From Anaerolineaceae bacterium (GTDB lineage Bacteria > Chloroflexota > Anaerolineae > Anaerolineales > Anaerolineaceae), in NCBI GenBank assembly GCA_016841365.1, contig JAENZI010000009.1, positions 1 to 64,000 on the forward strand: a DNA stretch of 64,000 nt, given 5' to 3'. Shown in pieces: positions 1 through 64,000 of the stretch. The notes under the pieces are model-generated. The model saw nothing but the letters and a program-made list of their open reading frames with translations, searched no databases and had not been told where the DNA came from. The translations under genes and the position numbers were made by a program. Position 1 is the stretch's first letter. Each line of letters opens with the position of its first letter.

Positions 1-17
1 TTTCATTCTTTGTGAAG

Positions 18-54
18 AGAGGCTGCCCCTTACTTTTGGGACAGCCTCTTTTTT
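18..54 (+). terminator. Rho-independent terminator of an upstream gene
   Basis: A 12-bp stem (18-29 with 38-49, one mismatch) encloses an 8-nt loop and is followed by a run of six T on the plus strand. It must serve a plus-strand gene that ends to the left of the window. The minus-strand side of the stem has no T-run, so it is unlikely to terminate the exonuclease gene. Confidence 0.75.
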
Positions 55-64
55 AGTTTTTAAA

Positions 65-829
65 TTAATCCCGCAAGATTATGCTGACAGGACAATGGTC
101 GGACCCCATAATATCACTGTGGATCACAACATCCTCCACGCGTTCCATCAATGGTTTTGAGACCAAAAAATAATCCAGCCGCCAGCCGATATCTCTTTCG
201 CGTGAATTGAATCGGTAAGTCCACCAGGTGTAATCTTCACGGTCCGGATACAACTCACGAAACGCATCAACAAAACCATGCTCAAGATATTTGTCAATCC
301 AAACCCGTTCTTCAGGCAAAAACCCGGTGTTCTTTTCGTTTGATTTGGGATTTGCCAGGTCGATCTCATTGTGGGCGGTGTTGAAATCGCCAGTGATGAT
401 GATGTTCTCACCCTTTTCATGCAAATCATCGCAGATTTCAAGCAACTTCTCATAAAATTCCAGCTTATAAGGCACTCGTTTGTTCCCCTGCCCACCGTTA
501 GGGAAGTAAATATTGTAGAGATAAAAATCCTCAGATTTTGACCGGATCACCCGGCCTTCGTTATCAAACTTTTCTAATCCAAAACCTTTTTCAACCGCTA
601 ATTGTGATATTTTATGGAATGTTGCCGTGCCGCTGTAACCTTTGCGCTCGGCAGGGTTCCAAACAGATTGGTAACCATCAATTGAAGCCTCATCGTCACT
701 GATTTGGTCCAGTTGAAGCTTGATCTCTTGCAAACAAAGGACATCTGGATCCACTTCCGGAACCCACTGCAAGGCATCCTTTCTCAAAATCGCCCGAAAT
801 CCGTTAACATTCCATGTTGTTATCTTCAT
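65..829 (-). CDS. xth: Exodeoxyribonuclease III (AP endonuclease)
   Basis: The 254-residue product is a Mg-dependent 3'-5' exonuclease and AP endonuclease of base excision repair, in the endonuclease/exonuclease/phosphatase fold. Family motifs are in order: N-terminal TWNVNG with the metal-binding Asn, LCLQEIK with the metal-ligand Glu, the GDFNTAH active-site stretch near residue 150, and C-terminal SDHCPV with the catalytic Asp-His. The length is typical. The start ATG at 829 follows an AAAGGTG ribosome site. It is divergent from the peptidase gene at 924, with 94 bp between them. Function is secure from the motifs; the exact substrate preference is not readable. Confidence 0.95.
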   Translation of the reverse strand: MKITTWNVNGFRAILRKDALQWVPEVDPDVLCLQEIKLQLDQISDDEASIDGYQSVWNPAERKGYSGTATFHKISQLAVEKGFGLEKFDNEGRVIRSKSEDFYLYNIYFPNGGQGNKRVPYKLEFYEKLLEICDDLHEKGENIIITGDFNTAHNEIDLANPKSNEKNTGFLPEERVWIDKYLEHGFVDAFRELYPDREDYTWWTYRFNSRERDIGWRLDYFLVSKPLMERVEDVVIHSDIMGSDHCPVSIILRD

Positions 830-923
830 CTATGCACCTTTCACTTATGATTGCGCTTATGGTAAACTTGTAGTTTGAATTTACCGTATTTAATATAACA
901 GATTTTCCACAACCCTGTGTTTT

Positions 924-2369
924 ATGATAAGGGTACCAATGATATTTTCAGTCAATAAACATGTGAAGATCCTAATAAAACTGTTTCTGGTTCTATTTTT
1001 ATTGGTGACAGCCTTTTTTGTCAGATCACAAAACGCCGAAGCATCTCCGATGATGCAGGATGGTCCTACTTACATTGTCCAACAGGGAGATACGCTCAAC
1101 ACAATTGCGCTCAGGTTTGGCGTTTCTGCCGAAGAAATTCAAAGCATAAATAACCTCAGTGACCCAAATGCGCTCAATATCGGTCAACGCCTTGTTATCC
1201 CGGGGTTACCTGGGATTTCTGGCGTATTAACCTCGACCACCCTGCCCTTTGGGACAACATTGACAAAATTATCCCGGCAATATCAATCCAACCTTGCCGA
1301 CCTGGCGGTGTTGAATAAAATAACCAGTCCATCCGAATCAATGGCGGGACTTCGGTTTATTATCCCGGTCAAAGAAGACCAAGATCCATTCCAACCCGTA
1401 GGCCTGATCGCGACCGGCGGCACCCTGCTCGAAACTGCCATCCGCGCCGGTGCTTCACCCTGGATATTGACACAACATAATCAATTACAGTCATCTTGGG
1501 CAGTTATGCCAGGTGAAACATTGTTTTCCATGATTGACCCCGATTCACCAGAAACAACAAACACCCCGTCGCTGCAAATCACTCTGATTGATTTACCCAT
1601 TATCCAGGGCGAAACATTACAGATAGCGATCAACTCAACCACAAATGCAGCATTCAGCGGCTTTTTCGACAACCAGCCATTGAACTTTTTTACCGATGAT
1701 GATAAAAATTTCTACAGTTTTATGGGGATTCACGCACTTGCTGAACCGAAACCTTATCCGCTTTCAATCACCGCAACCTATCCGGACGGAAGATCACAAA
1801 CAATGGAACAGCTTGTGCTGCTTGCTGAAGGCGGTTACGGCAACGAGTGGGTCAATGTGCCCGAAGGCTACCTGGACGAAGAAGCCATTGCAGAAGAAGA
1901 TGCTTACCTCGAAACGATTCTCACCCAAACCTCTCCAGAACGCTTCTGGGATGGCCTATTCCGCTACCCGGTTGATGAACCTTGTTTAAACAGCTTGTTT
2001 GGCCAGCGCCGGGATTATAACAATGGCGGGCTTTACTTCTATCACACAGGGATTGATTTTGCAGTATGTGCCCAAAATCTTAATGTATATGCCCCTGCCG
2101 CCGGGAAAATAGTCGTGGCGGAAGAACTGTTCGTCAAGGGAAAAGCGATCGTCATTGATCACGGCTGGGGAGTCTTTTCAGGCTACTGGCACCTTTCGGA
2201 ATTCAACGCAAATGTCGGTGATTTTGTCGAACCCGGTGATATCATTGGACAGATTGGCAACACAGGCCGCTCTGCTGGGCCTCACCTGCATTTCGAAATC
2301 GACATCACCGGCACACCGGTCAACCCGCTCACCTGGCTGGAACAGGAATTCCCACAGCCTGCACAATAG
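924..2369 (+). CDS. Exported LysM-domain M23 metallopeptidase
   Basis: This 481-residue protein is a secreted peptidoglycan-binding endopeptidase, probably acting in cell-wall remodelling. Residues about 12-34 form a hydrophobic signal peptide or anchor. A clear LysM repeat spans about 50-93 (YIVQQGDTL start, GQRLVIP end) and a second, weaker LysM-like unit about 104-148. The C-terminal peptidase M23 (LytM) domain, about 350-475, has the zinc and catalytic residues visible: H374xxxD378 in HTGIDFA and H454-L-H456 in the HLHFE motif. An alternative start at 939 would shorten the N-terminus by five residues. It stands alone, with a tRNA gene on the other strand downstream. Cross-link specificity cannot be read. 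Confidence 0.92.
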   Translation: MIRVPMIFSVNKHVKILIKLFLVLFLLVTAFFVRSQNAEASPMMQDGPTYIVQQGDTLNTIALRFGVSAEEIQSINNLSDPNALNIGQRLVIPGLPGISGVLTSTTLPFGTTLTKLSRQYQSNLADLAVLNKITSPSESMAGLRFIIPVKEDQDPFQPVGLIATGGTLLETAIRAGASPWILTQHNQLQSSWAVMPGETLFSMIDPDSPETTNTPSLQITLIDLPIIQGETLQIAINSTTNAAFSGFFDNQPLNFFTDDDKNFYSFMGIHALAEPKPYPLSITATYPDGRSQTMEQLVLLAEGGYGNEWVNVPEGYLDEEAIAEEDAYLETILTQTSPERFWDGLFRYPVDEPCLNSLFGQRRDYNNGGLYFYHTGIDFAVCAQNLNVYAPAAGKIVVAEELFVKGKAIVIDHGWGVFSGYWHLSEFNANVGDFVEPGDIIGQIGNTGRSAGPHLHFEIDITGTPVNPLTWLEQEFPQPAQ

Positions 2370-2395
2370 CTGTTGAGGGATTGAGCAAACCTTAA

Positions 2396-2424
2396 ACAAA
2401 AACAAGCACATGACTGTGCTTGTT
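2396..2424 (-). terminator. Terminator downstream of tRNA-Leu
   Basis: A perfect 10-bp stem (2401-2410 with 2415-2424, loop TGAC) is followed on the minus strand by TTTGTTT. It lies 11 bp beyond the 3' end of tRNA-Leu. It may also slow plus-strand transcription from the peptidase gene, but there is no T-run on that side. Confidence 0.7.
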
Positions 2425-2434
2425 AGGTGCAAAA

Positions 2435-2517
2435 TGCGCTAGGAGGGAGTCGAACCCTCACGCCTCAGCGGCACGTGGCCCTCAACCACGCCTGTCTGCC
2501 AGTTCCAGCACTAGCGC
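2435..2517 (-). tRNA. tRNA-Leu (anticodon GAG)
   Basis: This 83-nt class II tRNA has a 7-bp acceptor stem (GCGCTAG/CTAGCGC) and discriminator A at 2435. A 5-bp anticodon stem closes a TTGAGGG loop, giving anticodon GAG, which reads CTC and CTT codons. The variable arm is long, as expected for leucine, and the T-arm carries GGTTCGACTCC. CCA is not encoded and would be added after transcription. Confidence 0.95.
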
Positions 2518-2530
2518 TTGAGCAGAAGTA

Positions 2531-2558
2531 ATTATATCCTGCTAAGATGGGATGTCAA
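2531..2558 (-). promoter_or_regulatory. Sigma-70-type promoter of tRNA-Leu
   Basis: On the minus strand a perfect TTGACA (2558-2553) and a perfect TATAAT (2536-2531) are separated by 16 bp. The expected start point is near 2524, a few bases upstream of the mature tRNA 5' end at 2517. Such a consensus match suits a stable-RNA gene. Confidence 0.85.
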
Positions 2559-2596
2559 GGAAAGACGATTAAAATTTTAATGACAAGGAGTACAAA

Positions 2597-3595
2597 ATGA
2601 CGATCGTATTAGATGCCATGGGCAGTGATGATCGGCCAGATCCAGAGGTCTTGGCAGCAATGACTGCATCCAATGAATTACAGGAAGAAATCATTCTTGT
2701 TGGCGACGAGAACACATTAAAAGACAAACTTTCTGGTCTTGGCGGTGATCAATCCCGGGTTCGGATCGTTCACGCACCTGAAGCGCTTGACATGAGCGAC
2801 CACATCATGGAAGCTAGAGCGAAGAAACAGAACAGCATGCGAGTTGGGATGGAACTCGTAAAATCAGGTGAAGCTGATGCCTTCGTGAGTGCCGGCAACA
2901 CCGGTATGGCAATGTATTTCGCTCAGAAGACAATCGGCACTATTCGGGGTGTCAATCGCCCCAGTTTGTGTGCCTTGTTTCCGGTAAAAAACGGACATGC
3001 CGTGGTGCTGGATATTGGGGCAAACGCTGAATGCCGGCCCGAATTCCTGGTTCAATTCGCCATCATGGGTAAGATCTACGCGCAGACAATGCTCAACATT
3101 GAAAACCCGCGAGTAGGACTGCTTTCCAATGGTGAAGAAGAAGGCAAAGGCAACAACCTTGTCAGAGAAACTTTCCCGCTGCTTGCAGAAACGGATATCA
3201 ACTTCATCGGCAATGTTGAGGGCAAAGAGCTGTTCGGTGGGCTGGCGGATGTCGTTGTGACGGATGGCTTCACGGGCAACGTGATGCTGAAATCCACCGA
3301 AGCTGTTGCCAAGCTGATCGTTGACATTTTGAAGGAAGAACTCATGTCGAGTTTCCGCACAAAAATCGGCGCCTTGCTCGCTAAACCCGCCTTTGGAAAA
3401 ATCAAAAAAATGCTCGATCCGGCTGAAATTGGTGCCGCACCCCTGCTGGGGATTGATGCACCTGTGTTCGTTGGTCATGGTCGTTCTGATGCACGTGCAC
3501 TGGTCAGCGCAATCAAAGCCGCCAAACAAGCAGTTGATCATCGCCTGATGGATGAACTGCGAAAAGCAATCAAAGAAAGCATTCAACAAGAATAA
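2597..3595 (+). CDS. plsX: Phosphate acyltransferase PlsX
   Basis: The 332-residue product converts acyl-ACP and phosphate to acyl-phosphate, the acyl donor for PlsY in phospholipid synthesis. It is a peripheral membrane enzyme. Visible family features are the N-terminal IVLDAMGSD, the GNTGA-type turn SAGNTGMAM around residue 100, the VLDIGANAEC stretch, GLLSNGEEEGKG, and the VTDGFTGNV signature near residue 215. The start has an AAGGAG site 7 bp upstream. In many bacteria plsX sits next to rpmF and fab genes; here rpmF is 12 kb away and the following gene is an unrelated membrane protein. Confidence 0.95.
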   Translation: MTIVLDAMGSDDRPDPEVLAAMTASNELQEEIILVGDENTLKDKLSGLGGDQSRVRIVHAPEALDMSDHIMEARAKKQNSMRVGMELVKSGEADAFVSAGNTGMAMYFAQKTIGTIRGVNRPSLCALFPVKNGHAVVLDIGANAECRPEFLVQFAIMGKIYAQTMLNIENPRVGLLSNGEEEGKGNNLVRETFPLLAETDINFIGNVEGKELFGGLADVVVTDGFTGNVMLKSTEAVAKLIVDILKEELMSSFRTKIGALLAKPAFGKIKKMLDPAEIGAAPLLGIDAPVFVGHGRSDARALVSAIKAAKQAVDHRLMDELRKAIKESIQQE

Positions 3596-3605
3596 GGATT
3601 ATCAA

Positions 3606-4298
3606 ATGAATAAAGAAATCAATGAAAAATTAATCAATCGAAATAAAAAGATTGGCAACATCGCTTCAATTGCCGGCATTGCCATTCTCGGGGCTGGATT
3701 GGTTCTCAATTTCAACCCCACGCCCACTAAAACCTTAATCTCATTTGGGGCATTGATCGTCGGGTTCATCGTTGCTCAAATCAGCACCTACTTTGTTTCG
3801 AGGTTTGGCAGAAGCCCGCGCAACGATGAAATCATTGCCGAAAACCTGGAAAAATTGAACAATGATTACACCTTTTATGCGTATAACACGCCTGTGTCGT
3901 TATTATTGGTCGGCCCTTACGGCATTTGGATTCCGCATCCAATTGTTGCCAGCGGCGAGATTTATTATGATAAAAAATGGCGACAGAGAGGCGGGTCGTT
4001 CTTCCTCAAATTCTTTGGTCAGGAAAATATCGGCAGGCCTGATTCTGAGGTAATTGATAACGAAAAACGAATCAGGAACTTGCTGCTCAAAAATTTAGAT
4101 GAGAGCGAAATGCCACCGATTAACAGCATTCTTGTTTCACTTCACCCGAAGGCGACCATCGGAAATGTTGAGAATGCACCGACCCCAATCACCGAGCTTG
4201 ATGGCTTACGTAGAACGATCCGGCGTTACGATCGCAAATCCGAAGTGGAAATCCCCCCAGAGACCCTGGAAAAAATAAAACAATTATTGGTTGAATAA
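3606..4298 (+). CDS. Membrane protein with a degenerate nuclease-related (NERD-like) domain
   Basis: I chose the ATG at 3606 (230 residues). It has AAGGA just upstream, and an earlier in-frame start at 3552 would lie inside plsX. Residues about 17-65 form two hydrophobic helices. The soluble part has the NERD-like layout: a charged GRSPRNDEIIAENLEKL helix, then a strand reading LLLVGPYGIWIP, then GEIYYDKKW. In true NERD proteins the strand after the GPxG turn carries an E-x-K catalytic pair; here the equivalent reads IPHPI, so nuclease activity is doubtful. The gene follows plsX by 10 bp and may share its transcript. The family assignment is inferred from pattern only. Confidence 0.6.
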   Translation: MNKEINEKLINRNKKIGNIASIAGIAILGAGLVLNFNPTPTKTLISFGALIVGFIVAQISTYFVSRFGRSPRNDEIIAENLEKLNNDYTFYAYNTPVSLLLVGPYGIWIPHPIVASGEIYYDKKWRQRGGSFFLKFFGQENIGRPDSEVIDNEKRIRNLLLKNLDESEMPPINSILVSLHPKATIGNVENAPTPITELDGLRRTIRRYDRKSEVEIPPETLEKIKQLLVE

Positions 4299-4305
4299 AG
4301 TTAAA

Positions 4306-5037
4306 TTAATCGTCAGACAGCCCGGCATATTCTCGCAAAACTTTGATCTCATCCGGTTGAAGATAGCGGAAGTTGCCGGGTTGCAGCTTTCCAAGATCCA
4401 GCGGCCCAATCCGCACCCTGCGAATCTGCCGGACGGGTAAACCAATTCGAGATCCCGTACGGCGAATCTGCCTGTTTTTTCCTTCTCGCAATACAATGTT
4501 TAACCACGCACCAGATTTGGTATAGGCCTTTACTTCCACATCAGCCGGCAGCGTGCGGTAACCATCCTCCAACACCACCCCGCGCCGCCAAATTGCGAGT
4601 TGTTCATCGTCGGGGCGCTTTGTCACTCGCACCTCGTATGCCTTATCATGTTCATAACGCGGATGAGTCAAGCGGTTTGCGAGTTTACCATCATTAGTCA
4701 GCAACACCAACCCTTCACTGTCAAAGTCGAGACGACCAACCGGGTAAAGATGCCGTCCATCAGTGATGATGTCAAAAATGGATGGCCTTGGATCCTCGGG
4801 ATCATGCAAAGAAAGCATATTGCGCGGTTTATTGAGCAGGATGTAGACTTTTTTCTCCGGTTTCCCGATTAATTCACCATCCAGGCGAATCTCATCCCGC
4901 TTAGGGTCTGCTTTGGCGCCAAGGGTGATCAACTTCCCATTAACGGTTACCCGCTTCTGCTCTATATACTCTTCACACCCCCGCCGTGAACCAAACCCTG
5001 CCCGTGACAATATCTTTTGAACTCGATCTTCTGCCAT
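4306..5037 (-). CDS. rluB: Ribosomal large-subunit pseudouridine synthase B family (RluB)
   Basis: The 243-residue enzyme isomerises a specific uridine in 23S rRNA. An S4 RNA-binding domain occupies residues 3-48 (VQKILSRAGFGSRR start). The catalytic domain follows, with YILLNKPRN and the RsuA-family signature GRLDFDSEGLVLLTNDG, whose Asp in GRLD is the catalytic residue. C-terminal GKNRQIRR is also typical. The start codon overlaps the stop of scpB by one base (TAATG), and the scpB-rluB order is widely conserved in bacteria. RsuA-family paralogues are hard to separate by eye, so RluB is chosen on context. Confidence 0.9.
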   Translation of the reverse strand: MAEDRVQKILSRAGFGSRRGCEEYIEQKRVTVNGKLITLGAKADPKRDEIRLDGELIGKPEKKVYILLNKPRNMLSLHDPEDPRPSIFDIITDGRHLYPVGRLDFDSEGLVLLTNDGKLANRLTHPRYEHDKAYEVRVTKRPDDEQLAIWRRGVVLEDGYRTLPADVEVKAYTKSGAWLNIVLREGKNRQIRRTGSRIGLPVRQIRRVRIGPLDLGKLQPGNFRYLQPDEIKVLREYAGLSDD

Positions 5038-5621
5038 TATGTTTTTAGAACTTCCTTTGCACCATTTTCGGTTTGCATTTCTTCAAGCGCTTCGAAGTCA
5101 ATATACGGGAGCGCATCCAGCGTTTCTAACCCAAAATATTGCAGAAATTCAGGCGTTGTCCCGTAATATATCGGACGTCCGGGTGCATCAGCGCGTCCGA
5201 GCTCTTCAATTAATCCTTTTGATAATAAGGTGCGCATCACGCTGTCGCTGTTGACACCCCGGATGACATCAATTTCAGGACGTGTCACCGGTTGTTTATA
5301 AGCGATAATCGCCAGCGTTTCAAGCGCTGCCTGAGAAAGCGTACTCGTGTTTTCTAATTCCAAAAAATTTTCAACTGTCTTGCTTATTTCGGGCGCTGTA
5401 GTGAGTTGTACTCGGTTCTTCATACGCATCAGTCTTAAGCCATGACCATCTGTTTTGTAATGTTCCTCCAACTGACCAAGCAAAGCCTCAATTTCACCCT
5501 CAGTCACATCAAGTGCTTTTCCAAGTTGGTAGAGGCTGACCAGTCCCGAAGACACAAACAGCAATCCCTCGATTTCCGCTAATATTTCCTGATTATTTTC
5601 GTTTCCCAATTGATTTTCCAT
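5037..5621 (-). CDS. scpB: Segregation and condensation protein B (ScpB)
   Basis: The 194-residue product is the winged-helix kleisin partner of the SMC-ScpA condensin, needed for chromosome segregation. Family features are the N-terminal IEGLLFVSSG helix, LRLMRMKNRVQL, and the strongly conserved LSQAALETLAIIAYKQPVTR stretch followed by EIDVIRGVNSD. The C-terminus ends in the usual acidic tail. It is co-transcribed with rluB through a one-base overlap. scpA is not next to it in this window. Confidence 0.95.
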   Translation of the reverse strand: MENQLGNENNQEILAEIEGLLFVSSGLVSLYQLGKALDVTEGEIEALLGQLEEHYKTDGHGLRLMRMKNRVQLTTAPEISKTVENFLELENTSTLSQAALETLAIIAYKQPVTRPEIDVIRGVNSDSVMRTLLSKGLIEELGRADAPGRPIYYGTTPEFLQYFGLETLDALPYIDFEALEEMQTENGAKEVLKT

Positions 5622-5768
5622 ATTTTCTTAAGTTTTCATACTGATTTTTGAACGTGATGATTATACTCCATAAGCCAACCTACCGCTTAAAGCCTTAACT
5701 GGTAAAATTGGCTGGTAAGCTTGAATCAAATAATAAAATGAGGTAACTACATTTTCGGGAGTGCAACC

Positions 5769-6725
5769 ATGCGAATTTTACTAACCGGGGCAGCAGGCTT
5801 TCTTGGGTCTCACCTGACAGACCGACTTTTAGCAGAGGGACACCAGGTGATTGGAATGGACAATTTCATAACCGGAAACAAAGAAAACCTGGCACATCTT
5901 GCCGGCAATACAAATTTTAGTTTTATCCATCACGACGTATCCAATTTTATCTTCGTACCGGGTGAGATTGACTACGTCCTTCACTTTGCTTCACCTGCCA
6001 GCCCTAATCCAGCTTCACCGCTTGGTTTCCCGAACCTACCCATTCAAACCATGAAAGCGGGTGCCTTAGGAACCCATAATTCCCTCGGTGTTGCTCGTGC
6101 TTACAATGCAAAATTTCTGCTGGCATCCACCAGTGAGATTTACGGTAACCCTTTAGAGCACCCTCAGAAAGAAACCTATTGGGGAAATGTCGACCCAATT
6201 GGTTCCCGTTCAGTTTATGATGAGGCCAAACGTTTTGCAGAAGCGCTGACCATGGCTTACCATCGCTTCCACAACATTGACACACGCATCGTGCGGATCT
6301 TTAACACTTATGGTCCGCGTATGCGCTTGGATGACGGGCGCGTTGTTCCGAATTTTATCCAGCAAGCCCTCCGGGGAGAACCTCTAACCATCTATGGTGA
6401 TGGTTCACAAACCCGAAGCTTTTGCTATGTGGATGATCTCATCGAAGGTATCTACAGGCTGATGTTAGTGGATTATCACGAACCGGTTAACCTTGGCAAC
6501 CCGAACGAGATCAGTATTAAAGAATTCGCATGTGTCGTTAATCAGATCACAGAGAATGACGGCGGAACAATCGTCAAAATGGCAAAGAGACTGGGAGACG
6601 ACCCAAATAGGCGTAGGCCAGACATTAGCAGGGCAAAAGAGCTGTTAGAATGGGCGCCGAGCGTACCGTTGGCGCAAGGTCTTGAGAAAACTATTCCGTA
6701 CTTCAGGCAGAAAATGGGGCTATGA
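5769..6725 (+). CDS. UDP-glucuronate decarboxylase (UDP-xylose synthase)-type SDR epimerase
   Basis: This 318-residue cytosolic NAD-dependent sugar-nucleotide enzyme of the extended SDR family probably makes UDP-xylose from UDP-glucuronate for surface glycans. The N-terminal [10 protein letters not shown] is the Rossmann glycine motif. [17 protein letters not shown] supplies the catalytic Ser/Thr region, and YDEAKR gives the YxxxK pair near residue 150. [14 protein letters not shown] and the [10 protein letters not shown] segment match UXS-type decarboxylases better than epimerases. Its stop codon overlaps the start of the GtrA gene (ATGA), so the two are translationally coupled. Specificity within the SDR family remains inferred. 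Confidence 0.82.
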
Positions 6726-7243
6726 GCATTATCACAAATCAGCACGAAAGAACACGCTTTCTTAAGTTTGCGTTTGTCGGTGTGACCGGAACAATTGTAG
6801 ACTTCGGCATCATGAACCTGATGCGGCTTGTGTTTGATGTTCCACTGGTGTGGGCACAAGCCATCTCATTCGTGTGTGCTGTCATTAACAATTTTTTGTG
6901 GAATCGGTATTGGACATACCCCGAATCTCGCAGCAAGGCTGCACCAAAGCAGCTCATCCAATTCTTTATTATTAACCTCCTTGGGATTGTCATTCGGACC
7001 CCTCTGGTGCCATGGTTGGATCGGTTAATCCTGAATGGGCTCAACAATTTATCACTCCAACTACCGATTAAAAATTTTGTGATCAGTCAAAATCTGGCTC
7101 TGGCTGCCAGTATCACGATTATCACCTTCTGGAACTTTTTTGCTAACAGATACTGGACATATGGTAATGTGCCAACCGGTGCGGATCCTGAAGAGATTAC
7201 AGACCAGTCACTACCAAGCGATGGAATAGATAATCCAAATTAG
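6722..7243 (+). CDS. GtrA-family membrane protein
   Basis: The 173-residue protein has four hydrophobic helices (about 14-34, 39-60, 77-100, 118-140), the usual GtrA/DPMS topology. It also has the family motifs [15 protein letters not shown] at the first helix and [10 protein letters not shown] after the second, repeated as [10 protein letters not shown] at the end. GtrA proteins are thought to move lipid-linked sugars or assist glycosyltransferases in surface polysaccharide synthesis. Coupling to the UDP-xylose-type synthase by a 4-bp overlap fits that role. Exact substrate unknown. Confidence 0.88.
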
Positions 7244-7316
7244 GAAATGATGTGCAAATAATTTCACTTATATCCTATACAATGATTTTACAAATTGATT
7301 TTGAGGAGAACGTTTA

Positions 7317-7889
7317 ATGCGCGTTATTTCTGGCAGTGCAAAAGGTATCCAACTGGCAAGCGTTCCAGGAAAATCCACACGCCCAATCACAGATCAGGTG
7401 AAAGAAGCGCTATTTAACATCCTCGGGCCAGAAATCGAGGGCGCAACAGTCCTCGATCTCTTTGGCGGCACGGGTGCTGTCGGCATCGAAGCCCTATCTC
7501 GTGGCGCTGAACATGTTGATTTCATCGAAATTAATTATCGCGCCCTGAAAGTCATCCAGCAAAATTTGAAAACAACCAATCTCTCAAAGTTTGCAACTGT
7601 TCAAAAAAAAGATGCCTTTGTCTATCTGCGAGAGGATCACCAGAAAAGGTATGACCTGATCTACATCGCTCCCCCACAATATCACAACCTATGGGATAAA
7701 GCGATGCAAATTGTAGATGAAAACCCTGATTTAGTAAAACCATGGGGCATGGTAATTGTGCAAATTCACCCGAAAGAGTACAACGAAAACAATGTCTATA
7801 CGAAATTTAGGGTTTTTGATCAGCGCGAGTACGGGGACACGCTGCTAGTATTCTATGAATTGGCTCAGTGTAATGAGACCGAAAGCTGA
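7317..7889 (+). CDS. rsmD: 16S rRNA (guanine966-N2)-methyltransferase-like RsmD
   Basis: The 190-residue class I SAM methyltransferase would modify G966 in 16S rRNA. Family features are the N-terminal MRVISGSAKG, the conserved TRPITDQVKEALFNIL, and the SAM-binding DLFGGTGAVGIEAL at 47-60. The catalytic motif, normally (N/D)PPY, reads A118-P-P-Q-Y here, so the acidic or amide residue that contacts the target amine is replaced and one residue is inserted. This variant may be lineage-specific, but it is worth noting. A GAGGAG ribosome site precedes the ATG. The 3' end overlaps the convergent Nudix gene by 25 bp. Confidence 0.85.
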   Translation: MRVISGSAKGIQLASVPGKSTRPITDQVKEALFNILGPEIEGATVLDLFGGTGAVGIEALSRGAEHVDFIEINYRALKVIQQNLKTTNLSKFATVQKKDAFVYLREDHQKRYDLIYIAPPQYHNLWDKAMQIVDENPDLVKPWGMVIVQIHPKEYNENNVYTKFRVFDQREYGDTLLVFYELAQCNETES

Positions 7890-8368
7890 CCTTCCTCATT
7901 GTAGGCATATTTTCCTACAATCCAAGGATCTCCCGCCTGAAAATCCCTGACCAGTGGGAGTAGAAAGTGCAAATCCTCTACCATTTCAATTCCAGTTAAG
8001 CCGGTTTCACTGACCCAGTGTAATTCACCCTCACCAGACTGGCTGAGCAAAACATCACCGACATCGCCGCGTAAAACAAAGATTCCTACACCTGTTTCAG
8101 GCGTGACATCAACCATAATCTGCCCACAACACCGTAAAGAAACGTCCTCAATCCCGGTTTCTTCCCGCAGTTCTCGATAGGCTGCCTCCAGAATATCTTC
8201 TCCGGGCTCGATATGTCCCCCAATGCCGTTGTACAAACCTGCCCATAGTCGCTTATCCTTTGCTCCCTTCAACAGCAATACCCTTCCACTTTGATCGAAA
8301 ATGAATATCAAAGTTCGGGGAACAATCTTATATCGTCTTGCGGAAATACCCTGGTCTGATTTTGGCAT
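7865..8368 (-). CDS. Nudix hydrolase
   Basis: The product is 167 residues from the ATG at 8368, which has GGAGAA correctly spaced; a TTG at 8383 would add five residues but lacks a site. The Nudix box is complete: GHIEPGE followed by RELREETGI, matching GX5EX7REUXEEXGU, so the Mg-dependent pyrophosphohydrolase fold should be active. The N-terminal VPRTLIFIF and the KLWAGLYNGIGGH-like stretch resemble MutT/8-oxo-dGTP or ADP-ribose type members. The substrate cannot be assigned. It is transcribed convergently with rsmD and its 3' end overlaps that gene. Confidence 0.88.
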   Translation of the reverse strand: MPKSDQGISARRYKIVPRTLIFIFDQSGRVLLLKGAKDKRLWAGLYNGIGGHIEPGEDILEAAYRELREETGIEDVSLRCCGQIMVDVTPETGVGIFVLRGDVGDVLLSQSGEGELHWVSETGLTGIEMVEDLHFLLPLVRDFQAGDPWIVGKYAYNEEGQLSVSLH

Positions 8369-8380
8369 AATAAATTTCTC

Positions 8381-8413
8381 CAAAAGAAAAAGCCCGTGAA
8401 GTGTTCACGGGCT
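8381..8413 (-). terminator. Terminator of the phosphofructokinase gene
   Basis: A perfect 10-bp GC-rich stem (8391-8400 with 8404-8413) with a 3-nt loop is followed on the minus strand by TTTTCTTTT. It lies 17 bp after the pfk stop codon and just upstream of the Nudix start, so the two minus-strand genes are separate transcription units. Confidence 0.85.
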
Positions 8414-8429
8414 CGTAATTCAAAGAATT

Positions 8430-9599
8430 CTAAGTCAAGAACATCGGAACGCCAAGGAAATCCTTAACTTTCGGTTTATAATTGTTCTTGTCGTAATAAG
8501 CCTCAACATCCACACGTTTTTTGCCAGTCAAAACGATCTCGATCGGCACTGTGGTATACCTGCCGCCTTGCAAGGCGACCAGTTTACCGTATTCCTCACG
8601 TTGGATGAGCTGCATCGCCAGGTTGCCGTAGGACATCGCCACCATTCTGTCGAGCGAGTCCGGTGCGCCAGAGCGCATCACATAGGCAAATTTCTGATAG
8701 AGAACATGTTGATTGGTTATCTTCTTGATGTTTTCGGCAACGATCTCACCAATCCCGCCTAATTTGCGGTGCCCATAAGCATCAGCAGGCCCGGATTCGA
8801 TCACGTCACCGCCTTTCATCATTGCGCCTTCGGAAATCGTCACAATGGCGTAATTTGATGGATTGTTGCGTTTATCTTCCAGAAGGAAATTCGCCAGTTT
8901 TTCCATCTCAAATGGCACCTCTGAGATGATTGCGCGATCAACGTAGGCTAAATACGCGCTGATCAAGCTTGTTTCACCTGAGTTTCGGCCAAATAATTCA
9001 AAAACACCGATGCGTTCATGCGAACCAACAGAGGTGCGCAACTGGGTGATTGTGTCCACACTGCGGGTGACTGCGGTGGAAAAACCGATGCAATAATCGG
9101 TGCCGAAAACGTCATTGTCCATCGTCTTGGGGATTGCAACAACAGGGAATTCTTCGCGGCTGAGACGAACCCCATAACTCAGGGTATCATCACCACCAAT
9201 TGCTACCAAAACATCAATCCCGAGATGGTCGAGGACCTTCAAAATATGGTCCGTGTAATCCATGGTGCCTTTATCATCAATAGGGTGCCCCAAATCAGAA
9301 TTCCTCAAGAAATCAGGGACGTCATTTTCTCGTACCTTCTGGGGATTTGTTCGTGATGTATGCAGGAATGTTCCGCCTGTGCGGTCGATCCTTCTAACAT
9401 CATTCCGACCAAGGTTCCGGATGTAATAATCGTGCGTGGAAGGTTCGTCAAGGTTATACCATAACAAACCGCCCCATCCCCGGCGAATGCCTAATACTTC
9501 GTATCCTGCATCGAGAGCGTTTAATACGACTTCCTTCATCGCAGGGTTCAAACCAGGGACGTCACCCCCACCCGTCAACACACCAATACGTTTTTTCAT
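8430..9599 (-). CDS. pfkA: 6-phosphofructokinase, probably PPi-dependent
   Basis: The 389-residue group A phosphofructokinase catalyses the committing step of glycolysis. N-terminal [13 protein letters not shown] is the nucleotide or PPi loop. Two positions that separate ATP from PPi enzymes both have the PPi form: G135-GDDT (Asp instead of the Gly of GGDGS) and P157-K-TMDND (Lys instead of the Gly of PGTIDND). The catalytic TMDND aspartates and the MGR-like [10 protein letters not shown] loop are present. A PPi-dependent, reversible enzyme is therefore likely, though group III enzymes vary and only an assay would settle it. It has its own terminator and an extended -10 promoter. Confidence 0.9.
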
Positions 9600-9688
9600 A
9601 AATCTTCTCCTTCTTACAATAATGAATAATGAACTCAGAAAAATTAACCCAGATTATGAGCAGGTATTTTTAGACAAAAATCCTAAAA

Positions 9689-9697
9689 AGTATAGCA
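9689..9697 (-). promoter_or_regulatory. Extended -10 promoter upstream of the phosphofructokinase gene
   Basis: The minus strand reads TGCTATACT (9697-9689), an extended -10 element (TGnTATAnT) about 90 bp upstream of the pfk start in an AT-rich gap. No good -35 is visible, which is common for extended -10 promoters. Confidence 0.5.
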
Positions 9698-9730
9698 TAT
9701 TTTTCTTATTATTAATTAGTCTACCCAAAA

Positions 9731-10969
9731 TTACGAGAATTCGGAGGGCAAACGGGGAATTTGGATCGCCCACCAACGAATCCAGATCATGCCTACAAAA
9801 ACAAACAGCGGCAAACCAATCGACAACCATGGAAGCGGCAAATCATTGCTGAAATCCAAATCAGGAATAATAAATAACCAGCTCCCCAATGACAAAGCAA
9901 AAATCAAAATCCAGGTCAGAATCTGACCAGCAGTTTGCCATCGCTCAGATATAAACCTGAATACCAAGATAAGCGCTGGGATTAAGAGAAGTAAAAGATA
10001 AATTGACGATTGGATATTAAGTAAAAAGCCCACAACCAGCACGATTAATGCTTTCCAAATGAAAACTCGGTCTGGCTTTTTCGGAATGGTGATCCATAGA
10101 TAAAGCATATAAAGTGCAAGAAATCCATTTAAAAAGATGTTCAGAAAAGTTTCGATACCCGGGAAAATACCAGCCAATTGCGTGAGCGATGTCTGCAGCC
10201 AATCTGTATTTTGAAAGACATCCATTAAAACCCTCAGCAAATCCAAAGGCCATGAAGATAACATCAACAGGGAGATGATGATTAAAAACGCCACACCCGA
10301 GAAGAAAGCCGTAAGCACGGAGAGTCTGCGTTGTGAAAGGCTCCAAATGATGATTGCTACCAGAATAAATATCGAGATCGGCAATGAACCAATCGTTAAC
10401 GCAAGGACAAATCCCGCTGCCGTATCTTGATTGTTTAGCAGCAAGTGTAATCCTAATAATATTAAAAATATTATTACTGGATTGAGATATCCTCTGAAAA
10501 TTACGAATGTGCTGGGCAGCCATAAAATGAGCAATAACACAATAAAAAGCATTTTGCTTGTTGGAAGCTTCCAGCCCGCGATCTTAATTGAAAAATATCC
10601 AATTAGACCAACCATCAGGGTGAGAAATACCATCCAGATCACCCGGCTGATTGGATATGGGATCAGGCTGAAGGGTAAATAAAAGAATAAATTTAAAAGC
10701 GGTTGTGTAAAAACAGTCTGATCAGGAAGCTCTGCCATGAAACCTGATTCCTGAAGTAGATTTTCGACCCTGGCTTGACTGACCCCCTCATAAGGGTTCA
10801 CGCCTTCCAGCAGCCAAAACCGTCCAGCTGCCCATGGGAGAGCAAAATGGTCCTCAAAAGGAATGCGTTTCATCACGCCAGCAAAGATTAAACCCAACAA
10901 AATGGCAGCGATGATGATCAAACCCACGAGGATATATTGTGATAAGGCTGTTCTCTGGTATCTTTTCAT
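9731..10969 (-). CDS. Polytopic membrane glycosyltransferase-like protein (GT87/DUF2029 type)
   Basis: The 412-residue protein has about ten hydrophobic helices. An extracytoplasmic loop after the first helix carries DHFALPWAAGRFWLLEGVNPYEG; the acidic residue after helix 1 followed by the GxNPY motif is the pattern seen in GT-C mannosyltransferases of the DUF2029 family. A second loop has QPLLNLFFYLPFSL. Such enzymes use polyprenyl-phosphate sugars to build surface glycans or glycolipids. No neighbouring pathway confirms the substrate. It lies upstream of pfk on the same strand but 130 bp away, so it is probably separate. Confidence 0.65.
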   Translation of the reverse strand: MKRYQRTALSQYILVGLIIIAAILLGLIFAGVMKRIPFEDHFALPWAAGRFWLLEGVNPYEGVSQARVENLLQESGFMAELPDQTVFTQPLLNLFFYLPFSLIPYPISRVIWMVFLTLMVGLIGYFSIKIAGWKLPTSKMLFIVLLLILWLPSTFVIFRGYLNPVIIFLILLGLHLLLNNQDTAAGFVLALTIGSLPISIFILVAIIIWSLSQRRLSVLTAFFSGVAFLIIISLLMLSSWPLDLLRVLMDVFQNTDWLQTSLTQLAGIFPGIETFLNIFLNGFLALYMLYLWITIPKKPDRVFIWKALIVLVVGFLLNIQSSIYLLLLLIPALILVFRFISERWQTAGQILTWILIFALSLGSWLFIIPDLDFSNDLPLPWLSIGLPLFVFVGMIWIRWWAIQIPRLPSEFS

Positions 10970-11284
10970 TATAATCTGGGACCCGATGAGATTTTACCAG
11001 CCCTGTGCAGGTTGGTCAATTTATCATCGTAAATGCTAAATGCCCGAGCAGAAAGGATCTTTTCTTATAATGTTTTTTCAACTTTCCTCATAAAATCCTT
11101 TATTAGCAACCAGAAGTCCACCATCATCCAATTCCCTAAAACCTTAACCTGTTGATTTTTTCAAAAATAAATAGTATTCTCAAGGCTACGAATTTTCAAA
11201 AAGCAAAAATGATCCAACGTGATCAAGTCACAGTTATTTGTGGCTGGATCAAATGCTTATTGGTCACACACTTAGAAGGATTAT
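10970..11284 (+). promoter_or_regulatory. 315-bp divergent intergenic region upstream of rpoD
   Basis: This gap separates the membrane glycosyltransferase (minus) from rpoD (plus). A TATAAT at 11066-11071 lacks a matching -35. A TTGATT (11152-11157) with a TATTCT 17 bp later (11175-11180) is a weak plus-strand promoter candidate. I see no convincing ORF or RNA gene. Position calls here are tentative. Confidence 0.35.
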
Positions 11285-12514
11285 ATGGGTATACAGAGAA
11301 TGACGAGTGAAAATTCAAATGGCGGAAAATCAAATTCATCCATTGCCCGGTTGATCCAAATCGGTAGAAACAAGTCATTTGTTACAATTAATGATATCCT
11401 CCAATTTTTCCCGGATGCAGAACAAAATGTTGATAAGCTCGAAAAAGCTTTTGCTGCGCTGATTTCTGCCGGTATCCCCTATATTGAGGATGCTGACCTC
11501 CTGAGAGATCCCTCTGATGACGACCTTGAACTCGAAAAGGCTGAGGAGAAGAAGGAAGCCCAATCCCAGCGCCAGCAAAAAGCTGCTGATGACCTTGCAA
11601 ATATCGACACAGACGACACCATCGGACTCTACCTGAAAGAAGTCAGCCGGGTACCGTTACTGACGGCGCAGGAAGAGGTAGAGCTTGCCCAACGCATCGA
11701 AAGCGGTCGCATGGCAAGAGAAGAACTGGCACGCGGCAATGTTACCCAAAGACGCCGCATCGAATTGCGCCATCTCATCGAAGATGGTTGGGCTGCCAGG
11801 GAACATCTGATCACAGCTAATTCGCGCCTGGTGATTAGTGTGGCTAAAAAATACATGGGACGCGGCGTTCCATTTCTTGATCTGATCCAGGAAGGTAACA
11901 TTGGGCTGATCAGAGCAACCAAGAAATTCGAATATCGTCGAGGCCATAAATTCAGCACCTATGCCACTTGGTGGATCAGGCAGGCTGTCACCCGGGCGAT
12001 TGCTGATCAGGGGCGCACCATCCGTGTTCCCGTGCACATGGGAGACCAAATCAATAAACTTTTGAGAACGCAGCACCAACTCACTCAAAGTTTGGGGCGA
12101 AAACCCACCGTTGAAGAGCTTGCAGAACGTCTTGAGGTGCCGCCCAAGAAAGTGGAAAATATGATCCAGGTGGCAAGGCGCCCCCTTTCTCTCGAACTCC
12201 CAACTGATGATGAGGAAGATTCGATGCTGGGCGACTTCATCGAAGATGAAGAAGCACCGCCCCCTGATGATTCTGCGACATATAATCTGCTCAAGGAACA
12301 TCTTGTGATGGTGCTCGACTCACTACCCCCGCGTGAAGTGCGCATCTTGCAGCTGCGTTATGGTTTGCTTGACGGGCAATCCTACACCCTTGAAGAAGTG
12401 GGACGAAAAATGGGAGTAACACGCGAGCGTGTGCGTCAAATTGAAGCTCAAGCACTCAGCCGGCTGCGTCACCCATCAGTCAAAAGACGCTTGCGTGATT
12501 ATTTAGGTGAATAA
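11285..12514 (+). CDS. rpoD: Primary sigma-70 factor (RpoD/SigA)
   Basis: The 409-residue product is the housekeeping sigma factor. A short region 1.1-like domain (about 20-75) is followed by an acidic linker. Region 1.2 starts at [16 protein letters not shown] near residue 115. Regions 2.1-2.4 contain [28 protein letters not shown] and the -10-recognising [12 protein letters not shown]; 3.0 contains IRVPVHM; and 4.2 holds the [24 protein letters not shown]. An AGAAGGA ribosome site precedes the ATG. It is monocistronic, ended by a strong terminator. The -10 and -35 readers look standard, consistent with the TTGACA/TATAAT promoters seen elsewhere here. Confidence 0.96.
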
Positions 12515-12540
12515 TTGACAAACTGGTAAGAAAAATGCAC

Positions 12541-12567
12541 ACCGCCTGATTGACAGGCGGTTTTTTC
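12541..12567 (+). terminator. Terminator of rpoD
   Basis: An 8-bp GC-rich stem (12541-12548 with 12554-12561) with a 5-nt loop is followed by six T. It lies 27 bp after the rpoD stop codon. Confidence 0.88.
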
Positions 12568-12634
12568 TTGACCAGTAACTAATAATTGCGTATGATTGAT
12601 TAATAGAACCATTATTCCGATCAGATGGCTATGG

Positions 12635-14077
12635 ATGGAAACACCTATGGATAACGAAAATAATATTAACGATTTACCTGAATCTGAAGACGAATCCTCG
12701 AATGAACCTATTCCATTGTGGCTTCAAGGGTTAGATAACGTTGCTTCTGAGGAAGAACAAAATGAGCAACAGGAAGACACCCAACCCTTCCAGGTTCAAT
12801 CCGACTGGCGGCAAGAAGAACCTGAGACAGAGGATGAAGCACCTCTACCAGAAGAGATGCCAGAACCAAAGCTAAAGAAAAGGGAAAGCCTGCCCGATTG
12901 GCTGGTTGAACTTTCAAAATTTGACACGGTCGAATCAATTGTTGAAAAAATAGACAATGAAAAGAAACTATCTGATGAACAAAGGATGGAAGACACAACT
13001 TCCGAACCAGATGAAGTTTTTGAAGAAATTGATATTATCAATTTTGAAGAGGAACCACGTTCCGACCAGGTTATTGACCAGCAAATCACACCTGAGGATC
13101 ATGAAGAATTTATTGACCTTTCAGATTTGGATCTCAGAGAGATTGATCAACCCGAAGAGCAACTGCAACCCGAGCGCAAAAACGAGGATTCCCTGCCTGG
13201 TTGGCTGCAAGAAATGATTGAAGAACCAGAAGAAACCCTGCAAGAAGAAATCGCTACGTCAGAAGAGCCTGAATCCACATTCGAGCTAAAAGAAGATACA
13301 CAACCAGTCGAAATTACCCCGGAACCTGACCTCTGGGAAGAAGAAATCCCGGAAAGCGCTTTTGATATTGAAGACGCCCTCAGAGAATCCCAAATCCCAA
13401 TTGACGAGCAATCTGAAGAAGCAGTTTTTGATGAAATTACTGAAATAGAAGAATGGCCTTCACCAGAACAACCGGAGGAAGCTGCAGAAGAATTCGAAAT
13501 CACTGCTGATGCTGTAACATTTGAGGAATTTGAGATAACGGATGAGGTTGAACCAAAGTTCGAAGAAATCGTGGAAACAGAACCAGCCGAAGATTACGAG
13601 GTCGCCCCAAAGGCTGAGTTTGAGCCTGAACTTGAAATCACAGATGAAATCGAACCAGTCGTCGAACCTGAATTTGAAGAAGAAATCGAAGAATACAATG
13701 AAATAGAAGAAATTGAGGAAATTGAGGAATTCGAAGAAATTGAAGAAATTGGAGAGGTTGAAGTCTTTGATAAAGAAATTCAACCCGCTCCCCTGCCAGA
13801 AGACCTCAGTTTAGCCAAAGATTTGCTTTCGCAGGGTGAACGCTCAAAGTCAATTGAAATCTTGAATTATTACATCAAAGAAGATTCCTACGTTGATGAG
13901 ATTGATACGTTGCTGCAAGATTTTAAAGACACCACAAGTGAAGCGGACAGCGATGTGTGGGAAACGATTGGTGACATTGCCCTCAAAAAAGGCAAACCGG
14001 AAAGCGCCCTTGAAGCATACTCAACCGCCATCAATCAGTTGCTGCAAAAGCAGACGGTAAAAAATGAAGCTGATTAA
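12635..14077 (+). CDS. Highly acidic low-complexity protein with a C-terminal TPR-like helix pair
   Basis: The start is uncertain: ATG at 12635 (480 residues) or 12647 (476 residues, better spaced from GGATGG); an upstream TTG at 12596 is less likely. Residues about 1-390 are Glu/Asp-rich and probably disordered. They contain repeated short tryptophan modules of the type PLWLQGL, LPDWLVEL and LPGWLQEM, and a run of E-I/F repeats around 13,680-13,760. The last 90 residues form a helical TPR-like region (SKSIEILNYYI, KPESALEAYSTAI). The repeated (L/P)xWL modules suggest multivalent docking, but no function is known. The 3' end overlaps the DUF2007 gene by 14 bp. Confidence 0.7.
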   Translation: METPMDNENNINDLPESEDESSNEPIPLWLQGLDNVASEEEQNEQQEDTQPFQVQSDWRQEEPETEDEAPLPEEMPEPKLKKRESLPDWLVELSKFDTVESIVEKIDNEKKLSDEQRMEDTTSEPDEVFEEIDIINFEEEPRSDQVIDQQITPEDHEEFIDLSDLDLREIDQPEEQLQPERKNEDSLPGWLQEMIEEPEETLQEEIATSEEPESTFELKEDTQPVEITPEPDLWEEEIPESAFDIEDALRESQIPIDEQSEEAVFDEITEIEEWPSPEQPEEAAEEFEITADAVTFEEFEITDEVEPKFEEIVETEPAEDYEVAPKAEFEPELEITDEIEPVVEPEFEEEIEEYNEIEEIEEIEEFEEIEEIGEVEVFDKEIQPAPLPEDLSLAKDLLSQGERSKSIEILNYYIKEDSYVDEIDTLLQDFKDTTSEADSDVWETIGDIALKKGKPESALEAYSTAINQLLQKQTVKNEAD

Positions 14078-14345
14078 TATCTATTCAGCTGCAGGGCAAT
14101 TAGAAGCAGAAATCATCAAGGGTTTCCTTGAAGCACAAGGGCTTGAAGTTGTCCTCAATCAAGAAAGCGTCGGACGTACGATGGGCTTATCTGCCGGTCA
14201 TCTTGGCAGGGTTCAGGTTCTTGTGGATGAATCCCAGGTTGAGGATGCAAAATCATTGTTATCTGATGTGGCCAAAGGTGAATTTGAGGATTTTACTAAT
14301 TCAGATGTTTCTGACAAGCCTCTCACGAATGATTCTCAACCCTAA
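14064..14345 (+). CDS. DUF2007 (putative signal-transducing) small protein
   Basis: The 93-residue protein matches the DUF2007 pattern: a first strand followed by a helix AAGQLEAEIIKGFLEAQGLEVVL, the glycine-rich middle, then RVQVLVDESQVEDAKSLL as the closing strand and helix. It resembles a small ferredoxin-like alpha/beta fold. The function of the family is not established. The gene overlaps the preceding acidic protein gene by 14 bp, so the two are co-translated and may act together. Confidence 0.8.
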   Translation: MKLINIYSAAGQLEAEIIKGFLEAQGLEVVLNQESVGRTMGLSAGHLGRVQVLVDESQVEDAKSLLSDVAKGEFEDFTNSDVSDKPLTNDSQP

Positions 14346-14351
14346 TTTAGC

Positions 14352-14380
14352 TTGACGCAAGAATTTTTAAACGGTATAAT
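14352..14380 (+). promoter_or_regulatory. Sigma-70-type promoter of rpmF
   Basis: TTGACG (14352-14357), a 17-bp spacer and a perfect TATAAT (14375-14380) lie 45 bp upstream of the rpmF start. One mismatch to consensus overall, as expected for a ribosomal protein gene. Confidence 0.88.
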
Positions 14381-14424
14381 CCTTTCCCTGTGTAAGGATA
14401 ATAGGTATTTTTAAGGAGATAGAA

Positions 14425-14613
14425 ATGACACCCCTTCCAAAACGAAGAGTTTCCTCAGGCCGCCGAGACCGCAGACGTGCGCACGATGCATTGAAAGCAC
14501 GCAATGTTGTTGTTTGTCCCAACTGTGGAGAAACACGGCTACCCCATCGTGTATGCCCGAATTGTGGTCATTACCAGGGTCGAGAAATTCTGGATGTAAC
14601 TGAACGAGAGTAA
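14425..14613 (+). CDS. rpmF: Ribosomal protein bL32 (zinc-ribbon form)
   Basis: The 62-residue basic protein starts MTPLPKRRVSSGRRDRRRAH, the classic bL32 opening. It carries a zinc ribbon with CPNC (residues about 31-34) and CPNC (about 44-47), so this is the zinc-binding C+ form. It has a strong promoter, an AAGGAG site and its own terminator. It is separate from plsX, its usual partner in many bacteria. Confidence 0.96.
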   Translation: MTPLPKRRVSSGRRDRRRAHDALKARNVVVCPNCGETRLPHRVCPNCGHYQGREILDVTERE

Positions 14614-14636
14614 TTTTTCATTCGTATTAAAGATAA

Positions 14637-14670
14637 TAGCTGGGTTTATCAAACCCAGCTATTTTGTTTT
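14637..14670 (+). terminator. Terminator of rpmF (possibly bidirectional)
   Basis: A perfect 11-bp stem (14637-14647 with 14651-14661, loop ATC) is followed by TTTTGTTTT on the plus strand. It sits between the convergent rpmF and hflX genes; the minus side reads TTATCTTT, so it could also end hflX transcripts. Confidence 0.9.
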
Positions 14671-16018
14671 AATCCTCTTCACTTACTTCAGGAGTGTCCT
14701 CATCCTCCAAGTAAGGTTCAAAGCGATATATTAACCTTCTTGGCACAAGTCCCCTGATGCGGGTGCCTTCTTCACCGCTAAGAATATCCTGAACCTGCCC
14801 ATTCTCATGGAACAAGGATATCAATTGCCCTTCCTGATAAGGGATATTCACATCTACTTCTACATAGGATTCAAACAGCTCCGTTTCAAGGGCGGCTAAT
14901 AAATCCTCCAAACCCTCACCTGTCTTCGCGGAAATCGGATAGGTGTTGGCAAATTCCTCAAGTGTCGAAACCGCTCCTTCAGGGTCTTTGAGCAGATCAA
15001 TTTTGTTAAACGCCGTCAAAATCGGGATATCCCCGGCACCGATCTCATTTAAAGTCATCAACACTGAATCCACCTGTGCGCTCGCATTTTGATGTGTAAT
15101 ATCCACCACATGCAGCAAAACGTCGGCTTCTGTGATCTCTTCTAATGTCGCACGGAAGGCTGCGACCAGTTCAGTCGGAAGTTTTTGGATAAAGCCAACA
15201 GTGTCAGTAAATAAAACGGTCTGTCCCCCTGGCAGGTCAACTCGGCGTGTGGTAGGGTCGAGTGTTGCAAACAATTGATCCGCAACATATACATCCGAAT
15301 CTGACAGACGATTGAGCAATGTTGATTTACCCGCATTGGTATACCCCACCAATGCAATCACCGGGATGCGGGATTTCTTCCGGCGGTCACGATAGCGCAT
15401 CCGATGCGCCCTCACTTTTTCCAGCTCTTCTTTGAGGAACGCGATCCGCCTGGTGATCATCCGGCGGTCAACCTCTAACTGAGTCTCACCAGGACCGCGC
15501 AGACCTACTCCGCCCACGCCGCCAGCACGTCCGCCGCCACCCCCGGCTTGGCGTGCGAGGTGTGTCCAGGCTCGGGTCAATCTTGGCAGGCGATATTCGT
15601 ACTGCGCCAGTTCAACCTGCAAACTCCCTTCGCTGGTTTGGGCATGCTGGGCAAAAATGTCAAGGATCAACGCCGTCCTGTCAATCACACGTATTGATTC
15701 CCCGAATTCCTTTTCTAACTCGCGCTGATGCCGCGGTGACAACTCATTATCAAAAATTACAAGGTCGGCTTCCAACTCACCTGCAAGAATTTTGACTTCT
15801 TCCACCTTCCCGGAACCGATGTAAGTTTTAGGGTTTGGATGATTGAGGTTTTGAGTTACGACTCCGACAACCTCAACCCCAGCCGTATCCGCCAGAAGCT
15901 CCAACTCAGCAAGTGAATCTTCGAGCGTCAGGAATTCTTCTTGATTATTGACATTTACCCCAACCAGGAGTGCCTTTTCTTGAGATCTTTCAGTTTGATG
16001 GATATTCGCTTTTTTCAT
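14669..16018 (-). CDS. hflX: GTPase HflX
   Basis: The 449-residue translational GTPase-like protein splits or rescues stalled 70S ribosomes in the family members studied. The N-terminal HflX domain (about 15-120) has the YIGSGK motif. The glycine-rich linker GGGGGRAGGVGGVGLRGPGETQLE spans about 159-181. G motifs are G1 GYTNAGKST at 225-233, G3 DTVG, and G4 near residue 340 (NKID). The C-terminal subdomain follows. Its stop lies in the rpmF terminator T-run. The aminotransferase gene upstream is only 6 bp away, so the two are probably one operon. Confidence 0.95.
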   Translation of the reverse strand: MKKANIHQTERSQEKALLVGVNVNNQEEFLTLEDSLAELELLADTAGVEVVGVVTQNLNHPNPKTYIGSGKVEEVKILAGELEADLVIFDNELSPRHQRELEKEFGESIRVIDRTALILDIFAQHAQTSEGSLQVELAQYEYRLPRLTRAWTHLARQAGGGGGRAGGVGGVGLRGPGETQLEVDRRMITRRIAFLKEELEKVRAHRMRYRDRRKKSRIPVIALVGYTNAGKSTLLNRLSDSDVYVADQLFATLDPTTRRVDLPGGQTVLFTDTVGFIQKLPTELVAAFRATLEEITEADVLLHVVDITHQNASAQVDSVLMTLNEIGAGDIPILTAFNKIDLLKDPEGAVSTLEEFANTYPISAKTGEGLEDLLAALETELFESYVEVDVNIPYQEGQLISLFHENGQVQDILSGEEGTRIRGLVPRRLIYRFEPYLEDEDTPEVSEED

Positions 16019-16024
16019 ACAGTC

Positions 16025-17212
16025 TTATACTTTCTCTTTCATCCAGCTTTCAATACGTTGCATCGCAATTTCCAAACGCTTTACCGGTGTCACAAGTGAA
16101 ATTCGAACATAACCAGCACCCGAGCTGCCATAAACCACACCAGGTGTAATGCTGACACCCGTTTCATTTAGCAATAAATCACAAAACGCAATACTATCCT
16201 GCCAACCAGCGGGTAATTTTGCCCATACATACAGTGAAGCCTTCGGGATTTCCATACTAAACCCCATCCGCTTGAGAGTCTCAACGATCATATCTCGGCG
16301 TTCCTGATAAACCATATTCCGCTGCTGGATCCAATCCTGGTCCCCTTTCAGGGCAGCTTCTGCGGCGATCATGATCGGTTGAAAATGAGATGAATCCTGC
16401 TGGCTTTTATAGGTTCGCAGCAAGCGGATCACATCTGGATTGCCGCAAGCCACACCAACACGCCAGCCAGCCATGTTGTAGGTTTTCGAAAGCGAGTTGA
16501 ATTCAACAGCGACTTCCCTGGCGTTCGGCACCTGCAAGATACTCGGGGCTTCGTAACCATCAAAACACACATCAACATAGGGGGCATCGTGCGCGATAAC
16601 AATGTTAAATTTCTTCGCGTAAGCAACGGCCTTTTCGAAAAAGGCATAGGGTGCAACTGCCCCCGTGGGATTATTCGGATAGTCCAACCACATCAGTTTC
16701 GCTTTTTGAGCAATCTCAACTGGAATGGCATCGAAATCGGGTAAGAAATTATTTTTTGCAAGCAGCGGCATTGAATAAATTTCAGCTTGAGCCACCTTTG
16801 CACCTACAGCATAGACCGGGTAGCAGGGATCGGGTACCAATACATAATCATCCGGATCAACCAACACCTGGCTGATATTAAAAATCCCTTCTTTTGAACC
16901 GATCAATCCCAATACTTCAAGGTCAGGATCCAAATCAACATCGAACCGATCTTTGTAGTATTCGCTGAATGCCACCCTCAGCGAAGCTGTGCCCCCTGCC
17001 TGGCCGTACCCATGCAGATCAGGTCTGCGGGCAGCTTCAACCAGCGACTCAATAATGTGGTCTGCCGGCGGCAGATCAGGTGAACCAATATCAAGCCGGA
17101 TCACATCCATGCCGGATGCCTTTAATTTTGCGATGGTTTTGTTTAAATCTGCAAAAAAATAGGGTTTGATCTCAGAAACACGTTGAGCTGGCTTAATTTC
17201 CATAAGAGTCAA
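16025..17212 (-). CDS. Class I/II aminotransferase, LL-diaminopimelate aminotransferase-like
   Basis: The 395-residue PLP-dependent fold type I enzyme has DIGSPDLPP at the N-terminus. GSKEGIFN is the phosphate-binding GS/TKEG turn, and DYPNNPTGA carries the Asn that contacts PLP. AHDAPY supplies the Asp-Tyr pair, and SLSKTYNMAGWRVG holds the Schiff-base Lys (SLSK). C-terminal YVRISLV has the carboxylate-binding Arg. This arrangement resembles DapL-type LL-DAP aminotransferases, which give a short lysine/peptidoglycan route, but aspartate or alanine aminotransferase activity cannot be excluded. It is co-directional with hflX. Confidence 0.85.
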   Translation of the reverse strand: MTLMEIKPAQRVSEIKPYFFADLNKTIAKLKASGMDVIRLDIGSPDLPPADHIIESLVEAARRPDLHGYGQAGGTASLRVAFSEYYKDRFDVDLDPDLEVLGLIGSKEGIFNISQVLVDPDDYVLVPDPCYPVYAVGAKVAQAEIYSMPLLAKNNFLPDFDAIPVEIAQKAKLMWLDYPNNPTGAVAPYAFFEKAVAYAKKFNIVIAHDAPYVDVCFDGYEAPSILQVPNAREVAVEFNSLSKTYNMAGWRVGVACGNPDVIRLLRTYKSQQDSSHFQPIMIAAEAALKGDQDWIQQRNMVYQERRDMIVETLKRMGFSMEIPKASLYVWAKLPAGWQDSIAFCDLLLNETGVSITPGVVYGSSGAGYVRISLVTPVKRLEIAMQRIESWMKEKV

Positions 17213-17330
17213 TAACCTCGTTTATTGTGGTGAGTAGAATGCTATTATAAATCATCTTATGAGATTGAAAAAGGAAAAACATCCCCCGATCAGTTGCCTT
17301 TATTCACAACTTAAACCATAAGTGGAATTT

Positions 17331-18680
17331 TCAGGATGCGTCCAATTCTAAAAGGAAATGGTCCAGGTCTGATAGCGCACGTTGGACATAATGGTCATAA
17401 CGGTCAGTTTTCGACCGTCGTTTGCCATCTTCTGCCTTAGGCATCAGGCCAAAGATCGCCTTCATGGGCTGAAACAACTTCATATCGGCGTGTGTCACAT
17501 AATGCATCAATGCACCGGTCATGGTGGTGATAGGCAGGACCACAGGTGGCAGCCCATACAGGTATCGCGCCGCATTTACGCCTGCGATCCATCCAGAAGC
17601 AATATTACCGGCGTAGCCCTCAATCCCAGATAACTGCCCAGCAACAAATAACCCCGGTCGTTCCCTGAAAGCCATGCCTTCATCAAGCAGCTTGGGTGAA
17701 GCTAAAAAAGCATTCCGATGCATTTGTCCATGGCGTATAAACACCGCATTTTCCAAACCCGGGATCATCCTGAACACCCTTTCCTGCTCTGAGAAGGTCA
17801 GGTTTGTCTGAAAACCAACCAGGTTATAGGCATCCCCTAACAAATTATCCTGACGCAACTGCACGACAGCAAAAGGCCAACGACCCGTGCGCGGGTTTGT
17901 CAAACCCACGGGGCGCATCGGTCCAAACGCCAACGCCTTTTCTCCCCGTGAAGCGATCACCTCAACAGGTTGGCAGCCCTGGAAATAGGATCCTTCACCT
18001 GCATCCACCCCTGAATTGATCGTCTGCTCAAAAGACCTGAGGGATATTCGTTCTGCCGTGATCAAAGCCTCCCAAAACGCTAAATATTCCCCTTCGTTAA
18101 AGGGGCAATTGATATAATCACCGTCCTGTGTTTCACCTTTATCATATCGGTTTGCCCGGTAAGCAGCGTCCATGTTGATAGAGTCATATTCCACAATGGG
18201 TGCAATCGCGTCATAAAAGAACAATTGTTCCTCACCAGTGAACTCAATGATAGCCCTGGATAACGCAGGCGAAGTCAGAGGCCCAGTTGCCAAGATAGCC
18301 GCGCCATCCGGTATTTCAGTGACTTCTTGCCGGATGATCTTAACCTTTGGATGAGATTCCAGCTTTGCCTGGATGCACTCTGAAAATGCTTCTCGGTCAA
18401 CAGCCAGCGCGCCGCCGGCTGGTAAAGAACTTGCATCTGCACATTGTATGAGCAAGGATCCTAACCTGCGCAATTCAGCTTTGAGCAATCCGGATGCCCG
18501 GTTTTGCAAATTTGATCCTAACGAATTGGAGCAGACCAACTCACCAAGGTTATCCGTTTTGTGCGCGCCGGTCATACGTCCCGGACGCATTTCGTATAAC
18601 TCAACCTCAATACCCAATTCGGCTGCCTGCCAGGCCGCTTCTGAGCCTGCCAAACCGCCGCCAATGACCTTGAGCTGCAT
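17331..18680 (-). CDS. trmFO: tRNA (uracil54-C5)-methyltransferase TrmFO (folate/FAD-dependent)
   Basis: The product is 449 residues from the ATG at 18680, preceded by AAAGGAATTCTT. An upstream in-frame extension of 28 residues looks non-coding. TrmFO makes m5U54 in the tRNA T-loop using methylenetetrahydrofolate and FADH2. Visible features are the FAD-binding VIGGGLAGSEAA at residues 4-15, YEMRPGRMTGAH, and the signature LVCSNSLGSN with the conserved Cys. QLSGIEGYAGNIASGWIAG follows near the C-terminus. It is divergent from rpoN across about 134 bp. Confidence 0.95.
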   Translation of the reverse strand: MQLKVIGGGLAGSEAAWQAAELGIEVELYEMRPGRMTGAHKTDNLGELVCSNSLGSNLQNRASGLLKAELRRLGSLLIQCADASSLPAGGALAVDREAFSECIQAKLESHPKVKIIRQEVTEIPDGAAILATGPLTSPALSRAIIEFTGEEQLFFYDAIAPIVEYDSINMDAAYRANRYDKGETQDGDYINCPFNEGEYLAFWEALITAERISLRSFEQTINSGVDAGEGSYFQGCQPVEVIASRGEKALAFGPMRPVGLTNPRTGRWPFAVVQLRQDNLLGDAYNLVGFQTNLTFSEQERVFRMIPGLENAVFIRHGQMHRNAFLASPKLLDEGMAFRERPGLFVAGQLSGIEGYAGNIASGWIAGVNAARYLYGLPPVVLPITTMTGALMHYVTHADMKLFQPMKAIFGLMPKAEDGKRRSKTDRYDHYVQRALSDLDHFLLELDAS

Positions 18681-18754
18681 AAGAATTCCTTTATCGATAA
18701 GATAGTGGCATTTTACCACCTTTAAAAACGATAGAAAACTCACATAATTTGCCC

Positions 18755-18770
18755 TGGCACACATCTTGCA
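18755..18770 (+). promoter_or_regulatory. Sigma-54 (-24/-12) promoter of rpoN
   Basis: TGGCACACATCTTGCA matches the sigma-54 consensus TGGCACRNNNNTTGCW. The invariant GG is at 18756-18757 and GC at 18768-18769, with the required 12-bp register. The predicted start is near 18781, 34 bp upstream of the rpoN ATG. This implies that sigma-54 drives its own gene. Confidence 0.8.
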
Positions 18771-18814
18771 ACAAAAGTGATGTGCATTTATAATTGAGCC
18801 AGGAGCTGCAAATC

Positions 18815-20248
18815 ATGAACCTAAATCATTATCAAGGTCAACATCAAACCCAAAGCCCGATGACTTCGGCGCATATTGCGCAGACAATGACTCTGCTCTA
18901 CATGACATCAACCGAGTTATTGCAAACCATTGATGTTGAACTGGCGAAAAATCCTGCCCTTGAATTGGTCAATGAACGACGCTGCCCAATGTGCGGCAGA
19001 AAACTCCCGCCCCAAGGCCCCTGCCCAATTTGCAGCCAACCCAAAACCATGGATCCGGATGAAACCATCATTTTTGTCTCTCCACGGGATGATTTTTATT
19101 CCTACAGCGGCAGTGGAACGACATACCGTGATGAAGACCACGAAGATCCCTTCTCATCAACAAATCTTGATCTCCCTACCTATGTCCTCAGGCAAGTTGC
19201 ACCAGAACTCGAAGCGGATGAACGAGAAATTGCAGCCATGATCCTGACCAACCTCGATGAGGATGGTTTTCTGGATGTTGAAATGCGAGAGATTTGCCGA
19301 TTTCATCACACCACCCCCGGTAAGGTCGAGGCTGTCCTGCACAAAATTCAACGTTGCGATCCTTTGGGCGTTTCTGCCAGGAATATTGAAGAGGCTTTGC
19401 TCGCCCAGGTGGATTTTCTCTCTCAATCTTCAGAGGTCCCTGAGTTTACCCGTCGTTTAATCGCTGACGATTTTGAACGGCTGGAAAAACGGCAATATTC
19501 AGAATTAGCAAAAATTTACAACACATCCGTCCAAACCATACAGCAAGCAGCACGTTTTATCAGTGAAAATCTGAACCCCTTTCCATCCCGCACGAATTGG
19601 GGCAGTTTTCGCCAACCGAATGACAACACACCAGAAGTTTTCCATCAACCCGATATTCTGATCTATTATCTGGATAACAAACCCGGGAATCCATTGATCA
19701 TTGAAATCATCACACCATCACGAGGCACCCTGCGATTAAATCCGCTCTTCAAGAAAGCGCTCAAAGAACAGCAAGGTGAGAACCAGGAAGAGTGGAAAAA
19801 AGACATCGACAAAGCATCGCTCCTCATCAAGTGCATTCAACAGCGCAACAACACCATGCGTCAACTCATGGAACGGCTGGTCTCCATTCAGAAATCATTT
19901 ATAATTCATGGAGATGTTCACCTTGAGCCTTTGACGCGTGCTCAAATTGCCGAGGAGCTTGAGGTTCACGAGTCAACCATCTCCCGCGCAGTTGCCAATA
20001 AAACCGTTCAACTGCCAAATAAAAAGATCATCCCGATGGCAATGTTTTTTGACCGCAGTTTAGCAATTCGAGCGTTGATGCGTGATATTATTGAAAATGA
20101 AAATTCTGCAATGAACGATACAGATATCAGAAAGCAATTGCAGGCACATGGGATAAGCGTTGCCAGAAGAACGGTTGCGAAATATCGAGCCATGGAGGGG
20201 ATTCTGCCAGCCCATCTACGACGTATCGAAAAGTTTGCTACCGCATGA
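18815..20248 (+). CDS. rpoN: RNA polymerase sigma-54 factor with an inserted zinc-ribbon-like motif
   Basis: The start is ATG 18815 (AGGAG upstream, 477 residues); a TTG at 18794 is in frame but lacks a site. Region I (1-50) has the activator-interacting sequence with SPMTSAHIAQTMTLL and LLQTIDVELAKNPALEL. Region III includes the core-binding segment and the HTH LTRAQIAEELEVHESTISRAVANK. The RpoN box ARRTVAKYR, which reads the -24 element, ends the protein. The unusual point is C57-PM-C60 and C70-PI-C73 placed in region II, where other sigma-54 proteins have an acidic linker. It would form a small zinc ribbon. It heads an operon with the kinase and activator. Confidence 0.93.
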   Translation: MNLNHYQGQHQTQSPMTSAHIAQTMTLLYMTSTELLQTIDVELAKNPALELVNERRCPMCGRKLPPQGPCPICSQPKTMDPDETIIFVSPRDDFYSYSGSGTTYRDEDHEDPFSSTNLDLPTYVLRQVAPELEADEREIAAMILTNLDEDGFLDVEMREICRFHHTTPGKVEAVLHKIQRCDPLGVSARNIEEALLAQVDFLSQSSEVPEFTRRLIADDFERLEKRQYSELAKIYNTSVQTIQQAARFISENLNPFPSRTNWGSFRQPNDNTPEVFHQPDILIYYLDNKPGNPLIIEIITPSRGTLRLNPLFKKALKEQQGENQEEWKKDIDKASLLIKCIQQRNNTMRQLMERLVSIQKSFIIHGDVHLEPLTRAQIAEELEVHESTISRAVANKTVQLPNKKIIPMAMFFDRSLAIRALMRDIIENENSAMNDTDIRKQLQAHGISVARRTVAKYRAMEGILPAHLRRIEKFATA

Positions 20249-20255
20249 GAAAAAT

Positions 20256-22214
20256 GTGAGCCAAAATTTATCAAACCAACAGCCCAGCTTCGATCTTACC
20301 AGGGAAGAAGGAATCCAAAGTATCCTCACCCTGATCAACTTAATCCCTGACCCTGCGGTGATTTACCACAGCGGCAGGGATGAAGTCCTTTCAGCGAACA
20401 ATCCCCTGTATCTCTTGACCCAACTCGGTGAAACCGACTTCATCGGTGCCTCAATTAAAGCATTATTACCCAACCTGACAGATACTAATCCCATCAGCGG
20501 GCATGATAAACAGGCCTTGCTGCGTCATAAAAAACAACCCCTCATTCCTGTTAATGTCAGGATTTTTTCACTGACTCATGGAAAAGATACTTTACTGATC
20601 ACACTTAAGCCAGAAGCCATTCTTACCACTTCAAAACCCGCACTTGCAGATCAAGTAGAACTAATCAATAACTTAAAATCGCTGGTTCAATATCGAGGAA
20701 AAAGCGATTTCAAAGAGGTCGTCATTAAAATTCTACAACATTCTGCCAAAGTTCTTGGAGCAGACGTGACTTGCGTTTACAAAGCAAGCGGAGCAACACC
20801 ACAACTTGTGCAATATGCTGCTAACGATCCAAATCTGGCATCTAATCTCCCTAAAGTAATATACAAAGATACCCTTTCGTATCTTCAGGAACTTACACTC
20901 TGGACAGCTGAAAAACCCCCAAACAATCTCTTTCAGATGACTGCTTCACAAGCCGGAATGAATTTTATTGTCACCGTTCCGTTGGGAAATGACTCGGCTA
21001 AGTTTGGCTTGTTTGCAGCCGGGGGCAGCAACACCACCTACACCCCATTGATCCAACCACTTACCGAATTAATTGCTGCCTATATCAGCGGGCTGATGAA
21101 AGATCAAGTTGCTCTGCAGAACATGCGCAACCTCTCAAATAAAATTAAGCAGGTTGTGAAAATCCAGAATGAAATCATTGCCAATCTCGACGAAGGTGTC
21201 ATCATCCTTTCGCCTGACCTGACCATTGCAGAAATCAACCCGGCATCCGAATCGCTATTAGGCTATGCCAATGTCGAAGCCTTACGGCAGCACATTGACT
21301 CTGTCTTAATTGGTTCCGAATCCCTCGGTTCTGCGCTGTCCTCAGCACGGCAAGGTATCCCCACCCTCACCGCAGGCGATCTGACCCTCAACCATCGTAA
21401 CGGCAAATCTTTCCCTGCTCAGGTGATGATGACGCCCGTGATGAATAAAGACCAGCTATTGGCCATCATCATCCTCATCCGGGATACCAGCGAAGAAGCG
21501 CAAAGCCAGGCAGCCAATAAACAGCTCGAACAGCGCGCCATATTAGGTGAAGTTACCGCCATTTTTGCCCATGAAGTGCGAAATCCGATCAACGCGATCA
21601 TGTTAGCCATCCAGGTGATGGAAGACAATCTGGAGGGCGATGCGGAAAACCAAAAATGGATTGACAACATCCGTGACGAATGCAATAAACTCATGTATTT
21701 GATGGACAGCGTGCTGTCATTTGCCAAACCTTTAGAATATAAAATGTCCGCAGTCGACCTGGACGAAATGATCCCGCGCATTTTAGAGCGTTGGCGTCCA
21801 CGGCTGATGCGACTTAATATCTCATCCTATTATGATTCAGCCATCAAACGGCCAATCATCGAGGGTGACTCCCGTGCACTGGAGCAGGTTTTTACAAACC
21901 TTATCAGCAATTCAGCCAATGCGATGAGCGAAGAAGGTGGGTCCTTGGCGATAAAAATTTCAGAACCTGATTTAGACGAGGACAAGAACAGCCTTCTGAT
22001 ATCGCTGACGGACACCGGGCATGGCATCCCTGATGAAATTAAGGCGCACATGTTTAAACCTTTTGTGACCGGCTCGAGCCATGGCACAGGGCTTGGCCTG
22101 GCGATCACGCAAAGGATCATCAATGCGCACAAAGGTAAAATCGAAGTAGATAGCTTTGCAGGCGGTACAATCTTTAAGATCTATCTTAGCAAATCGAAAG
22201 GGCTTTCAAGTTAA
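20256..22214 (+). CDS. PAS-GAF-PAS sensor histidine kinase (NtrB-like)
   Basis: The start is taken as GTG 20256 (652 residues), 7 bp after rpoN; earlier in-frame starts lie inside rpoN. A PAS-like domain (about 20-110) is followed by a GAF-like region (about 155-295) and a second PAS domain (about 305-415, IIANLDEGVIILSPD). Then come HisKA with phospho-acceptor H439 in FAHEVRNP and HATPase_c with N-box NLISNSANA, G1 DTGHGIPD and G2 GTGLGL. No transmembrane segment is visible, so it senses a cytoplasmic signal. It overlaps the response-regulator gene by one base (TAATG) and is surely its partner. Signal unknown. Confidence 0.92.
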   Translation: MSQNLSNQQPSFDLTREEGIQSILTLINLIPDPAVIYHSGRDEVLSANNPLYLLTQLGETDFIGASIKALLPNLTDTNPISGHDKQALLRHKKQPLIPVNVRIFSLTHGKDTLLITLKPEAILTTSKPALADQVELINNLKSLVQYRGKSDFKEVVIKILQHSAKVLGADVTCVYKASGATPQLVQYAANDPNLASNLPKVIYKDTLSYLQELTLWTAEKPPNNLFQMTASQAGMNFIVTVPLGNDSAKFGLFAAGGSNTTYTPLIQPLTELIAAYISGLMKDQVALQNMRNLSNKIKQVVKIQNEIIANLDEGVIILSPDLTIAEINPASESLLGYANVEALRQHIDSVLIGSESLGSALSSARQGIPTLTAGDLTLNHRNGKSFPAQVMMTPVMNKDQLLAIIILIRDTSEEAQSQAANKQLEQRAILGEVTAIFAHEVRNPINAIMLAIQVMEDNLEGDAENQKWIDNIRDECNKLMYLMDSVLSFAKPLEYKMSAVDLDEMIPRILERWRPRLMRLNISSYYDSAIKRPIIEGDSRALEQVFTNLISNSANAMSEEGGSLAIKISEPDLDEDKNSLLISLTDTGHGIPDEIKAHMFKPFVTGSSHGTGLGLAITQRIINAHKGKIEVDSFAGGTIFKIYLSKSKGLSS

Positions 22215-23395
22215 TGAGTGCAACCATTTTAGTTGTTGATGATGTCGATACTGCCAGAGAGGCCATCGCTGATAGTTTACGCAAAGATGGCAAAGAAGTT
22301 CTTGAAGCGGGCACATTGAAGGAAGCTCGAGGTTATTTAGAGAAAAATAAGGCAGATATCTGCGTTCTAGATATTTTACTGCCCGATGGTAATGGGTTAT
22401 CGCTGCTCGACGAAGTTATTCATATGGCATGGCAGCCGAAATTCATCATGATTACTGCGCACGGACAGATAGATTATGCTGTCGAAGCCATGAAGAAAGG
22501 CGCATTGGACTTCATCACCAAGCCCATTGACATGAAAACACTCAAGAAATCAATTGAGCGCGCCGAAAATATGGTGGCAATGCGGCGTGAACTTGACCAC
22601 TTGAGGAATACACAAAAAAGCGCAGCCCACTTTGTCATCGGGCAGCATCCCCGCATGCAGGCATTGATCGATTTGGCACAACGTGCTGCCGACAGCTCAG
22701 TTTCCGTTCTGATCACGGGCGAATCGGGTACTGGTAAAGAAGTGATGGCGACTTATATCCACCAGATCGGCCCGCGGCAACAAAGGCCCTTTATCGCCAT
22801 CAATTGTGCTGCGATTGCCAATACCCTCCTCGAATCCGAGTTGTTTGGTCACGAAGCCAACGCCTTCACTGGCGCTTCAAACAAGCGCAAAAATGGCTTG
22901 ATGGAGGTTGCCGATGGCGGGATTCTATTCTTGGACGAAATTTCCTCCATGCCGCTGGATATGCAAGCCAAGCTCTTGCGAGCCATTGAAGAGCACGCCT
23001 TCCGGCGTGTGGGCGGCACGACGCTCATTCGTGTGGATGTGCAGATCATCGCTGCATCAAATCGCGATCTGAAAGAAATGATCAAAAACGGAGAATTTCG
23101 CGAGGATCTCTACTATCGGTTAAAAGTCGTTGACCTCGACATCCCACCCTTGCGCAAGCGCAAAGAGGATATTCCTGAGCTTATTGGATTGCTGCTACGT
23201 CAGAGCAATATGTCAATGGGCGCCAACATCCAGGATGTCACCCCGCGTGCGATGGAAGCGCTGATTGCCTATGATTGGCCCGGCAATATCCGTGAATTGA
23301 GGAACACCATCGAGCGTGCCATCATTTTTTCTGATGACCCAGCCATCGACATTCAGCATCTACCTATGGAGATCACCCAAAATTACACGGGGTAA
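22214..23395 (+). CDS. NtrC-family sigma-54 activator lacking a DNA-binding domain
   Basis: The 393-residue response regulator has a receiver domain (1-120) with D8-D9, phospho-acceptor D53 and K103. An AAA+ domain (about 140-375) carries Walker A GESGTGKE at 169-176 and Walker B GGILFLDEI. The sigma-54-contacting loop is N216-AFTGA rather than the near-invariant GAFTGA. The sensor region RxLKxxxxDIPPLRKRKEDI is present. The protein stops right after the AAA+ lid (AIDIQHLPMEI), so the usual C-terminal Fis-type HTH is absent. Such activators, like H. pylori FlgR, work from solution. The only sigma-54 promoters seen nearby are those of its own module. Confidence 0.93.
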   Translation: MSATILVVDDVDTAREAIADSLRKDGKEVLEAGTLKEARGYLEKNKADICVLDILLPDGNGLSLLDEVIHMAWQPKFIMITAHGQIDYAVEAMKKGALDFITKPIDMKTLKKSIERAENMVAMRRELDHLRNTQKSAAHFVIGQHPRMQALIDLAQRAADSSVSVLITGESGTGKEVMATYIHQIGPRQQRPFIAINCAAIANTLLESELFGHEANAFTGASNKRKNGLMEVADGGILFLDEISSMPLDMQAKLLRAIEEHAFRRVGGTTLIRVDVQIIAASNRDLKEMIKNGEFREDLYYRLKVVDLDIPPLRKRKEDIPELIGLLLRQSNMSMGANIQDVTPRAMEALIAYDWPGNIRELRNTIERAIIFSDDPAIDIQHLPMEITQNYTG

Positions 23396-23428
23396 ATTTT
23401 TCATTTCTCCGATCCGAGAATATACAAC

Positions 23429-23446
23429 TTGGCACGGAACTTGCTA
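23429..23446 (+). promoter_or_regulatory. Sigma-54 (-24/-12) promoter of the TPR-peptidase operon
   Basis: TTGGCACGGAACTTGCTA is essentially a perfect sigma-54 promoter. GG is at 23431-23432 and GC at 23443-23444, 12 bp in register, with the full TGGCACG and TTGCT cores. The predicted start is 23456, 26 bp upstream of the small membrane protein gene. Confidence 0.92.
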
Positions 23447-23447
23447 C

Positions 23448-23479
23448 AACACCTCCAGAGACAAAATTCAGGAGGTGTT
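23448..23479 (+). repeat. Inverted repeat sequestering the ribosome site of the small membrane protein
   Basis: A perfect 9-bp inverted repeat (23448-23456 with 23471-23479, 14-nt loop) has the GGAGGT ribosome site in its right arm. The left arm ends at the predicted sigma-54 start point, so only read-through RNA from the regulator operon would contain the full hairpin. It may also act as a weak terminator, since TT and TA follow the stem. Confidence 0.6.
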
Positions 23480-23481
23480 TT

Positions 23482-23811
23482 ATGTTTGAAACAGCGTTTG
23501 ATATCCAAATCACCATGGCAATCGGCTTATTTGCCTTAGGCTTGATCGTCATGGCAATCAGTATCTTCATCCTTTCCCGGCAGGCACTTGGCAGTGAAAT
23601 CAAGACCATCGCCAATCAGACCACGAAACTGGCAGAAAAAGGCATTACTGAGAATATTGCCGGGTTGGTCGGCAATGCTTCGGCATTGATCAACGCCCTG
23701 CATGACCTCTCGAAAACCAACACCGGCATCGGTGTGTTCCTGGTTTTTTTCGGGATAGCCTTAGTCACCACCGCTTATTTCATCTCAAGCAATCTTGGCG
23801 TGACCCCTTAA
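23482..23811 (+). CDS. Small two-helix membrane protein
   Basis: This 109-residue protein has two membrane helices: about 11-30 (ITMAIGLFALGLIVMAISIF) and about 87-103 (GVFLVFFGIALVTTAYF). A hydrophilic, helical middle region with KTIANQTTKLAEK and ALINALHDLSKT lies between them and may form a coiled coil. An ideal GGAGGT site precedes the ATG. It is the first gene behind the sigma-54 promoter, 29 bp before the TPR gene. I do not recognise a family. A membrane anchor or pore for the downstream TPR/peptidase proteins is possible but unproven. Confidence 0.75.
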   Translation: MFETAFDIQITMAIGLFALGLIVMAISIFILSRQALGSEIKTIANQTTKLAEKGITENIAGLVGNASALINALHDLSKTNTGIGVFLVFFGIALVTTAYFISSNLGVTP

Positions 23812-23840
23812 CCAATCACATTTGAGAATTGGATTTCACC

Positions 23841-26800
23841 ATGTCTATAGAGGTTTTGCTCGATCTCATCAGACAACGTTTTTCCGCATCAGAAGGCAAA
23901 ACGTTAATCAAAAGCCTGCAGCAAGATCCGTTAGTTTGGCAGTTCTTGCAGGACGAAGAAAAAAGCCTGTCCTTTTTTAAAGAAATGCCCAACGATGTAA
24001 CAAATTTTACCCCGGGCAGGATGGCACTCTGGCTCATCGGTAAGTCACAAGATGAAACCATCGGCTTGCTGAACACTTACGATGAAGCCCTCCCACCCAA
24101 AACAAGACAGCGCGCCGGGAAGGCATTTGAAACTTTGTTGAACACCGGCCTGCCGCCCGCTGACCTTCAAACGGCGGGCTTGCTCGCGCTTGCCTTAAGA
24201 GAGCGGCGTGTCTTGCAGGGATCCTGGCAGGGATTAGCAGATGAAATTTTCACAAATCGCAGCAAGCAAGCGATCAAGAAAAACATCCAGGTATGGCAAA
24301 CTCCCTTTGCGTGTCTGGCTCCCATTTGCCCTGATTTTGACAAATTTACTGGAGAGTTCACGCAGGACAAGAATGTCGCCAATTCAGCCACAGCAATTCC
24401 AGTCTTTATTCATGCTTTCTTGGCAAACCCTGATGCAGACGAACAAATTCTGGCTCGCTTGGTTAATTTTGCCAAATCCCTCCCTATTGATCTGCAATTG
24501 GAAAGCATCAATTGGCTGCAGGTGTTTGACCGCGATCAGCTCAGCCAGGCACTGGCGAAGAACATTATTCAAACGAATAAGGATGTTTTTGCGAAAACAT
24601 TTTCTGAGATCGAAGCCCTTGAAGCCCCCTCAGAATCCACCGATCCGATAAATAAGAATATTCGCTATTCATTGCCTGAGGACATTAATAGACTGGCGGC
24701 CTTTTATTTTTACAGCGGCAATAAAGCCAAAGCTGTTGAGACCTATCAGAAATCAAGCGAAATCCTTGAGTTGATCAAATCGCAAACCCTATATCAATCC
24801 ATGGCGATTGACACCAATCGTGTTTCCCAATCACAGTGGCTGAAGATCGTACAATCTGTACCAACCTCTCATCAGGCTCGTTTGTCTTATGTGCGTGCGC
24901 TGGTCAACGAACAAAAATTTGAAGAAGCCGCCAGATTGTTGAATGAGATACCTGCATCTCAAGAGAAAAACTTGCTTTCTCTGAGGATTGCATTACAAAA
25001 TGAAGCACATTCCGAAAACAAAACTTCATTGGTAAAATCCTTAGCATTGGCAGAAAATCCAATCGAAGACAGAATAATGACTGCCCCCGGCTACTATGTC
25101 CGCAATACTCAAACCGGATCGCTCGATGAGACCTTGGCGACCATCAAGACCCTTGATGACCCTGAATTAAGCCTGTCATATGCCGAGAGTCTGCTAAAAA
25201 CCCACCCTCAAAATTCAAATGTGATCAAGTTAGCTCGTGACCTATACGAAAAAACACACCGAATCAGCAAAGCGACTGAATTAGCATCCCTGCTTGAAAT
25301 AATGGAGCCCGCTGAGATCAGTCACAAACGCTCACTCGCCAGCCTATTGATCATTGGTGAACGGTGGCAGGACGCCTTCAGCATGCTGCAAGAGATGATC
25401 AAGTCAGAATCACAACCAGCGATCAGCGACCTTGAAAAATTCGCTGAAGCCGCACTCAGGACTGAACGCGTCGACATGTCCATCTCGATTTGCCAAAACA
25501 TCCTCAAGCAGGATGCCCAAAATACAAAAGCACTTATCCTCCTTGGCGAGGGATTCATGCTCAAGGGTGATCTGGTCAAAGCCATCCAGCATATGGAACA
25601 GGTGGTAGAGATGATCCCGGAGGAGCCAGAAACTTGGTTAACGCTTGCTCACTTATGGGAAAACAGCGGACAATCCGATCGTGCGTTTGAAATTCTCAAT
25701 AAAGGCATTGTGGCTGTACCCAACGATCCAAGCTTATTAAGGGAAATGGGAAAAGCCCACCTATCTCGGCAGGCACCTGCTGACGCCCTTATTCCACTCA
25801 AAAAGGCACACGAGATTGAGCCTGAAAACTTCAACGGCACCTTGCATTTAGCCCGGGCCGAACATCAGCTTGGTCAAAACGATAAAGCTTGGGGTTTGAT
25901 TGAACCCTTGTTGGGGAAAAGCGAAATATCCGCTGAGATTTCAAAGCTCGCTGGCTTTGTCCTCTTAGGCTTGAACCAAAAACAATCGGCTGAACCATAC
26001 CTGATCCAGGCTGCAGAAACTTCGCCAAAGGACCTTGAAACCGTCCTGGCAGGCACCCGACTCGTGCTTGAACGTGCAGAATCGCCCTTGAGTGAGGTGC
26101 AAGAAAAAGAGCTCAATCGAGTACAACAAATACTGCTGAATGCATCGCAATTTCACGGGAACAATATCAAAATCAATTTGCACCTGGCAGATGTCATCCG
26201 ATTAAAGGGTGATTATCAAAAAGCGTTTGACAGTTATCGTGCACTCAGCGACCTCGCCCCCACCCTTTCGCCTGACTATCTCTGGCGCTTACCCTATGGC
26301 TTAGGAAAGTCTGCAGTGGCATTGGGCAATCAGGAAATTGGATTGGCAGCCTTACAGGATGCCGCCTCAAAACAACCTGAAAATCTCGCCCTGATGCATG
26401 CACTTGCCGAAGCCTACCAAGTTTCTGATTTAGACCGAAAAGCGCAAAGCACTGCAAAATCTGCGCTGAGATTGGCACCAACAGAAATCGACAACATCCT
26501 CTGGTATGCAAACTTTAAAACCAACAACAACGAACCCGAGGAAGCTGTCAAAGCGCTTAAAGAGGCACTTCAGATCAATCCTGACCGCTCAGAGTTAAAA
26601 TTATGGCTTTCCAAATCCTTAATTTCGGTTGGCGCCATTGATGAATCAACCCGAACATTGATGGAGCTTATTTCGAATGATAGCACAAACGCCGCTGACC
26701 TTCACCAGGCTGCTTATGTATGCATCCATTTGAACAATCTAGAAATAGCCGCAAAGGCATTCGAAGCATCACGCGATCGCAGCAAGCAAGCCTCACCAAT

Positions 26801-29279
26801 GCTGGTGATGGATCTTGCTGTGCTGTATAACCTGCTCGACCAACCCAAAAAGGCGCTCGAACTGATCAATGATGACGAGACACTGCTAAGCCAGCACCCT
26901 GAACTGGTATTAATTAAGTCTGATTTATTAGCGAACTTAGGTCAGTATGAGATCGCAAGCAATATCTTAGAAACAAATAAAGAATATGCTGAGACTTCGC
27001 TCGAGAAGATCAAAGATAACGAATCCCCCACCTACCAGTCACCTTTGCTCTATTCATATGATCTTTCACTGAACGGTTATGAATACCGGCTCGGTCAACT
27101 TCATCGAGTGTTAGGCAATATCAAATCAGCTCAAGAATTGCTTGAAAAAGCACTGGGTAGTCAACCCAACGACCTTCGTCTTCGAAAAGCCCTCGTCGAC
27201 GCCTATTTGATCGAAATGAATTTTAATAAGGCACTCGAAGTCGCTAATAGCTTGCCAGAAAATTTAGCTGTCCATAATAAATTTGAGGTCTATCAGCAAG
27301 AGATTATGTGTTCCCAGGCAGAGGTTCACCTTTTACGAAATCAATTCGATCAAGCCAATCTGCTTCTCGATCAATTTTCACCCGTGGACCTCGTTGCCCC
27401 TCGCTATTTTGCACTGAAGAGCCAGGTTGTTTTTGCTCTTGGTGAGGATGAGGTCGCTGAATCTCACCTCAATGAATCAGTCAATGCCTATCAAGAATAT
27501 CTTGCAAAACAGCAAACAGGTGACCCCGATGTTCTCTTCAGGCGGACAATGTCGCTTCACAACATTGCTGAAGCAGCATTGACTTTGCAGAATTACAAGA
27601 CTGCTCTTGATTACAATGCTAAGGCATGGCATCTGCTCAAATCACAGCCAATGTTGAATTGGCGGCATGCTGTCACACTTAATCAGGCTGCACTCAAACA
27701 ACAACTCGCAGAGGCTTTATCCATCACCAGTCATGCACCTGGCAAACCGGTTCTTGCTGAAAAAGCCCGACAAACCAGCAATACCTTGATTGAAAGCCTG
27801 AACGAATGGCTGCCCAAAGAGAAGATCATGTGCCTCAATGCGCAGGCGACATCTGCATTTACAGGTCAATGGCCGCTGCACCTTTCCGCTGATGATTGCG
27901 CCTTAACGTCTGGCGATGCTCAATTCGTCTTATTTGGCGCTGATGATGAAGCACTGGCTCAAAGAGTTATCGGATCCTTCCCTAATGAGGTTGAAATTCT
28001 TCAAATCTCAGCTATTCGTTCGCTTAAACATAACAACAAACAAAAAGGGATCGCTGCTGCTGAAAAAGCGCTTACATTAAACCCTGCTAACCCCATCAAC
28101 CATGCATTATTAGCAAAACTGACTGCAGATGAACCCCAGCGCTCGATTAAGTCCATTGATGCAGCCTTGAAGTTCTGGCCGGATGAGCCAGAATGGCATG
28201 CCTTTGCAGCAGATCTACTCATCAAAACTGGAGATTATGAGTCAGCCAGAGAGCATATTGCTATTGCTCTAAAGAATAATCCTGAGAATGCCAACTATTG
28301 GAAAATCAAAGCTGATATCAATACTCGGACGAATGATTTAGACGAGGCGAAGGAAGATCTTGAAAAAAGCGCATTCTATCAAGCTAATTCTCCCTCGACA
28401 TGGGTTCAGATGGCTGATGTCAATCGCCGGATTGGGAATATTGATGAAGCAATCAAGAACATAGAAACGGCTTCAAATTTGGACCCTAAGGATGATCACA
28501 TCGCAACCAAACACATCCAGTTCCTGATAGAGCAAAACAACTTCACAGAAGCCGAACAAAAAGCAGAAACATTGCTGAGAAGTGGTGGAAATCATATCAA
28601 TGCCACTCTCCTCCTTGCTCAAGCCCAGGCAAAACAAGGCAAATTTGAACAAGCCCAAAACACACTCTCCTCAGCCCTTAAACAGCATCCCGAGCGGACA
28701 GACCTCAAACTCGAAAATCTGAGGATTCGTAAAGATCAGGATGGCGTTGAGTCCGTCCTTCCAGAATTGATCAATCTCGCTCATGATAATCCAAACGATG
28801 CTGAAACCCTGACAACCCTTACAGATTGGCTGATCCAAACCAATCGGCTTGATAAAGCAGCAGAAACAGCGCAGACCATCCTGCGGATCGTGCCCGATCA
28901 ACCCGATGTGCATCTGATGCTCGGACGGTTGCAACGAATGAACGGCCAGTTGGACCAGGCGATTGCCCACCTTTCCGATGCGATCACGCTTGACCCAAGC
29001 CAGGTTGATGCCTACATCGAACTCGGAAAAACCTACCAGGATCGACGGAATCTCGAGGAAGCCATAAAAATCTTCCAGGAAGGCTCAAAAGCCAATGCGT
29101 CAGATCCCCGGCCTTATTACTACGCAGGCATGGCGCTGAAGGAATGTAAAGATTATTCTGCTGCAGAGGCGATGCTAAAACAAGCCAAAAAATATGCACC
29201 TGAGGATGCAAACATCATCCGCCAACTGGGTGTGATCACTGCCCTAAACTTAATCAATAACTTGAGAGAGACGAGATAA
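23841..29279 (+). CDS. Giant TPR-repeat protein
   Basis: The start ATG at 23841 gives 1,812 residues; a TTG at 23829 would add four. After a distinct helical N-terminal domain (about 1-270) nearly the whole length is tetratricopeptide repeats. Clear units include PEDINRLAAFYFYSGNKAKA, PEEPETWLTLAHLWENSGQ and PNDPSLLREMGKAHLSRQA, and there is a continuous block at about 1,390-1,800 ending YAPEDANIIRQLGVITAL. No signal peptide is visible, so it is cytoplasmic. No enzymatic motif was found. It is translated just before the TPR-peptidase (2-bp gap), so the two probably form one complex, with this protein as sensor or scaffold. Confidence 0.9.
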   Translation: MSIEVLLDLIRQRFSASEGKTLIKSLQQDPLVWQFLQDEEKSLSFFKEMPNDVTNFTPGRMALWLIGKSQDETIGLLNTYDEALPPKTRQRAGKAFETLLNTGLPPADLQTAGLLALALRERRVLQGSWQGLADEIFTNRSKQAIKKNIQVWQTPFACLAPICPDFDKFTGEFTQDKNVANSATAIPVFIHAFLANPDADEQILARLVNFAKSLPIDLQLESINWLQVFDRDQLSQALAKNIIQTNKDVFAKTFSEIEALEAPSESTDPINKNIRYSLPEDINRLAAFYFYSGNKAKAVETYQKSSEILELIKSQTLYQSMAIDTNRVSQSQWLKIVQSVPTSHQARLSYVRALVNEQKFEEAARLLNEIPASQEKNLLSLRIALQNEAHSENKTSLVKSLALAENPIEDRIMTAPGYYVRNTQTGSLDETLATIKTLDDPELSLSYAESLLKTHPQNSNVIKLARDLYEKTHRISKATELASLLEIMEPAEISHKRSLASLLIIGERWQDAFSMLQEMIKSESQPAISDLEKFAEAALRTERVDMSISICQNILKQDAQNTKALILLGEGFMLKGDLVKAIQHMEQVVEMIPEEPETWLTLAHLWENSGQSDRAFEILNKGIVAVPNDPSLLREMGKAHLSRQAPADALIPLKKAHEIEPENFNGTLHLARAEHQLGQNDKAWGLIEPLLGKSEISAEISKLAGFVLLGLNQKQSAEPYLIQAAETSPKDLETVLAGTRLVLERAESPLSEVQEKELNRVQQILLNASQFHGNNIKINLHLADVIRLKGDYQKAFDSYRALSDLAPTLSPDYLWRLPYGLGKSAVALGNQEIGLAALQDAASKQPENLALMHALAEAYQVSDLDRKAQSTAKSALRLAPTEIDNILWYANFKTNNNEPEEAVKALKEALQINPDRSELKLWLSKSLISVGAIDESTRTLMELISNDSTNAADLHQAAYVCIHLNNLEIAAKAFEASRDRSKQASPMLVMDLAVLYNLLDQPKKALELINDDETLLSQHPELVLIKSDLLANLGQYEIASNILETNKEYAETSLEKIKDNESPTYQSPLLYSYDLSLNGYEYRLGQLHRVLGNIKSAQELLEKALGSQPNDLRLRKALVDAYLIEMNFNKALEVANSLPENLAVHNKFEVYQQEIMCSQAEVHLLRNQFDQANLLLDQFSPVDLVAPRYFALKSQVVFALGEDEVAESHLNESVNAYQEYLAKQQTGDPDVLFRRTMSLHNIAEAALTLQNYKTALDYNAKAWHLLKSQPMLNWRHAVTLNQAALKQQLAEALSITSHAPGKPVLAEKARQTSNTLIESLNEWLPKEKIMCLNAQATSAFTGQWPLHLSADDCALTSGDAQFVLFGADDEALAQRVIGSFPNEVEILQISAIRSLKHNNKQKGIAAAEKALTLNPANPINHALLAKLTADEPQRSIKSIDAALKFWPDEPEWHAFAADLLIKTGDYESAREHIAIALKNNPENANYWKIKADINTRTNDLDEAKEDLEKSAFYQANSPSTWVQMADVNRRIGNIDEAIKNIETASNLDPKDDHIATKHIQFLIEQNNFTEAEQKAETLLRSGGNHINATLLLAQAQAKQGKFEQAQNTLSSALKQHPERTDLKLENLRIRKDQDGVESVLPELINLAHDNPNDAETLTTLTDWLIQTNRLDKAAETAQTILRIVPDQPDVHLMLGRLQRMNGQLDQAIAHLSDAITLDPSQVDAYIELGKTYQDRRNLEEAIKIFQEGSKANASDPRPYYYAGMALKECKDYSAAEAMLKQAKKYAPEDANIIRQLGVITALNLINNLRETR

Positions 29280-29281
29280 CT

Positions 29282-31918
29282 ATGCCACAACTAGCACCTC
29301 CTTTGGATTACTTACATGCCCTCAGTCGATATCAGTTTCTGACGATCGTAAACGCTGCCCATCAATGTGAGGAATACCAATTCGCTAAGCAAGCGGCTAT
29401 GCTGTGGCTCGTAAATTATCCGGGCGATCTTTACGTTCAGCACTTGCAGGCACTCACAATGAGTAAACTCAACAAAACGAACCAATCTGTCGAGCTTTTT
29501 GAAGGGTTGCTCGAACAAGATCCTCAATTTGTTGAGCCGGCTAAGGCGTTGACAGAAATCTTGCAGAATAAAGATAAGCGCCAAAGACACCAGGAAATTA
29601 TTCAATATCTGACAATGGCAAACCCGCCATCAGAATTGAAACAGAAATGGCTGACACCACTGTGGGATGCAAGGAATGAAATCTCTGCAGGAAAATTCGA
29701 GGCAGCGACCGCCTTGATTCATCAATCCCTGGTGAAGAATCCTACTTCGCCTATCCCTGCAATCCTGCATCTAAAACTCGCTTACAAGATGCAAAACCAG
29801 GAGATGCTGGCAAACCTGAGTGAGATCTACTACGAGAAATATCCGAAATGCCTACAAATCAACATCATTAAAGCGATTTCCGAAATCGACCAGGGACAAG
29901 AGTCCGCTGCCGTTGAACGCCTCCACTGGGCAGCAGCACATGACAGCGCAGGACAGGTGATCACACGGTTGATGGGAAATGATCATCGCTTTAAGAATTT
30001 ATGGCCAGAGACAATGGAAGTCCATTTCGACCTGCCCATTCCCGCCAGCGTCAGCTCATACCTCGGCTGGAATCAACTTCAATCCGGGGCAATGACCACC
30101 CCAGACTTCAAACAAGCAGGAAACCTGAAGAATATCTCACCAAAGGTTGATGAAGATACTCGTGAAATTAGGATCGTCCAAACCGATCAACCCATTGCGC
30201 CTAAAACGAAGAAATCAGTGGCGCAGGTTGAGCAATTACCTGCACAACATAAATCATACGCCACCCCAGAAGATTTCGAAGAAATTCAAAAGTCCTTCTC
30301 AAAATTGGCAAAACGCCTCAAGCAGCCTGATCTCGAAAGAGCCGATAATCGTTTCCCGGTATATGTGATCATGTCTTCTAAGAAGCAGCTCCAAAAGACC
30401 TATGGTGTAAATACCACCGCAGTCATCAATAACCATCTCCAGGATATGGCCAGCCTCATACAACAACTGCCCGACTGGGGTGCCAGGGTCTTCTTACCGG
30501 ATGACGCAGAACAGATGGCGAAATTAGGATTAAAACCAAGGATAGCCTCAGATGCCTGGCAGGTGAAACTTGCCCTAACGGATCTTGACCTGGCGCTGGC
30601 AAAGAATGGAGAGATGATTGGCGCGTTGCTGATTGTTGGCGGCCCCGGGATTATCCCCTTCCACCATCTGCCCAACCCTACACAGGATAACGATTTGGAT
30701 GTTCCCTCAGACAACCCTTACGCCACAATCGATGAAAACTATTTCATCCCGCAATGGCCTGTCGGCCGGTTGCCTGGCGAAAAAGGAACGGACTCGGGTC
30801 TGTTATTGTCACAGATCAGAAACTTGATCTACCAGTATGAAAATAAATCTAAGCAAGCAAAATCTGGCGGACTGAATCTCGCCAACCTGGTCAGTTGGGT
30901 ATTGTATCTCTTCTCCAATATCGGCAGAGGATTGAACAACAAAGAGAACTTGGGATATTCAGCTGAAATTTGGCAGGAACCATCTTCCAATGTTTATAAA
31001 ACCCTTGGCAAAGCGAAAGATTTGCAGTTATCGCCGCCAAAAGATACTGGAACCTTGGTGCTCAATAACAAATCGGCTCATAAGCTTGGTTACTTCAATC
31101 TGCATGGCGTCAAAGATGGCCCGCATTGGTATGGCCAGAAAGATTTCACATCTAATGCTGTCGGGCCGGATTACCCGATAGCTCTCAGTCCATCCATGTT
31201 TAACGAACGGATCCCTTCTCCAAAGTTCGTTCTCACTGAAGCCTGTTACGGGGCAAACGTGTTCGACAAAGCACATGACGAAGCCATGGCGCTCAAATTC
31301 CTTGATACTGGTACGATCTCGTTTATCGGTTCGACCTGTATCGCTTATGGCTCAGTCACCTTACCGCTGATCTCTGCCGATTACCTTGCGGACAAATTCT
31401 GGGAGCAAATTATGGAAGGTCAACCGGCAGGTTACGCATTGATGCGTGCCAAGCTTGATTTGGCCGAAGAAATGACGCTCACCCAGGGCTTTCTCGATGG
31501 CGAAGATCAGAAGACTTTACTTTCATTTGTCCTGTACGGTGACCCGCTTGCGGTTTACGACGGGCATCAAGCGATGCCAAAACCGCTCGCCAGGCTCAAA
31601 TCACACCCAACTTTGAAGACGATCAGCGATGCCGAAATGGAACCTTCGGATGGCGAGACGCAGATGCCTAAGAACCTTGATAAAGAGGTCAGAAATATCG
31701 TTGAAAAATATTTGCCGGGTCTGCATCATTCTCAAATGAACATCAATAAATCCATCTCCGAATATGAGCCAAAATCCGGAAGTAAATCAAAATCAGCAAG
31801 GTACATGGTTACACTGCAAAAATCAATTGATCAGGATCAATCCACTACACACTATCATTACGCACGGATGACATTCAATCGAAAAGGAAAATTGATCAAA
31901 TTCACAACATCCCGCTAA
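29282..31918 (+). CDS. TPR protein with a caspase-like (clan CD, C25/CHAT-type) cysteine peptidase domain
   Basis: This 878-residue protein has an N-terminal TPR region (about 1-230), a linker with charged segments (about 270-345), and a peptidase domain (about 355-765). The peptidase opens with the strand FPVYVIMSS. ALLIVGGPGIIPFHHLPNP and WPVGRLPGE follow, a layout seen in gingipain-type C25 peptidases. Next come the dyad H608 in YFNLHGVKDG and C655 in LTEACYGAN, 47 residues apart as usual for clan CD. A C-terminal alpha/beta region (about 800-878) follows. It has no signal peptide. Adjacent to the giant TPR gene, it is probably the effector. CHAT versus C25 cannot be decided by eye. Confidence 0.82.
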   Translation: MPQLAPPLDYLHALSRYQFLTIVNAAHQCEEYQFAKQAAMLWLVNYPGDLYVQHLQALTMSKLNKTNQSVELFEGLLEQDPQFVEPAKALTEILQNKDKRQRHQEIIQYLTMANPPSELKQKWLTPLWDARNEISAGKFEAATALIHQSLVKNPTSPIPAILHLKLAYKMQNQEMLANLSEIYYEKYPKCLQINIIKAISEIDQGQESAAVERLHWAAAHDSAGQVITRLMGNDHRFKNLWPETMEVHFDLPIPASVSSYLGWNQLQSGAMTTPDFKQAGNLKNISPKVDEDTREIRIVQTDQPIAPKTKKSVAQVEQLPAQHKSYATPEDFEEIQKSFSKLAKRLKQPDLERADNRFPVYVIMSSKKQLQKTYGVNTTAVINNHLQDMASLIQQLPDWGARVFLPDDAEQMAKLGLKPRIASDAWQVKLALTDLDLALAKNGEMIGALLIVGGPGIIPFHHLPNPTQDNDLDVPSDNPYATIDENYFIPQWPVGRLPGEKGTDSGLLLSQIRNLIYQYENKSKQAKSGGLNLANLVSWVLYLFSNIGRGLNNKENLGYSAEIWQEPSSNVYKTLGKAKDLQLSPPKDTGTLVLNNKSAHKLGYFNLHGVKDGPHWYGQKDFTSNAVGPDYPIALSPSMFNERIPSPKFVLTEACYGANVFDKAHDEAMALKFLDTGTISFIGSTCIAYGSVTLPLISADYLADKFWEQIMEGQPAGYALMRAKLDLAEEMTLTQGFLDGEDQKTLLSFVLYGDPLAVYDGHQAMPKPLARLKSHPTLKTISDAEMEPSDGETQMPKNLDKEVRNIVEKYLPGLHHSQMNINKSISEYEPKSGSKSKSARYMVTLQKSIDQDQSTTHYHYARMTFNRKGKLIKFTTSR

Positions 31919-31968
31919 TTTCCATTGGCTGATAAATCCATCCTCCTGAATCCAATCAGCCATATTAC

Positions 31969-32014
31969 AGAGATGCACAAAAACCCATTAATGTGCATCT
32001 CTGTTGCTTTTAAC
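31969..32014 (+). terminator. Terminator of the sigma-54-driven operon
   Basis: A perfect 11-bp stem (31969-31979 with 31992-32002) with a 12-nt loop is followed by GTTGCTTTTAA. It lies 51 bp after the peptidase stop codon and separates this operon from the next. Confidence 0.7.
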
Positions 32015-32032
32015 ATAGACAAACTCAAATGC

Positions 32033-32049
32033 TCACATAAATCATGTGA
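32033..32049. promoter_or_regulatory. Palindromic operator candidate upstream of the Moco-riboswitch operon
   Basis: TCACAT-AAATC-ATGTGA is a perfect 17-bp palindrome with 6-bp arms, placed about 31 bp upstream of the extended -10 element. The size and position suit a dimeric regulator site. No regulator gene is adjacent, and a chance palindrome cannot be excluded. Confidence 0.4.
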
Positions 32050-32079
32050 TGATACTCACTACTTAACGACATAGGCTCA

Positions 32080-32088
32080 TGATAAAAT
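32080..32088 (+). promoter_or_regulatory. Extended -10 promoter of the Moco-riboswitch operon
   Basis: TGATAAAAT is an extended -10 element (TGn plus TAAAAT). The start point would be near 32095, directly before the riboswitch. No clear -35 is visible. Confidence 0.5.
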
Positions 32089-32112
32089 CAATATGAAAAT
32101 GAATAATTAGCA

Positions 32113-32215
32113 TCTTCGAGTCTGTCTCCCTAAAGCACCGCCATGGATCTCAGACCGATAGGGTAAGAATGGAAACGTTCTTGCCTCCCGAATTTGGAAA
32201 GGAGATGAACGCAGG
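32113..32215 (+). promoter_or_regulatory. Molybdenum/tungsten cofactor (Moco/Tuco-type) riboswitch
   Basis: The leader has the architecture of the Moco RNA motif. An outer helix pairs GTCTCC (near 32123-32128) with GGAGAT (32201-32206), and an inner helix pairs CCCTA (32128-32132) with TAGGG (32159-32163). A GAAA-capped hairpin follows (AAGAA..TTCTT, 32165-32182), then the 3' core GCCTCCC with GGAAAGG. From memory, this 3' core closely resembles the moaA leader of E. coli. Downstream is a terminator/ribosome-site hairpin, so it can control the ECF operon. An Rfam covariance search would settle the class. Confidence 0.72.
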
Positions 32216-32245
32216 ACGATCGCTTGATGAATCGTTTAGTTTATG

Positions 32246-32278
32246 ATGCTCCTTTTCTATCAAAAAGGAGCATTTTTT
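32246..32278 (+). terminator. Riboswitch expression platform: terminator hairpin that hides the ribosome site
   Basis: A perfect 11-bp stem (32246-32256 with 32263-32273) and a T-run form an intrinsic terminator. Its right arm contains AAGGAG (32265-32270), the ribosome site of the TTG start at 32277. The hairpin can therefore block both transcription and translation of the ECF operon. Confidence 0.85.
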
Positions 32279-33653
32279 GTCTGTCCAGAAGCAATCTCAC
32301 AAAACACTCTACTTTTCAACCCGAGACTTACTCATCATGGCAGTCTTAGCCGCCTTAGGTGGTGTGACAAGTACATATATCAATACCATCAGCGATGCAG
32401 TACATGCCGCCCTTGGTTTCCCAGGTGCATCTCAATGGGCTGCCGGACTGCACGTGATTTGGATCGTTTTGGCGATGGGTATTCTGAGGAAACCTGGCAC
32501 AGGCACCGTGATGGGAATATTAAAGGGCGTTATCGAACTCATGAGCGGTAACAGTCACGGGGTCATCATCCTCCTTGTGGATTTGGTAGCCGGGATCCTC
32601 GTGGATTTTGGATTTCTGCTCTTTTCTAAAAAAAGGAACTTATTCCCATATCTTTTAGCTGGCGGTCTTGCCACAGGTTCAAATGTGCTCGTCTTTCAAC
32701 TCTTTGCCACCATCCCGACCAACATCCTGGGGATCAGTGCCATTCTCCTGTTCTTTTCCGTGGCATTCGCATCAGGTTTGATTTTTGCAGGCGTTGTCCC
32801 ATACCTGTTGGTCAATTCTCTGGCTAAAGCAGGCGTGGTCAAAACGCCCCCACAACCTGCACAAAGTCGAAAAATCGGTTGGTACATTCTTCTTGGGGTC
32901 ACGATCGCAGCTACATTGTTGGCAGTGATCATGCGCATAAACTACCAGGGACCTGACTCGATTCAAATTACCGGCGCGGTAAATACGCCATATGAATTCC
33001 CAAACCTAGAGTTCACCATCGAAAAAGTATCACGCCAGATGGAAGACAAAGGAATGATGGTTGAATATTCCGGATATCCTATGACCGAAATCATTGATTT
33101 TGCCGAACCTGTTGAAGGTGCAAACACCCTTCTGATTGAGGCATCTGACGGGTACGCTTTTCTGATTAGTTTTGATGAGCTTGAAAGCAATCCAAACATT
33201 CTAATCGTTGAACAAGGCAAAGGAAATAATGCTTCCTATGATGTCGTCGGACCAGAAAGCACAAAAGCCTGGGTTCGCAATGTAACCAGGTTGAATGTGA
33301 TTGCCGCTAAAGGTCTGACAATCATCACGCTGCAGGGAGAAAGAATCGAGTTTGATCCTGATGAGTGGGTGTCTCAAATGGATAGCACACAAATTTCGCT
33401 GCCCGATGGATCTCGCAAGTTACAAGGCGTACCTCTATGGAAGGTCCTTGAGCCGACCATTTCTGGTACAGACCCAAAGACAATCGTTTTTAATTCAAAT
33501 GAGGACACGCTTGAATTAGATTGGACTGAAATTGAGGATAATAACGATCTGAGGATCTTCACTGTTGTTGAAGAGGATGGCATCTCTTTCGCTCTGGCAG
33601 AAATGTCTGGCGAAGTAAAGTTATTCCCGCTTACAGAGATTGAGATTGAATAA
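32277..33653 (+). CDS. ECF transporter S component (YkoE-like) fused to a sulfite-oxidase-fold domain
   Basis: This 458-residue protein starts at TTG 32277, six bases after AAGGAG. Residues about 15-190 are a six-helix S component with the YkoE-like motif ILRKPGTGTVMGILKGVIE. A further helix (about 203-222) leads to an extracytoplasmic region (228-458) with two copies of the molybdopterin-oxidoreductase (PF00174-like) pattern: SIQITGAVNTPYEF, SGYPMTEII, ASDGYAFLI. The Mo-ligand cysteine of true sulfite oxidases is missing, so the domain probably binds a ligand. YkoE members handle thiamine precursors, but the Moco-type riboswitch and fused domain suggest a pterin cofactor. First gene of a seven-gene operon. 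Confidence 0.8.
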   Translation: MSVQKQSHKTLYFSTRDLLIMAVLAALGGVTSTYINTISDAVHAALGFPGASQWAAGLHVIWIVLAMGILRKPGTGTVMGILKGVIELMSGNSHGVIILLVDLVAGILVDFGFLLFSKKRNLFPYLLAGGLATGSNVLVFQLFATIPTNILGISAILLFFSVAFASGLIFAGVVPYLLVNSLAKAGVVKTPPQPAQSRKIGWYILLGVTIAATLLAVIMRINYQGPDSIQITGAVNTPYEFPNLEFTIEKVSRQMEDKGMMVEYSGYPMTEIIDFAEPVEGANTLLIEASDGYAFLISFDELESNPNILIVEQGKGNNASYDVVGPESTKAWVRNVTRLNVIAAKGLTIITLQGERIEFDPDEWVSQMDSTQISLPDGSRKLQGVPLWKVLEPTISGTDPKTIVFNSNEDTLELDWTEIEDNNDLRIFTVVEEDGISFALAEMSGEVKLFPLTEIEIE

Positions 33654-33656
33654 TCA

Positions 33657-35156
33657 ATGCATTGGGTTGATGTGCGTCAATTTTCTTACACCTATCCCGG
33701 CGAAGAAAGACCGGCACTCAAGGAGATTAATCTCTCACTGGAAATGGGTGAATTCGTTGTGATCACTGGTAAATCAGGCAGCGGCAAATCGACCTTTGGA
33801 AAGGCACTTGCAGGATTTCTCTTCCAGGACGAAGTGCCGCAATTTTCGGGCGAGATTGTCGTCAATGATACAGATATGACACAGCTTGCTCTATATGATG
33901 TCAGTGATCGTGTTGGTTATGTTCAACAAAACCCGGAGGATCAATTCTGTACCCTGACGGTGCTGGATGAAATTGCATTTGGGCTTGAAAACCAATGCAT
34001 GCCGCCAGAAGAAATCGAACAGCAAATTGATGATGCACTCAGAATCGTCAACGGCTTGGAGCTGAAATACCGCGAGTTATCAACGCTTTCCGGCGGCGAA
34101 AAGCAAAAAATTGCGATCGCTTCAATGCTTGCTCTTTCACCGGATGTACTGATACTGGATGAGCCCACATCAAACCTTGACCCTGTAGCCACGAAGCACA
34201 TCCTCGATACCCTCTACCAGATCCGGCTTGACCAACGATTAACAGTCATCATCATTGAGCACAAACTGGCGCAACTCATGCCGTTTAAACCCAAGCTTTT
34301 CGAAATTGAAGCAGGAGAATTACATTTCATGGACAACGCTAATTCCTCCCACCGCTCAAAAAATTCTGCGCCCGTAATAAATTCACCATCACAACAAAGT
34401 CAGAAACAAACAAGGCAACCAATTGTTCAACTTTCAAAAGTGAATGTCAATCGCGGCGGTAAACACATCCTGCATGATATCGATTTATGCCTGAAGCCAG
34501 GCGAATTTGTGGCATTAATGGGTGCAAACGGAAGCGGGAAAACCACACTGCTTGAAACCATCATGGGATTTCACAAATCAGCATCTGGGTCAGCTAAAGC
34601 CTTTGTGGAAAAGATCTCAGACACACCCATTACCGCTTTGGTCAATCAAATTGGATACATTTTTCAGAATCCTGACCACCAGTTATTCACACAATCCGTC
34701 TCGGAAGAAGCCGTTCTAACACTAAAGAACCTCAAACGATACACGGAAGAAAAGTTAACTTTAGCCAGGGATTTACTCACACAGATGGGTCTTCTTGAAA
34801 AGATCGATGCACACCCTCAGCGATTGAGTTATGGTGAAAAACGGCGACTTAATTTAATTGCTGCCATGCTGCACGATCCACAACTCTTGCTGATTGATGA
34901 ATTGTTGATTGGGCAAGACATGAAAAACGCCCACACCTGGATGATGTTGCTCAAGGAATACACGCAAATAGGCAACACAGTTCTGTTGATCAATCACCAT
35001 GCCGCCCTGACACAAACCTACTGTGACCGGGTGATCTTTCTTGAAGACGGCAAAGTGATCGTCGATCAACCAACATCTCAAGCGTTTGCAACCCTCTCTC
35101 TGCAGGGATATGCCCCCTTCTTACCGACATTCCAGTGGGAGCCTGCCCATGCGTAA
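33657..35156 (+). CDS. ECF transporter duplicated ATPase (EcfA-A')
   Basis: The 499-residue protein contains two ABC ATPase domains, energising the ECF transporter at the membrane. The first has Walker A GKSGSGKST (near residue 37), signature LSGGEKQKIAIA and Walker B LILDEPTSNLD. The second (from about 260) has GANGSGKTT, a less typical signature LSYGEKRRLNLIA and LLIDELLIG. The second domain lacks the usual DEPT, so it may be catalytically weaker. The 3-bp gap to the S component and an 8-bp overlap with the T component show one operon. Confidence 0.9.
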   Translation: MHWVDVRQFSYTYPGEERPALKEINLSLEMGEFVVITGKSGSGKSTFGKALAGFLFQDEVPQFSGEIVVNDTDMTQLALYDVSDRVGYVQQNPEDQFCTLTVLDEIAFGLENQCMPPEEIEQQIDDALRIVNGLELKYRELSTLSGGEKQKIAIASMLALSPDVLILDEPTSNLDPVATKHILDTLYQIRLDQRLTVIIIEHKLAQLMPFKPKLFEIEAGELHFMDNANSSHRSKNSAPVINSPSQQSQKQTRQPIVQLSKVNVNRGGKHILHDIDLCLKPGEFVALMGANGSGKTTLLETIMGFHKSASGSAKAFVEKISDTPITALVNQIGYIFQNPDHQLFTQSVSEEAVLTLKNLKRYTEEKLTLARDLLTQMGLLEKIDAHPQRLSYGEKRRLNLIAAMLHDPQLLLIDELLIGQDMKNAHTWMMLLKEYTQIGNTVLLINHHAALTQTYCDRVIFLEDGKVIVDQPTSQAFATLSLQGYAPFLPTFQWEPAHA

Positions 35157-35925
35157 ACTGGCGTATCAACCCGGAAATTCAATCATCCATCGGTTATACC
35201 CGGTGACGAAATTTGCCTGGCTGTTGCTCGGAACAGCCCTCCTTTTCGTACTGTCCAATGGATACTTGCTATTTCTGACCGCAATTTTCTTCATGCTGAT
35301 CTTGATCAGCATTGCACCCAAAATCTTCAGCATCCGGGGGTTTCGCTTGATCTTGTTTACTGGCACGATCTTGCTGCTGCTCTATATTATTTTCGACAAG
35401 GGCGGCGCTCTTTTGTTTGACCCGGGCGTGAATTTCTTAAGGATAACGAACGGGGGTCTACTGACGGGGTTACTGTTTAGCGGCAGGTTCCTCTCCATCG
35501 TTTTTCTCAGTTATCTCTTCATCCTTACAACTGAGCCCAACCAGTTAGCCTATGCGCTGATGAAACTTGGTCTGCCTTACCGCTTTGGTTTCATGTTGGT
35601 GACCGCTTTACGCCTTGCGCCAATCATGGAAGATGAAGGGCGGACGATCTACCATGCACAGTTAGTGCGCGGGATCAGGTATGACCAGGGTGGTTTCAAA
35701 AAAATCTTGCTTATGATCCAACAGTTTATGACCCCCCTGTTAATCAGCGCTTTACGCAGGGCTGATAAATTGGTTTTCAGCATGGAGGGGCGTGGATTCG
35801 GAAAGTATCAAACCAGAACCTTCAGGAGAACTGCCTCGCCAACCCGTCTTGATATCACCATATCTTTTGCATTATTAATTTTCTTTATTTTGATGATCGT
35901 CATTAACTATGGAGGTTTGATTTGA
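35149..35925 (+). CDS. ECF transporter T component (EcfT)
   Basis: The product is 258 residues from ATG 35149, with GTGGGAG upstream and an 8-bp overlap with the ATPase gene. Five or six membrane helices and the two cytoplasmic coupling helices are visible. The coupling motifs are seen as ALRLAPIMEDEGRTIYHAQLVRG and ALRRADKLVFSMEGRGFG, which correspond to the A-R-G/S-type motifs that contact the ATPases. It couples ATP hydrolysis to the S component encoded upstream. Its stop overlaps the next start (TTGA). Confidence 0.9.
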   Translation: MRKLAYQPGNSIIHRLYPVTKFAWLLLGTALLFVLSNGYLLFLTAIFFMLILISIAPKIFSIRGFRLILFTGTILLLLYIIFDKGGALLFDPGVNFLRITNGGLLTGLLFSGRFLSIVFLSYLFILTTEPNQLAYALMKLGLPYRFGFMLVTALRLAPIMEDEGRTIYHAQLVRGIRYDQGGFKKILLMIQQFMTPLLISALRRADKLVFSMEGRGFGKYQTRTFRRTASPTRLDITISFALLIFFILMIVINYGGLI

Positions 35926-36845
35926 AAGAGAAAAACCACAAGCATTGGTTCGTGTTATTGATCATTCTGGTAGTTGTTCTGGTTGGAGCGGTCATCGCAA
36001 TCATCATTTCAACAAAACCAACCCCGGTCGCCCTGTTTGAAGAATTTGGGGTCGGCATGCTGCTTGAAGAAGCCGAAACGATGAACGAGTGTGCTGAATG
36101 CCATAATAGCACTGATTTCCATACATGCGAAACATGCCATGATGACCATGGTGCCGTTGAATTAGCCGATGTAATGTTTTTTGAGGTCGTTGAGTTGACA
36201 GGTGATGTGCCTGACCCCTCCTTTGTACGGGTCAACGAAATCTTGCCAGATCAAAATAACCGGGGGACTCACATAACACTCTTTGAATTTCTCGAGAATC
36301 ACGGGATTGAAGAATTTGAGTCCGTGACCTTCACCACCAACGATGGCGGGCTTACAACCATTGAATCGCAATATCTGGATAAAACCGCAATGTTGGTGCC
36401 CTACATGGACGGTGTCAGATTCATTACCGAATCCGTGCATTCCTCCACCTGGCTTAAAGGCATCCAGCGCATCACCGTTGTGGGAAATGAAAATCCGCTG
36501 ACAATCGATGGCTATACGACATCTATCGGACGACTGCTTTTGGGCGATACCGTTCGCCTGACAGTCGAGGGGTCAGATGTGATGCTATCAGACGAAAGCG
36601 GAAAAACCAGCCACGCCTTCGTGGCAAACTGGGTAGAAGGCGCCCGCCTTGTAACACTACTCCAGAGCGATCCCGCCCAAGGCATCACAGTGACAGATGC
36701 TGACGGCGTAGCTACCGTCCTTACGTATGATGAAATTGCAGATGCGGTGATTGCCATTGTCAGGGATGAGGTCACATTGATCCTAACCGACCGCGGCCGC
36801 AGTGCCTGGCCAACCAAGATTACAAAAATCGAGGTCAATCAATGA
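35922..36845 (+). CDS. Membrane-anchored protein with two CxxCH heme-type motifs and sulfite-oxidase-fold-like domains
   Basis: The 307-residue protein starts at TTG 35922, behind GGAGG. Residues 9-30 are a membrane anchor. C57AECH61 and C69ETCH73 are two c-type heme motifs close together, followed by two tandem domains (about 80-190 and 195-307). The first includes RVNEILPDQ and FTTNDGGLTTI; both end in strands like WLKGIQRITVVG and WPTKITKIEVNQ, as in the PF00174-like lipoproteins nearby. A redox-linked binding protein outside the membrane is a reasonable reading. The ligand is unknown. The CxxCH pairs could alternatively bind metal. Confidence 0.65.
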   Translation: MKEKNHKHWFVLLIILVVVLVGAVIAIIISTKPTPVALFEEFGVGMLLEEAETMNECAECHNSTDFHTCETCHDDHGAVELADVMFFEVVELTGDVPDPSFVRVNEILPDQNNRGTHITLFEFLENHGIEEFESVTFTTNDGGLTTIESQYLDKTAMLVPYMDGVRFITESVHSSTWLKGIQRITVVGNENPLTIDGYTTSIGRLLLGDTVRLTVEGSDVMLSDESGKTSHAFVANWVEGARLVTLLQSDPAQGITVTDADGVATVLTYDEIADAVIAIVRDEVTLILTDRGRSAWPTKITKIEVNQ

Positions 36846-37981
36846 GACAAAATCATAAGAAATTATTCCTGATTGTATCTTTAGCCCTGATCACCCTACT
36901 TTCAGCATGCCAGCCAAAATGGGAAATTCAGTTAGCCGAAGCTAACGAGATTCTAGGAAATATCCAATATAAAGATGTGGTGGAATATATCGAAAAATCC
37001 GACAAGGAACTGCAGACCATACCATTAGGCCAGTTTCTTTATAACAGCGACTATACCTTAATTGACCAGGTTACTTTGATCACGGAATCCAACGATAGTG
37101 GATCGTTCAATTGGGATAGCATTGCGGCAGATGCTGCAATTTCTGCAGAAGGCGAAATCCTGATCAATGGTGAGGGATATCAACCTGCCACAATCAATGT
37201 TGAACCCTCCCCTTTGGCAGACACAATTGAGTATTCCATTATGGATATTGCACCCACTGTCGCCCAGATGATGGACTTACCCGGCCTGCCCGATGCAGTT
37301 GGTTCAGCCAGGATATCCAACACAGGAGACTACGAACATGCAGTGATGATCCTGTTAGACGGTGTTCAATATGAAAAACTTCAATCTCTTGTCAACGCAG
37401 GTGAAATGCCCTTCTTTGAAAGGTTCGACACCATCGAACAGGGCATCACAGTTTTCCCACCAGTGACAACTTCATCAACAGCCGCCTTTCTGACAGGTGC
37501 GCCGCCACAGGCAAATGGCGTTTTTGGCTACGGATACCGATCGACAGAGCTGACCACATTATTCGATGTTGCTGTTGAAGCAGGCAAAACGGTCAAAGCG
37601 GTTGAAGGGTATGGTTTAGCATTCAATTTACGGAATGCCGATGTCACACTGAGTGGAGATCTGGATAACAATGGCTACACCAACGACAATGTCTTTGAAA
37701 ATAGCATGGAAGTTATCCAAACCGAGATGCCCGACCTGCTTTATATTCACTTCCATGATGTTGATGATATGGGGCACGAGTTCGGTCCCAATTCAGAGGA
37801 ATATGAAACTGCCCTGATCCAGGTGGGCGGACACCTTGCGGAAATTTACGATGCGCTACCACAAAATACTTTTATTGTCATCTTTGCAGATCATGGTATG
37901 CACACAACCAATGAAGGCGGCAACCATGGCACATTAATGTCACTCGACATGATCATTCCAATCTTATTTTTCTCAAAATAA
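36842..37981 (+). CDS. Alkaline-phosphatase-superfamily phosphodiesterase lipoprotein
   Basis: The 379-residue lipoprotein has a signal peptide ending in the lipobox LSAC (Cys about residue 22). Residues about 30-130 resemble the small domain of neighbouring proteins (VTLITESNDSGSFNW). The catalytic domain (about 145-379) has type I phosphodiesterase/nucleotide pyrophosphatase motifs: metal Asp in MILLDGVQ, nucleophile Thr in TSSTAAFLTG, HDVDDMGHEFG with Asp and His ligands, FADHGMH, and NHGT. It would work outside the membrane. Inside a Moco-type operon it could split or dephosphorylate a pterin dinucleotide before uptake, but that is inference. It overlaps the previous gene by 4 bp (ATGA). 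Confidence 0.8.
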   Translation: MRQNHKKLFLIVSLALITLLSACQPKWEIQLAEANEILGNIQYKDVVEYIEKSDKELQTIPLGQFLYNSDYTLIDQVTLITESNDSGSFNWDSIAADAAISAEGEILINGEGYQPATINVEPSPLADTIEYSIMDIAPTVAQMMDLPGLPDAVGSARISNTGDYEHAVMILLDGVQYEKLQSLVNAGEMPFFERFDTIEQGITVFPPVTTSSTAAFLTGAPPQANGVFGYGYRSTELTTLFDVAVEAGKTVKAVEGYGLAFNLRNADVTLSGDLDNNGYTNDNVFENSMEVIQTEMPDLLYIHFHDVDDMGHEFGPNSEEYETALIQVGGHLAEIYDALPQNTFIVIFADHGMHTTNEGGNHGTLMSLDMIIPILFFSK

Positions 37982-37991
37982 AGGAGATTTT

Positions 37992-38486
37992 ATGAAGAAA
38001 AACACGATTAACTTTAAGACAAAAGCCATCTGGCTCATCTTTATCATCATCCCGCTTATGCTTGCCGCTTGCGGAGGTGCCCCAAAAGTTGATTGGGAGC
38101 TGTCCATCTCAGGAGATGTGGACAACCCGACAACGTACACTTTTGATGAATTAGCCAAAATGGAATTGGTTAATTTAGATGACGTTCTCATGGAAAAATC
38201 CCGCGGCGAAGATGAGGTCCGCTCATTCAGCGGAATCCCTCTGGAGGACTTGTTAGCAGCAGCAGGCGCGCCTGAGGATTACAGCACAATTACAGCCATG
38301 GCAGCCGATGGATATGCCATCGAAATTTCGAAGGATGAAATGGTTGATGGAATCGTCGCGATCAAGCAAAGCGGCGAATGGATTGTTGATGCTGATCCAG
38401 GGGCTGGCCCCATTCGTCTGGTCTTCCCCTTGACACCTGCTAATCGGTGGGTATTTCAAATCACCGAAATTATCGTAAACCAATAA
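37992..38486 (+). CDS. Lipoprotein with molybdopterin-oxidoreductase (sulfite-oxidase)-like fold
   Basis: The 164-residue lipoprotein (lipobox LAAC) has the PF00174-like pattern almost in full: WELSISGDVDNPTTYTFDELAKM, then FSGIPLEDLLAAAG, AADGYAIEIS, GPIRLVFPL and WVFQITEIIV at the end. The residue that ligates Mo in sulfite oxidase is a Cys in the first third; there is none here beyond the lipobox. A non-catalytic, cofactor-like ligand binder at the cell surface is plausible. It is 10 bp after the phosphodiesterase gene. Confidence 0.8.
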   Translation: MKKNTINFKTKAIWLIFIIIPLMLAACGGAPKVDWELSISGDVDNPTTYTFDELAKMELVNLDDVLMEKSRGEDEVRSFSGIPLEDLLAAAGAPEDYSTITAMAADGYAIEISKDEMVDGIVAIKQSGEWIVDADPGAGPIRLVFPLTPANRWVFQITEIIVNQ

Positions 38487-38517
38487 ACCAAATATTTTTA
38501 CAGAAAGAAGGAAAACC

Positions 38518-38928
38518 ATGAAAAAATTCTCGTTGGTAATTAGCTTGTTCGTTTTACTCGCTCTGCTGACAGCCTGCGGCGGTCAGACAAGTGAGCCCAT
38601 CTTAACCGTTGGCGATAAGGGATATACAAAGACAGACCTTGAGGGTTTGGGCACCATGTCCGCAGATTACACTAACAAAGATGGCGAAACCACATCCTAC
38701 ACCGGTGTGTCCTTATCTGCTCTTTTGGAAGATGCCGGATTAGCCAGTGGCGGTGAAATCCTGGTCTTCACTGCCTCCGATGGCTACCAAGCCGACATGG
38801 CATTGGCAGATGCACTTGCCTGTGCAAATTGTATCGTCGCCTTCGATGAGGACATTCTCCGCATGGTCTTGCCAGATATGTCATCAAAACTGCAAGTTAA
38901 AGATGTGATCGAAATATCAGTTGAATAA
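38518..38928 (+). CDS. Small lipoprotein with molybdopterin-oxidoreductase-like fold
   Basis: The 136-residue lipoprotein (lipobox LTAC) is a shorter version of the preceding gene product: ILTVGDKGYTKTDLEGL, YTGVSLSALLEDAG, ASDGYQADM and VKDVIEIS follow the same order. A CANC pair (about residue 101-104) is extra. It is probably a paralogue arisen by tandem duplication and serves as another surface binding protein. It is the last gene of the operon; the cobalamin-riboswitch promoter begins 53 bp later. Confidence 0.78.
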   Translation: MKKFSLVISLFVLLALLTACGGQTSEPILTVGDKGYTKTDLEGLGTMSADYTNKDGETTSYTGVSLSALLEDAGLASGGEILVFTASDGYQADMALADALACANCIVAFDEDILRMVLPDMSSKLQVKDVIEISVE

Positions 38929-38980
38929 TTATCCGCAAGATCTGACTATTGAACTTCATGAATAAGGTCACATCATTTGA

Positions 38981-39009
38981 TTGACAACCTGATGAAGAAT
39001 CATTAGAAT
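38981..39009 (+). promoter_or_regulatory. Sigma-70-type promoter of the cobalamin-riboswitch operon
   Basis: A perfect TTGACA (38981-38986), a 17-bp spacer and TAGAAT (39004-39009) give an expected start near 39016, just before the riboswitch. Confidence 0.85.
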
Positions 39010-39031
39010 AAGAACAACATCAGAAAACAGC

Positions 39032-39148
39032 CATAAAGGGTGCACCTCTGCCCGGATGCAAGGTGCCTAAGGGGGGAAGCTGGTGCAAGTCCAGCACTGT
39101 CCCGCAACGGTAACACCATTGGTGAAGTCCGATAACCCGCCCTTTATG
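39032..39148 (+). promoter_or_regulatory. Cobalamin riboswitch
   Basis: The leader carries the B12-box core GTCCCGCAACGGTAA-type segment, preceded by GGAAGCTGGTGCAAGTCC and followed by AAGTCCGATAACCCGCC. These are the conserved strands of the cobalamin riboswitch. The closing helix is formed by AAAGGG near 39035 and CCCTTT near 39140. It is followed by an intrinsic terminator before the transcobalamin-like gene. Class is certain from the core; subtype (AdoCbl or other corrinoid) is not. Confidence 0.95.
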
Positions 39149-39241
39149 ACCCAAAAACTTCGTGGAAAGGCAAGTTGGGTACCGGTTGAACACATTTATC
39201 AATCGGCATCATCCTGCCGCCCATCATGGGCGGATTTGGAT

Positions 39242-39275
39242 TAAACGACCTTTTCACACAGGTCGTTTATTGCTT
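39242..39275 (+). terminator. Attenuator terminator of the cobalamin riboswitch
   Basis: A perfect 10-bp stem (39242-39251 with 39260-39269) with an 8-nt loop is followed by TTGCTT. It lies directly upstream of the AAGGAG site of the next gene, so it is the likely expression platform. The T-run is short. Confidence 0.7.
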
Positions 39276-39287
39276 AAGGAGTCTTCG

Positions 39288-41735
39288 ATGTCAATTGAAA
39301 TTAAAAAGTCTGGCGTTATCTTCTTCCTTTTGTTTGCGATCGTATTTACCAGCTTCTCGAACATATCTGCGCACCCGATCGCTTCCGTTTCACGCCAAGA
39401 TGATCTCAATACGTATGTTGAAAAAGGCATCAATTACATTGCCAGCCAGATGAATGAGGATGGGGGCATTCGGTGGATGGATGAGACATCAGATGTGCCA
39501 ACCACCATCAAGGTGGTGATTGCGTTAGCTGCCAACGGCTACCCCCAGGACCACCTGATCAGTCAGAATGGGAATCGTCCCATTGATTTTCTCATAAATG
39601 CAGGTTATGAGTGGGTTTTTCAAACAGGTTCTGACAATCCGGGCTTCAACACAGCCCGAGCCGGGCAATTATTGACAGCGGTGTCTGCTGCCAATGAAAA
39701 CCCTCATTCCTTCGGCGATGAGGGCATTGATCTGATTGCTGAAATAAAAAACCATTACGACCTAAACACCGGCATCATTGGCGCAGCCACACCACAAAAC
39801 GTCACCGACCAGGTTTGGGCAATCTTAGGGTTGGCAGCCAGCTACGCCTCAATCCCTGAAGAATCAACTTCATGGTTGGCAAACGCCCAACTGGAGGACG
39901 GATCCTGGGATGATGGGTATGGCAGCTACCTGGATGTGACACCGCTGGCAATCATGGCGCTGGTGGCATCGGGGGATGGAAGCACATATGAGGAACAATT
40001 ACAGAAATCTATCTCATTTTTAAAGACAAACCAACAGGCTAATGACGGTTGGCAAACCCAATGGGATTCCACAACCAATGCCAACACAACCGGAGTCATT
40101 CTCCAGGCAATCTACGCGCTAGGGCAGCAGTCTACAGGGGAATTGTGGGTGCAGGATGGAGGCACGACTATCGATGCACTTCTGGAGTTACAGCAGGCTG
40201 ATGGTGCCATTGGCGGAGATTTTGCCAACACTTATTCGACCGCTGATACATTGATCGGCATCTCGGGCGAACCCCTGTTCAACCTTAGCAGAGTGAGACG
40301 GCTCAATTTGGCTATTGACTTTATCAAGGCCTCTCAAAGTCAGGATGGCGGCTGGGGCAGCGTCGGGCAGACCGTTGACATCATGCTCGCCCTGAAAGCA
40401 GCCGGTTGGAACCCCAACACCATGACCGCTGGAGAGCAAACACCTCTGGACTATGTTGCCGCTAACCTGGAGGAATACACAAAGTCCGGACCGGATGCCA
40501 TTGGCAAAATCATCCTTGGGCTTGTTGCGGCTGGTGCTGATCCAACGAACTTTGCCGATCGAGACCTGGTTGCTGAACTGTTAGCCGCATATGATCCATC
40601 CCTGAAGGCCTTTGGCGTGCCAGATAACACCTGGCATCAGGCTTTATCGATCCTTGGCCTCAGTGCCGCTGAAACCCCACCACCACAAGAAGCAGTTGAA
40701 ACTTTGATCGGCTTACAACAAGCAGATGGCGGTTGGGAGTATGCGCCCGGTTTTGGCACAGCCCCCGACAACACGGCACTGGCAATCCAGGCAATCGTCA
40801 CATCCGGTTTAGGACTCGATAATAGAGCGATACAAGATGCATTAGCCTATCTTAAACTAAAGCAAGCGCCTGATGGCGGATGGGGTGATTCAAGCTCAAT
40901 AGCCTTTGCCCTTATGGCGATCAATGCCCTCGGAGCGTCTGGGCAAGATTGGGCGACAACAGCAGGCAAAACACCGGAATCGGCCCTATTTAACTTCCAA
41001 AAACCCAATGGCGCATTTTTCTTCAATCCTGAATTCACGGATGACAATCTCATGTCGACTGCAACGGCGATCATTGCATCCCTCAACGCAAATTACATCG
41101 TCTCCGATGAAAGCTACTCACAAGAAAACCAAGCCGGCTTGGTAATTGACCCGGGTGATCAGCCCTGGCAGACGGCCTGCATCAGCTTTACAAGCGACAC
41201 CCTGACCGGAGCCGAATTATTAGAGAGATCAGGCTTTGATTATCAGAGCGACAGCGGTTTTATCATCAGCATAATGGATATTTCAAACCAAGACGGCGAA
41301 ACAAATTATTGGTCTTATTGGCATTGGGATGGACGTGAATGGGTCTTCAATAACAGCGGTGCATCGGATACAGAAGTACCCGCTGGCGCGATACAGGCAT
41401 GGCATTTCACCAGTTGGGAGCAGTTTCCCTCTTTACCGCCCGATGGAATCCCGAATTTAATTGAGATTTGCGGTCAGTTAACGCTTAAGAATTACAACGA
41501 AATGCCATATATCAATTACGCCGACATTACCAAACAAACGAGCGAACAGCCCTCCAAACCCATAGAAGAAACCCAAACGCCTACGATTATTACTGGGGCT
41601 CCCGGCGAACATATTACCCTAACAACCACACCCGAAGCGCCTTCCGATCAACCATCGATGCTGCCAATCCTGATCATCGCCGGCGGAGGTCTCCTTCTTC
41701 TCGGTTTGTTCTTCTATTTTCGAAAGCGCGCATGA
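39288..41735 (+). CDS. Surface-anchored transcobalamin-like corrinoid-binding protein
   Basis: The product is 815 residues from ATG 39288 (AAGGAG upstream; an earlier in-frame start lies in the riboswitch). A signal peptide (about 8-30) precedes an alpha/alpha-barrel region (about 35-620) with eight or more repeats of the type LLELQQADGAIGG and FIKASQSQDGGWG. A DUF4430 domain follows (about 623-730; GAELLERSGF, NYWSYWHWDG). Then come a Pro/Thr linker and a C-terminal membrane anchor (about 788-811). Barrel plus DUF4430 is the architecture of animal transcobalamin and intrinsic factor. The cobalamin riboswitch and ECF genes make corrinoid capture the likely role. Overlaps the S component by 4 bp. 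Confidence 0.85.
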   Translation: MSIEIKKSGVIFFLLFAIVFTSFSNISAHPIASVSRQDDLNTYVEKGINYIASQMNEDGGIRWMDETSDVPTTIKVVIALAANGYPQDHLISQNGNRPIDFLINAGYEWVFQTGSDNPGFNTARAGQLLTAVSAANENPHSFGDEGIDLIAEIKNHYDLNTGIIGAATPQNVTDQVWAILGLAASYASIPEESTSWLANAQLEDGSWDDGYGSYLDVTPLAIMALVASGDGSTYEEQLQKSISFLKTNQQANDGWQTQWDSTTNANTTGVILQAIYALGQQSTGELWVQDGGTTIDALLELQQADGAIGGDFANTYSTADTLIGISGEPLFNLSRVRRLNLAIDFIKASQSQDGGWGSVGQTVDIMLALKAAGWNPNTMTAGEQTPLDYVAANLEEYTKSGPDAIGKIILGLVAAGADPTNFADRDLVAELLAAYDPSLKAFGVPDNTWHQALSILGLSAAETPPPQEAVETLIGLQQADGGWEYAPGFGTAPDNTALAIQAIVTSGLGLDNRAIQDALAYLKLKQAPDGGWGDSSSIAFALMAINALGASGQDWATTAGKTPESALFNFQKPNGAFFFNPEFTDDNLMSTATAIIASLNANYIVSDESYSQENQAGLVIDPGDQPWQTACISFTSDTLTGAELLERSGFDYQSDSGFIISIMDISNQDGETNYWSYWHWDGREWVFNNSGASDTEVPAGAIQAWHFTSWEQFPSLPPDGIPNLIEICGQLTLKNYNEMPYINYADITKQTSEQPSKPIEETQTPTIITGAPGEHITLTTTPEAPSDQPSMLPILIIAGGGLLLLGLFFYFRKRA

Positions 41736-42538
41736 AAAAACAACTCCTTGGCGCATTGGCCGACTTGATCGTTCTAGTCATCGGAGTTTTGAGCCTGCTG
41801 TCGCCTTTTATTTTCCCTGGACTGCGTAGCGCTGAAACATTCAGCAACACCTTTCCGCTGATGGTCAGTTTGATCATCATCCTGTGTCTTCTAATTCTCT
41901 TCTACGAGACCCAGGAGACGCTACTTGACAGCAAAATTATCGCATTTTTAGGCGTTTTGATCGCCATCAATGCCGCCCTCCGTTTTCTCGAAACTGCAAT
42001 CCCGGGTCCAGCCGGCTTTAGCCCAACCTTCTTCCTGATCATTCTCACCGGATATTTCTTTGGCAGCCGAATTGGCTTTCTGATGGGCGCGATGACCATG
42101 TTCGTGTCGGGTTTGATCACTGGCGGCGTCGGCCCATGGCTGCCCGGCCAAATGATCACCGCTGGCTGGGTCGGGCAAAGCGCAGCCATACTCAAGGTGT
42201 TCAACAAAAAAGCACAGTGGCAGGGAAAAGCACCCGAGATTATTACGTTGGCTGCCTTTGGCGCGGTTTGGGGTTTGGTCTATGGGATGATCATGAACCT
42301 CTGGTTTTGGCCATTTTTAGCAGGGGCACCCGGGCAAATCTGGCTTCATTCTGCCTACATCGGCATAAATTTCCAGCGTTATCTGGCTTATTACCTGGCA
42401 ACCTCATTGGTTTGGGATATAACCCGGGCGATTGGCAATATCCTGATCACCAGTGTCATGGCCAAACCTGTGATCAAAATTTTGAAAAGATTTACCACAC
42501 GGTTTTCATTTGACTATCGAGAACAACACCAATCATGA
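41732..42538 (+). CDS. ECF transporter S component, corrinoid-type by context
   Basis: The 268-residue protein has six to seven membrane helices. Conserved glycine-rich transmembrane segments include FGSRIGFLMGAMTMFVSGLITGGVGPWLPGQ, typical of large S components such as the CbrT type. It would bind a corrinoid delivered by the adjacent transcobalamin-like protein and carry it with the T and A components encoded next. The ATG overlaps the preceding stop (ATGA), and the same occurs with the T gene. Specificity is inferred from the riboswitch rather than from residues. Confidence 0.82.
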   Translation: MKKQLLGALADLIVLVIGVLSLLSPFIFPGLRSAETFSNTFPLMVSLIIILCLLILFYETQETLLDSKIIAFLGVLIAINAALRFLETAIPGPAGFSPTFFLIILTGYFFGSRIGFLMGAMTMFVSGLITGGVGPWLPGQMITAGWVGQSAAILKVFNKKAQWQGKAPEIITLAAFGAVWGLVYGMIMNLWFWPFLAGAPGQIWLHSAYIGINFQRYLAYYLATSLVWDITRAIGNILITSVMAKPVIKILKRFTTRFSFDYREQHQS

Positions 42539-43557
42539 AAAATACTTATTCCTGGGTTCTTTGGCTGGCCTCATCCTTATTGATCATCCTCTCCACGCGC
42601 AATCCCTTTTACCTGTTAATTCTTCTCATCAATCTGTTCATCACCGGTCAGCAATTAGCAAAGCGCGAAAATCACCCCCTTTGGGCGTTGCACAACTTCA
42701 GATTTTTACTGACCATGCTGATCTTATCGGCATTGATCAACACACTGTTCACCCACACAGGCCGATCCGTCATCTTTTCGCTGCCGGAAAACTGGCTGTT
42801 GATCGGCGGGAATATCACCTATGAGAGCTTGGTTTTTGGGCTGATCAACGGATTTGTGATTGGGGGCATCTATATTGCCTTCAACATCATCAACCTGGCG
42901 TTAAGCATCAAACAATTAACGCACCTGATTCCCAAAGCCTTCCGCCCCATCGGCATGACAGCCACAATTGCACTAACATTTTTCCCCTCCATCCAACAAA
43001 GGGCGCGTGAGATCAAAGAAGCGCAGATGATCCGTGGCAATCCAATGAAACGTATCTCGGATTGGGTTCCACTGTTCATCCCTCTCCTGGTGACCAGCCT
43101 CGAAAACGCCATCCTGCTGTCTGCTTCGATGACCTCCCGTGGCTTTTATCGGCAGCAATCGGAATCAACCATGTCCGATCTACCACTGATCAGCCTGATC
43201 CTCTCAGCATTTATGGTATTCTCGGGCTGGATCTTAAGAATGTATGACTATCCGAAATTAATTAGCATCCTTCTCTACATTGCGGCTGCTACCATAATTT
43301 TCCTAACATTGTTTTTGACCGGACGGCGATCGCAAGCGACGCAGTATCATCAGGAAATCTGGCAGAAAAAAGACATCTTAGCATCGGTTCTTTTTATAGC
43401 AGCAGTCCTTATCTGGAATCTTGTGAAGTATTACAATCTAATCCCCTCTCTTTCTTATTCACCCTACCCCGAACTTCCATTCCCTGATATTCAGCCAGCT
43501 TACATTTTTTTCTTGTTCGTGCCTCTATTACCTGTCCTTTTACAATCTGATGATTAA
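42535..43557 (+). CDS. ECF transporter T component
   Basis: The 340-residue membrane protein has about eight hydrophobic helices. The cytoplasmic coupling helices are visible around residues 150-215: FPSIQQRAREIKEAQMIRG and SLENAILLSASMTSRGF, which hold the two short A-R-G/S-type motifs that bind the ATPase. It is longer than usual (about 260) because of extra C-terminal helices. It overlaps the S gene by 4 bp and the ATPase gene by 8 bp. Confidence 0.85.
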   Translation: MKNTYSWVLWLASSLLIILSTRNPFYLLILLINLFITGQQLAKRENHPLWALHNFRFLLTMLILSALINTLFTHTGRSVIFSLPENWLLIGGNITYESLVFGLINGFVIGGIYIAFNIINLALSIKQLTHLIPKAFRPIGMTATIALTFFPSIQQRAREIKEAQMIRGNPMKRISDWVPLFIPLLVTSLENAILLSASMTSRGFYRQQSESTMSDLPLISLILSAFMVFSGWILRMYDYPKLISILLYIAAATIIFLTLFLTGRRSQATQYHQEIWQKKDILASVLFIAAVLIWNLVKYYNLIPSLSYSPYPELPFPDIQPAYIFFLFVPLLPVLLQSDD

Positions 43558-45157
43558 GTTCGAAAATTTATCCTTCTCATATCCTCAAACGACTGAGGTT
43601 GTACTGAATTCAGTCAACTTCTGCATCAAACCTGGCACTTTGACCTTGGTCACAGGTGCGTCAGGCAGCGGAAAATCAACGCTTTTACGCTGCATCAACG
43701 GTCTGGTCCCCCATTTTTCAGGCGGCACAATCAGTGGAAAGATTAGTGTATTTGGATCTAACCCAATTGAAGAGGGTCCTGAAATTCTTGCAACTAAAGT
43801 AGGCTTTGTTTTTCAGGAACCAGAAGCCCAGTTTGTGTTTGATATCGTGGAAGACGAGATCGCCTTTGCCTTAGAAAATTTAGGAATACCGCGTGAAGAA
43901 ATGCATAATCGGGTGAACCAGGTCATCGAGCGCACGCATTTGGCTGACATCCGCCGGAAAAAGATCAACAACATTTCTGGCGGTGAAAAACAAAAGGTCG
44001 CCATTGCCAGTGCGCTGGTAAGCATGCCTCAGGTGCTTGTTTTAGATGAACCCACTTCGCAACTCGATCCATCCTCCGCTGAAGAAATATTAGATCAGGT
44101 TGTTTCTTTAAAAAACCAACTTGGCCTGACAGTGATCCTCTCAGAACACCGTCTTGAGCGCCTGCTTCCTTATGCCGATTCAATGATTTACCTCGCCCCT
44201 GATAAAGAAGTGCTTGCCGGCACACCGCAAGAGATCCTGCCGATCATGCAGCAGGTCCCACCGGTAGTGAAGATTGCCTATAAGTTCCAAATCTCACCCT
44301 TGCCATTGACCGTGGAAGATTTCCCAAGCAAGGAAATTGGACGTAAATACCATCTAGAGCAAGCCACGCCAATTAAAGCCCCAGAGCAACCTCAAGCGTT
44401 GATCAAAATCAAGAACATGAACACGAAAATAGGCGAAAAACGCATTCTGAACAATCTTTCGCTTGAACTTCATCAGAATGAGATCCTGACGTTGCTCGGT
44501 GAAAATGGATCTGGCAAAACTACCCTGCTGCGATCAATATTAGGATTATTGGATTCGGTGGGTGAAAGGCTGCTCTTCGGGGAGAATATGCACAAGCGCT
44601 CGTTGATGGAGATTATTCAGCATATCGCCTACCTTCCTCAAAATCCCAATGATCTGCTCTTTGCCGACACCGTTCTAGACGAATTAAAAGTTACACTTGG
44701 TAACCACAATTTAAATCGAGATGACGCTGAACTGACCCAATTTTTAGAGCAATTTAACCTGGGGGACAAAAAGAACCGCTATCCCAGAGATCTATCAGTA
44801 GGCGAACGCCAGAGGACAGCATTGGCGAGTATCACCGTCCATGACCCTCAGATCATATTGCTTGATGAACCAACCAGAGGCTTGGACTACCACGCAAAAC
44901 AAGCACTTAAAGAGGTATTTGTTCGATGGCGAAATGTGGGTAAAGCAATCCTGCTAGTGACACATGATGTCGAATTCGCTGCCCTCTTAGCCGACCGGGT
45001 CGCCATCCTCGATGATGGCAGCATATTATTTGACGGCGATCCCAGGATCGCTTTCAGCCAATTTCAGACCTTCATGACTAAAACGGCACAGATTTTTCCG
45101 CAAACCAACTGGATCACACCGGGGGATGTTAAATTTAGGCCGAAACGAGACGTTTGA
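43550..45157 (+). CDS. ECF transporter duplicated ATPase
   Basis: The 535-residue protein with two ABC domains powers the corrinoid-type ECF transporter. Domain 1 has GASGSGKST (about 37-45), signature ISGGEKQKVAIA and Walker B LVLDEPTSQLD. Domain 2 (from about 283) has GENGSGKTT, signature LSVGERQRTALA and IILLDEPTRGLD, so both nucleotide sites look intact, unlike the second ATPase domain of the Moco-type operon. It starts 8 bp inside the T gene and ends the operon. Confidence 0.93.
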   Translation: MIKFENLSFSYPQTTEVVLNSVNFCIKPGTLTLVTGASGSGKSTLLRCINGLVPHFSGGTISGKISVFGSNPIEEGPEILATKVGFVFQEPEAQFVFDIVEDEIAFALENLGIPREEMHNRVNQVIERTHLADIRRKKINNISGGEKQKVAIASALVSMPQVLVLDEPTSQLDPSSAEEILDQVVSLKNQLGLTVILSEHRLERLLPYADSMIYLAPDKEVLAGTPQEILPIMQQVPPVVKIAYKFQISPLPLTVEDFPSKEIGRKYHLEQATPIKAPEQPQALIKIKNMNTKIGEKRILNNLSLELHQNEILTLLGENGSGKTTLLRSILGLLDSVGERLLFGENMHKRSLMEIIQHIAYLPQNPNDLLFADTVLDELKVTLGNHNLNRDDAELTQFLEQFNLGDKKNRYPRDLSVGERQRTALASITVHDPQIILLDEPTRGLDYHAKQALKEVFVRWRNVGKAILLVTHDVEFAALLADRVAILDDGSILFDGDPRIAFSQFQTFMTKTAQIFPQTNWITPGDVKFRPKRDV

Positions 45158-45406
45158 TAAATTCCATTATGGTAAAATAATTTCGGCATAGTTTGTGAAA
45201 ATATTAACAAATTTAATACTTGATATTACTCATACAGGATTATTACATCCTTCACTATTGATTTTTGGGGAGCATGAGTATAAATAGACTGCATGAATGA
45301 TTTTTTTGAATTCTTAGACTGAGTAATCATTACAAATCGTTAATAAAGCATTGATCTGGTGCAGAAAACTAAACATCCTTCACGCCAAATTAAGGAGAGT
45401 GTTCAA
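45158..45406 (+). promoter_or_regulatory. Intergenic promoter region of the AOR-Hdr operon
   Basis: This 249-bp AT-rich gap must contain the promoter for the 10-kb redox operon. A TATAAA (45279-45284) with a TTGATT 15 bp upstream is only a weak candidate. Inverted copies of ATTACTCA (45225-45232) and TGAGTAAT (45320-45327) flank it, 87 bp apart, and could be operator half-sites. No riboswitch or ORF is evident. Confidence 0.4.
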
Positions 45407-47293
45407 ATGTACGGTTTCAGCGGAAAGATTTTACACATCGATCTCAGCGATCATAAACACTGGGTCGAAGAAAAACCAGAAGAATGGTACAAGCTCTATA
45501 TCGGCGGCGTCGCCATGGCAACACGGCTCTGCTGGGAGAACATCGAAGTCGGTTGTGATCCCTATGACGCAGGTAACCCAATCTGCATTGCCAATGGCAT
45601 CTTTGCCGGGACGCCAGTTCCTGTTGGCGGCAAATATGGATTAGCCTCAAAATCACCGCTGACAGGCATGATTGGCGACAGCCTTTCAGGCAGCTGGTTC
45701 TGCATTTCGATGAAACGCGCCCAATGGGATGGCATTGTGATTCACAACAAAAGCGATAAGTGGATCTATTTGTTCATCGATGATGATCGGGTTGAATTCC
45801 TGCCTGCTGACAAATTGCTGGGGTTAGGCACTTTTGAAACAGAAGAAGCCATCCGGGAGATTTTCGGTGATGACCAGGTGCGTTCAGCAACCATCGGCCC
45901 TGCCGGTGAAAACATCGTCCGCTTTGCCAACGTCACCAATGACGGCCGTCAGGCAGGCCGCACCGGGCACGGTGCCGTTTGGGGCAGTAAGATGCTCAAG
46001 GCTGTTGCCATCCGCGGCACAAACGGTGTGACTGTTGCTGATCCCGAAACGCTCATGAAAATGTCCTTTGACATCACAGAAGCCGCGCAAGGTCCGCATA
46101 CTGAAAAATACAGAATCTACGGCACATCAACCAACATGCTCAATATGAACAAGTTGGGCTTGCTGCCGACCCGCAATTACCAAGAAGGCGTATTTGAATT
46201 TGCGGAATTGGTCAGCGGTGAGTATCTCGATGAACACCACAAAGTTAAAGTGATTGCCTGCACTCAATGTCCAATTGCTTGTGAGCAGATGTCCCTGGTG
46301 AAAAAGGGGCCCTTTGAAGGCGCGATGACTGGGATCGAGTATGAATGCCTGCAAGCTGTCAGCTCGAACTGCGGGATTGATGATATGACCGCCGCCATCC
46401 GCCTGGTAGATATTGCCGATCGTGCGGGCATGGATGCGATGTCCATGGGCGTTACCATTTCCTACGCCATGGAATGTTTTGAACGCGGTGTGTTGAAAAA
46501 GGAAGATTTCAAATGCGAAGCTGCTCCGGAAGGCATTGAGCTCAACTTTGGCAACGGTCCAGGTGCAGTAATCCTTGCTGGAATGATCCGGGACAAGGAA
46601 GGCATTGGTGAACTCTTATCTGAAGGAACACGTCGTGCCGCGGAATCCATCGATAAAGAACGTAATACCGAATCCTACAAATGGGCGATGAACATCAAGG
46701 GGCTTGAAACACCCGGCTACGATGCCCGTGCACTGAAGACTTTTGCTGTCGGTTTAGCCGTCGGCACCCGCGGCGGTTGTCATAACCGTTCTGCTGCTTA
46801 TGACCCCGATATCAAAGGACAAACCAATCGTTTCACAGTGGATGAAACCCGCGGTGAAGTCGCTTCGAGAGCAGAAGAATATGCCGCTGTCTATGACACC
46901 CTCCCCATGTGCAAGTTCATCCGTCGCTGCTTCACTGGCAAGGCCGACCGGGCTGGTGCCTGGCCAACCATTGCCAATTTGATCAATGCCACCACAGGCT
47001 GGAACTTCGATTACGATGATGTTGACCTGATCGGCGTCAGAGCGCACACTTTGAAGAAAGCCTTCAACATCCGTGAAGGTTGGACTGAAAAAGACGATGA
47101 TCTGCCATATCGTTGGAAACATGATCCAATGACCAAAGGGCCATCCGCAGGGCATGTTGTTACGGACGCAGAATTAAAATATCTAAAGAAGATCTATTAC
47201 GAAGCAAAGGGTTGGACAGAAGAAGGTCTGATACCTAAAAAAGTGCTGATTGACCTCGGTATGGACGATATCGCTGAAGAAATCGGCGTATAA
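45407..47293 (+). CDS. Tungsten-type aldehyde:ferredoxin oxidoreductase family protein
   Basis: The product is 628 residues from ATG 45407 (AAGGAG; an in-frame extension upstream is not coding). It is a cytoplasmic bis-tungstopterin enzyme. The 4Fe-4S ligands have the family spacing: C285-x2-C288-x3-C292 in CTQCPIAC and C502 in LPMCKF. The pterin-binding N-terminal region (GGVAMATRL, SPLTGMIGDS) and AVGTRGGCHNRSA are standard. The next genes encode ferredoxin, HdrA, HdrC and MvhD, an order resembling class II benzoyl-CoA reductase (BamB-I) loci. Aldehyde oxidation/acid reduction or a BamB-like role are therefore both possible. Substrate unresolved. Confidence 0.9.
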   Translation: MYGFSGKILHIDLSDHKHWVEEKPEEWYKLYIGGVAMATRLCWENIEVGCDPYDAGNPICIANGIFAGTPVPVGGKYGLASKSPLTGMIGDSLSGSWFCISMKRAQWDGIVIHNKSDKWIYLFIDDDRVEFLPADKLLGLGTFETEEAIREIFGDDQVRSATIGPAGENIVRFANVTNDGRQAGRTGHGAVWGSKMLKAVAIRGTNGVTVADPETLMKMSFDITEAAQGPHTEKYRIYGTSTNMLNMNKLGLLPTRNYQEGVFEFAELVSGEYLDEHHKVKVIACTQCPIACEQMSLVKKGPFEGAMTGIEYECLQAVSSNCGIDDMTAAIRLVDIADRAGMDAMSMGVTISYAMECFERGVLKKEDFKCEAAPEGIELNFGNGPGAVILAGMIRDKEGIGELLSEGTRRAAESIDKERNTESYKWAMNIKGLETPGYDARALKTFAVGLAVGTRGGCHNRSAAYDPDIKGQTNRFTVDETRGEVASRAEEYAAVYDTLPMCKFIRRCFTGKADRAGAWPTIANLINATTGWNFDYDDVDLIGVRAHTLKKAFNIREGWTEKDDDLPYRWKHDPMTKGPSAGHVVTDAELKYLKKIYYEAKGWTEEGLIPKKVLIDLGMDDIAEEIGV

Positions 47294-47304
47294 GGAGATA
47301 AATA

Positions 47305-47817
47305 ATGGTTGCTTCTACATCAAAGTTCAAATATATCGTTTGTGATCCTGAGTTGTGCATCGGATGCCAATTGTGTGAATACGTTTGTTCTTACACAAAG
47401 ACGGGTGAATTTAACTCATACCGCAGCCGAATCCGCACGGTTAGGGTGGATGAGGTTCTGATCACGGCTGTGGCGTGCCGCACCTGTGAAAACGCACCCT
47501 GTGTTGCTGCCTGCACCCGCAATGCCCTGACGCAGGACCCCGAATCGGGCATCATCCGCATCGATCCTGCCAAGTGTGATGGTTGTGCCTGGTGCATTGA
47601 AGCCTGTGATTTTGGCGCGATCACGATCAATCATCAAACCAAACTGGCTGAATTCTGCAATCAATGTGAAGATGTTGAAGGCGGTCCGCAATGTGTTTTG
47701 ATTTGCCCTAAGGACGCCCTGGAATACACTACCCCCGATCAAAGATCACAGCGCACGCGCCGTAAGCTGGTCGAAAGCAGCATAGAATTTCCACAAAAAG
47801 CTAAGGATCCTCGATGA
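47305..47817 (+). CDS. Four-cluster ferredoxin subunit (HycB/BamC-like)
   Basis: The 170-residue protein is of the DMSO-reductase-B/HycB type. Four cysteine groups are visible: CIGCQLCEYVC, CRTCENAPCVAAC, CDGCAWCIEAC and CNQCEDVEGGPQCVLIC, enough for four 4Fe-4S clusters. It would carry electrons between the AOR subunit and HdrA. It has an AAGGAG site and overlaps the hdrA start (ATGA), which shows tight coupling. Confidence 0.92.
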   Translation: MVASTSKFKYIVCDPELCIGCQLCEYVCSYTKTGEFNSYRSRIRTVRVDEVLITAVACRTCENAPCVAACTRNALTQDPESGIIRIDPAKCDGCAWCIEACDFGAITINHQTKLAEFCNQCEDVEGGPQCVLICPKDALEYTTPDQRSQRTRRKLVESSIEFPQKAKDPR

Positions 47818-50342
47818 GCGAACAACCCAACGAACAGAACAACGAAGAACTGCGCATCGGTGTATATGTTTGCCACTGCGGCACCAATATTGCCGGTGTG
47901 ATCGACCCGAAAGAGGTCGTAAAATTCTCGGAAGGTTTACCGAATGTTGTGCATGCTACTGACACGCTTTATGCCTGTGCAGATTCGGGGCAACGGTTGA
48001 TCAAAGAGGACATCAAAAAGCACAAGCTCAATCGTGTGATCGTATCTGCCTGCTCCGTTCGGATGCATGAACCGACCTTCAGAGCTGCCGTTTCCGAAGC
48101 TGGATTGAACCCGTTCCTGATGGAAATGGCCAATATCCGTGAGCAATGCACCTGGGCACACGGTCATGATCGGGAAGGCGCTTTAGAAAAAGCCAAAGAC
48201 TTGACCGCGTCTGCTGTGGCAAAGTCCCAGTTCTTAACCCCGTTAGACATGGTTGATGTGCCTGTTACCCAAAAAGCGATGGTGATTGGCGGTGGTGTCG
48301 CGGGTATCAGCGCATCTTTAGATCTGGCTGAACAGGGGATTAAAACAATACTGGTTGAAAAGGAACCAACAATTGGTGGAGTGATGGCCCAGCTTAACAA
48401 GACCTTCCCCACCATGGACTGTAGTATATGAATTCTTGCACCAAAAATGGTTGACGCGGCGCGTCAGCCCCGAATTGATGTAAGAACCTATACTGAAGTT
48501 GAAAAAGTTGAAGGCTTTGTCGGAAACTTCAAAGTCACCCTCCGAGAAAAAGCAAAACACGTTCTGGCAGATCGCTGCAATGGCTGCGGTGATTGTGCCA
48601 AAGTTTGCCCCGTCGAGGTGCCGAATTATTTTGAGATGAACCTGGCACCTCGCAAGGCAGCTTATGTGCCCATGAGCCAGTCCGTGCCTCTAATTTACAA
48701 TATTGACCTGGATGCATGTATCCACTGCTACAAATGTGTGGAAGCATGCGGTCCGCTTGAAGCAATTGATTTCAGCCAGGAAGACAAATTGGTAGAGGAA
48801 GATATTGGGGCAATCATTGTCGCAACAGGCTTCAGTCACTTCGATCCTTCCGTGATGGAAGAATATGGCTACAGCCGCTACCCCAATGTGATCACGTCCA
48901 TGGAAATGGAACGACTCAATAACTCAGCTGGCCCAACCGCTGGCAACCTGATTCGTCCCAGCGACCACAAAAACCCTAAGCGATTAGCTTTTATTAACTG
49001 TGTAGGATCTCGGGATAAACGCTATAACCCATCCTGCTCAAATTTCTGCTGTATGTATTCCATCAAGAATGCCGTTCTGTTGAAGCAGATGAACCCGGAT
49101 GTGGATATCACCATCTATTACATGGATATCCGCACCCCTTCCAAGGGCTATGAAGAATTTTATGATCGGGCGCGTGAATTAGGCATTCACTTCACGCAGG
49201 GCAGACCCAGCATGATCACCGAAGACAAAGAAACCCACAATCTCTTTGTTCACTCTGAAGATATCACCCTGGGAAAGGTGATCGAAGAAGAATACGATAT
49301 GGTTATGCTCAACCAGGCAGCAATTCCGCAGCCTGATCAAGACCATATGAGTTCTGTGCTCAATGTTGCCCAAAGCCCGGGCGGCTGGTTCATGGAATAC
49401 CATCCAAAACTTCGCCCGATGGATAGCCCCACCGACGGTATCTTTTTTGCCGGCGCCTGCCAGGGACCGAAAGACATCCCCAGCAGCGTCGCGCAAGGTT
49501 CGGCTGCTGCTTCACGTGCCAGCCGGATTCTTAACTCGGAAAAATGGGAAATCGAACCGACTGTGGCTGTCGTGTGGCCTGAAAGATGTTCAGCGACGAC
49601 TCGAGGCCGTGCCTGCGGCATTTGTGCCAAAGCCTGCCCGTACGGCGCAATCAATATTTTCAGCCCAGAAATCCCAGCCGAAGTCGTAACAGCTAAATGT
49701 CACGGTTGCGGCGCCTGTGTGGCAGAATGCCCTGAGGATGCAATCACCCAATTACATTACACCGACGCCCAAATCTTAGCGCAAATGCGCGCCCTGCTGG
49801 CAGACAAACCGGAAGAGAAAATTCTCGCCTTCCGCTGCCACTGGTGCTCCTATGGCGGCGCCGACCTGGCAGGAACCAGTCACTTTGAATACACCGCAAA
49901 TGAACGCGGTATGCGCGTGATGTGCTCAGCTCGTATGGATACGGATTTCATTTACGAAGCTTACCGACTGGGCGCAGGCGCTGTGCTTTACTCAGGCTGC
50001 CACCCGCAAGACTGCCACTACATCACCGGTCAATTAATTGGTGCAAAACGTGCCGAACGGTTAAAGAAGATGTTCGAAAGAATGGAAATGACCGATGGAC
50101 GCTTCAGAGTGGAATGGATCAGCGCGGCAGAAGGTGATAAATATGCCCGGGTATTGAATGAGATGCAAACTGTTCTCGATAATATGGACAAAGACGAACT
50201 CAGAGCTGAAATTGAACGCCTCAAGCCCGATATGGAAAAACGGCTGAAGAAATTCCCGAATGTGCCTGGCGTTTCCGAGTCCATGGCATATTCAGATACC
50301 CTTGTCTCTGCGATCAACACACAAAAGAAGGAGCCCGCATGA
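47814..50342 (+). CDS. hdrA: HdrA-type flavoprotein with selenocysteine, fused to MvhD
   Basis: The ORF appears split by a TGA at 48429-48431, but both halves are in one frame. The break falls exactly at the second Cys of the conserved HdrA motif (D-C-S-I-U, then ILAPKM). Read through, the protein has 842 residues with Sec206. Domains are: N-terminal HdrA region, FAD motif VIGGGVAGISAS (about 159-170), two ferredoxin motifs (CNGCGDCAKVC, CIHCYKCVEAC), two more (CGICAKAC, CHGCGACVAEC), and a C-terminal MvhD domain (CHWCSYGGAD, SGCHPQDCHY). HdrA is the flavin bifurcation centre in Hdr complexes, and Sec-HdrA is known in some methanogens. Confidence 0.9.
48429..48469 (+). promoter_or_regulatory. 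Selenocysteine TGA codon with downstream SECIS-like hairpin
   Basis: TGA 48429-48431 is followed after 17 nt by a 9-bp stem (48449-48457 with 48461-48469, one G-U pair) with loop GGC (48458-48460). Position, about 27 nt from the TGA to the loop, fits a bacterial SECIS, which needs a G at the start of the apical loop. It lies inside the coding sequence, as SelB requires. Confidence 0.78.
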
Positions 50343-50932
50343 GCCATTCTGGATCCTCGCAATCTTTTGCAGATGAAGTAAAAGCCATCCCGGGCGGTGA
50401 ATTTGTCGAGCTGTGTTTTTCATGCGGTACTTGCGTTAGCAAGTGTATGATCCAACAGAAACTGGAACCAGAGTACAACCCCCGACGGTTGCTGCGTATG
50501 GTCATCATGGACATGAAGGAAGATGCCTTTGACAGCCCAACAACTTGGTTATGCTCTGCATGCGATCTTTGTTACCCCGCCTGCCCGCAGCAAATACACA
50601 TTTCCGGTGTAATCACCGCCGTCAAGGAAATCGCGGTCGAGCAAGGGGGTAAAACCACCCTCAAAACAGCCGCTGTTGACCAGCAAACCTGCGTGTCTTG
50701 CGGCCTTTGCGCTGAAGCCTGTCCATACGAAGCCATTTCACTTGTCCAAACAAAAGTGCCTTATCGCGGGCTGGTTCAGGTTGCCCAGGTTGACCCGGGC
50801 AAATGTATGGCTTGCGGATTATGCTCAGCGGTGTGCCGCTCTACCTCGATAGGTGTGCCCGATGACTATACAGATAAAGCACTTATGGAAAACTTATGGG
50901 ATTGGCTGCAGCCCGAAGGAGTGACATTCTAA
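50339..50932 (+). CDS. hdrC: HdrC-like iron-sulfur protein with extra ferredoxin domain
   Basis: The 197-residue protein has the HdrC-type pair of 4Fe-4S motifs in the first 85 residues (CFSCGTCVSKC, CSACDLCYPAC). A C-terminal ferredoxin domain follows (CVSCGLCAEAC, CMACGLCSAVC). HdrC normally links HdrA to the catalytic subunit HdrB; no HdrB gene (with CCG motifs) is present here. It overlaps hdrA by 4 bp (ATGA) and the next gene by one base (TAATG). Confidence 0.88.
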   Translation: MSHSGSSQSFADEVKAIPGGEFVELCFSCGTCVSKCMIQQKLEPEYNPRRLLRMVIMDMKEDAFDSPTTWLCSACDLCYPACPQQIHISGVITAVKEIAVEQGGKTTLKTAAVDQQTCVSCGLCAEACPYEAISLVQTKVPYRGLVQVAQVDPGKCMACGLCSAVCRSTSIGVPDDYTDKALMENLWDWLQPEGVTF

Positions 50933-51372
50933 TGGAAACGAAACCAAAAATCGCACTCTTTCAATGCCAGTGGTGTCTATATTCAGAACCTGATCAATAT
51001 TGGGTTGACCACAACCTGCCGCCATCAATTCGACTGATGAAAGTATCGTGTACTGGTCGGATCAACACACTGCATATCTTAAATGCCATTCAGGGCGGTG
51101 CGGATGGCGTCATGATCAGTGGCTGCCGCCCAGAGAAATGCCATTTCAAAGAAGGCAATCTGAGCGCTTTACGTCAGCATGAGGAGTTTTTGAACTTGCT
51201 TGATTACATCGGCTATGAGCGTGACAGAGTCCGCTTTGTATGGCTGGATTTGCAGGATCGGGGCAGAATTCAGCAAGAACTGGCTGACTTTGAAAACAAG
51301 CTCCAAGAATTAAGCACAGCAAACACCTTAGCAACCAGGATCAACGCTCCGGAAGGAGAAGTGCATGTCTGA
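50932..51372 (+). CDS. MvhD/FlxD-like 2Fe-2S electron-transfer protein
   Basis: The 146-residue protein from ATG 50932 (the codon overlaps the preceding TAA) matches MvhD: FQCQWCLYSE at the N-terminus, MKVSCTGRINTLHIL, then GADGVMISGCRPEKCHF. The cysteines bind a 2Fe-2S cluster. MvhD/FlxD passes electrons into HdrA. It is a second copy, as an MvhD domain is already fused to HdrA; this suggests two electron entry points. It overlaps the next gene by 8 bp. Confidence 0.88.
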   Translation: METKPKIALFQCQWCLYSEPDQYWVDHNLPPSIRLMKVSCTGRINTLHILNAIQGGADGVMISGCRPEKCHFKEGNLSALRQHEEFLNLLDYIGYERDRVRFVWLDLQDRGRIQQELADFENKLQELSTANTLATRINAPEGEVHV

Positions 51373-52318
51373 GCTCATCGCCAAACTAAAAAGCGAAATA
51401 AAAAGGCTGTTTGATGAGGATGTCGTTGATGTTGTGATCGCTTTCAAGAAAGCAGACTCCCCGCTGAGACCTCAACCGGCGTTCTACCGTAAAGGCGATT
51501 CGCTCGAAGACCTTGAATATAATAGTTTATGCCAAAACAATCTCGCTAATTACTTAACCCGCTATCCTCATGAAACAAGGATCGGGATCGTTGTGCGAGG
51601 GTGTGAGAGCCGATCAGTCAACGCACTGGTCGTAGAAAAACAACACCCGCGAGAAAATTTGTTCAAGATCGGCATCCCTTGCCAGGGCATCGTCGACCTT
51701 CGAAAAATTGTCAAACAAACTGGTGAAGACGTCTCTGGTTATAAAGAGGACCAAGAAAAAATCTCTGTTGTTTTCAAGAACAAAGAATATCAATTTGACC
51801 GCAAAGATGTGTTGCATGATTCTTGTTTGCGTTGCGTCCATCCTAACCCGGTTAACCCGGATGTTCTTTTGGGTGACCCCCTGCCAGAAGGGGATCCTGG
51901 TGTCTTACGTCAAGCCGTTGAATCATTTGAGGCGTTGACCAAGCAAGAACGGTATACCTGGTTCCAGCAAGAAGCAGAACGCTGCATTCGCTGTTATGCC
52001 TGCCGCGAGGCATGCCCAATGTGCTACTGCACAGAATGTTTCGTTGACCATAATCCTCCCCGCTGGACTGAGAGCACCATATCACCTGCAGGCACGCAAG
52101 CCTGGCACATCATCCGCGCCTTCCATCAAACTGGCCGCTGCACAAGCTGTGGTGCGTGCGAAAGAGCCTGCCCAATGGATATCAAAATGACTTACCTCAC
52201 AGATAAACTCAACGAGGATATGCTCAATCAATATGATTTCGCACCTGGCATGGATGATACAACACAACCACCCTTTGCATCCTTCAATTTAGACGACAAA
52301 AATCGTTTCGTGGCCTGA
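51365..52318 (+). CDS. FrhB/FlxC-like iron-sulfur protein
   Basis: The 317-residue protein has an N-terminal FrhB/FdhB-type domain (about 1-170) with GIVVRGCESRSVNALV, and later SCLRCVHPNP. The C-terminal half has two 4Fe-4S motifs (CIRCYACREAC followed by MCYCTECF, and CTSCGACERAC). This order, HdrC-MvhD-FrhB-like, followed by a sulfite-reductase-A-like and an FAD/NAD protein, resembles FlxABCD-HdrABC gene sets, which tie NADH to Hdr. No F420-specific motif is evident. Confidence 0.8.
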   Translation: MSELIAKLKSEIKRLFDEDVVDVVIAFKKADSPLRPQPAFYRKGDSLEDLEYNSLCQNNLANYLTRYPHETRIGIVVRGCESRSVNALVVEKQHPRENLFKIGIPCQGIVDLRKIVKQTGEDVSGYKEDQEKISVVFKNKEYQFDRKDVLHDSCLRCVHPNPVNPDVLLGDPLPEGDPGVLRQAVESFEALTKQERYTWFQQEAERCIRCYACREACPMCYCTECFVDHNPPRWTESTISPAGTQAWHIIRAFHQTGRCTSCGACERACPMDIKMTYLTDKLNEDMLNQYDFAPGMDDTTQPPFASFNLDDKNRFVA

Positions 52319-52329
52319 GGAAAAATCTG

Positions 52330-53352
52330 ATGATGTATATTCTCGAAAAGAAAAAACTAAATAAGATACTCTCAACTTGGGCTCAGGAACATGAGGTTTT
52401 TGTGCCGCAAAAGGTGGAAGAATATTCCCAATTTCTTCCTTATACAGAGGATAGCGAACTCGCTCTCAAATCCCCCCACAATACCCGCTATCCACCTAAA
52501 GCGCTCTTCCTTCCCCAATCTGAGGTCATGCTGAAGTTCAATAACAGAACCCAGAAATATGAAGAGGTCAATACTACACCTAAATCAAGATTAGTATTTG
52601 GCGTACGTCCATGTGATGCCAAAGCTTTCAGACTTTTAGATACCGTTTTTGATGCAGAAGATTACGCCGATCCCTATTGGAAAGCCAAACGGGATGCCAC
52701 GATCTTGATCGGCATTGGCTGCGAAGTTCCCCCGAGCACTTGTTTCTGCACAACTGTTGGCGGCGGTCCATTCAACCAGGATGGTTTAGATGCGATCCTG
52801 ACGGAATTGGAAGGTTCCTATTTGGTTCAAATCCTGACTGAAAAAGCCGAAACCTTATTTGCCTCTTTATCGCCTGCAACTATTGAACAGGAAAAACAGG
52901 TTGAAGCCATCCAAACCAAAGCACACGATAGCATGTCCCCAGCCTTTGAAACTGACGGTCTGAAACAAAAATTAGACCAAATCTTTGAAAGCAGTTATTG
53001 GGATAAAATTTCAGAATCCTGTCTTGGCTGTGGCATCTGCACTTTCCTCTGCCCCACTTGTTTTTGCTTTGATATTGTAGATGAAGTGCAAAGAAAAGAA
53101 CGCGTCCGCAATTGGGATACCTGCATGTTCAGAATTTATTCGCAAGAGGCTTCCGGACACAATCCCCGCCCAACACGCAGGGAGAGAACACGTCAACGGC
53201 TAATGCACAAATACAGTTACTGGCTTGACCACATTGATGAAATTGGGTGCACAGGCTGTGGGCGTTGCGTGCGTTACTGCCCGGTTGGGCTCGATATCCG
53301 AGCAATGCTGCGTACCGCAAATACCCATGAAAGTGAGGCCGTCCATGCATAA
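52330..53352 (+). CDS. FlxB/anaerobic sulfite reductase A-like 4Fe-4S protein
   Basis: The 340-residue protein has an N-terminal domain with FGVRPCDAKAFRLLD (about 91-105) and IGCEVPPSTCFCT. Two C-terminal 4Fe-4S motifs follow: CLGCGICTFLCPTCFC and CTGCGRCVRYC. This is the AsrA/hydrogenase-beta type that partners an FAD/NAD subunit (the next gene). Its 3' end overlaps that gene by 8 bp. The likely role is electron transfer between NAD(P)H-linked flavin and the MvhD/Hdr side. Confidence 0.85.
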   Translation: MMYILEKKKLNKILSTWAQEHEVFVPQKVEEYSQFLPYTEDSELALKSPHNTRYPPKALFLPQSEVMLKFNNRTQKYEEVNTTPKSRLVFGVRPCDAKAFRLLDTVFDAEDYADPYWKAKRDATILIGIGCEVPPSTCFCTTVGGGPFNQDGLDAILTELEGSYLVQILTEKAETLFASLSPATIEQEKQVEAIQTKAHDSMSPAFETDGLKQKLDQIFESSYWDKISESCLGCGICTFLCPTCFCFDIVDEVQRKERVRNWDTCMFRIYSQEASGHNPRPTRRERTRQRLMHKYSYWLDHIDEIGCTGCGRCVRYCPVGLDIRAMLRTANTHESEAVHA

Positions 53353-54202
53353 TAACGGACACAATCCATACAAACCGACACCCATGCACATTGTCCGTGC
53401 TTATTATGAATCCAACGACCGCTCATTGAAAACCCTGGAACTGGTATTCGACCATCAAGCAGATCGGGATGAATTCTTTGAAGCTTACAACCCAGGCCAG
53501 TTTTGCCAGCTTTCCATATTTGGCAAAGGTGAAGCGCCTTTTGGCGTTGCCTCAGCAGCCTGGGAAGGTGATTTTGTCCGCTTTACCATACAGAAGATGG
53601 GTTCTTTCACCCAATATGCTCATCAACTGCAGGCTGGTGATGCCATCGGGATGCGCGGTCCGCTGGGGAATGGTTTCCCGCTTGAGGATTGGAAGGGAAA
53701 GAACCTGGTCATCATTGGCGGTGGGTGCGCATTCTCGACACTCTACGCTTTAACGAAACATGTGCATCACCCACAAAACAGACCGGATTTTGACCAGCTT
53801 GTCGTGATCTATGGTGCGCGTACATCGGGTTTATGCATGTACAAACATGACATTCAAAGCTGGTATCAACGCGATGACATGGAAATCCATCAGGCCATCG
53901 ACGTGCCAGAGGAAGATTGGTCGCACCATGTTGGCTATGTGCCAGATGTCGTGAAAAACGTTGCCCCATCCCCAGAAAATGCCGTCGCTGTTGTCTGCGG
54001 CCCGCCCATCATGACCAAATACACTCTGCCGGTTCTGGTTGAGCTTGGCTTTGCACCAGATACAATTTTCACTTCCTTAGAAAAACGAATGAAATGCGGG
54101 ATCGGCAAATGCGGTCGATGCAACATAGGATCAAAATATATCTGTAAAGACGGTCCTGTATTCAGTCTCGCAGAATTACAGGAACTCCCTGACGATATTT
54201 AA
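53345..54202 (+). CDS. FlxA/AsrB-like FAD/NAD(P)-binding oxidoreductase subunit
   Basis: The product is 285 residues from ATG 53345 (GTGAGG upstream; a longer ORF begins inside the previous gene). It belongs to the ferredoxin-NADP reductase type: an FAD domain with YNPGQFCQLSIFG and GMRGPLGNGF, an NAD domain with NLVIIGGGCAFSTLYAL, and C-terminal cysteines EKRMKCGIGKCGRCNIG that hold a 2Fe-2S cluster. It would connect the complex to NADH or NADPH. Stop is 13 bp before the next gene. Confidence 0.88.
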   Translation: MHNNGHNPYKPTPMHIVRAYYESNDRSLKTLELVFDHQADRDEFFEAYNPGQFCQLSIFGKGEAPFGVASAAWEGDFVRFTIQKMGSFTQYAHQLQAGDAIGMRGPLGNGFPLEDWKGKNLVIIGGGCAFSTLYALTKHVHHPQNRPDFDQLVVIYGARTSGLCMYKHDIQSWYQRDDMEIHQAIDVPEEDWSHHVGYVPDVVKNVAPSPENAVAVVCGPPIMTKYTLPVLVELGFAPDTIFTSLEKRMKCGIGKCGRCNIGSKYICKDGPVFSLAELQELPDDI

Positions 54203-54215
54203 ACCTGGAGAAATT

Positions 54216-55190
54216 ATGAGCCAACGCGGAATTAAACAAAAAACCCGAACACAGCATGAAATGATCCTTGAAAGCCCCATGGTCACCCGTCACTATAAGA
54301 TGACCTGGGATCTTGACCGCTGTGTCGGTTGCCAGATGGGTCCAACAGCCTGCCCGAAAGAAGCCCTGACTCACTTAGATGGTGAAATCGTCGATGGGCG
54401 TATGACCGTTCGCCCATCAGTGGATGTTGACCCGGAAACCTGTGTATTATGCGGAATTTGTGTTGAGGTCTGCCCTGTGCACGCCATCACCATGACCGTC
54501 AATGACAAACCCGAAATCCCCGTGATTGAATATGACGCCTTCCCGAAGATTCGCGGCAACATCACATTTGACAAAACTGAGTTTGATTTTTCAAAGAAAG
54601 ATTTCGTCATCGATAACTGCCCCACCAATGTGATCAGTTACGATGAAGAAAACGACACAATGGCAATTCAATATGAAGACTGCATCCGCTGCAGACAATG
54701 CGAGGTTGCCAGTGATGGCGCCTTCAAAGTCACGCAGCGCTGGCAGGGTGGTGTTGAATTGCGTCGCGAGAAATGTGTTGAAGGATGTTTTGCCTGTGCA
54801 GATGTCTGCCCCACCCGTGCGCTGCACATCAACGAAGAGGGTGAGCTGGTTTTGGCGGATTATTATTGCATTAAGTGCGGTGCCTGTATGCACGCCTGCC
54901 CAATCCAACCGGAATTTGAAGAGCAAGAATTCACCTTTGAGTCGCAGGGGATGACACTCACCCGCAGCTATCAGAAATTGATCAATGAAGATGATCTGGC
55001 GATCAAAGTCGAACGCTGGCGTGTGGTGCATGAACCGGTGAAAAGTGCAGCATGGATCGAAGCGCTGCGTAAGCTGGCAGATGACAAAGCCAGTGCCGTG
55101 GAAATTGATCGCAAACGAGCGCTCAAACGCCGTGACCTGATCCTAGCGTTGCGCGGTCACACCCTGCCCGGGCACACCAGAAAAAAATAA
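54216..55190 (+). CDS. Polyferredoxin (multi-cluster 4Fe-4S protein)
   Basis: The 324-residue protein has at least four 4Fe-4S motifs: CVGCQMGPTACP, CVLCGICVEVCP, CVEGCFACADVCP and CIKCGACMHACP. An incomplete fifth motif (CIRCRQC without the distal Cys) lies at about 149-155. A central beta-rich region and a charged C-terminal tail ending in RKK flank the clusters. It could act as an electron store or partner of the AOR/Hdr complex. It is the last gene of the operon and is followed by a strong terminator. Confidence 0.85.
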   Translation: MSQRGIKQKTRTQHEMILESPMVTRHYKMTWDLDRCVGCQMGPTACPKEALTHLDGEIVDGRMTVRPSVDVDPETCVLCGICVEVCPVHAITMTVNDKPEIPVIEYDAFPKIRGNITFDKTEFDFSKKDFVIDNCPTNVISYDEENDTMAIQYEDCIRCRQCEVASDGAFKVTQRWQGGVELRREKCVEGCFACADVCPTRALHINEEGELVLADYYCIKCGACMHACPIQPEFEEQEFTFESQGMTLTRSYQKLINEDDLAIKVERWRVVHEPVKSAAWIEALRKLADDKASAVEIDRKRALKRRDLILALRGHTLPGHTRKK

Positions 55191-55218
55191 GCCTAACTAA
55201 ACACAAATTAGAAATCTA

Positions 55219-55262
55219 AAGCTGACAGCAGATAAGATTAACGCTGTCAGCTTATTTTTTTT
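55219..55262 (+). terminator. Terminator of the AOR-Hdr-Flx operon
   Basis: A perfect 11-bp stem (55219-55229 with 55243-55253) with a 13-nt loop is followed by TATTTTTTTT. It lies 29 bp after the last stop codon. Confidence 0.9.
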
Positions 55263-55521
55263 ACAAACAAAACCTAATTGAAAACCCTTAACATACACCT
55301 ACCAAAATATCAATAATCTCAAAAAACCGCCCAAGTCTTATTGAGACCCTCCAACCCGCTTCACAACAACCACAATAGAAAATGGAACACATAGAAATAC
55401 ATTCACAACCAAATACATCTAAGGTGCATATTAATAGCTTAGAATGCCCCTGAATCGCATTAGAAAGGATCCTGGAAGAGCCAAAAGAATAAAACTTAAT
55501 TAATCTTTGTTTGTCTGGGGA
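55263..55521. other. Noncoding AT-rich gap before the insertion sequence
   Basis: About 260 bp with no convincing ORF, RNA gene or promoter. A minus-strand 115-codon frame across it runs into the insertion sequence and has no family features, so I do not call it. Confidence 0.5.
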
Positions 55522-55529
55522 ATTACTGA
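55522..55529. repeat. Target-site duplication, left copy
   Basis: ATTACTGA directly precedes the left end of the IS256-family element. The identical 8-mer follows its right end at 56898-56905. Eight base pairs is the usual duplication size for this family. Confidence 0.93.
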
Positions 55530-55557
55530 GGTAAAGTCTCATATAGTGGTGTAAATT
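55530..55557 (+). repeat. IS256 left terminal inverted repeat
   Basis: 28 nt starting GGTAAAGTCT and ending AGTGGTGTAAATT. It matches the reverse complement of 56870-56897 at 22 of 28 positions. Confidence 0.9.
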
Positions 55558-55622
55558 CTTGACGAAATAGTCATCTTGTGCTTCCATAAGAATGATCAAA
55601 TTCAAAAAAAGGAGGCACAAAG

Positions 55623-56885
55623 ATGACTGACTCAATTATGGCATTTGTTAACTATCTGCGCAAGGAGGAGTTGACTGAAGACGTTGATTTTCTACGAGAA
55701 GCAACCGAGTTCCTATGTCAACAACTTATTGATGCAGAAGCAGAGGAGGTGATCGGAGCAGAGCGATATGAGAGGACATCAGACCGGCAAACTTACCGAA
55801 ACGGAACCAGAGAACGACGTTTGGAAACCCGGGTAGGCGAATTGGATCTCAAGATTCCCAAACTGAGGAAGGGAAGCTATCTTCCCAGCTTACTTGCACC
55901 GCGTAAGCGATCCGAGGAAGCCTTGCTGGCCGTTGTTCAGGAAGCCTATATTCAGGGCGTAAGCACTCGCAGAATGGACGAAATAGCCAAAGCGCTGGGG
56001 CTGCAAGGTATTGATAAGAGCAAGGTATCCCGGATCTGCAAAGAACTGGACGAGATGGTAAGAGAATTCCGAGAACGACCACTCCAAGACAAGTATCCCT
56101 ACATCTGGCTGGATGCCGTTGTACTAAATGTTCGAGAAAACCATCGAGTGGTGAAATTATCCTTAGGGATTGCTATTGGTGTTGACAGCCAGGGAGAGCG
56201 TCATATCCTAGGTTTTGACCTTGGCGCAGGGGAATCTAAGGCATTTTGGCTTGATTTTCTGCGTTCTCTCAAACAAAGAGGTCTGAAAGAAACCATGTTG
56301 GTGATCAGTGACGCCCATAGCGGCTTGAAAGCAGCAATTGGACAAGCTTTTTCCGGAAGCGCCTGGCAGCGTTGTTCAGTACACTTTATGAGGAATGTGC
56401 TAGCTCAGGTATCACATAAAGATAAAAAACAGGTAGCCGAGGCTATCAAATTGGTCTTTGAACAACCCGACCAACGGACATCGAAAGCGTATTTGGAACA
56501 TTTGGCTAAACTAATGCAGTCTCGCTGGTCAAAAGTTGCCCAAATGCTTCTGGAGGCGGAAGAGGATATTCTGGCGTACAAAACGTTTCCAAAAAAACAT
56601 CATCGTTCCATCCACTCAGTCAATCCACTGGAACGAATTAACAGAGAGATCCGCCGTCGCACCCGTGTCGTGGGTGTGTTCCCTAACCGAGAATCAGTTT
56701 TCAGGCTGGTTGGAACACTCTTGATGGATATGGACGAGGATTGGCGTGGCAGTCGACGCTACATGGCGGAAAAGGGTATTCAAAAGCTGCTCACGCCCGA
56801 TCCCCAGGAGGATACAAGACAAGATTTCAATCTCGTTAATGAGCTATTGGAGCTGGAAGCACAGAATGTAATTTACACCACTTGA
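55623..56885 (+). CDS. IS256-family (mutator type) transposase
   Basis: This 420-residue DDE transposase is full length. Family features are an N-terminal DNA-binding region with ERYERTSDRQTYRNGTRERR, LKIPKLRKGSYLPSLL, and EEALLAVVQEAYIQGVSTRRMDEI. The catalytic core has the first Asp in YIWLDAVV (about residue 163), the second in VISDAHSGLKAA (about 229), and the Glu in IHSVNPLERINREIRRRTRVVGVFPN near residue 340. The stop codon overlaps the right inverted repeat, as in many IS256 elements. An AAGGAGGCA-type ribosome site precedes the ATG. No frameshift or truncation. Confidence 0.96.
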   Translation: MTDSIMAFVNYLRKEELTEDVDFLREATEFLCQQLIDAEAEEVIGAERYERTSDRQTYRNGTRERRLETRVGELDLKIPKLRKGSYLPSLLAPRKRSEEALLAVVQEAYIQGVSTRRMDEIAKALGLQGIDKSKVSRICKELDEMVREFRERPLQDKYPYIWLDAVVLNVRENHRVVKLSLGIAIGVDSQGERHILGFDLGAGESKAFWLDFLRSLKQRGLKETMLVISDAHSGLKAAIGQAFSGSAWQRCSVHFMRNVLAQVSHKDKKQVAEAIKLVFEQPDQRTSKAYLEHLAKLMQSRWSKVAQMLLEAEEDILAYKTFPKKHHRSIHSVNPLERINREIRRRTRVVGVFPNRESVFRLVGTLLMDMDEDWRGSRRYMAEKGIQKLLTPDPQEDTRQDFNLVNELLELEAQNVIYTT

Positions 56886-56897
56886 CAAGACACTACC
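56870..56897 (-). repeat. IS256 right terminal inverted repeat
   Basis: Read on the minus strand, 28 nt starting GGTAGTGTCT and ending AGTGGTGTAAATT. It includes the last codons and stop of the transposase gene. Confidence 0.9.
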
Positions 56898-56905
56898 ATT
56901 ACTGA
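56898..56905. repeat. Target-site duplication, right copy
   Basis: ATTACTGA directly follows the right end of the element and is identical to the left copy at 55522-55529. Confidence 0.93.
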
Positions 56906-56967
56906 CGCTCTCCCACAGATTAAGAGTCATTATTTGAATTGATTCCTTTTGGTGAAAAACCCCTCGT

Positions 56968-57000
56968 AATAAAAAATGGGTTGGCCTTGCCAACCCATTT
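56968..57000 (-). terminator. Terminator of lgt
   Basis: A perfect 12-bp stem (56974-56985 with 56989-57000, loop CTT) is followed on the minus strand by TTTTTTATT. It lies 39 bp after the lgt stop codon. Confidence 0.88.
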
Positions 57001-57039
57001 CAGTTTTAAATTTCAAAATCTAACTAGAAAAGAGCTTCT

Positions 57040-57990
57040 CTAAGATTGATTTGGATCTTGTGTATCTGAAGCCTCTTTTGCAGCTGTTTCATTAGATTTC
57101 TTTGCGTCCAGTCGTTCTTGTAAAGGCGGCGCGATTTCATATTCATCTTTCCCGGGCGAAATAAACTTCACTTTGATCACCCGGTATTTGATCAGGATCA
57201 ATAATACACCTGCCAGCATCATCAAAACCGCCACAAAACGTGAGTAGCTGAATGCAGTACCCGGAAATGTGGGTTGATCTGGTCTAAAAAATTCAATGAT
57301 ATTCCGACCCAATCCAGCCAAAATCAACCAGGAACCAAAAATGACACCAGGTTTCATCTTGTCTTTGAATTTTCGCGCCAAGACCAATAAAATCCCAACG
57401 GATAACAAATTCCAAAGGATCTCATAAGCAAATGTCGGGTGAAAACGCGTTGTCTCTAGAGGAAATTGTGCCAAATCATCCCAGAGCTTCATCCTGTGTT
57501 GAGCGTCAATCGGGATCCCCCATGGCAGGTTCGTTGGCTGCCCATAAAGTTCCTGGTTGATAAAATTTGCAGGACGGGCAATTGCCTGTCCCAGGAGCAA
57601 ACCAGGAGAGAATGAATCTACTGCTAACCAAAAATCCAATCCCATTTTCTTTGCGTAGAAATAAAATGCGACTGCGCCGAAAAGAATCGCCCCGAAATAA
57701 TGCAATCCGCCCTGACGTAAATTGATGATCGCCAGCGGATCTTGCACATAACGCATATCGCCGCCCAACGTCGCATTAGCCACATACCATAATCTGGCAC
57801 CGATAATGCCTGCCGGCAAGACCCACAACAAGCTGTCCCACACATAGTCCGGGTCCTGCCCTCGCCTTTTGAATTCAACAGCAGCTAACCATGCAGCGAT
57901 GGCAACACCCAGCATCACCAAGACACCATACCAGTATAAAGAAAATGAAAATTCCCCAATATTGATCGTAAAAATCACCGGATCGATCAT
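57040..57990 (-). CDS. lgt: Prolipoprotein diacylglyceryl transferase (Lgt)
   Basis: This 316-residue integral membrane enzyme attaches diacylglycerol to the lipobox Cys of lipoproteins such as those at 36842, 37992 and 38518. It has seven membrane helices, the signature region with RPANFINQELYG near residue 145 (Lgt motif with the conserved Asn, Glu and Gly), and the HPTFAYE motif near residue 190. The C-terminal 50 residues form a charged tail absent from many homologues. It is 20 bp from the sulfatase-like gene on the same strand. lspA is also in this window. Confidence 0.94.
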   Translation of the reverse strand: MIDPVIFTINIGEFSFSLYWYGVLVMLGVAIAAWLAAVEFKRRGQDPDYVWDSLLWVLPAGIIGARLWYVANATLGGDMRYVQDPLAIINLRQGGLHYFGAILFGAVAFYFYAKKMGLDFWLAVDSFSPGLLLGQAIARPANFINQELYGQPTNLPWGIPIDAQHRMKLWDDLAQFPLETTRFHPTFAYEILWNLLSVGILLVLARKFKDKMKPGVIFGSWLILAGLGRNIIEFFRPDQPTFPGTAFSYSRFVAVLMMLAGVLLILIKYRVIKVKFISPGKDEYEIAPPLQERLDAKKSNETAAKEASDTQDPNQS

Positions 57991-58010
57991 AATTACCTCT
58001 TTCTTAATTT

Positions 58011-59576
58011 TTATTCGATATAACCCAGGTCCCGTAATCGTTGCTGAATGAGATCGTCACTTAATGAGATTTTCTTTCTCGACGATCCTAACTGCCGTGA
58101 GGATGCCACATCAAGGTAGGTATCAAGCACACTCGCAAGTTCTTTAATCCGCTTTTCGTCTGAATAAGGTTGACTTTCTTTTGGATCGCCAGCCAGGTTG
58201 AACAACACCTTTGACAATCCCTCAATCGCAATCATTTTTTCATCACCCTGATAAACAGCGCGATGTGATCGATTAGCGTAAAACCGATCGATAAGCTCTG
58301 GTGAGTGATTGCGCATGATCGTAAGCGCATTTTCTGGCGCGTATGCCTCAGCGATAAGCTGCTTTGGTACACAATCTTCATCAGACCTCATCCTCAACAA
58401 GCTTTGGCAAGGGATATCGACCTCTGCGGCATAAGGTGTTGAGATCGATTCAAAATCAAAGTAATCCAACACGGTGTGGAATAATTGCGTGATCGACACT
58501 CGTTTTTGCACCCGTCTTCCCTTCTCAAGCCCAGGGACGCGCATAAAAAGCGGAACACGGATCAGTTCTTCGTGGACTCCAAACCCATGCCCCATATAAC
58601 CGTGTTCACCCAGCATCTCGCCATGATCAGCCAAAAAGATCACTAATGTGTTTTCTCGATGATATTTACTGTCCACAACCGATAAAAGTTGGTCTAACAA
58701 ATGATCCTGATAAGAGACCTCAGCATCATACATATCAGACAGTGTCGCTGCTTCAACCTCCGAAAATGGTTTTTCCAATGGGATCAGCCATTGCATTGCT
58801 TTACGGTTAAATTCCCGCATAAAGGTCTGAGACTCGGGTGTTTCGGAAAAATAAGGCACAAATTCCTTAACAAACCTCTCAGGCGGTGCATATGGCATAT
58901 GGGTTTCCATCAGGTTGAGGAAAACAAATTGCCCGCCCAGGTTCTCCCTCTCAATGTTCTTTAGAAAACCCGCCGTGTCGTTGATGGAACGCCCGGTCAT
59001 GCCTTTGAAATTTGCTGCCCTGGTCCACATAGGCACAAACAGCGGACGTAACGCTGCCATGAAAAACTCATTCGGTGAAGCAAATGTGTTCTGAATGGGA
59101 TAGGACAGCTTACGCAGAATTTGGGTGTATTTAGACCATAATTTCCGCAATGGCTGCCAGAGATCATCAATTTCTTTTTGTGGGGTTGAGGGCACCACAC
59201 CGCAATAGTTGTAGAAATTATCAAAGCCCCGCTTAAAACCGTTCTGGATGATCCCGACCAGGGGATTATTGCAGAAGCCTGTTGTTTCCAACCCGGTTGC
59301 TGAAAGGCGTGTGGCTAAGGTTTGAAATTCCTTAGGCAGGACATCATCAGCCTGCACAGTCATATGGACTGCTGGCACTTCACCGCTAAACAATGACGCA
59401 TGCGACGGGATCGTCCATTGACCCGGTGCGATCGCTTTTTCAAAAAATAAACTTTCAGCCGCCAAACTATCAAGATTGGGTGTAGTCGGCCGCCCATAAC
59501 CATAAGACCCAATCCGATCGTAGCGGTGGGTATCCAGAACAACCATTAAAACATTTTTTTGATCTTTTCTACGCAT
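58011..59576 (-). CDS. Sulfatase-family hydrolase (alkaline phosphatase superfamily)
   Basis: The 521-residue protein has the N-terminal metal motif MVVLDTHRYDRIGSYGY with the Asp ligands. The active-site helix reads WTIPSHASLFSG: the nucleophile position holds Thr, not the Cys/Ser that formylglycine-type sulfatases need, so phospho- or phosphono-group chemistry is more likely than sulfate hydrolysis. The C-terminal ligands LADHGEMLGEHG are intact. There is no signal peptide, which suggests a cytoplasmic or loosely attached enzyme. It is next to a sulfotransferase and a metallophosphoesterase, so it may act on a modified glycan or lipid. Confidence 0.85.
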   Translation of the reverse strand: MRRKDQKNVLMVVLDTHRYDRIGSYGYGRPTTPNLDSLAAESLFFEKAIAPGQWTIPSHASLFSGEVPAVHMTVQADDVLPKEFQTLATRLSATGLETTGFCNNPLVGIIQNGFKRGFDNFYNYCGVVPSTPQKEIDDLWQPLRKLWSKYTQILRKLSYPIQNTFASPNEFFMAALRPLFVPMWTRAANFKGMTGRSINDTAGFLKNIERENLGGQFVFLNLMETHMPYAPPERFVKEFVPYFSETPESQTFMREFNRKAMQWLIPLEKPFSEVEAATLSDMYDAEVSYQDHLLDQLLSVVDSKYHRENTLVIFLADHGEMLGEHGYMGHGFGVHEELIRVPLFMRVPGLEKGRRVQKRVSITQLFHTVLDYFDFESISTPYAAEVDIPCQSLLRMRSDEDCVPKQLIAEAYAPENALTIMRNHSPELIDRFYANRSHRAVYQGDEKMIAIEGLSKVLFNLAGDPKESQPYSDEKRIKELASVLDTYLDVASSRQLGSSRKKISLSDDLIQQRLRDLGYIE

Positions 59577-59595
59577 AAAATCTCTTTAACTACTT

Positions 59596-60213
59596 CTATA
59601 AATTCTTTTCTCTGTAAAGTTTCGGGTCAACCACTTCAGCCATTCGCCGTGGTTCCACCCGATTTTCCAAAAAATCAGCCACTTTCTCAAATTCTTGCTC
59701 AGGCTGACGCAAGATATCATTATAACTGACAAACAAAGTCCTCAATCCTGACTTTGCTGCCAGCCATGCTTTCACATCAAGCAAATGCCGCTCATACGAT
59801 CGTCGCAAGTCATCATCAGACAATTCTATTTCGACTATTCGGCTATCCCTGGTGAGCATTCTATGCTGTGAATCAAGAATCTCTGCAAGATTTCTTTCCA
59901 TAAAAATCACCCGATACTCAAGACCTTCTGGTAAATATTCTAAAAGGGCCGAGATGACCTTGACCGCTTTACCTTGAGCCAAGCGCAACCACCTAGTATC
60001 GCCTGATGAAAGCTTTTTTACCCGTTCATATTCAAAATATCCTTTGGGATTATTTTCATCTTTAGTTCGGATCCCATCGGTTAAAAGCGTCATCCCGCCA
60101 GCTTTCAATGCGGACATCATCATCGAAGTGCCGGATCTTGGCAGGCCAGAAACCAAGGTAATAAATTCCTTTGAACCTCTTTTCCTGCCGAATAATGCTC
60201 CCAAAACAGGCAT
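59596..60213 (-). CDS. Sulfotransferase-family protein
   Basis: The product is 205 residues from ATG 60213, which shares one base with the stop of the phosphoesterase gene (TAATG); a longer frame begins inside that gene. The PAPS-binding 5'-loop is GLPRSGTSMMMSAL (about 22-35). The 3'-phosphate binding region RVIFMERNLAEILDSQ lies about residues 102-117, and YNDILRQPEQEFEKVADFL is typical of the C-terminus. It transfers sulfate from PAPS to an unknown carbohydrate or lipid. At this size it is near the lower limit for the family. Confidence 0.83.
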   Translation of the reverse strand: MPVLGALFGRKRGSKEFITLVSGLPRSGTSMMMSALKAGGMTLLTDGIRTKDENNPKGYFEYERVKKLSSGDTRWLRLAQGKAVKVISALLEYLPEGLEYRVIFMERNLAEILDSQHRMLTRDSRIVEIELSDDDLRRSYERHLLDVKAWLAAKSGLRTLFVSYNDILRQPEQEFEKVADFLENRVEPRRMAEVVDPKLYREKNL

Positions 60214-61586
60214 TAAGACCTGCCCTGCAGATACCGATGTGATCCATAGTTCACACCACTCATGTAATGAAATGCCCAATCTCTATCAAGTTCAGGGTCA
60301 TTTTCTTCCCAGGGATAGAAAACCATCACCTTGGTTAGGGCTTTCAGTCGCCCAAACTGCTCATAATTTTTAGTTGCTGGTATCACATTCCGCCAGGTGC
60401 CTGTATTAATATAATACTTTTCATCACCTTTTGTCGCCGAGATCAATGATGCCTCCGCAAAGTGAGAGTGTCCGCTGATCACGCATCGGCAGCCTGACTC
60501 ACTATTTTGGATCAATGCTTCTTTTTTAGCAAAACGCACCTGTGATTTCACACTGATAAATCGTGAGGCCATCTTCATCAAAAGTTTAATCATCCAATAT
60601 GGGATGCCATCCCGGAATATCCTCGATTTTAATATTCCGATCAGCAAAACGCGCACGATTGGGTTGACAGCAGCGGATTGTTTGAGCGTTCGTCTGAACT
60701 CATCATGGCTAATCAAGGTGTTTATAATTGTTGTGAAGGCTGGTTTTAATAAATGCCACACCTCACGATCATCAACACCGGGTGTTGTGAACAAAAATGA
60801 CAGCCATGCTGATGATGGTCGCACGTCGTCAAACTCCATTAAGCGCTTATACAGCGCCATCAAGGTTTTATCAGACAAGATCGCCTCTTCACCATATTGC
60901 TTTAGAAACAACCAGGGCAAAGAAGCGCCATATTCGATCGTGGTGATATCACCCAAAACAGCTACATCGTATGCGTCTACGGGCAATTCTGCTGGAATGG
61001 TTTCTCTGCGGCGTAAATCTAATGAAAAATTGGTGGGGTCATATTCATGCCCATGCCTGATCAAACAAAACGGCTTTTCAAACTCATCTCGAACAATCAA
61101 TATGTTGTCAATTCGAGCTGGTCCGCCATTCAGACCAAATAATTTTCTGACTTCAACACGGATTTTGGGAGTCGCATTCGCCAGTCGATCATGATTGCCT
61201 AAGATCAGATGCAATTTTGTCTCAACATCAAAAAATTGCTGGATATTTCTAAACAAGGTTAAAGTTTCTGCTACATTTCCTTCTTCTGCAATCGCTTCGA
61301 TGATTTTTAGGATGATCTTTTCTTCATCCGAGCCGGAGGAGACATTGCCATTATTGATATAGGGTCTGGATTCTCCTTCTAACCAGATCGAAGAGCGTGA
61401 AATCTCCAAAATATCCCCGGCTAACACAAAGTCAATTTGCTTCACTTTGTTAGCAACAGCAATCTGATTGATCTCAGCCAAATAAGCCCGATAGGTTTCG
61501 ACAGGCAGATTACGATTATATCGATGCGGTCCAATTTGTGTCGATTGTGCCTCAGAAAAATGTAAATCAGAAATAACAACAAGCAT
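60213..61586 (-). CDS. Calcineurin-like metallophosphoesterase
   Basis: The 457-residue protein has all metal motifs: VISDLHFSE (DxH, residues about 4-12), LAGDILE (GD), LILGNHDRL (GNHD), LIRHGHEYDP and VISGHSHFAEAS (GHxH). The domain is spread over 380 residues with a large helical insert between the GNHD and GHSH motifs. The substrate is unknown, but adjacency to a sulfotransferase suggests PAP or another 3'-phosphate-type product. It is translationally coupled to the sulfotransferase. Confidence 0.88.
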   Translation of the reverse strand: MLVVISDLHFSEAQSTQIGPHRYNRNLPVETYRAYLAEINQIAVANKVKQIDFVLAGDILEISRSSIWLEGESRPYINNGNVSSGSDEEKIILKIIEAIAEEGNVAETLTLFRNIQQFFDVETKLHLILGNHDRLANATPKIRVEVRKLFGLNGGPARIDNILIVRDEFEKPFCLIRHGHEYDPTNFSLDLRRRETIPAELPVDAYDVAVLGDITTIEYGASLPWLFLKQYGEEAILSDKTLMALYKRLMEFDDVRPSSAWLSFLFTTPGVDDREVWHLLKPAFTTIINTLISHDEFRRTLKQSAAVNPIVRVLLIGILKSRIFRDGIPYWMIKLLMKMASRFISVKSQVRFAKKEALIQNSESGCRCVISGHSHFAEASLISATKGDEKYYINTGTWRNVIPATKNYEQFGRLKALTKVMVFYPWEENDPELDRDWAFHYMSGVNYGSHRYLQGRS

Positions 61587-61688
61587 CGTTACACCATGAA
61601 ATAATTATCAAATAGATGCAATACTTTCACGAAGATAATTAGCATTCCGCATCTTGAAAAACTAGACCAACAGCCAAACGCATCGTTA

Positions 61689-62732
61689 TCAAGCAATTGA
61701 AAGTGCACGTTTGAAAGCATTCACAATCTCAGTGACATTTTCATCTCTGATCCAGTAGTGACAAACAAGCCTGAAGTGTCTTGGACCTGCCATGCCAACC
61801 AAAATGCCTTCAGAGCGTAATTTCGTTGCTAATGTCTTTGCGTCCATCCCAAGCGATGGGTCGAGCACGATATAAACCATGTTGGTATTTGGCGAGCCTT
61901 TGTCCAGATGGATGCCCTCCAATTCCTTTAACCCATCTGCTAAGGCTTTGGCATGCGCATGATCTTCTGCAAGCCGGTCAGTCATTTCCTCCAGTGCCAC
62001 AATCCCTGCCGCTGCCAGCACACCCGCCTGACGCATCCCACCCCCCAGTTGTTTGCGGATGCGATGCGCTTCTTTGATGAATTCCTTCGATCCGCATAAA
62101 ACCGAGCCAACCGGAGCACACAAGCCTTTGCTCAAGCAGAAAGTAACTGAATCAACCATATCTGTCAGTTTTTCAGCCGGCAAGCCTTGATCAACTGTTG
62201 CATTAAAAATCCTGGCGCCATCCAAATGGACATTCAACCCGGCTTGATGGGCTGCATTTGCAGCTTCCAGCATATATTCTCGTGAAAGACTCACCCCACC
62301 GCATTTATTTTGTGTATTCTCAAGGATCAATAATTTCGATTTCGGGAAATGCTCATTGTCTGACCGAACTGCATGTCGGATATCTTCAATTTTCAACGTG
62401 CCATCAGGTTGATTTGGGATCGTGTGCGGATGGACACCGCCCAACGCGGATATTCCACCGGCTTCATACACAAATGTATGCCCGCAATCCCCCATGATGA
62501 CTTCATCGCCGCGTCCGCAATGTGCTAAAACAGCCGCCAGGTTCCCCATCGTACCGGATGGGACGAACAAACCTGCCTCCATTCCTAACCGCTCAGCCGC
62601 CATCGCTTGCAGCCGGTTGACCGTGGGGTCCTCACCATACACATCATCACCCAATTCCGCATGAGCCATGGCTTTGCGCATTTTTTCTGTCGGCAGTGTA
62701 ACTGTATCTGAACGCAGATCAATGAATTTCAT
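61689..62732 (-). CDS. ltaE: Low-specificity L-threonine aldolase
   Basis: This 347-residue PLP enzyme cleaves threonine or allo-threonine to glycine and acetaldehyde. It has the family start IDLRSDTVTLPTEKMRKAM, GDDVYGEDPTVNRL and VPSGTMGNLAA. HLDGARIFNA supplies the Asp that contacts the PLP nitrogen, and SKGLCAPVGS the Schiff-base Lys near residue 210. The C-terminal RHFRLVCHYW includes the substrate-binding Arg. The start overlaps the rluD stop by 4 bp. Confidence 0.95.
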   Translation of the reverse strand: MKFIDLRSDTVTLPTEKMRKAMAHAELGDDVYGEDPTVNRLQAMAAERLGMEAGLFVPSGTMGNLAAVLAHCGRGDEVIMGDCGHTFVYEAGGISALGGVHPHTIPNQPDGTLKIEDIRHAVRSDNEHFPKSKLLILENTQNKCGGVSLSREYMLEAANAAHQAGLNVHLDGARIFNATVDQGLPAEKLTDMVDSVTFCLSKGLCAPVGSVLCGSKEFIKEAHRIRKQLGGGMRQAGVLAAAGIVALEEMTDRLAEDHAHAKALADGLKELEGIHLDKGSPNTNMVYIVLDPSLGMDAKTLATKLRSEGILVGMAGPRHFRLVCHYWIRDENVTEIVNAFKRALSIA

Positions 62733-63667
62733 GAATTGAACCTCTCATTTTTCTCCAGTGTACTTAAAATGTGCAGCAAATCATCGGGCAATGGCGCTTC
62801 AAATGTCCTCGGTGCTCGGTCACCGGGCAATCTAATGGAAAGCGTCTTGGCATGCAGGAAAAACCCATCCATATCAACACTGGGATTCCGCCTGCCATAC
62901 AGCGTATCCCCCACAACCGGTGTCCCTAGGTAACTGAGATGGACGCGAATTTGATGTGTGCGCCCTGTGATGGGATGCACTTCTAGATAGGCGTGATTTG
63001 CGAATCGAGTTACTTCGAAATACTCGCTGATGGCGGGTTTCCCCTGTCCGCTTAAAGACACTGCCATCCTCGTCCGGAACTTTGGATCTCGCTCAATCGG
63101 CGCTTCGATCCTGCCAGTTGGAGTCGGAGGATGACCATCAACCAAAGCTTGATAGGTTTTATCGAGATCACGGGATTTAAATTGCTTGACCAGCCATCGG
63201 TAAGCCTTATTTGTTTTGGCAAAAATTATCACGCCGGATGTCTCTTTATCCAGGCGGTGTACCACACCAGGCCGGTCTGGCTCACCAACCTCCCTGATTG
63301 CAGGAAAGTACGCTAATAACGCATTGACCAGCGTGCCTGACTGATTGCCAGCCCCAGGATGCACGACAACCCCAGCCTGTTTATTGATAACGATCACGTT
63401 TTCGTCTTCGTATAAAATATCCAGGGGCAGTGTCTCAGGGACCAATCCATCCCCCTCGTCATCCGGCAGTAGTATTTTGATCTCGCTGCCAGCTCTGATC
63501 TTCGCACCTGCCTTCTGGACGACCTCACCATCCATGCTGACATTCCCCGACTCAATGATATTCTTAATTTGAGAGCGGGAAACCTCAGGTAGATTGTCTG
63601 AAAGGAATTTATCTATACGAATTCCATCATCATCCCCTACGATGAATTGCTGCGCGTCTGTCTTCAT
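62729..63667 (-). CDS. rluD: Ribosomal large-subunit pseudouridine synthase, RluD/RluA family
   Basis: This 312-residue RluA-family enzyme probably makes pseudouridines in 23S rRNA helix 69. An S4 RNA-binding domain (about 15-75, [22 protein letters not shown]) is followed by the catalytic region with the RluA signature [18 protein letters not shown] near residue 140 (the Asp is catalytic). [19 protein letters not shown] is also standard. It overlaps lspA by 4 bp, and the lspA-rluD order is conserved in many bacteria. Confidence 0.94.
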
Positions 63668-64000
63668 GCCTGTGTGTCAACCGGTTCGGTCTGTTCAGAG
63701 TCAAAATCTGTCGGTTCATCTGCCCGTTGTTTTTCTTTGCGTTCACTCAACCAAAGCGCCAAAATCAACAACCCTACCCCAACCGTGATGCAGGAGTCAG
63801 CGATATTGAACACGGGGAATGTACCCACGGAAATAAAATCCGTCACCGGGCCGAACCTGATGCGATCAATCAAGTTGCCCAACGCACCACCAAGCTGCAT
63901 CGAAAGAGCAATCCGCATCAACTTTTCATCCTCTGGAATGCTTCGGTAATAAATGATGATGAATAGGGCGACAACAACAGCCAAAATACCAAAAATCAGC
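63664..64000 (-). CDS. lspA: Lipoprotein signal peptidase LspA (3' part; start outside window)
   Basis: This is the C-terminal 111 residues or so of signal peptidase II, an integral membrane aspartic peptidase. It has the two conserved catalytic regions [20 protein letters not shown] and [12 protein letters not shown], with the Asp residues in LIDRI and NIADS. The C-terminal tail is acidic. The 5' end runs off the right edge, so no start is given. It works after Lgt to remove the signal peptide of lipoproteins. Confidence 0.93.

Follow-up and report, generated by a model that had tools for sequence, protein, structure and literature searches.

A gene cluster from an Anaerolineaceae genome, lying within the 64,000-nucleotide stretch of DNA analysed here (the window), is best explained as a system that takes up the pyranopterin cofactor used by molybdenum and tungsten enzymes, feedback-controlled by that cofactor and most likely handling its tungsten form (Tuco). 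We put the probability of this reading at about 70%, the ligand, its metal loading and the transport itself being inferred. In the proposed mechanism, surface domains of the SUOX/PruR fold would catch the cofactor outside the cell, a surface phosphodiesterase would trim a nucleotide or phosphate off it, and an ECF transporter, whose S component carries further domains of this fold, would bring it into the cytosol to serve aldehyde ferredoxin oxidoreductases (AOR). Uptake of a pterin cofactor had already been proposed in a sequence-only reading of this DNA; that interpretation is supported, while the ligand, the presence of the metal, the trimming and the transport remain unproven.

The operon is headed by a Moco/Tuco riboswitch aptamer at 32102-32220 (+), which confirms the Moco-type leader of the sequence-only reading and passes the covariance-model check proposed there: it scores 74.6 bits against RF01055 (E 3.5e-16), for a gathering threshold of 36. 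A chance match was rejected, given this score and the fact that 28 of 31 Chloroflexota loci have the riboswitch ahead of S. P3 is deleted in the alignment, as it is absent from 25/28 Chloroflexota and 8/8 Bacillota aptamers (11 typed by regular expression, the others by eye). The P3-lacking type has been tied to the tungsten cofactor by a rule that is itself a correlation (PMC2408646, available in part), and by this rule the window aptamer, judged on its sequence, is of the Tuco type. The riboswitch also heads the S operon of 6/21 Bacillota loci; no Moco riboswitch was found in the other 15 of the 21 Bacillota loci scanned, nor in any of the 14 archaeal and Bipolaricaulota loci scanned (the RNA-family scan left out L126, L128 and L135).

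An expression platform follows the aptamer. An intrinsic terminator with a 12-bp stem and a U-run is predicted at 32245-32274 (+), and the 3′ strand of the aptamer, GGAAAGGAG (32196-32204, +), is a candidate antiterminator arm, able to form a 9-nt pairing (one G-U) with 32249-32257. A terminator lies at most 75 nt from 20/28 aptamers (mean 0.5 and maximum 3 in 40 shuffles), and a complement of at least 7 nt to the aptamer strand is found in 20/28 leaders (shuffles: mean 9.6, maximum 14), some of these complements pairing with the U-run through G-U. As a plain terminator scan of 31800-39200 gave no excess (7 versus 6.5 in shuffles), the evidence for a terminator here comes from its position and from the shuffle comparison of the 28 leaders. 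We infer an OFF switch, in which binding of imported cofactor to the leader would favour the terminator. The 3′ arm of the terminator includes a Shine-Dalgarno-like AAAGGAG and the listed TTG start codon of S (32277) falls at its U-tract, leaving the start of S uncertain.

The next three genes make up a complete ECF transporter set (PF09819, PF00005 twice, PF02361). The S component (32277-33653, +) belongs to the YkoE/PF09819 family (residues 16-132, E 5.4e-21) and is fused to Cys-less SUOX/PruR-fold domains, as the sequence-only reading had it. A custom SUOX HMM detected two such domains in the S proteins of 29/29 complete Chloroflexota-type loci and one in non-Chloroflexota S proteins; the window S was not included in that search and aligns end to end with the Chloroflexota-type proteins. 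The A component (33657-35156, +), with two fused ATPase domains (PF00005 x2; TIGR04520 over cut-off), and the CbiQ-family T component (35086-35925, +; PF02361, E 9.9e-36), whose true start is probably inside this ORF, were likewise correctly recognised.

The closest structural relative of the S part, YkoE (5edl; top PDB profile match, E 3.2e-17, and top Foldseek hit), raises the alternative of a thiamine or thiamine-precursor (HMP) importer with an incidental Moco leader. The equivalent of the thiamine contact Glu77 is kept in 56/56 proteins and that of Gln95 in 21/27 non-Chloroflexota proteins, a phosphatase and an APH-like kinase would suit such a substrate too, and thiamine-type ABC genes lie near two Acetothermia loci. 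However, only one of the five thiamine contacts (Trp49, Tyr46, Glu77, Gln95 and Asp131, mapped by eye from the S-5edl profile alignment) is kept in the window protein and four are replaced: Trp49 has become His, Tyr46 Ala or Ser and Asp131 Gln in 56/56, and Gln95 is Ala or Gly in 29/29 Chloroflexota; Lys83 and His94 are new and invariant. Moreover, the loci scanned contain no TPP riboswitch on the S strand; the accessible part of PMC3766115 describes regulation by TPP for thiamine transporters in Chloroflexi. At the genome level, the association is with AOR and with absent Moco synthesis. Thiamine-precursor transport, named as the rival view in the sequence-only reading, is thus weakened, and with contact residues replaced and no TPP riboswitch on the S strand of the loci scanned, thiamine transport was rejected as the main reading; we consider it very unlikely.

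Two lipoproteins end the operon, both of the sulfite-oxidase fold as had been predicted: lipoprotein 1 (37992-38486, +; PF00174, Oxidored_molyb, E 4.5e-13), whose only cysteine is that of the lipobox, and lipoprotein 2 (38518-38928, +; PF00174, E 1.4e-5). The best PDB match of the lipoprotein 1 family profile is PruR (7kos, E 6.6e-10), and its predicted model superposes on PruR with Z 13.4 and on SoxCD with Z 15.8 (rmsd 2.6 over 128 residues); the surface domains thus have the fold of the Cys-less PruR pterin binders and of SUOX enzymes. In the profile alignments, the loop bearing the Mo-ligand Cys is missing. The earlier statement that all these proteins lack the Mo-ligand Cys therefore stands for the canonical position, but the lipoprotein 2 family keeps a CxxC elsewhere (8/8 sequences). 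Lipoprotein 1 shows the PruR-type features of an exported, Cys-less SUOX fold, from which pterin binding is inferred. As far as the available text of PMC13259868 goes, PruR partners a c-di-GMP regulator and its ligands are small pterins; its pocket is reportedly too small for Moco, a point against the cofactor reading.

These proteins might instead be extracellular redox enzymes or pterin sensors, the ECF carrying another pterin or a metal and the riboswitch controlling cofactor users. The role of PruR as a sensor partner, the CxxCH motifs described below, the Hdr-like electron-transfer proteins of four loci and the resemblance of lipoprotein 1 to the NCBIfam diheme GEGP family (E 2.7e-9, far under its cut-off) are compatible with this. 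Yet the Mo-ligand Cys and its loop are gone, the SUOX domain is fused to S itself, and AOR-bearing genomes without Moco synthesis are left unexplained, so that we regard this reading as improbable.

Between transporter and lipoproteins lie two further genes. The first (35922-36845, +) encodes a membrane-anchored protein with two CxxCH motifs, also present in 15/20 relatives (one motif in the other five). The similar domain attributed to it earlier is likely but not certain, since the custom SUOX HMM matches 12/20 relatives and the window protein matches no Pfam family below E 0.098. Three relatives that were checked have no Pfam match either, and a PDB search gave nothing but nine-haem cytochromes, all with E values of 0.07 or higher. 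We infer that this protein, with the Hdr-like protein where present, may keep the dithiolene reduced. The second (36842-37981, +) is a lipoprotein phosphodiesterase/nucleotide pyrophosphatase of the alkaline phosphatase superfamily (PF01663, E 2.2e-23), which bears out the family assigned to it in the sequence-only reading, its activity being inferred. HxxDxx[GA]H and DHGxH, which we take to be the metal-site motifs of this family, are found in the window protein and in 15/16 and 14/16 relatives, respectively (two of these relatives being incomplete); a strict regular expression for the Thr/Ser nucleophile motif matches the window protein and 3/16 relatives.

The genome containing the window (G000; 98% complete, 19 contigs) encodes two AOR. 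One, at 45359-47293 (+) outside the importer operon (PF01314, E 1e-106; PF02730, E 1.4e-67), is a likely client of the imported cofactor. In a profile search of this genome, MoaC, MoeA and MoaE had no match and MoaA none over cut-off, its best hit (E 4.6e-18) being taken as general radical-SAM level; with MoaA over cut-off, MoaC and MoeA absent and two AOR present, it has the profile of a Moco auxotroph. As these synthesis genes were not found, we propose that in organisms like this one the importer would be the only source of cofactor. No ModA, WtpA or TupA was seen, since both candidate oxyanion binders (SBP_bac_11) are of sulfate and phosphate types. PF13531 was discarded as a marker of oxyanion uptake because it is too broad, matching 55/58 importer genomes. 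Its matches were typed only in G000 (2/2, sulfate and phosphate), G134 (1/2, phosphate) and G075 (2/4, one without match and one phosphate-like under cut-off), and the absence of Mo/W binders therefore holds for G000 alone.

Across genomes, MoaA over cut-off, MoaC and MoeA are all absent from 30/58 importer genomes, and AOR is present in 56/58. In a class sample of 150 genomes, eight carry the importer. It occurs in five of the six genomes that combine AOR with absence of moaA, moaC and moeA and in 3 of the 144 others; conversely, this combination marks 5/8 importer genomes against 1/142 importer-less ones (Fisher p 5.6e-7). When only genomes with completeness of 90% or more and contamination of 5% or less are counted, the figures are 3/4 and 0/99 (p 2.3e-5), while absence of moaA alone shows a modest association (p 0.004). 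The sequence-only reading had asked whether operons of this kind turn up where AOR or Mo enzymes are encoded but the moa/moe set is incomplete; they do, far more often than expected. MoaC, MoeA and AOR were searched in 29 of the 150 genomes (the eight with importer and 21 others without moaA over cut-off), and the test counts were entered by hand from the search tables. Of the 68 loci, seven repeat class genomes and 11 were outside the genome searches (L098, L107, L109, L111, L114, L118, L121, L126, L129, L130 and L135). The importer is not confined to auxotrophs, as one or more of MoaA, MoaC and MoeA are retained in 28/58 importer genomes. MoaE, found in 10/58, does not separate auxotrophs from synthesisers; its absence says little, since it is also missing from importer genomes that have moaA, moaC and moeA (G007, G059 and G091).

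Missing synthesis genes could reflect assembly gaps, in which case the ECF would be an accessory that scavenges some unknown substrate. MAGs make up most of the genomes, completeness values are not given for the 50 importer genomes found through loci, some synthesis genes are retained in the 28 genomes just mentioned, and moa/moe genes can cluster (within 5 kb in G007), so that a single gap could remove all three. Against this, G000 is nearly complete, the triple absence recurs in five of the eight class importer genomes, and on the S tree the label has to change 11 times (alignment A3 has 56 rows, of which the five without a genome search were dropped, leaving 51; 'have' means not all three absent). 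We give this explanation hardly any weight.

Import of a precursor still lacking the metal (molybdopterin or cyclic pyranopterin monophosphate), with the cell completing the cofactor, is a more serious though still unlikely alternative. Five importer genomes (G157, G162, G163, G165 and G180) have MoeA without MoaC and without MoaA over cut-off, and two (G175 and G176) have MoaE but neither MoaC nor MoeA, which speaks for such a route. In the window genome, however, metal insertion would have no visible route, given the lack of MoeA, MoaE and a dedicated Mo/W oxyanion binder.

Relatives of the importer occur in Bacillota, Bipolaricaulota, Thermoplasmata and Asgard archaea. The 38 non-Chloroflexota loci encode a SUOX-domain partner (35), a calcineurin-like phosphoesterase (21, of which 14 have it fused to a SUOX domain) and an APH-like kinase (10). 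This phosphoesterase is unrelated to the window phosphodiesterase; on the boldest reading, set out below, two unrelated surface phosphoesterases and the kinase point to a trim-import-rephosphorylate route. TupA-like proteins are encoded directly upstream of S in L101, and in the G059 cluster one TupA-like protein carries a SUOX domain; NF041772 is their sole NCBIfam match, under its cut-off. These tungstate/molybdate genes near S support the cofactor reading but would also fit another Mo/W-linked substrate. L093 is a locus with an Hdr-like gene. In the two Acetothermia loci, the thiamine-type ABC genes are on the strand opposite to S, and the locus that was scanned also has a TPP riboswitch there; this counts against the cofactor reading.

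Moco is usually regarded as made by each cell for its own use. That free Moco is labile counts against cofactor import, as does the lack of binding or transport data. As the sequence-only reading had supposed, no microbial transporter for Moco or Tuco was found described in the open-licence PubMed Central literature. A 'molybdopterin import cluster' is mentioned once, as a gene label given without argument in the genome note of a Desulfitobacterium (PMC4511579), and molybdopterin uptake by outer-membrane T11SS proteins is speculation in one paper (PMC12282271), both sources being available in part. From partial texts as well, a 2018 survey counted several hundred organisms with molybdoproteins and no complete Moco pathway, most without known Mo transporter, suggesting only new synthesis components or Mo-independent proteins (PMC6147048); a 2022 paper stated that uptake of exogenous Moco had been neither examined nor observed outside C. 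elegans (PMC9793310); and a 2026 review considered unknown how pterins cross membranes (PMC13259868). The operon offers concrete, testable proteins for these three gaps. If our reading is true, some anaerobic microbes take ready-made W/Mo cofactor from their surroundings instead of synthesising it, and importers account for part of the 'orphan molybdoprotein' genomes; by permitting free-living cofactor auxotrophs, they would make the cofactor a shared commodity in anaerobic communities. That all of this holds, with an unrecognised importer class for the intact, metal-loaded cofactor in at least five bacterial and archaeal phyla, seems to us an evenly balanced proposition.

Compared with known systems, the window transporter shares with the group I ECF thiamine/HMP transporter YkoEDC its S family (PF09819), fold and separate A and T subunits, but differs in its largely replaced thiamine contacts, C-terminal SUOX-fold domains, Moco instead of TPP riboswitch and extra surface proteins. 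Like the periplasmic pterin binder PruR, its surface domains are exported SUOX folds of about 150 residues without the Mo-ligand Cys; unlike PruR, they form part of an ABC importer or are encoded alongside it and a phosphoesterase. With SUOX-family enzymes (SoxCD, sulfite dehydrogenase, YedY) they share the fold (Z up to 15.8) and a tryptophan/basic strand near the C-terminus, but not the Mo-ligand Cys, and presumably leave no space for the second domain that such enzymes have. TupABC, ModABC and WtpABC, some under Moco riboswitches, also combine Mo/W metabolism with riboswitch control, but carry the oxyanion, and their binding proteins were not seen in the window genome, although the available part of a 2026 paper reports TupABC from virtually every microbe that has tungsten oxidoreductases of classes I-IV (PMC13328260). 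C. elegans, which acquires Moco from its diet, likewise uses external Moco, but is an animal, and its carrier is given as unknown in the accessible text of PMC9793310. A parallel adjoins the importer operon itself: the B12 uptake operon at 39021-45157 differs by its cobalamin riboswitch and toroid-type surface binding protein, but joins a riboswitch, a surface binding protein and an ECF transporter in the same salvage logic.

The operon at 32080-38928 encodes a YkoE-family S component (PF09819) with C-terminal SUOX-like (sulfite-oxidase-fold) domains, a double ATPase, a CbiQ-type T component, a CxxCH protein, a phosphodiesterase lipoprotein and two PF00174 lipoproteins (lipoprotein 1, 37992-38486; lipoprotein 2, 38518-38928). 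These profile results match the genes listed by the sequence-only reading, an S-SUOX fusion, A and T components, a phosphodiesterase and two SUOX-fold lipoproteins, and the Moco-type leader that it named passed the covariance model, the segment 32102-32220 scoring 74.6 bits against RF01055, twice the gathering score (36). The AlphaFold models were fair to good (mean pLDDT 87.9 for S and 81.0 for lipoprotein 1). In Foldseek searches, the S model retrieved YkoE (5edl) first, followed by sulfite dehydrogenases and 1xdy/1xdq, which we take to be YedY, with PruR at weaker scores; lipoprotein 1 retrieved the same SUOX group and PruR. VIA-align placed lipoprotein 1 on PruR (7kos; Z 13.4, rmsd 2.9, 118 residues) and on SoxCD (Z 15.8, rmsd 2.6, 128 residues), and PruR was the best PDB match of the lipoproteins by sequence profile (E 6.6e-10). 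PruR itself, as described in PMC13259868, has no Mo-ligand Cys and binds reduced pterins, and its site is said to be not large enough to take Moco.

Two features of the operon proteins concern cysteines. Lipoprotein 2 has a CxxC conserved in 8/8 sequences, for which no explanation was found. Of 20 relatives of the CxxCH protein, 15 carry two such motifs and the other five a single one; at four of these five loci the gene for an Hdr-like membrane protein (CCG plus 4Fe-4S) separates the CxxCH gene from those of the transporter. These Hdr/GlpC-like proteins (L036, 8942-10864; L037, 8226-10148; L038, 8698-10587; L093, 9929-12040) contain 4Fe-4S and two CCG domains, with a NarI-like part in one. 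That the CxxCH and Hdr-like proteins keep the dithiolene reduced is only a guess, and haem binding by CxxCH is not known.

The window leader lacks helix P3, a form that the discoverers of the riboswitch correlated with the tungsten cofactor (Tuco) and not with Moco (PMC2408646). The same paper gives as exceptions two RNAs of Syntrophomonas wolfei that lack P3 and stand on genes called 'sulphite oxidase'; these genes may encode Cys-less SUOX binders like the present ones. A terminator-like hairpin of 12 bp follows the aptamer at 32245-32274, and the aptamer 3' strand GGAAAGGAG (32196-32204) is complementary over 9 bases to CTCCTTTTC (32249-32257) in the terminator 5' arm; judged from their sequence, these strands can pair alternatively as a classic anti-terminator. 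Such a terminator lies within 75 nt of the aptamer in 20 of 28 leaders (40 dinucleotide shuffles: mean 0.5, max 3), and a complement of at least 7 nt to the aptamer strand occurs in 20/28 (shuffles: mean 9.6, max 14). From this architecture we infer that cofactor binding is most likely the OFF signal, shutting off the operon.

Of the 31 Chloroflexota loci, 28 have the Moco riboswitch 5' of S, and the three without it (L078, L082, L085) form a single clade on the S tree. In Bacillota it stands at the start of the S operon in 6 of 21 loci; none was detected in the 14 archaeal and Bipolaricaulota loci scanned. Standalone SUOX lipoproteins stand under their own Moco riboswitches on the same contigs in three genomes (G043, G075 and G100, the last with two in tandem). 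Unusually many matches for single genomes, counted at E up to 0.001, were seen in G053 (10) and G126 (7), and a second, sub-threshold match (32.0 bits, gathering 36) lies in the window's own genome, G000, at C13:74882-75035.

S-protein matches occurred in 26 of 150 class genomes and were full-length in eight, including G000. Among these eight operon genomes, moaA (over the cut-off), MoaC and MoeA_N were jointly missing in five, with 2 (G000), 8 (G043), 10 (G075), 11 (G100) and 11 (G134) copies of AOR, the aldehyde ferredoxin oxidoreductase; the three with all markers had 9 (G007), 12 (G059) and 8 (G091). Twenty-one of the 142 class genomes without the operon lacked moaA over the cut-off, and only one of them (G004, 70% complete) also lacked MoaC and MoeA and was AOR-positive. 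The importer was associated with AOR in the absence of the three markers (5/8 versus 1/142, Fisher p 5.6e-7), also when only genomes of 90% or higher completeness and 5% or lower contamination were counted (3/4 versus 0/99, p 2.3e-5); moaA absence by itself gave p 0.004. The tests were not corrected for kinship and, since the moa/moe genes of G007 are clustered in less than 5 kb, the three absences are not independent.

Fifty further importer genomes, of which 25 lacked all three markers and 48 had AOR, brought the totals to 30/58 and 56/58. Such operons thus do occur in AOR genomes without a full moa/moe set, a check that the sequence-only reading had proposed. The 30 comprise Anaerolineaceae, other Chloroflexota, 5 Bacillota, 4 Bipolaricaulota/Acetothermia and 6 archaea, and the label (all three markers missing or not) requires 11 changes on the S tree, at least 10 of them on well-supported branches, some changes possibly reflecting MAG gaps. 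Archaeal MoaA may fall below the TIGR02666 cut-off (7/14 controls pass); the MoaC and MoeA_N searches were positive in all four archaeal controls, and in three Thermoplasmatota groups most members are in general without MoeA (PMC11733289). Five importer genomes (G157, G162, G163, G165, G180) have MoeA without MoaC or MoaA over the cut-off, and possibly use an imported metal-free pterin.

G000 also gave no MoaE match. One of its AOR genes (45359-47293) adjoins Fer4, FAD and Hdr/Mvh-type electron-transfer genes; the other (G000:C16) is clustered with RraA-like, Ldh_2 and alcohol-dehydrogenase genes. The cluster at 45359-54202, with Fer4, FAD, FlpD/Hdr-like and NAD-binding subunits, is suggestive of an electron-bifurcating type. 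Because both SBP_bac_11 proteins of G000 were typed as sulfate and phosphate binders, no dedicated Mo/W uptake is visible in this genome. Sulfate systems can carry molybdate when its concentration is high (PMC2408646), which is a loophole in this argument. TupABC is reported from virtually all microbes with class I-IV tungsten oxidoreductases (PMC13328260), which makes G000 odd unless the cofactor is acquired whole. A cell without Moco synthesis that nevertheless has AOR and a Moco-type riboswitch must take up the ligand from outside; this need, and a riboswitch placed on the importer, form the core argument for uptake of a pyranopterin cofactor (Tuco/Moco). Beside the operon, 39021-45157 holds a cobalamin riboswitch (64.9 bits) and an operon that encodes ECF S, T and A components together with a squalene-cyclase-like toroid protein, likely a B12 salvage system; cobalamin riboswitch and toroid gene also lie 3' of the Moco operon in L069, L072 and L073.

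A scan of GTDB genome contigs yielded 68 loci in Chloroflexota, Bacillota, Bipolaricaulota/Acetothermia, Thermoplasmata and Asgard archaea. By custom-built HMMs, S has a single SUOX domain outside Chloroflexota; of 38 such loci, 35 encode a further SUOX-domain protein within 6 kb, 10 an APH/RIO-like kinase and 21 a calcineurin-like phosphoesterase, which in 14 shares its polypeptide with a SUOX domain. Another phosphoesterase superfamily in the same place is, we infer, expected if uptake includes phosphate or nucleotide removal: the surface enzyme would take off the phosphate or nucleotide, and the kinase might put phosphate back inside the cell. In Pelotomaculum (L101), two TupA-like proteins directly upstream of S are preceded by a molybdate-type permease (TIGR02141, over cut-off) and a ModC-like ATPase. 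Downstream of the G059 operon come first a gene for a TupA-like protein with a fused SUOX domain and then moaA. NF041772 was the sole NCBIfam match of these TupA-like proteins at the thresholds used, yet below its cut-off.

The rival substrate is thiamine, which YkoE contacts through Trp49, Tyr46, Glu77, Gln95 and Asp131 (PMC5037267). Equivalents were mapped by eye from a profile alignment to YkoE. In 56/56 S relatives Trp49 is replaced by His, Tyr46 by Ala or Ser and Asp131 by Gln, and Glu77 is kept; at Gln95, Chloroflexota (n=29) have Ala (28) or Gly (1) and the others (n=27) Gln (21) or Glu (6). Lys83 and His94 are invariant and absent from YkoE at those places. The kept aminopyrimidine contact in a new, more basic surround would suit an anionic pterin, an inference from aligned residues. 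A possible hint of thiamine transport comes from two Acetothermia loci, where a thiamine-binding protein over cut-off (TIGR01254; L128), and a permease and ATPase of the L128 type with a TPP riboswitch on their strand (L122), are divergent from nearby S; this may be chance or a pointer to thiamine.

We propose cofactor import as a new substrate class for ECF uptake. The functional table of a 2013 RNA-regulon survey has a category for Moco synthesis and none for Moco uptake (PMC3766115), and the open-licence PubMed Central literature searched yielded no description of a microbial Moco importer; the finding addresses a question stated to be open and can be tested directly. The window system works like the ECF vitamin importers; its S component belongs to the YkoE-type family by sequence, but with the thiamine contacts largely replaced it fails the residue test for thiamine, and the regulation test as well, no TPP riboswitch lying on the strand of S in the loci scanned.
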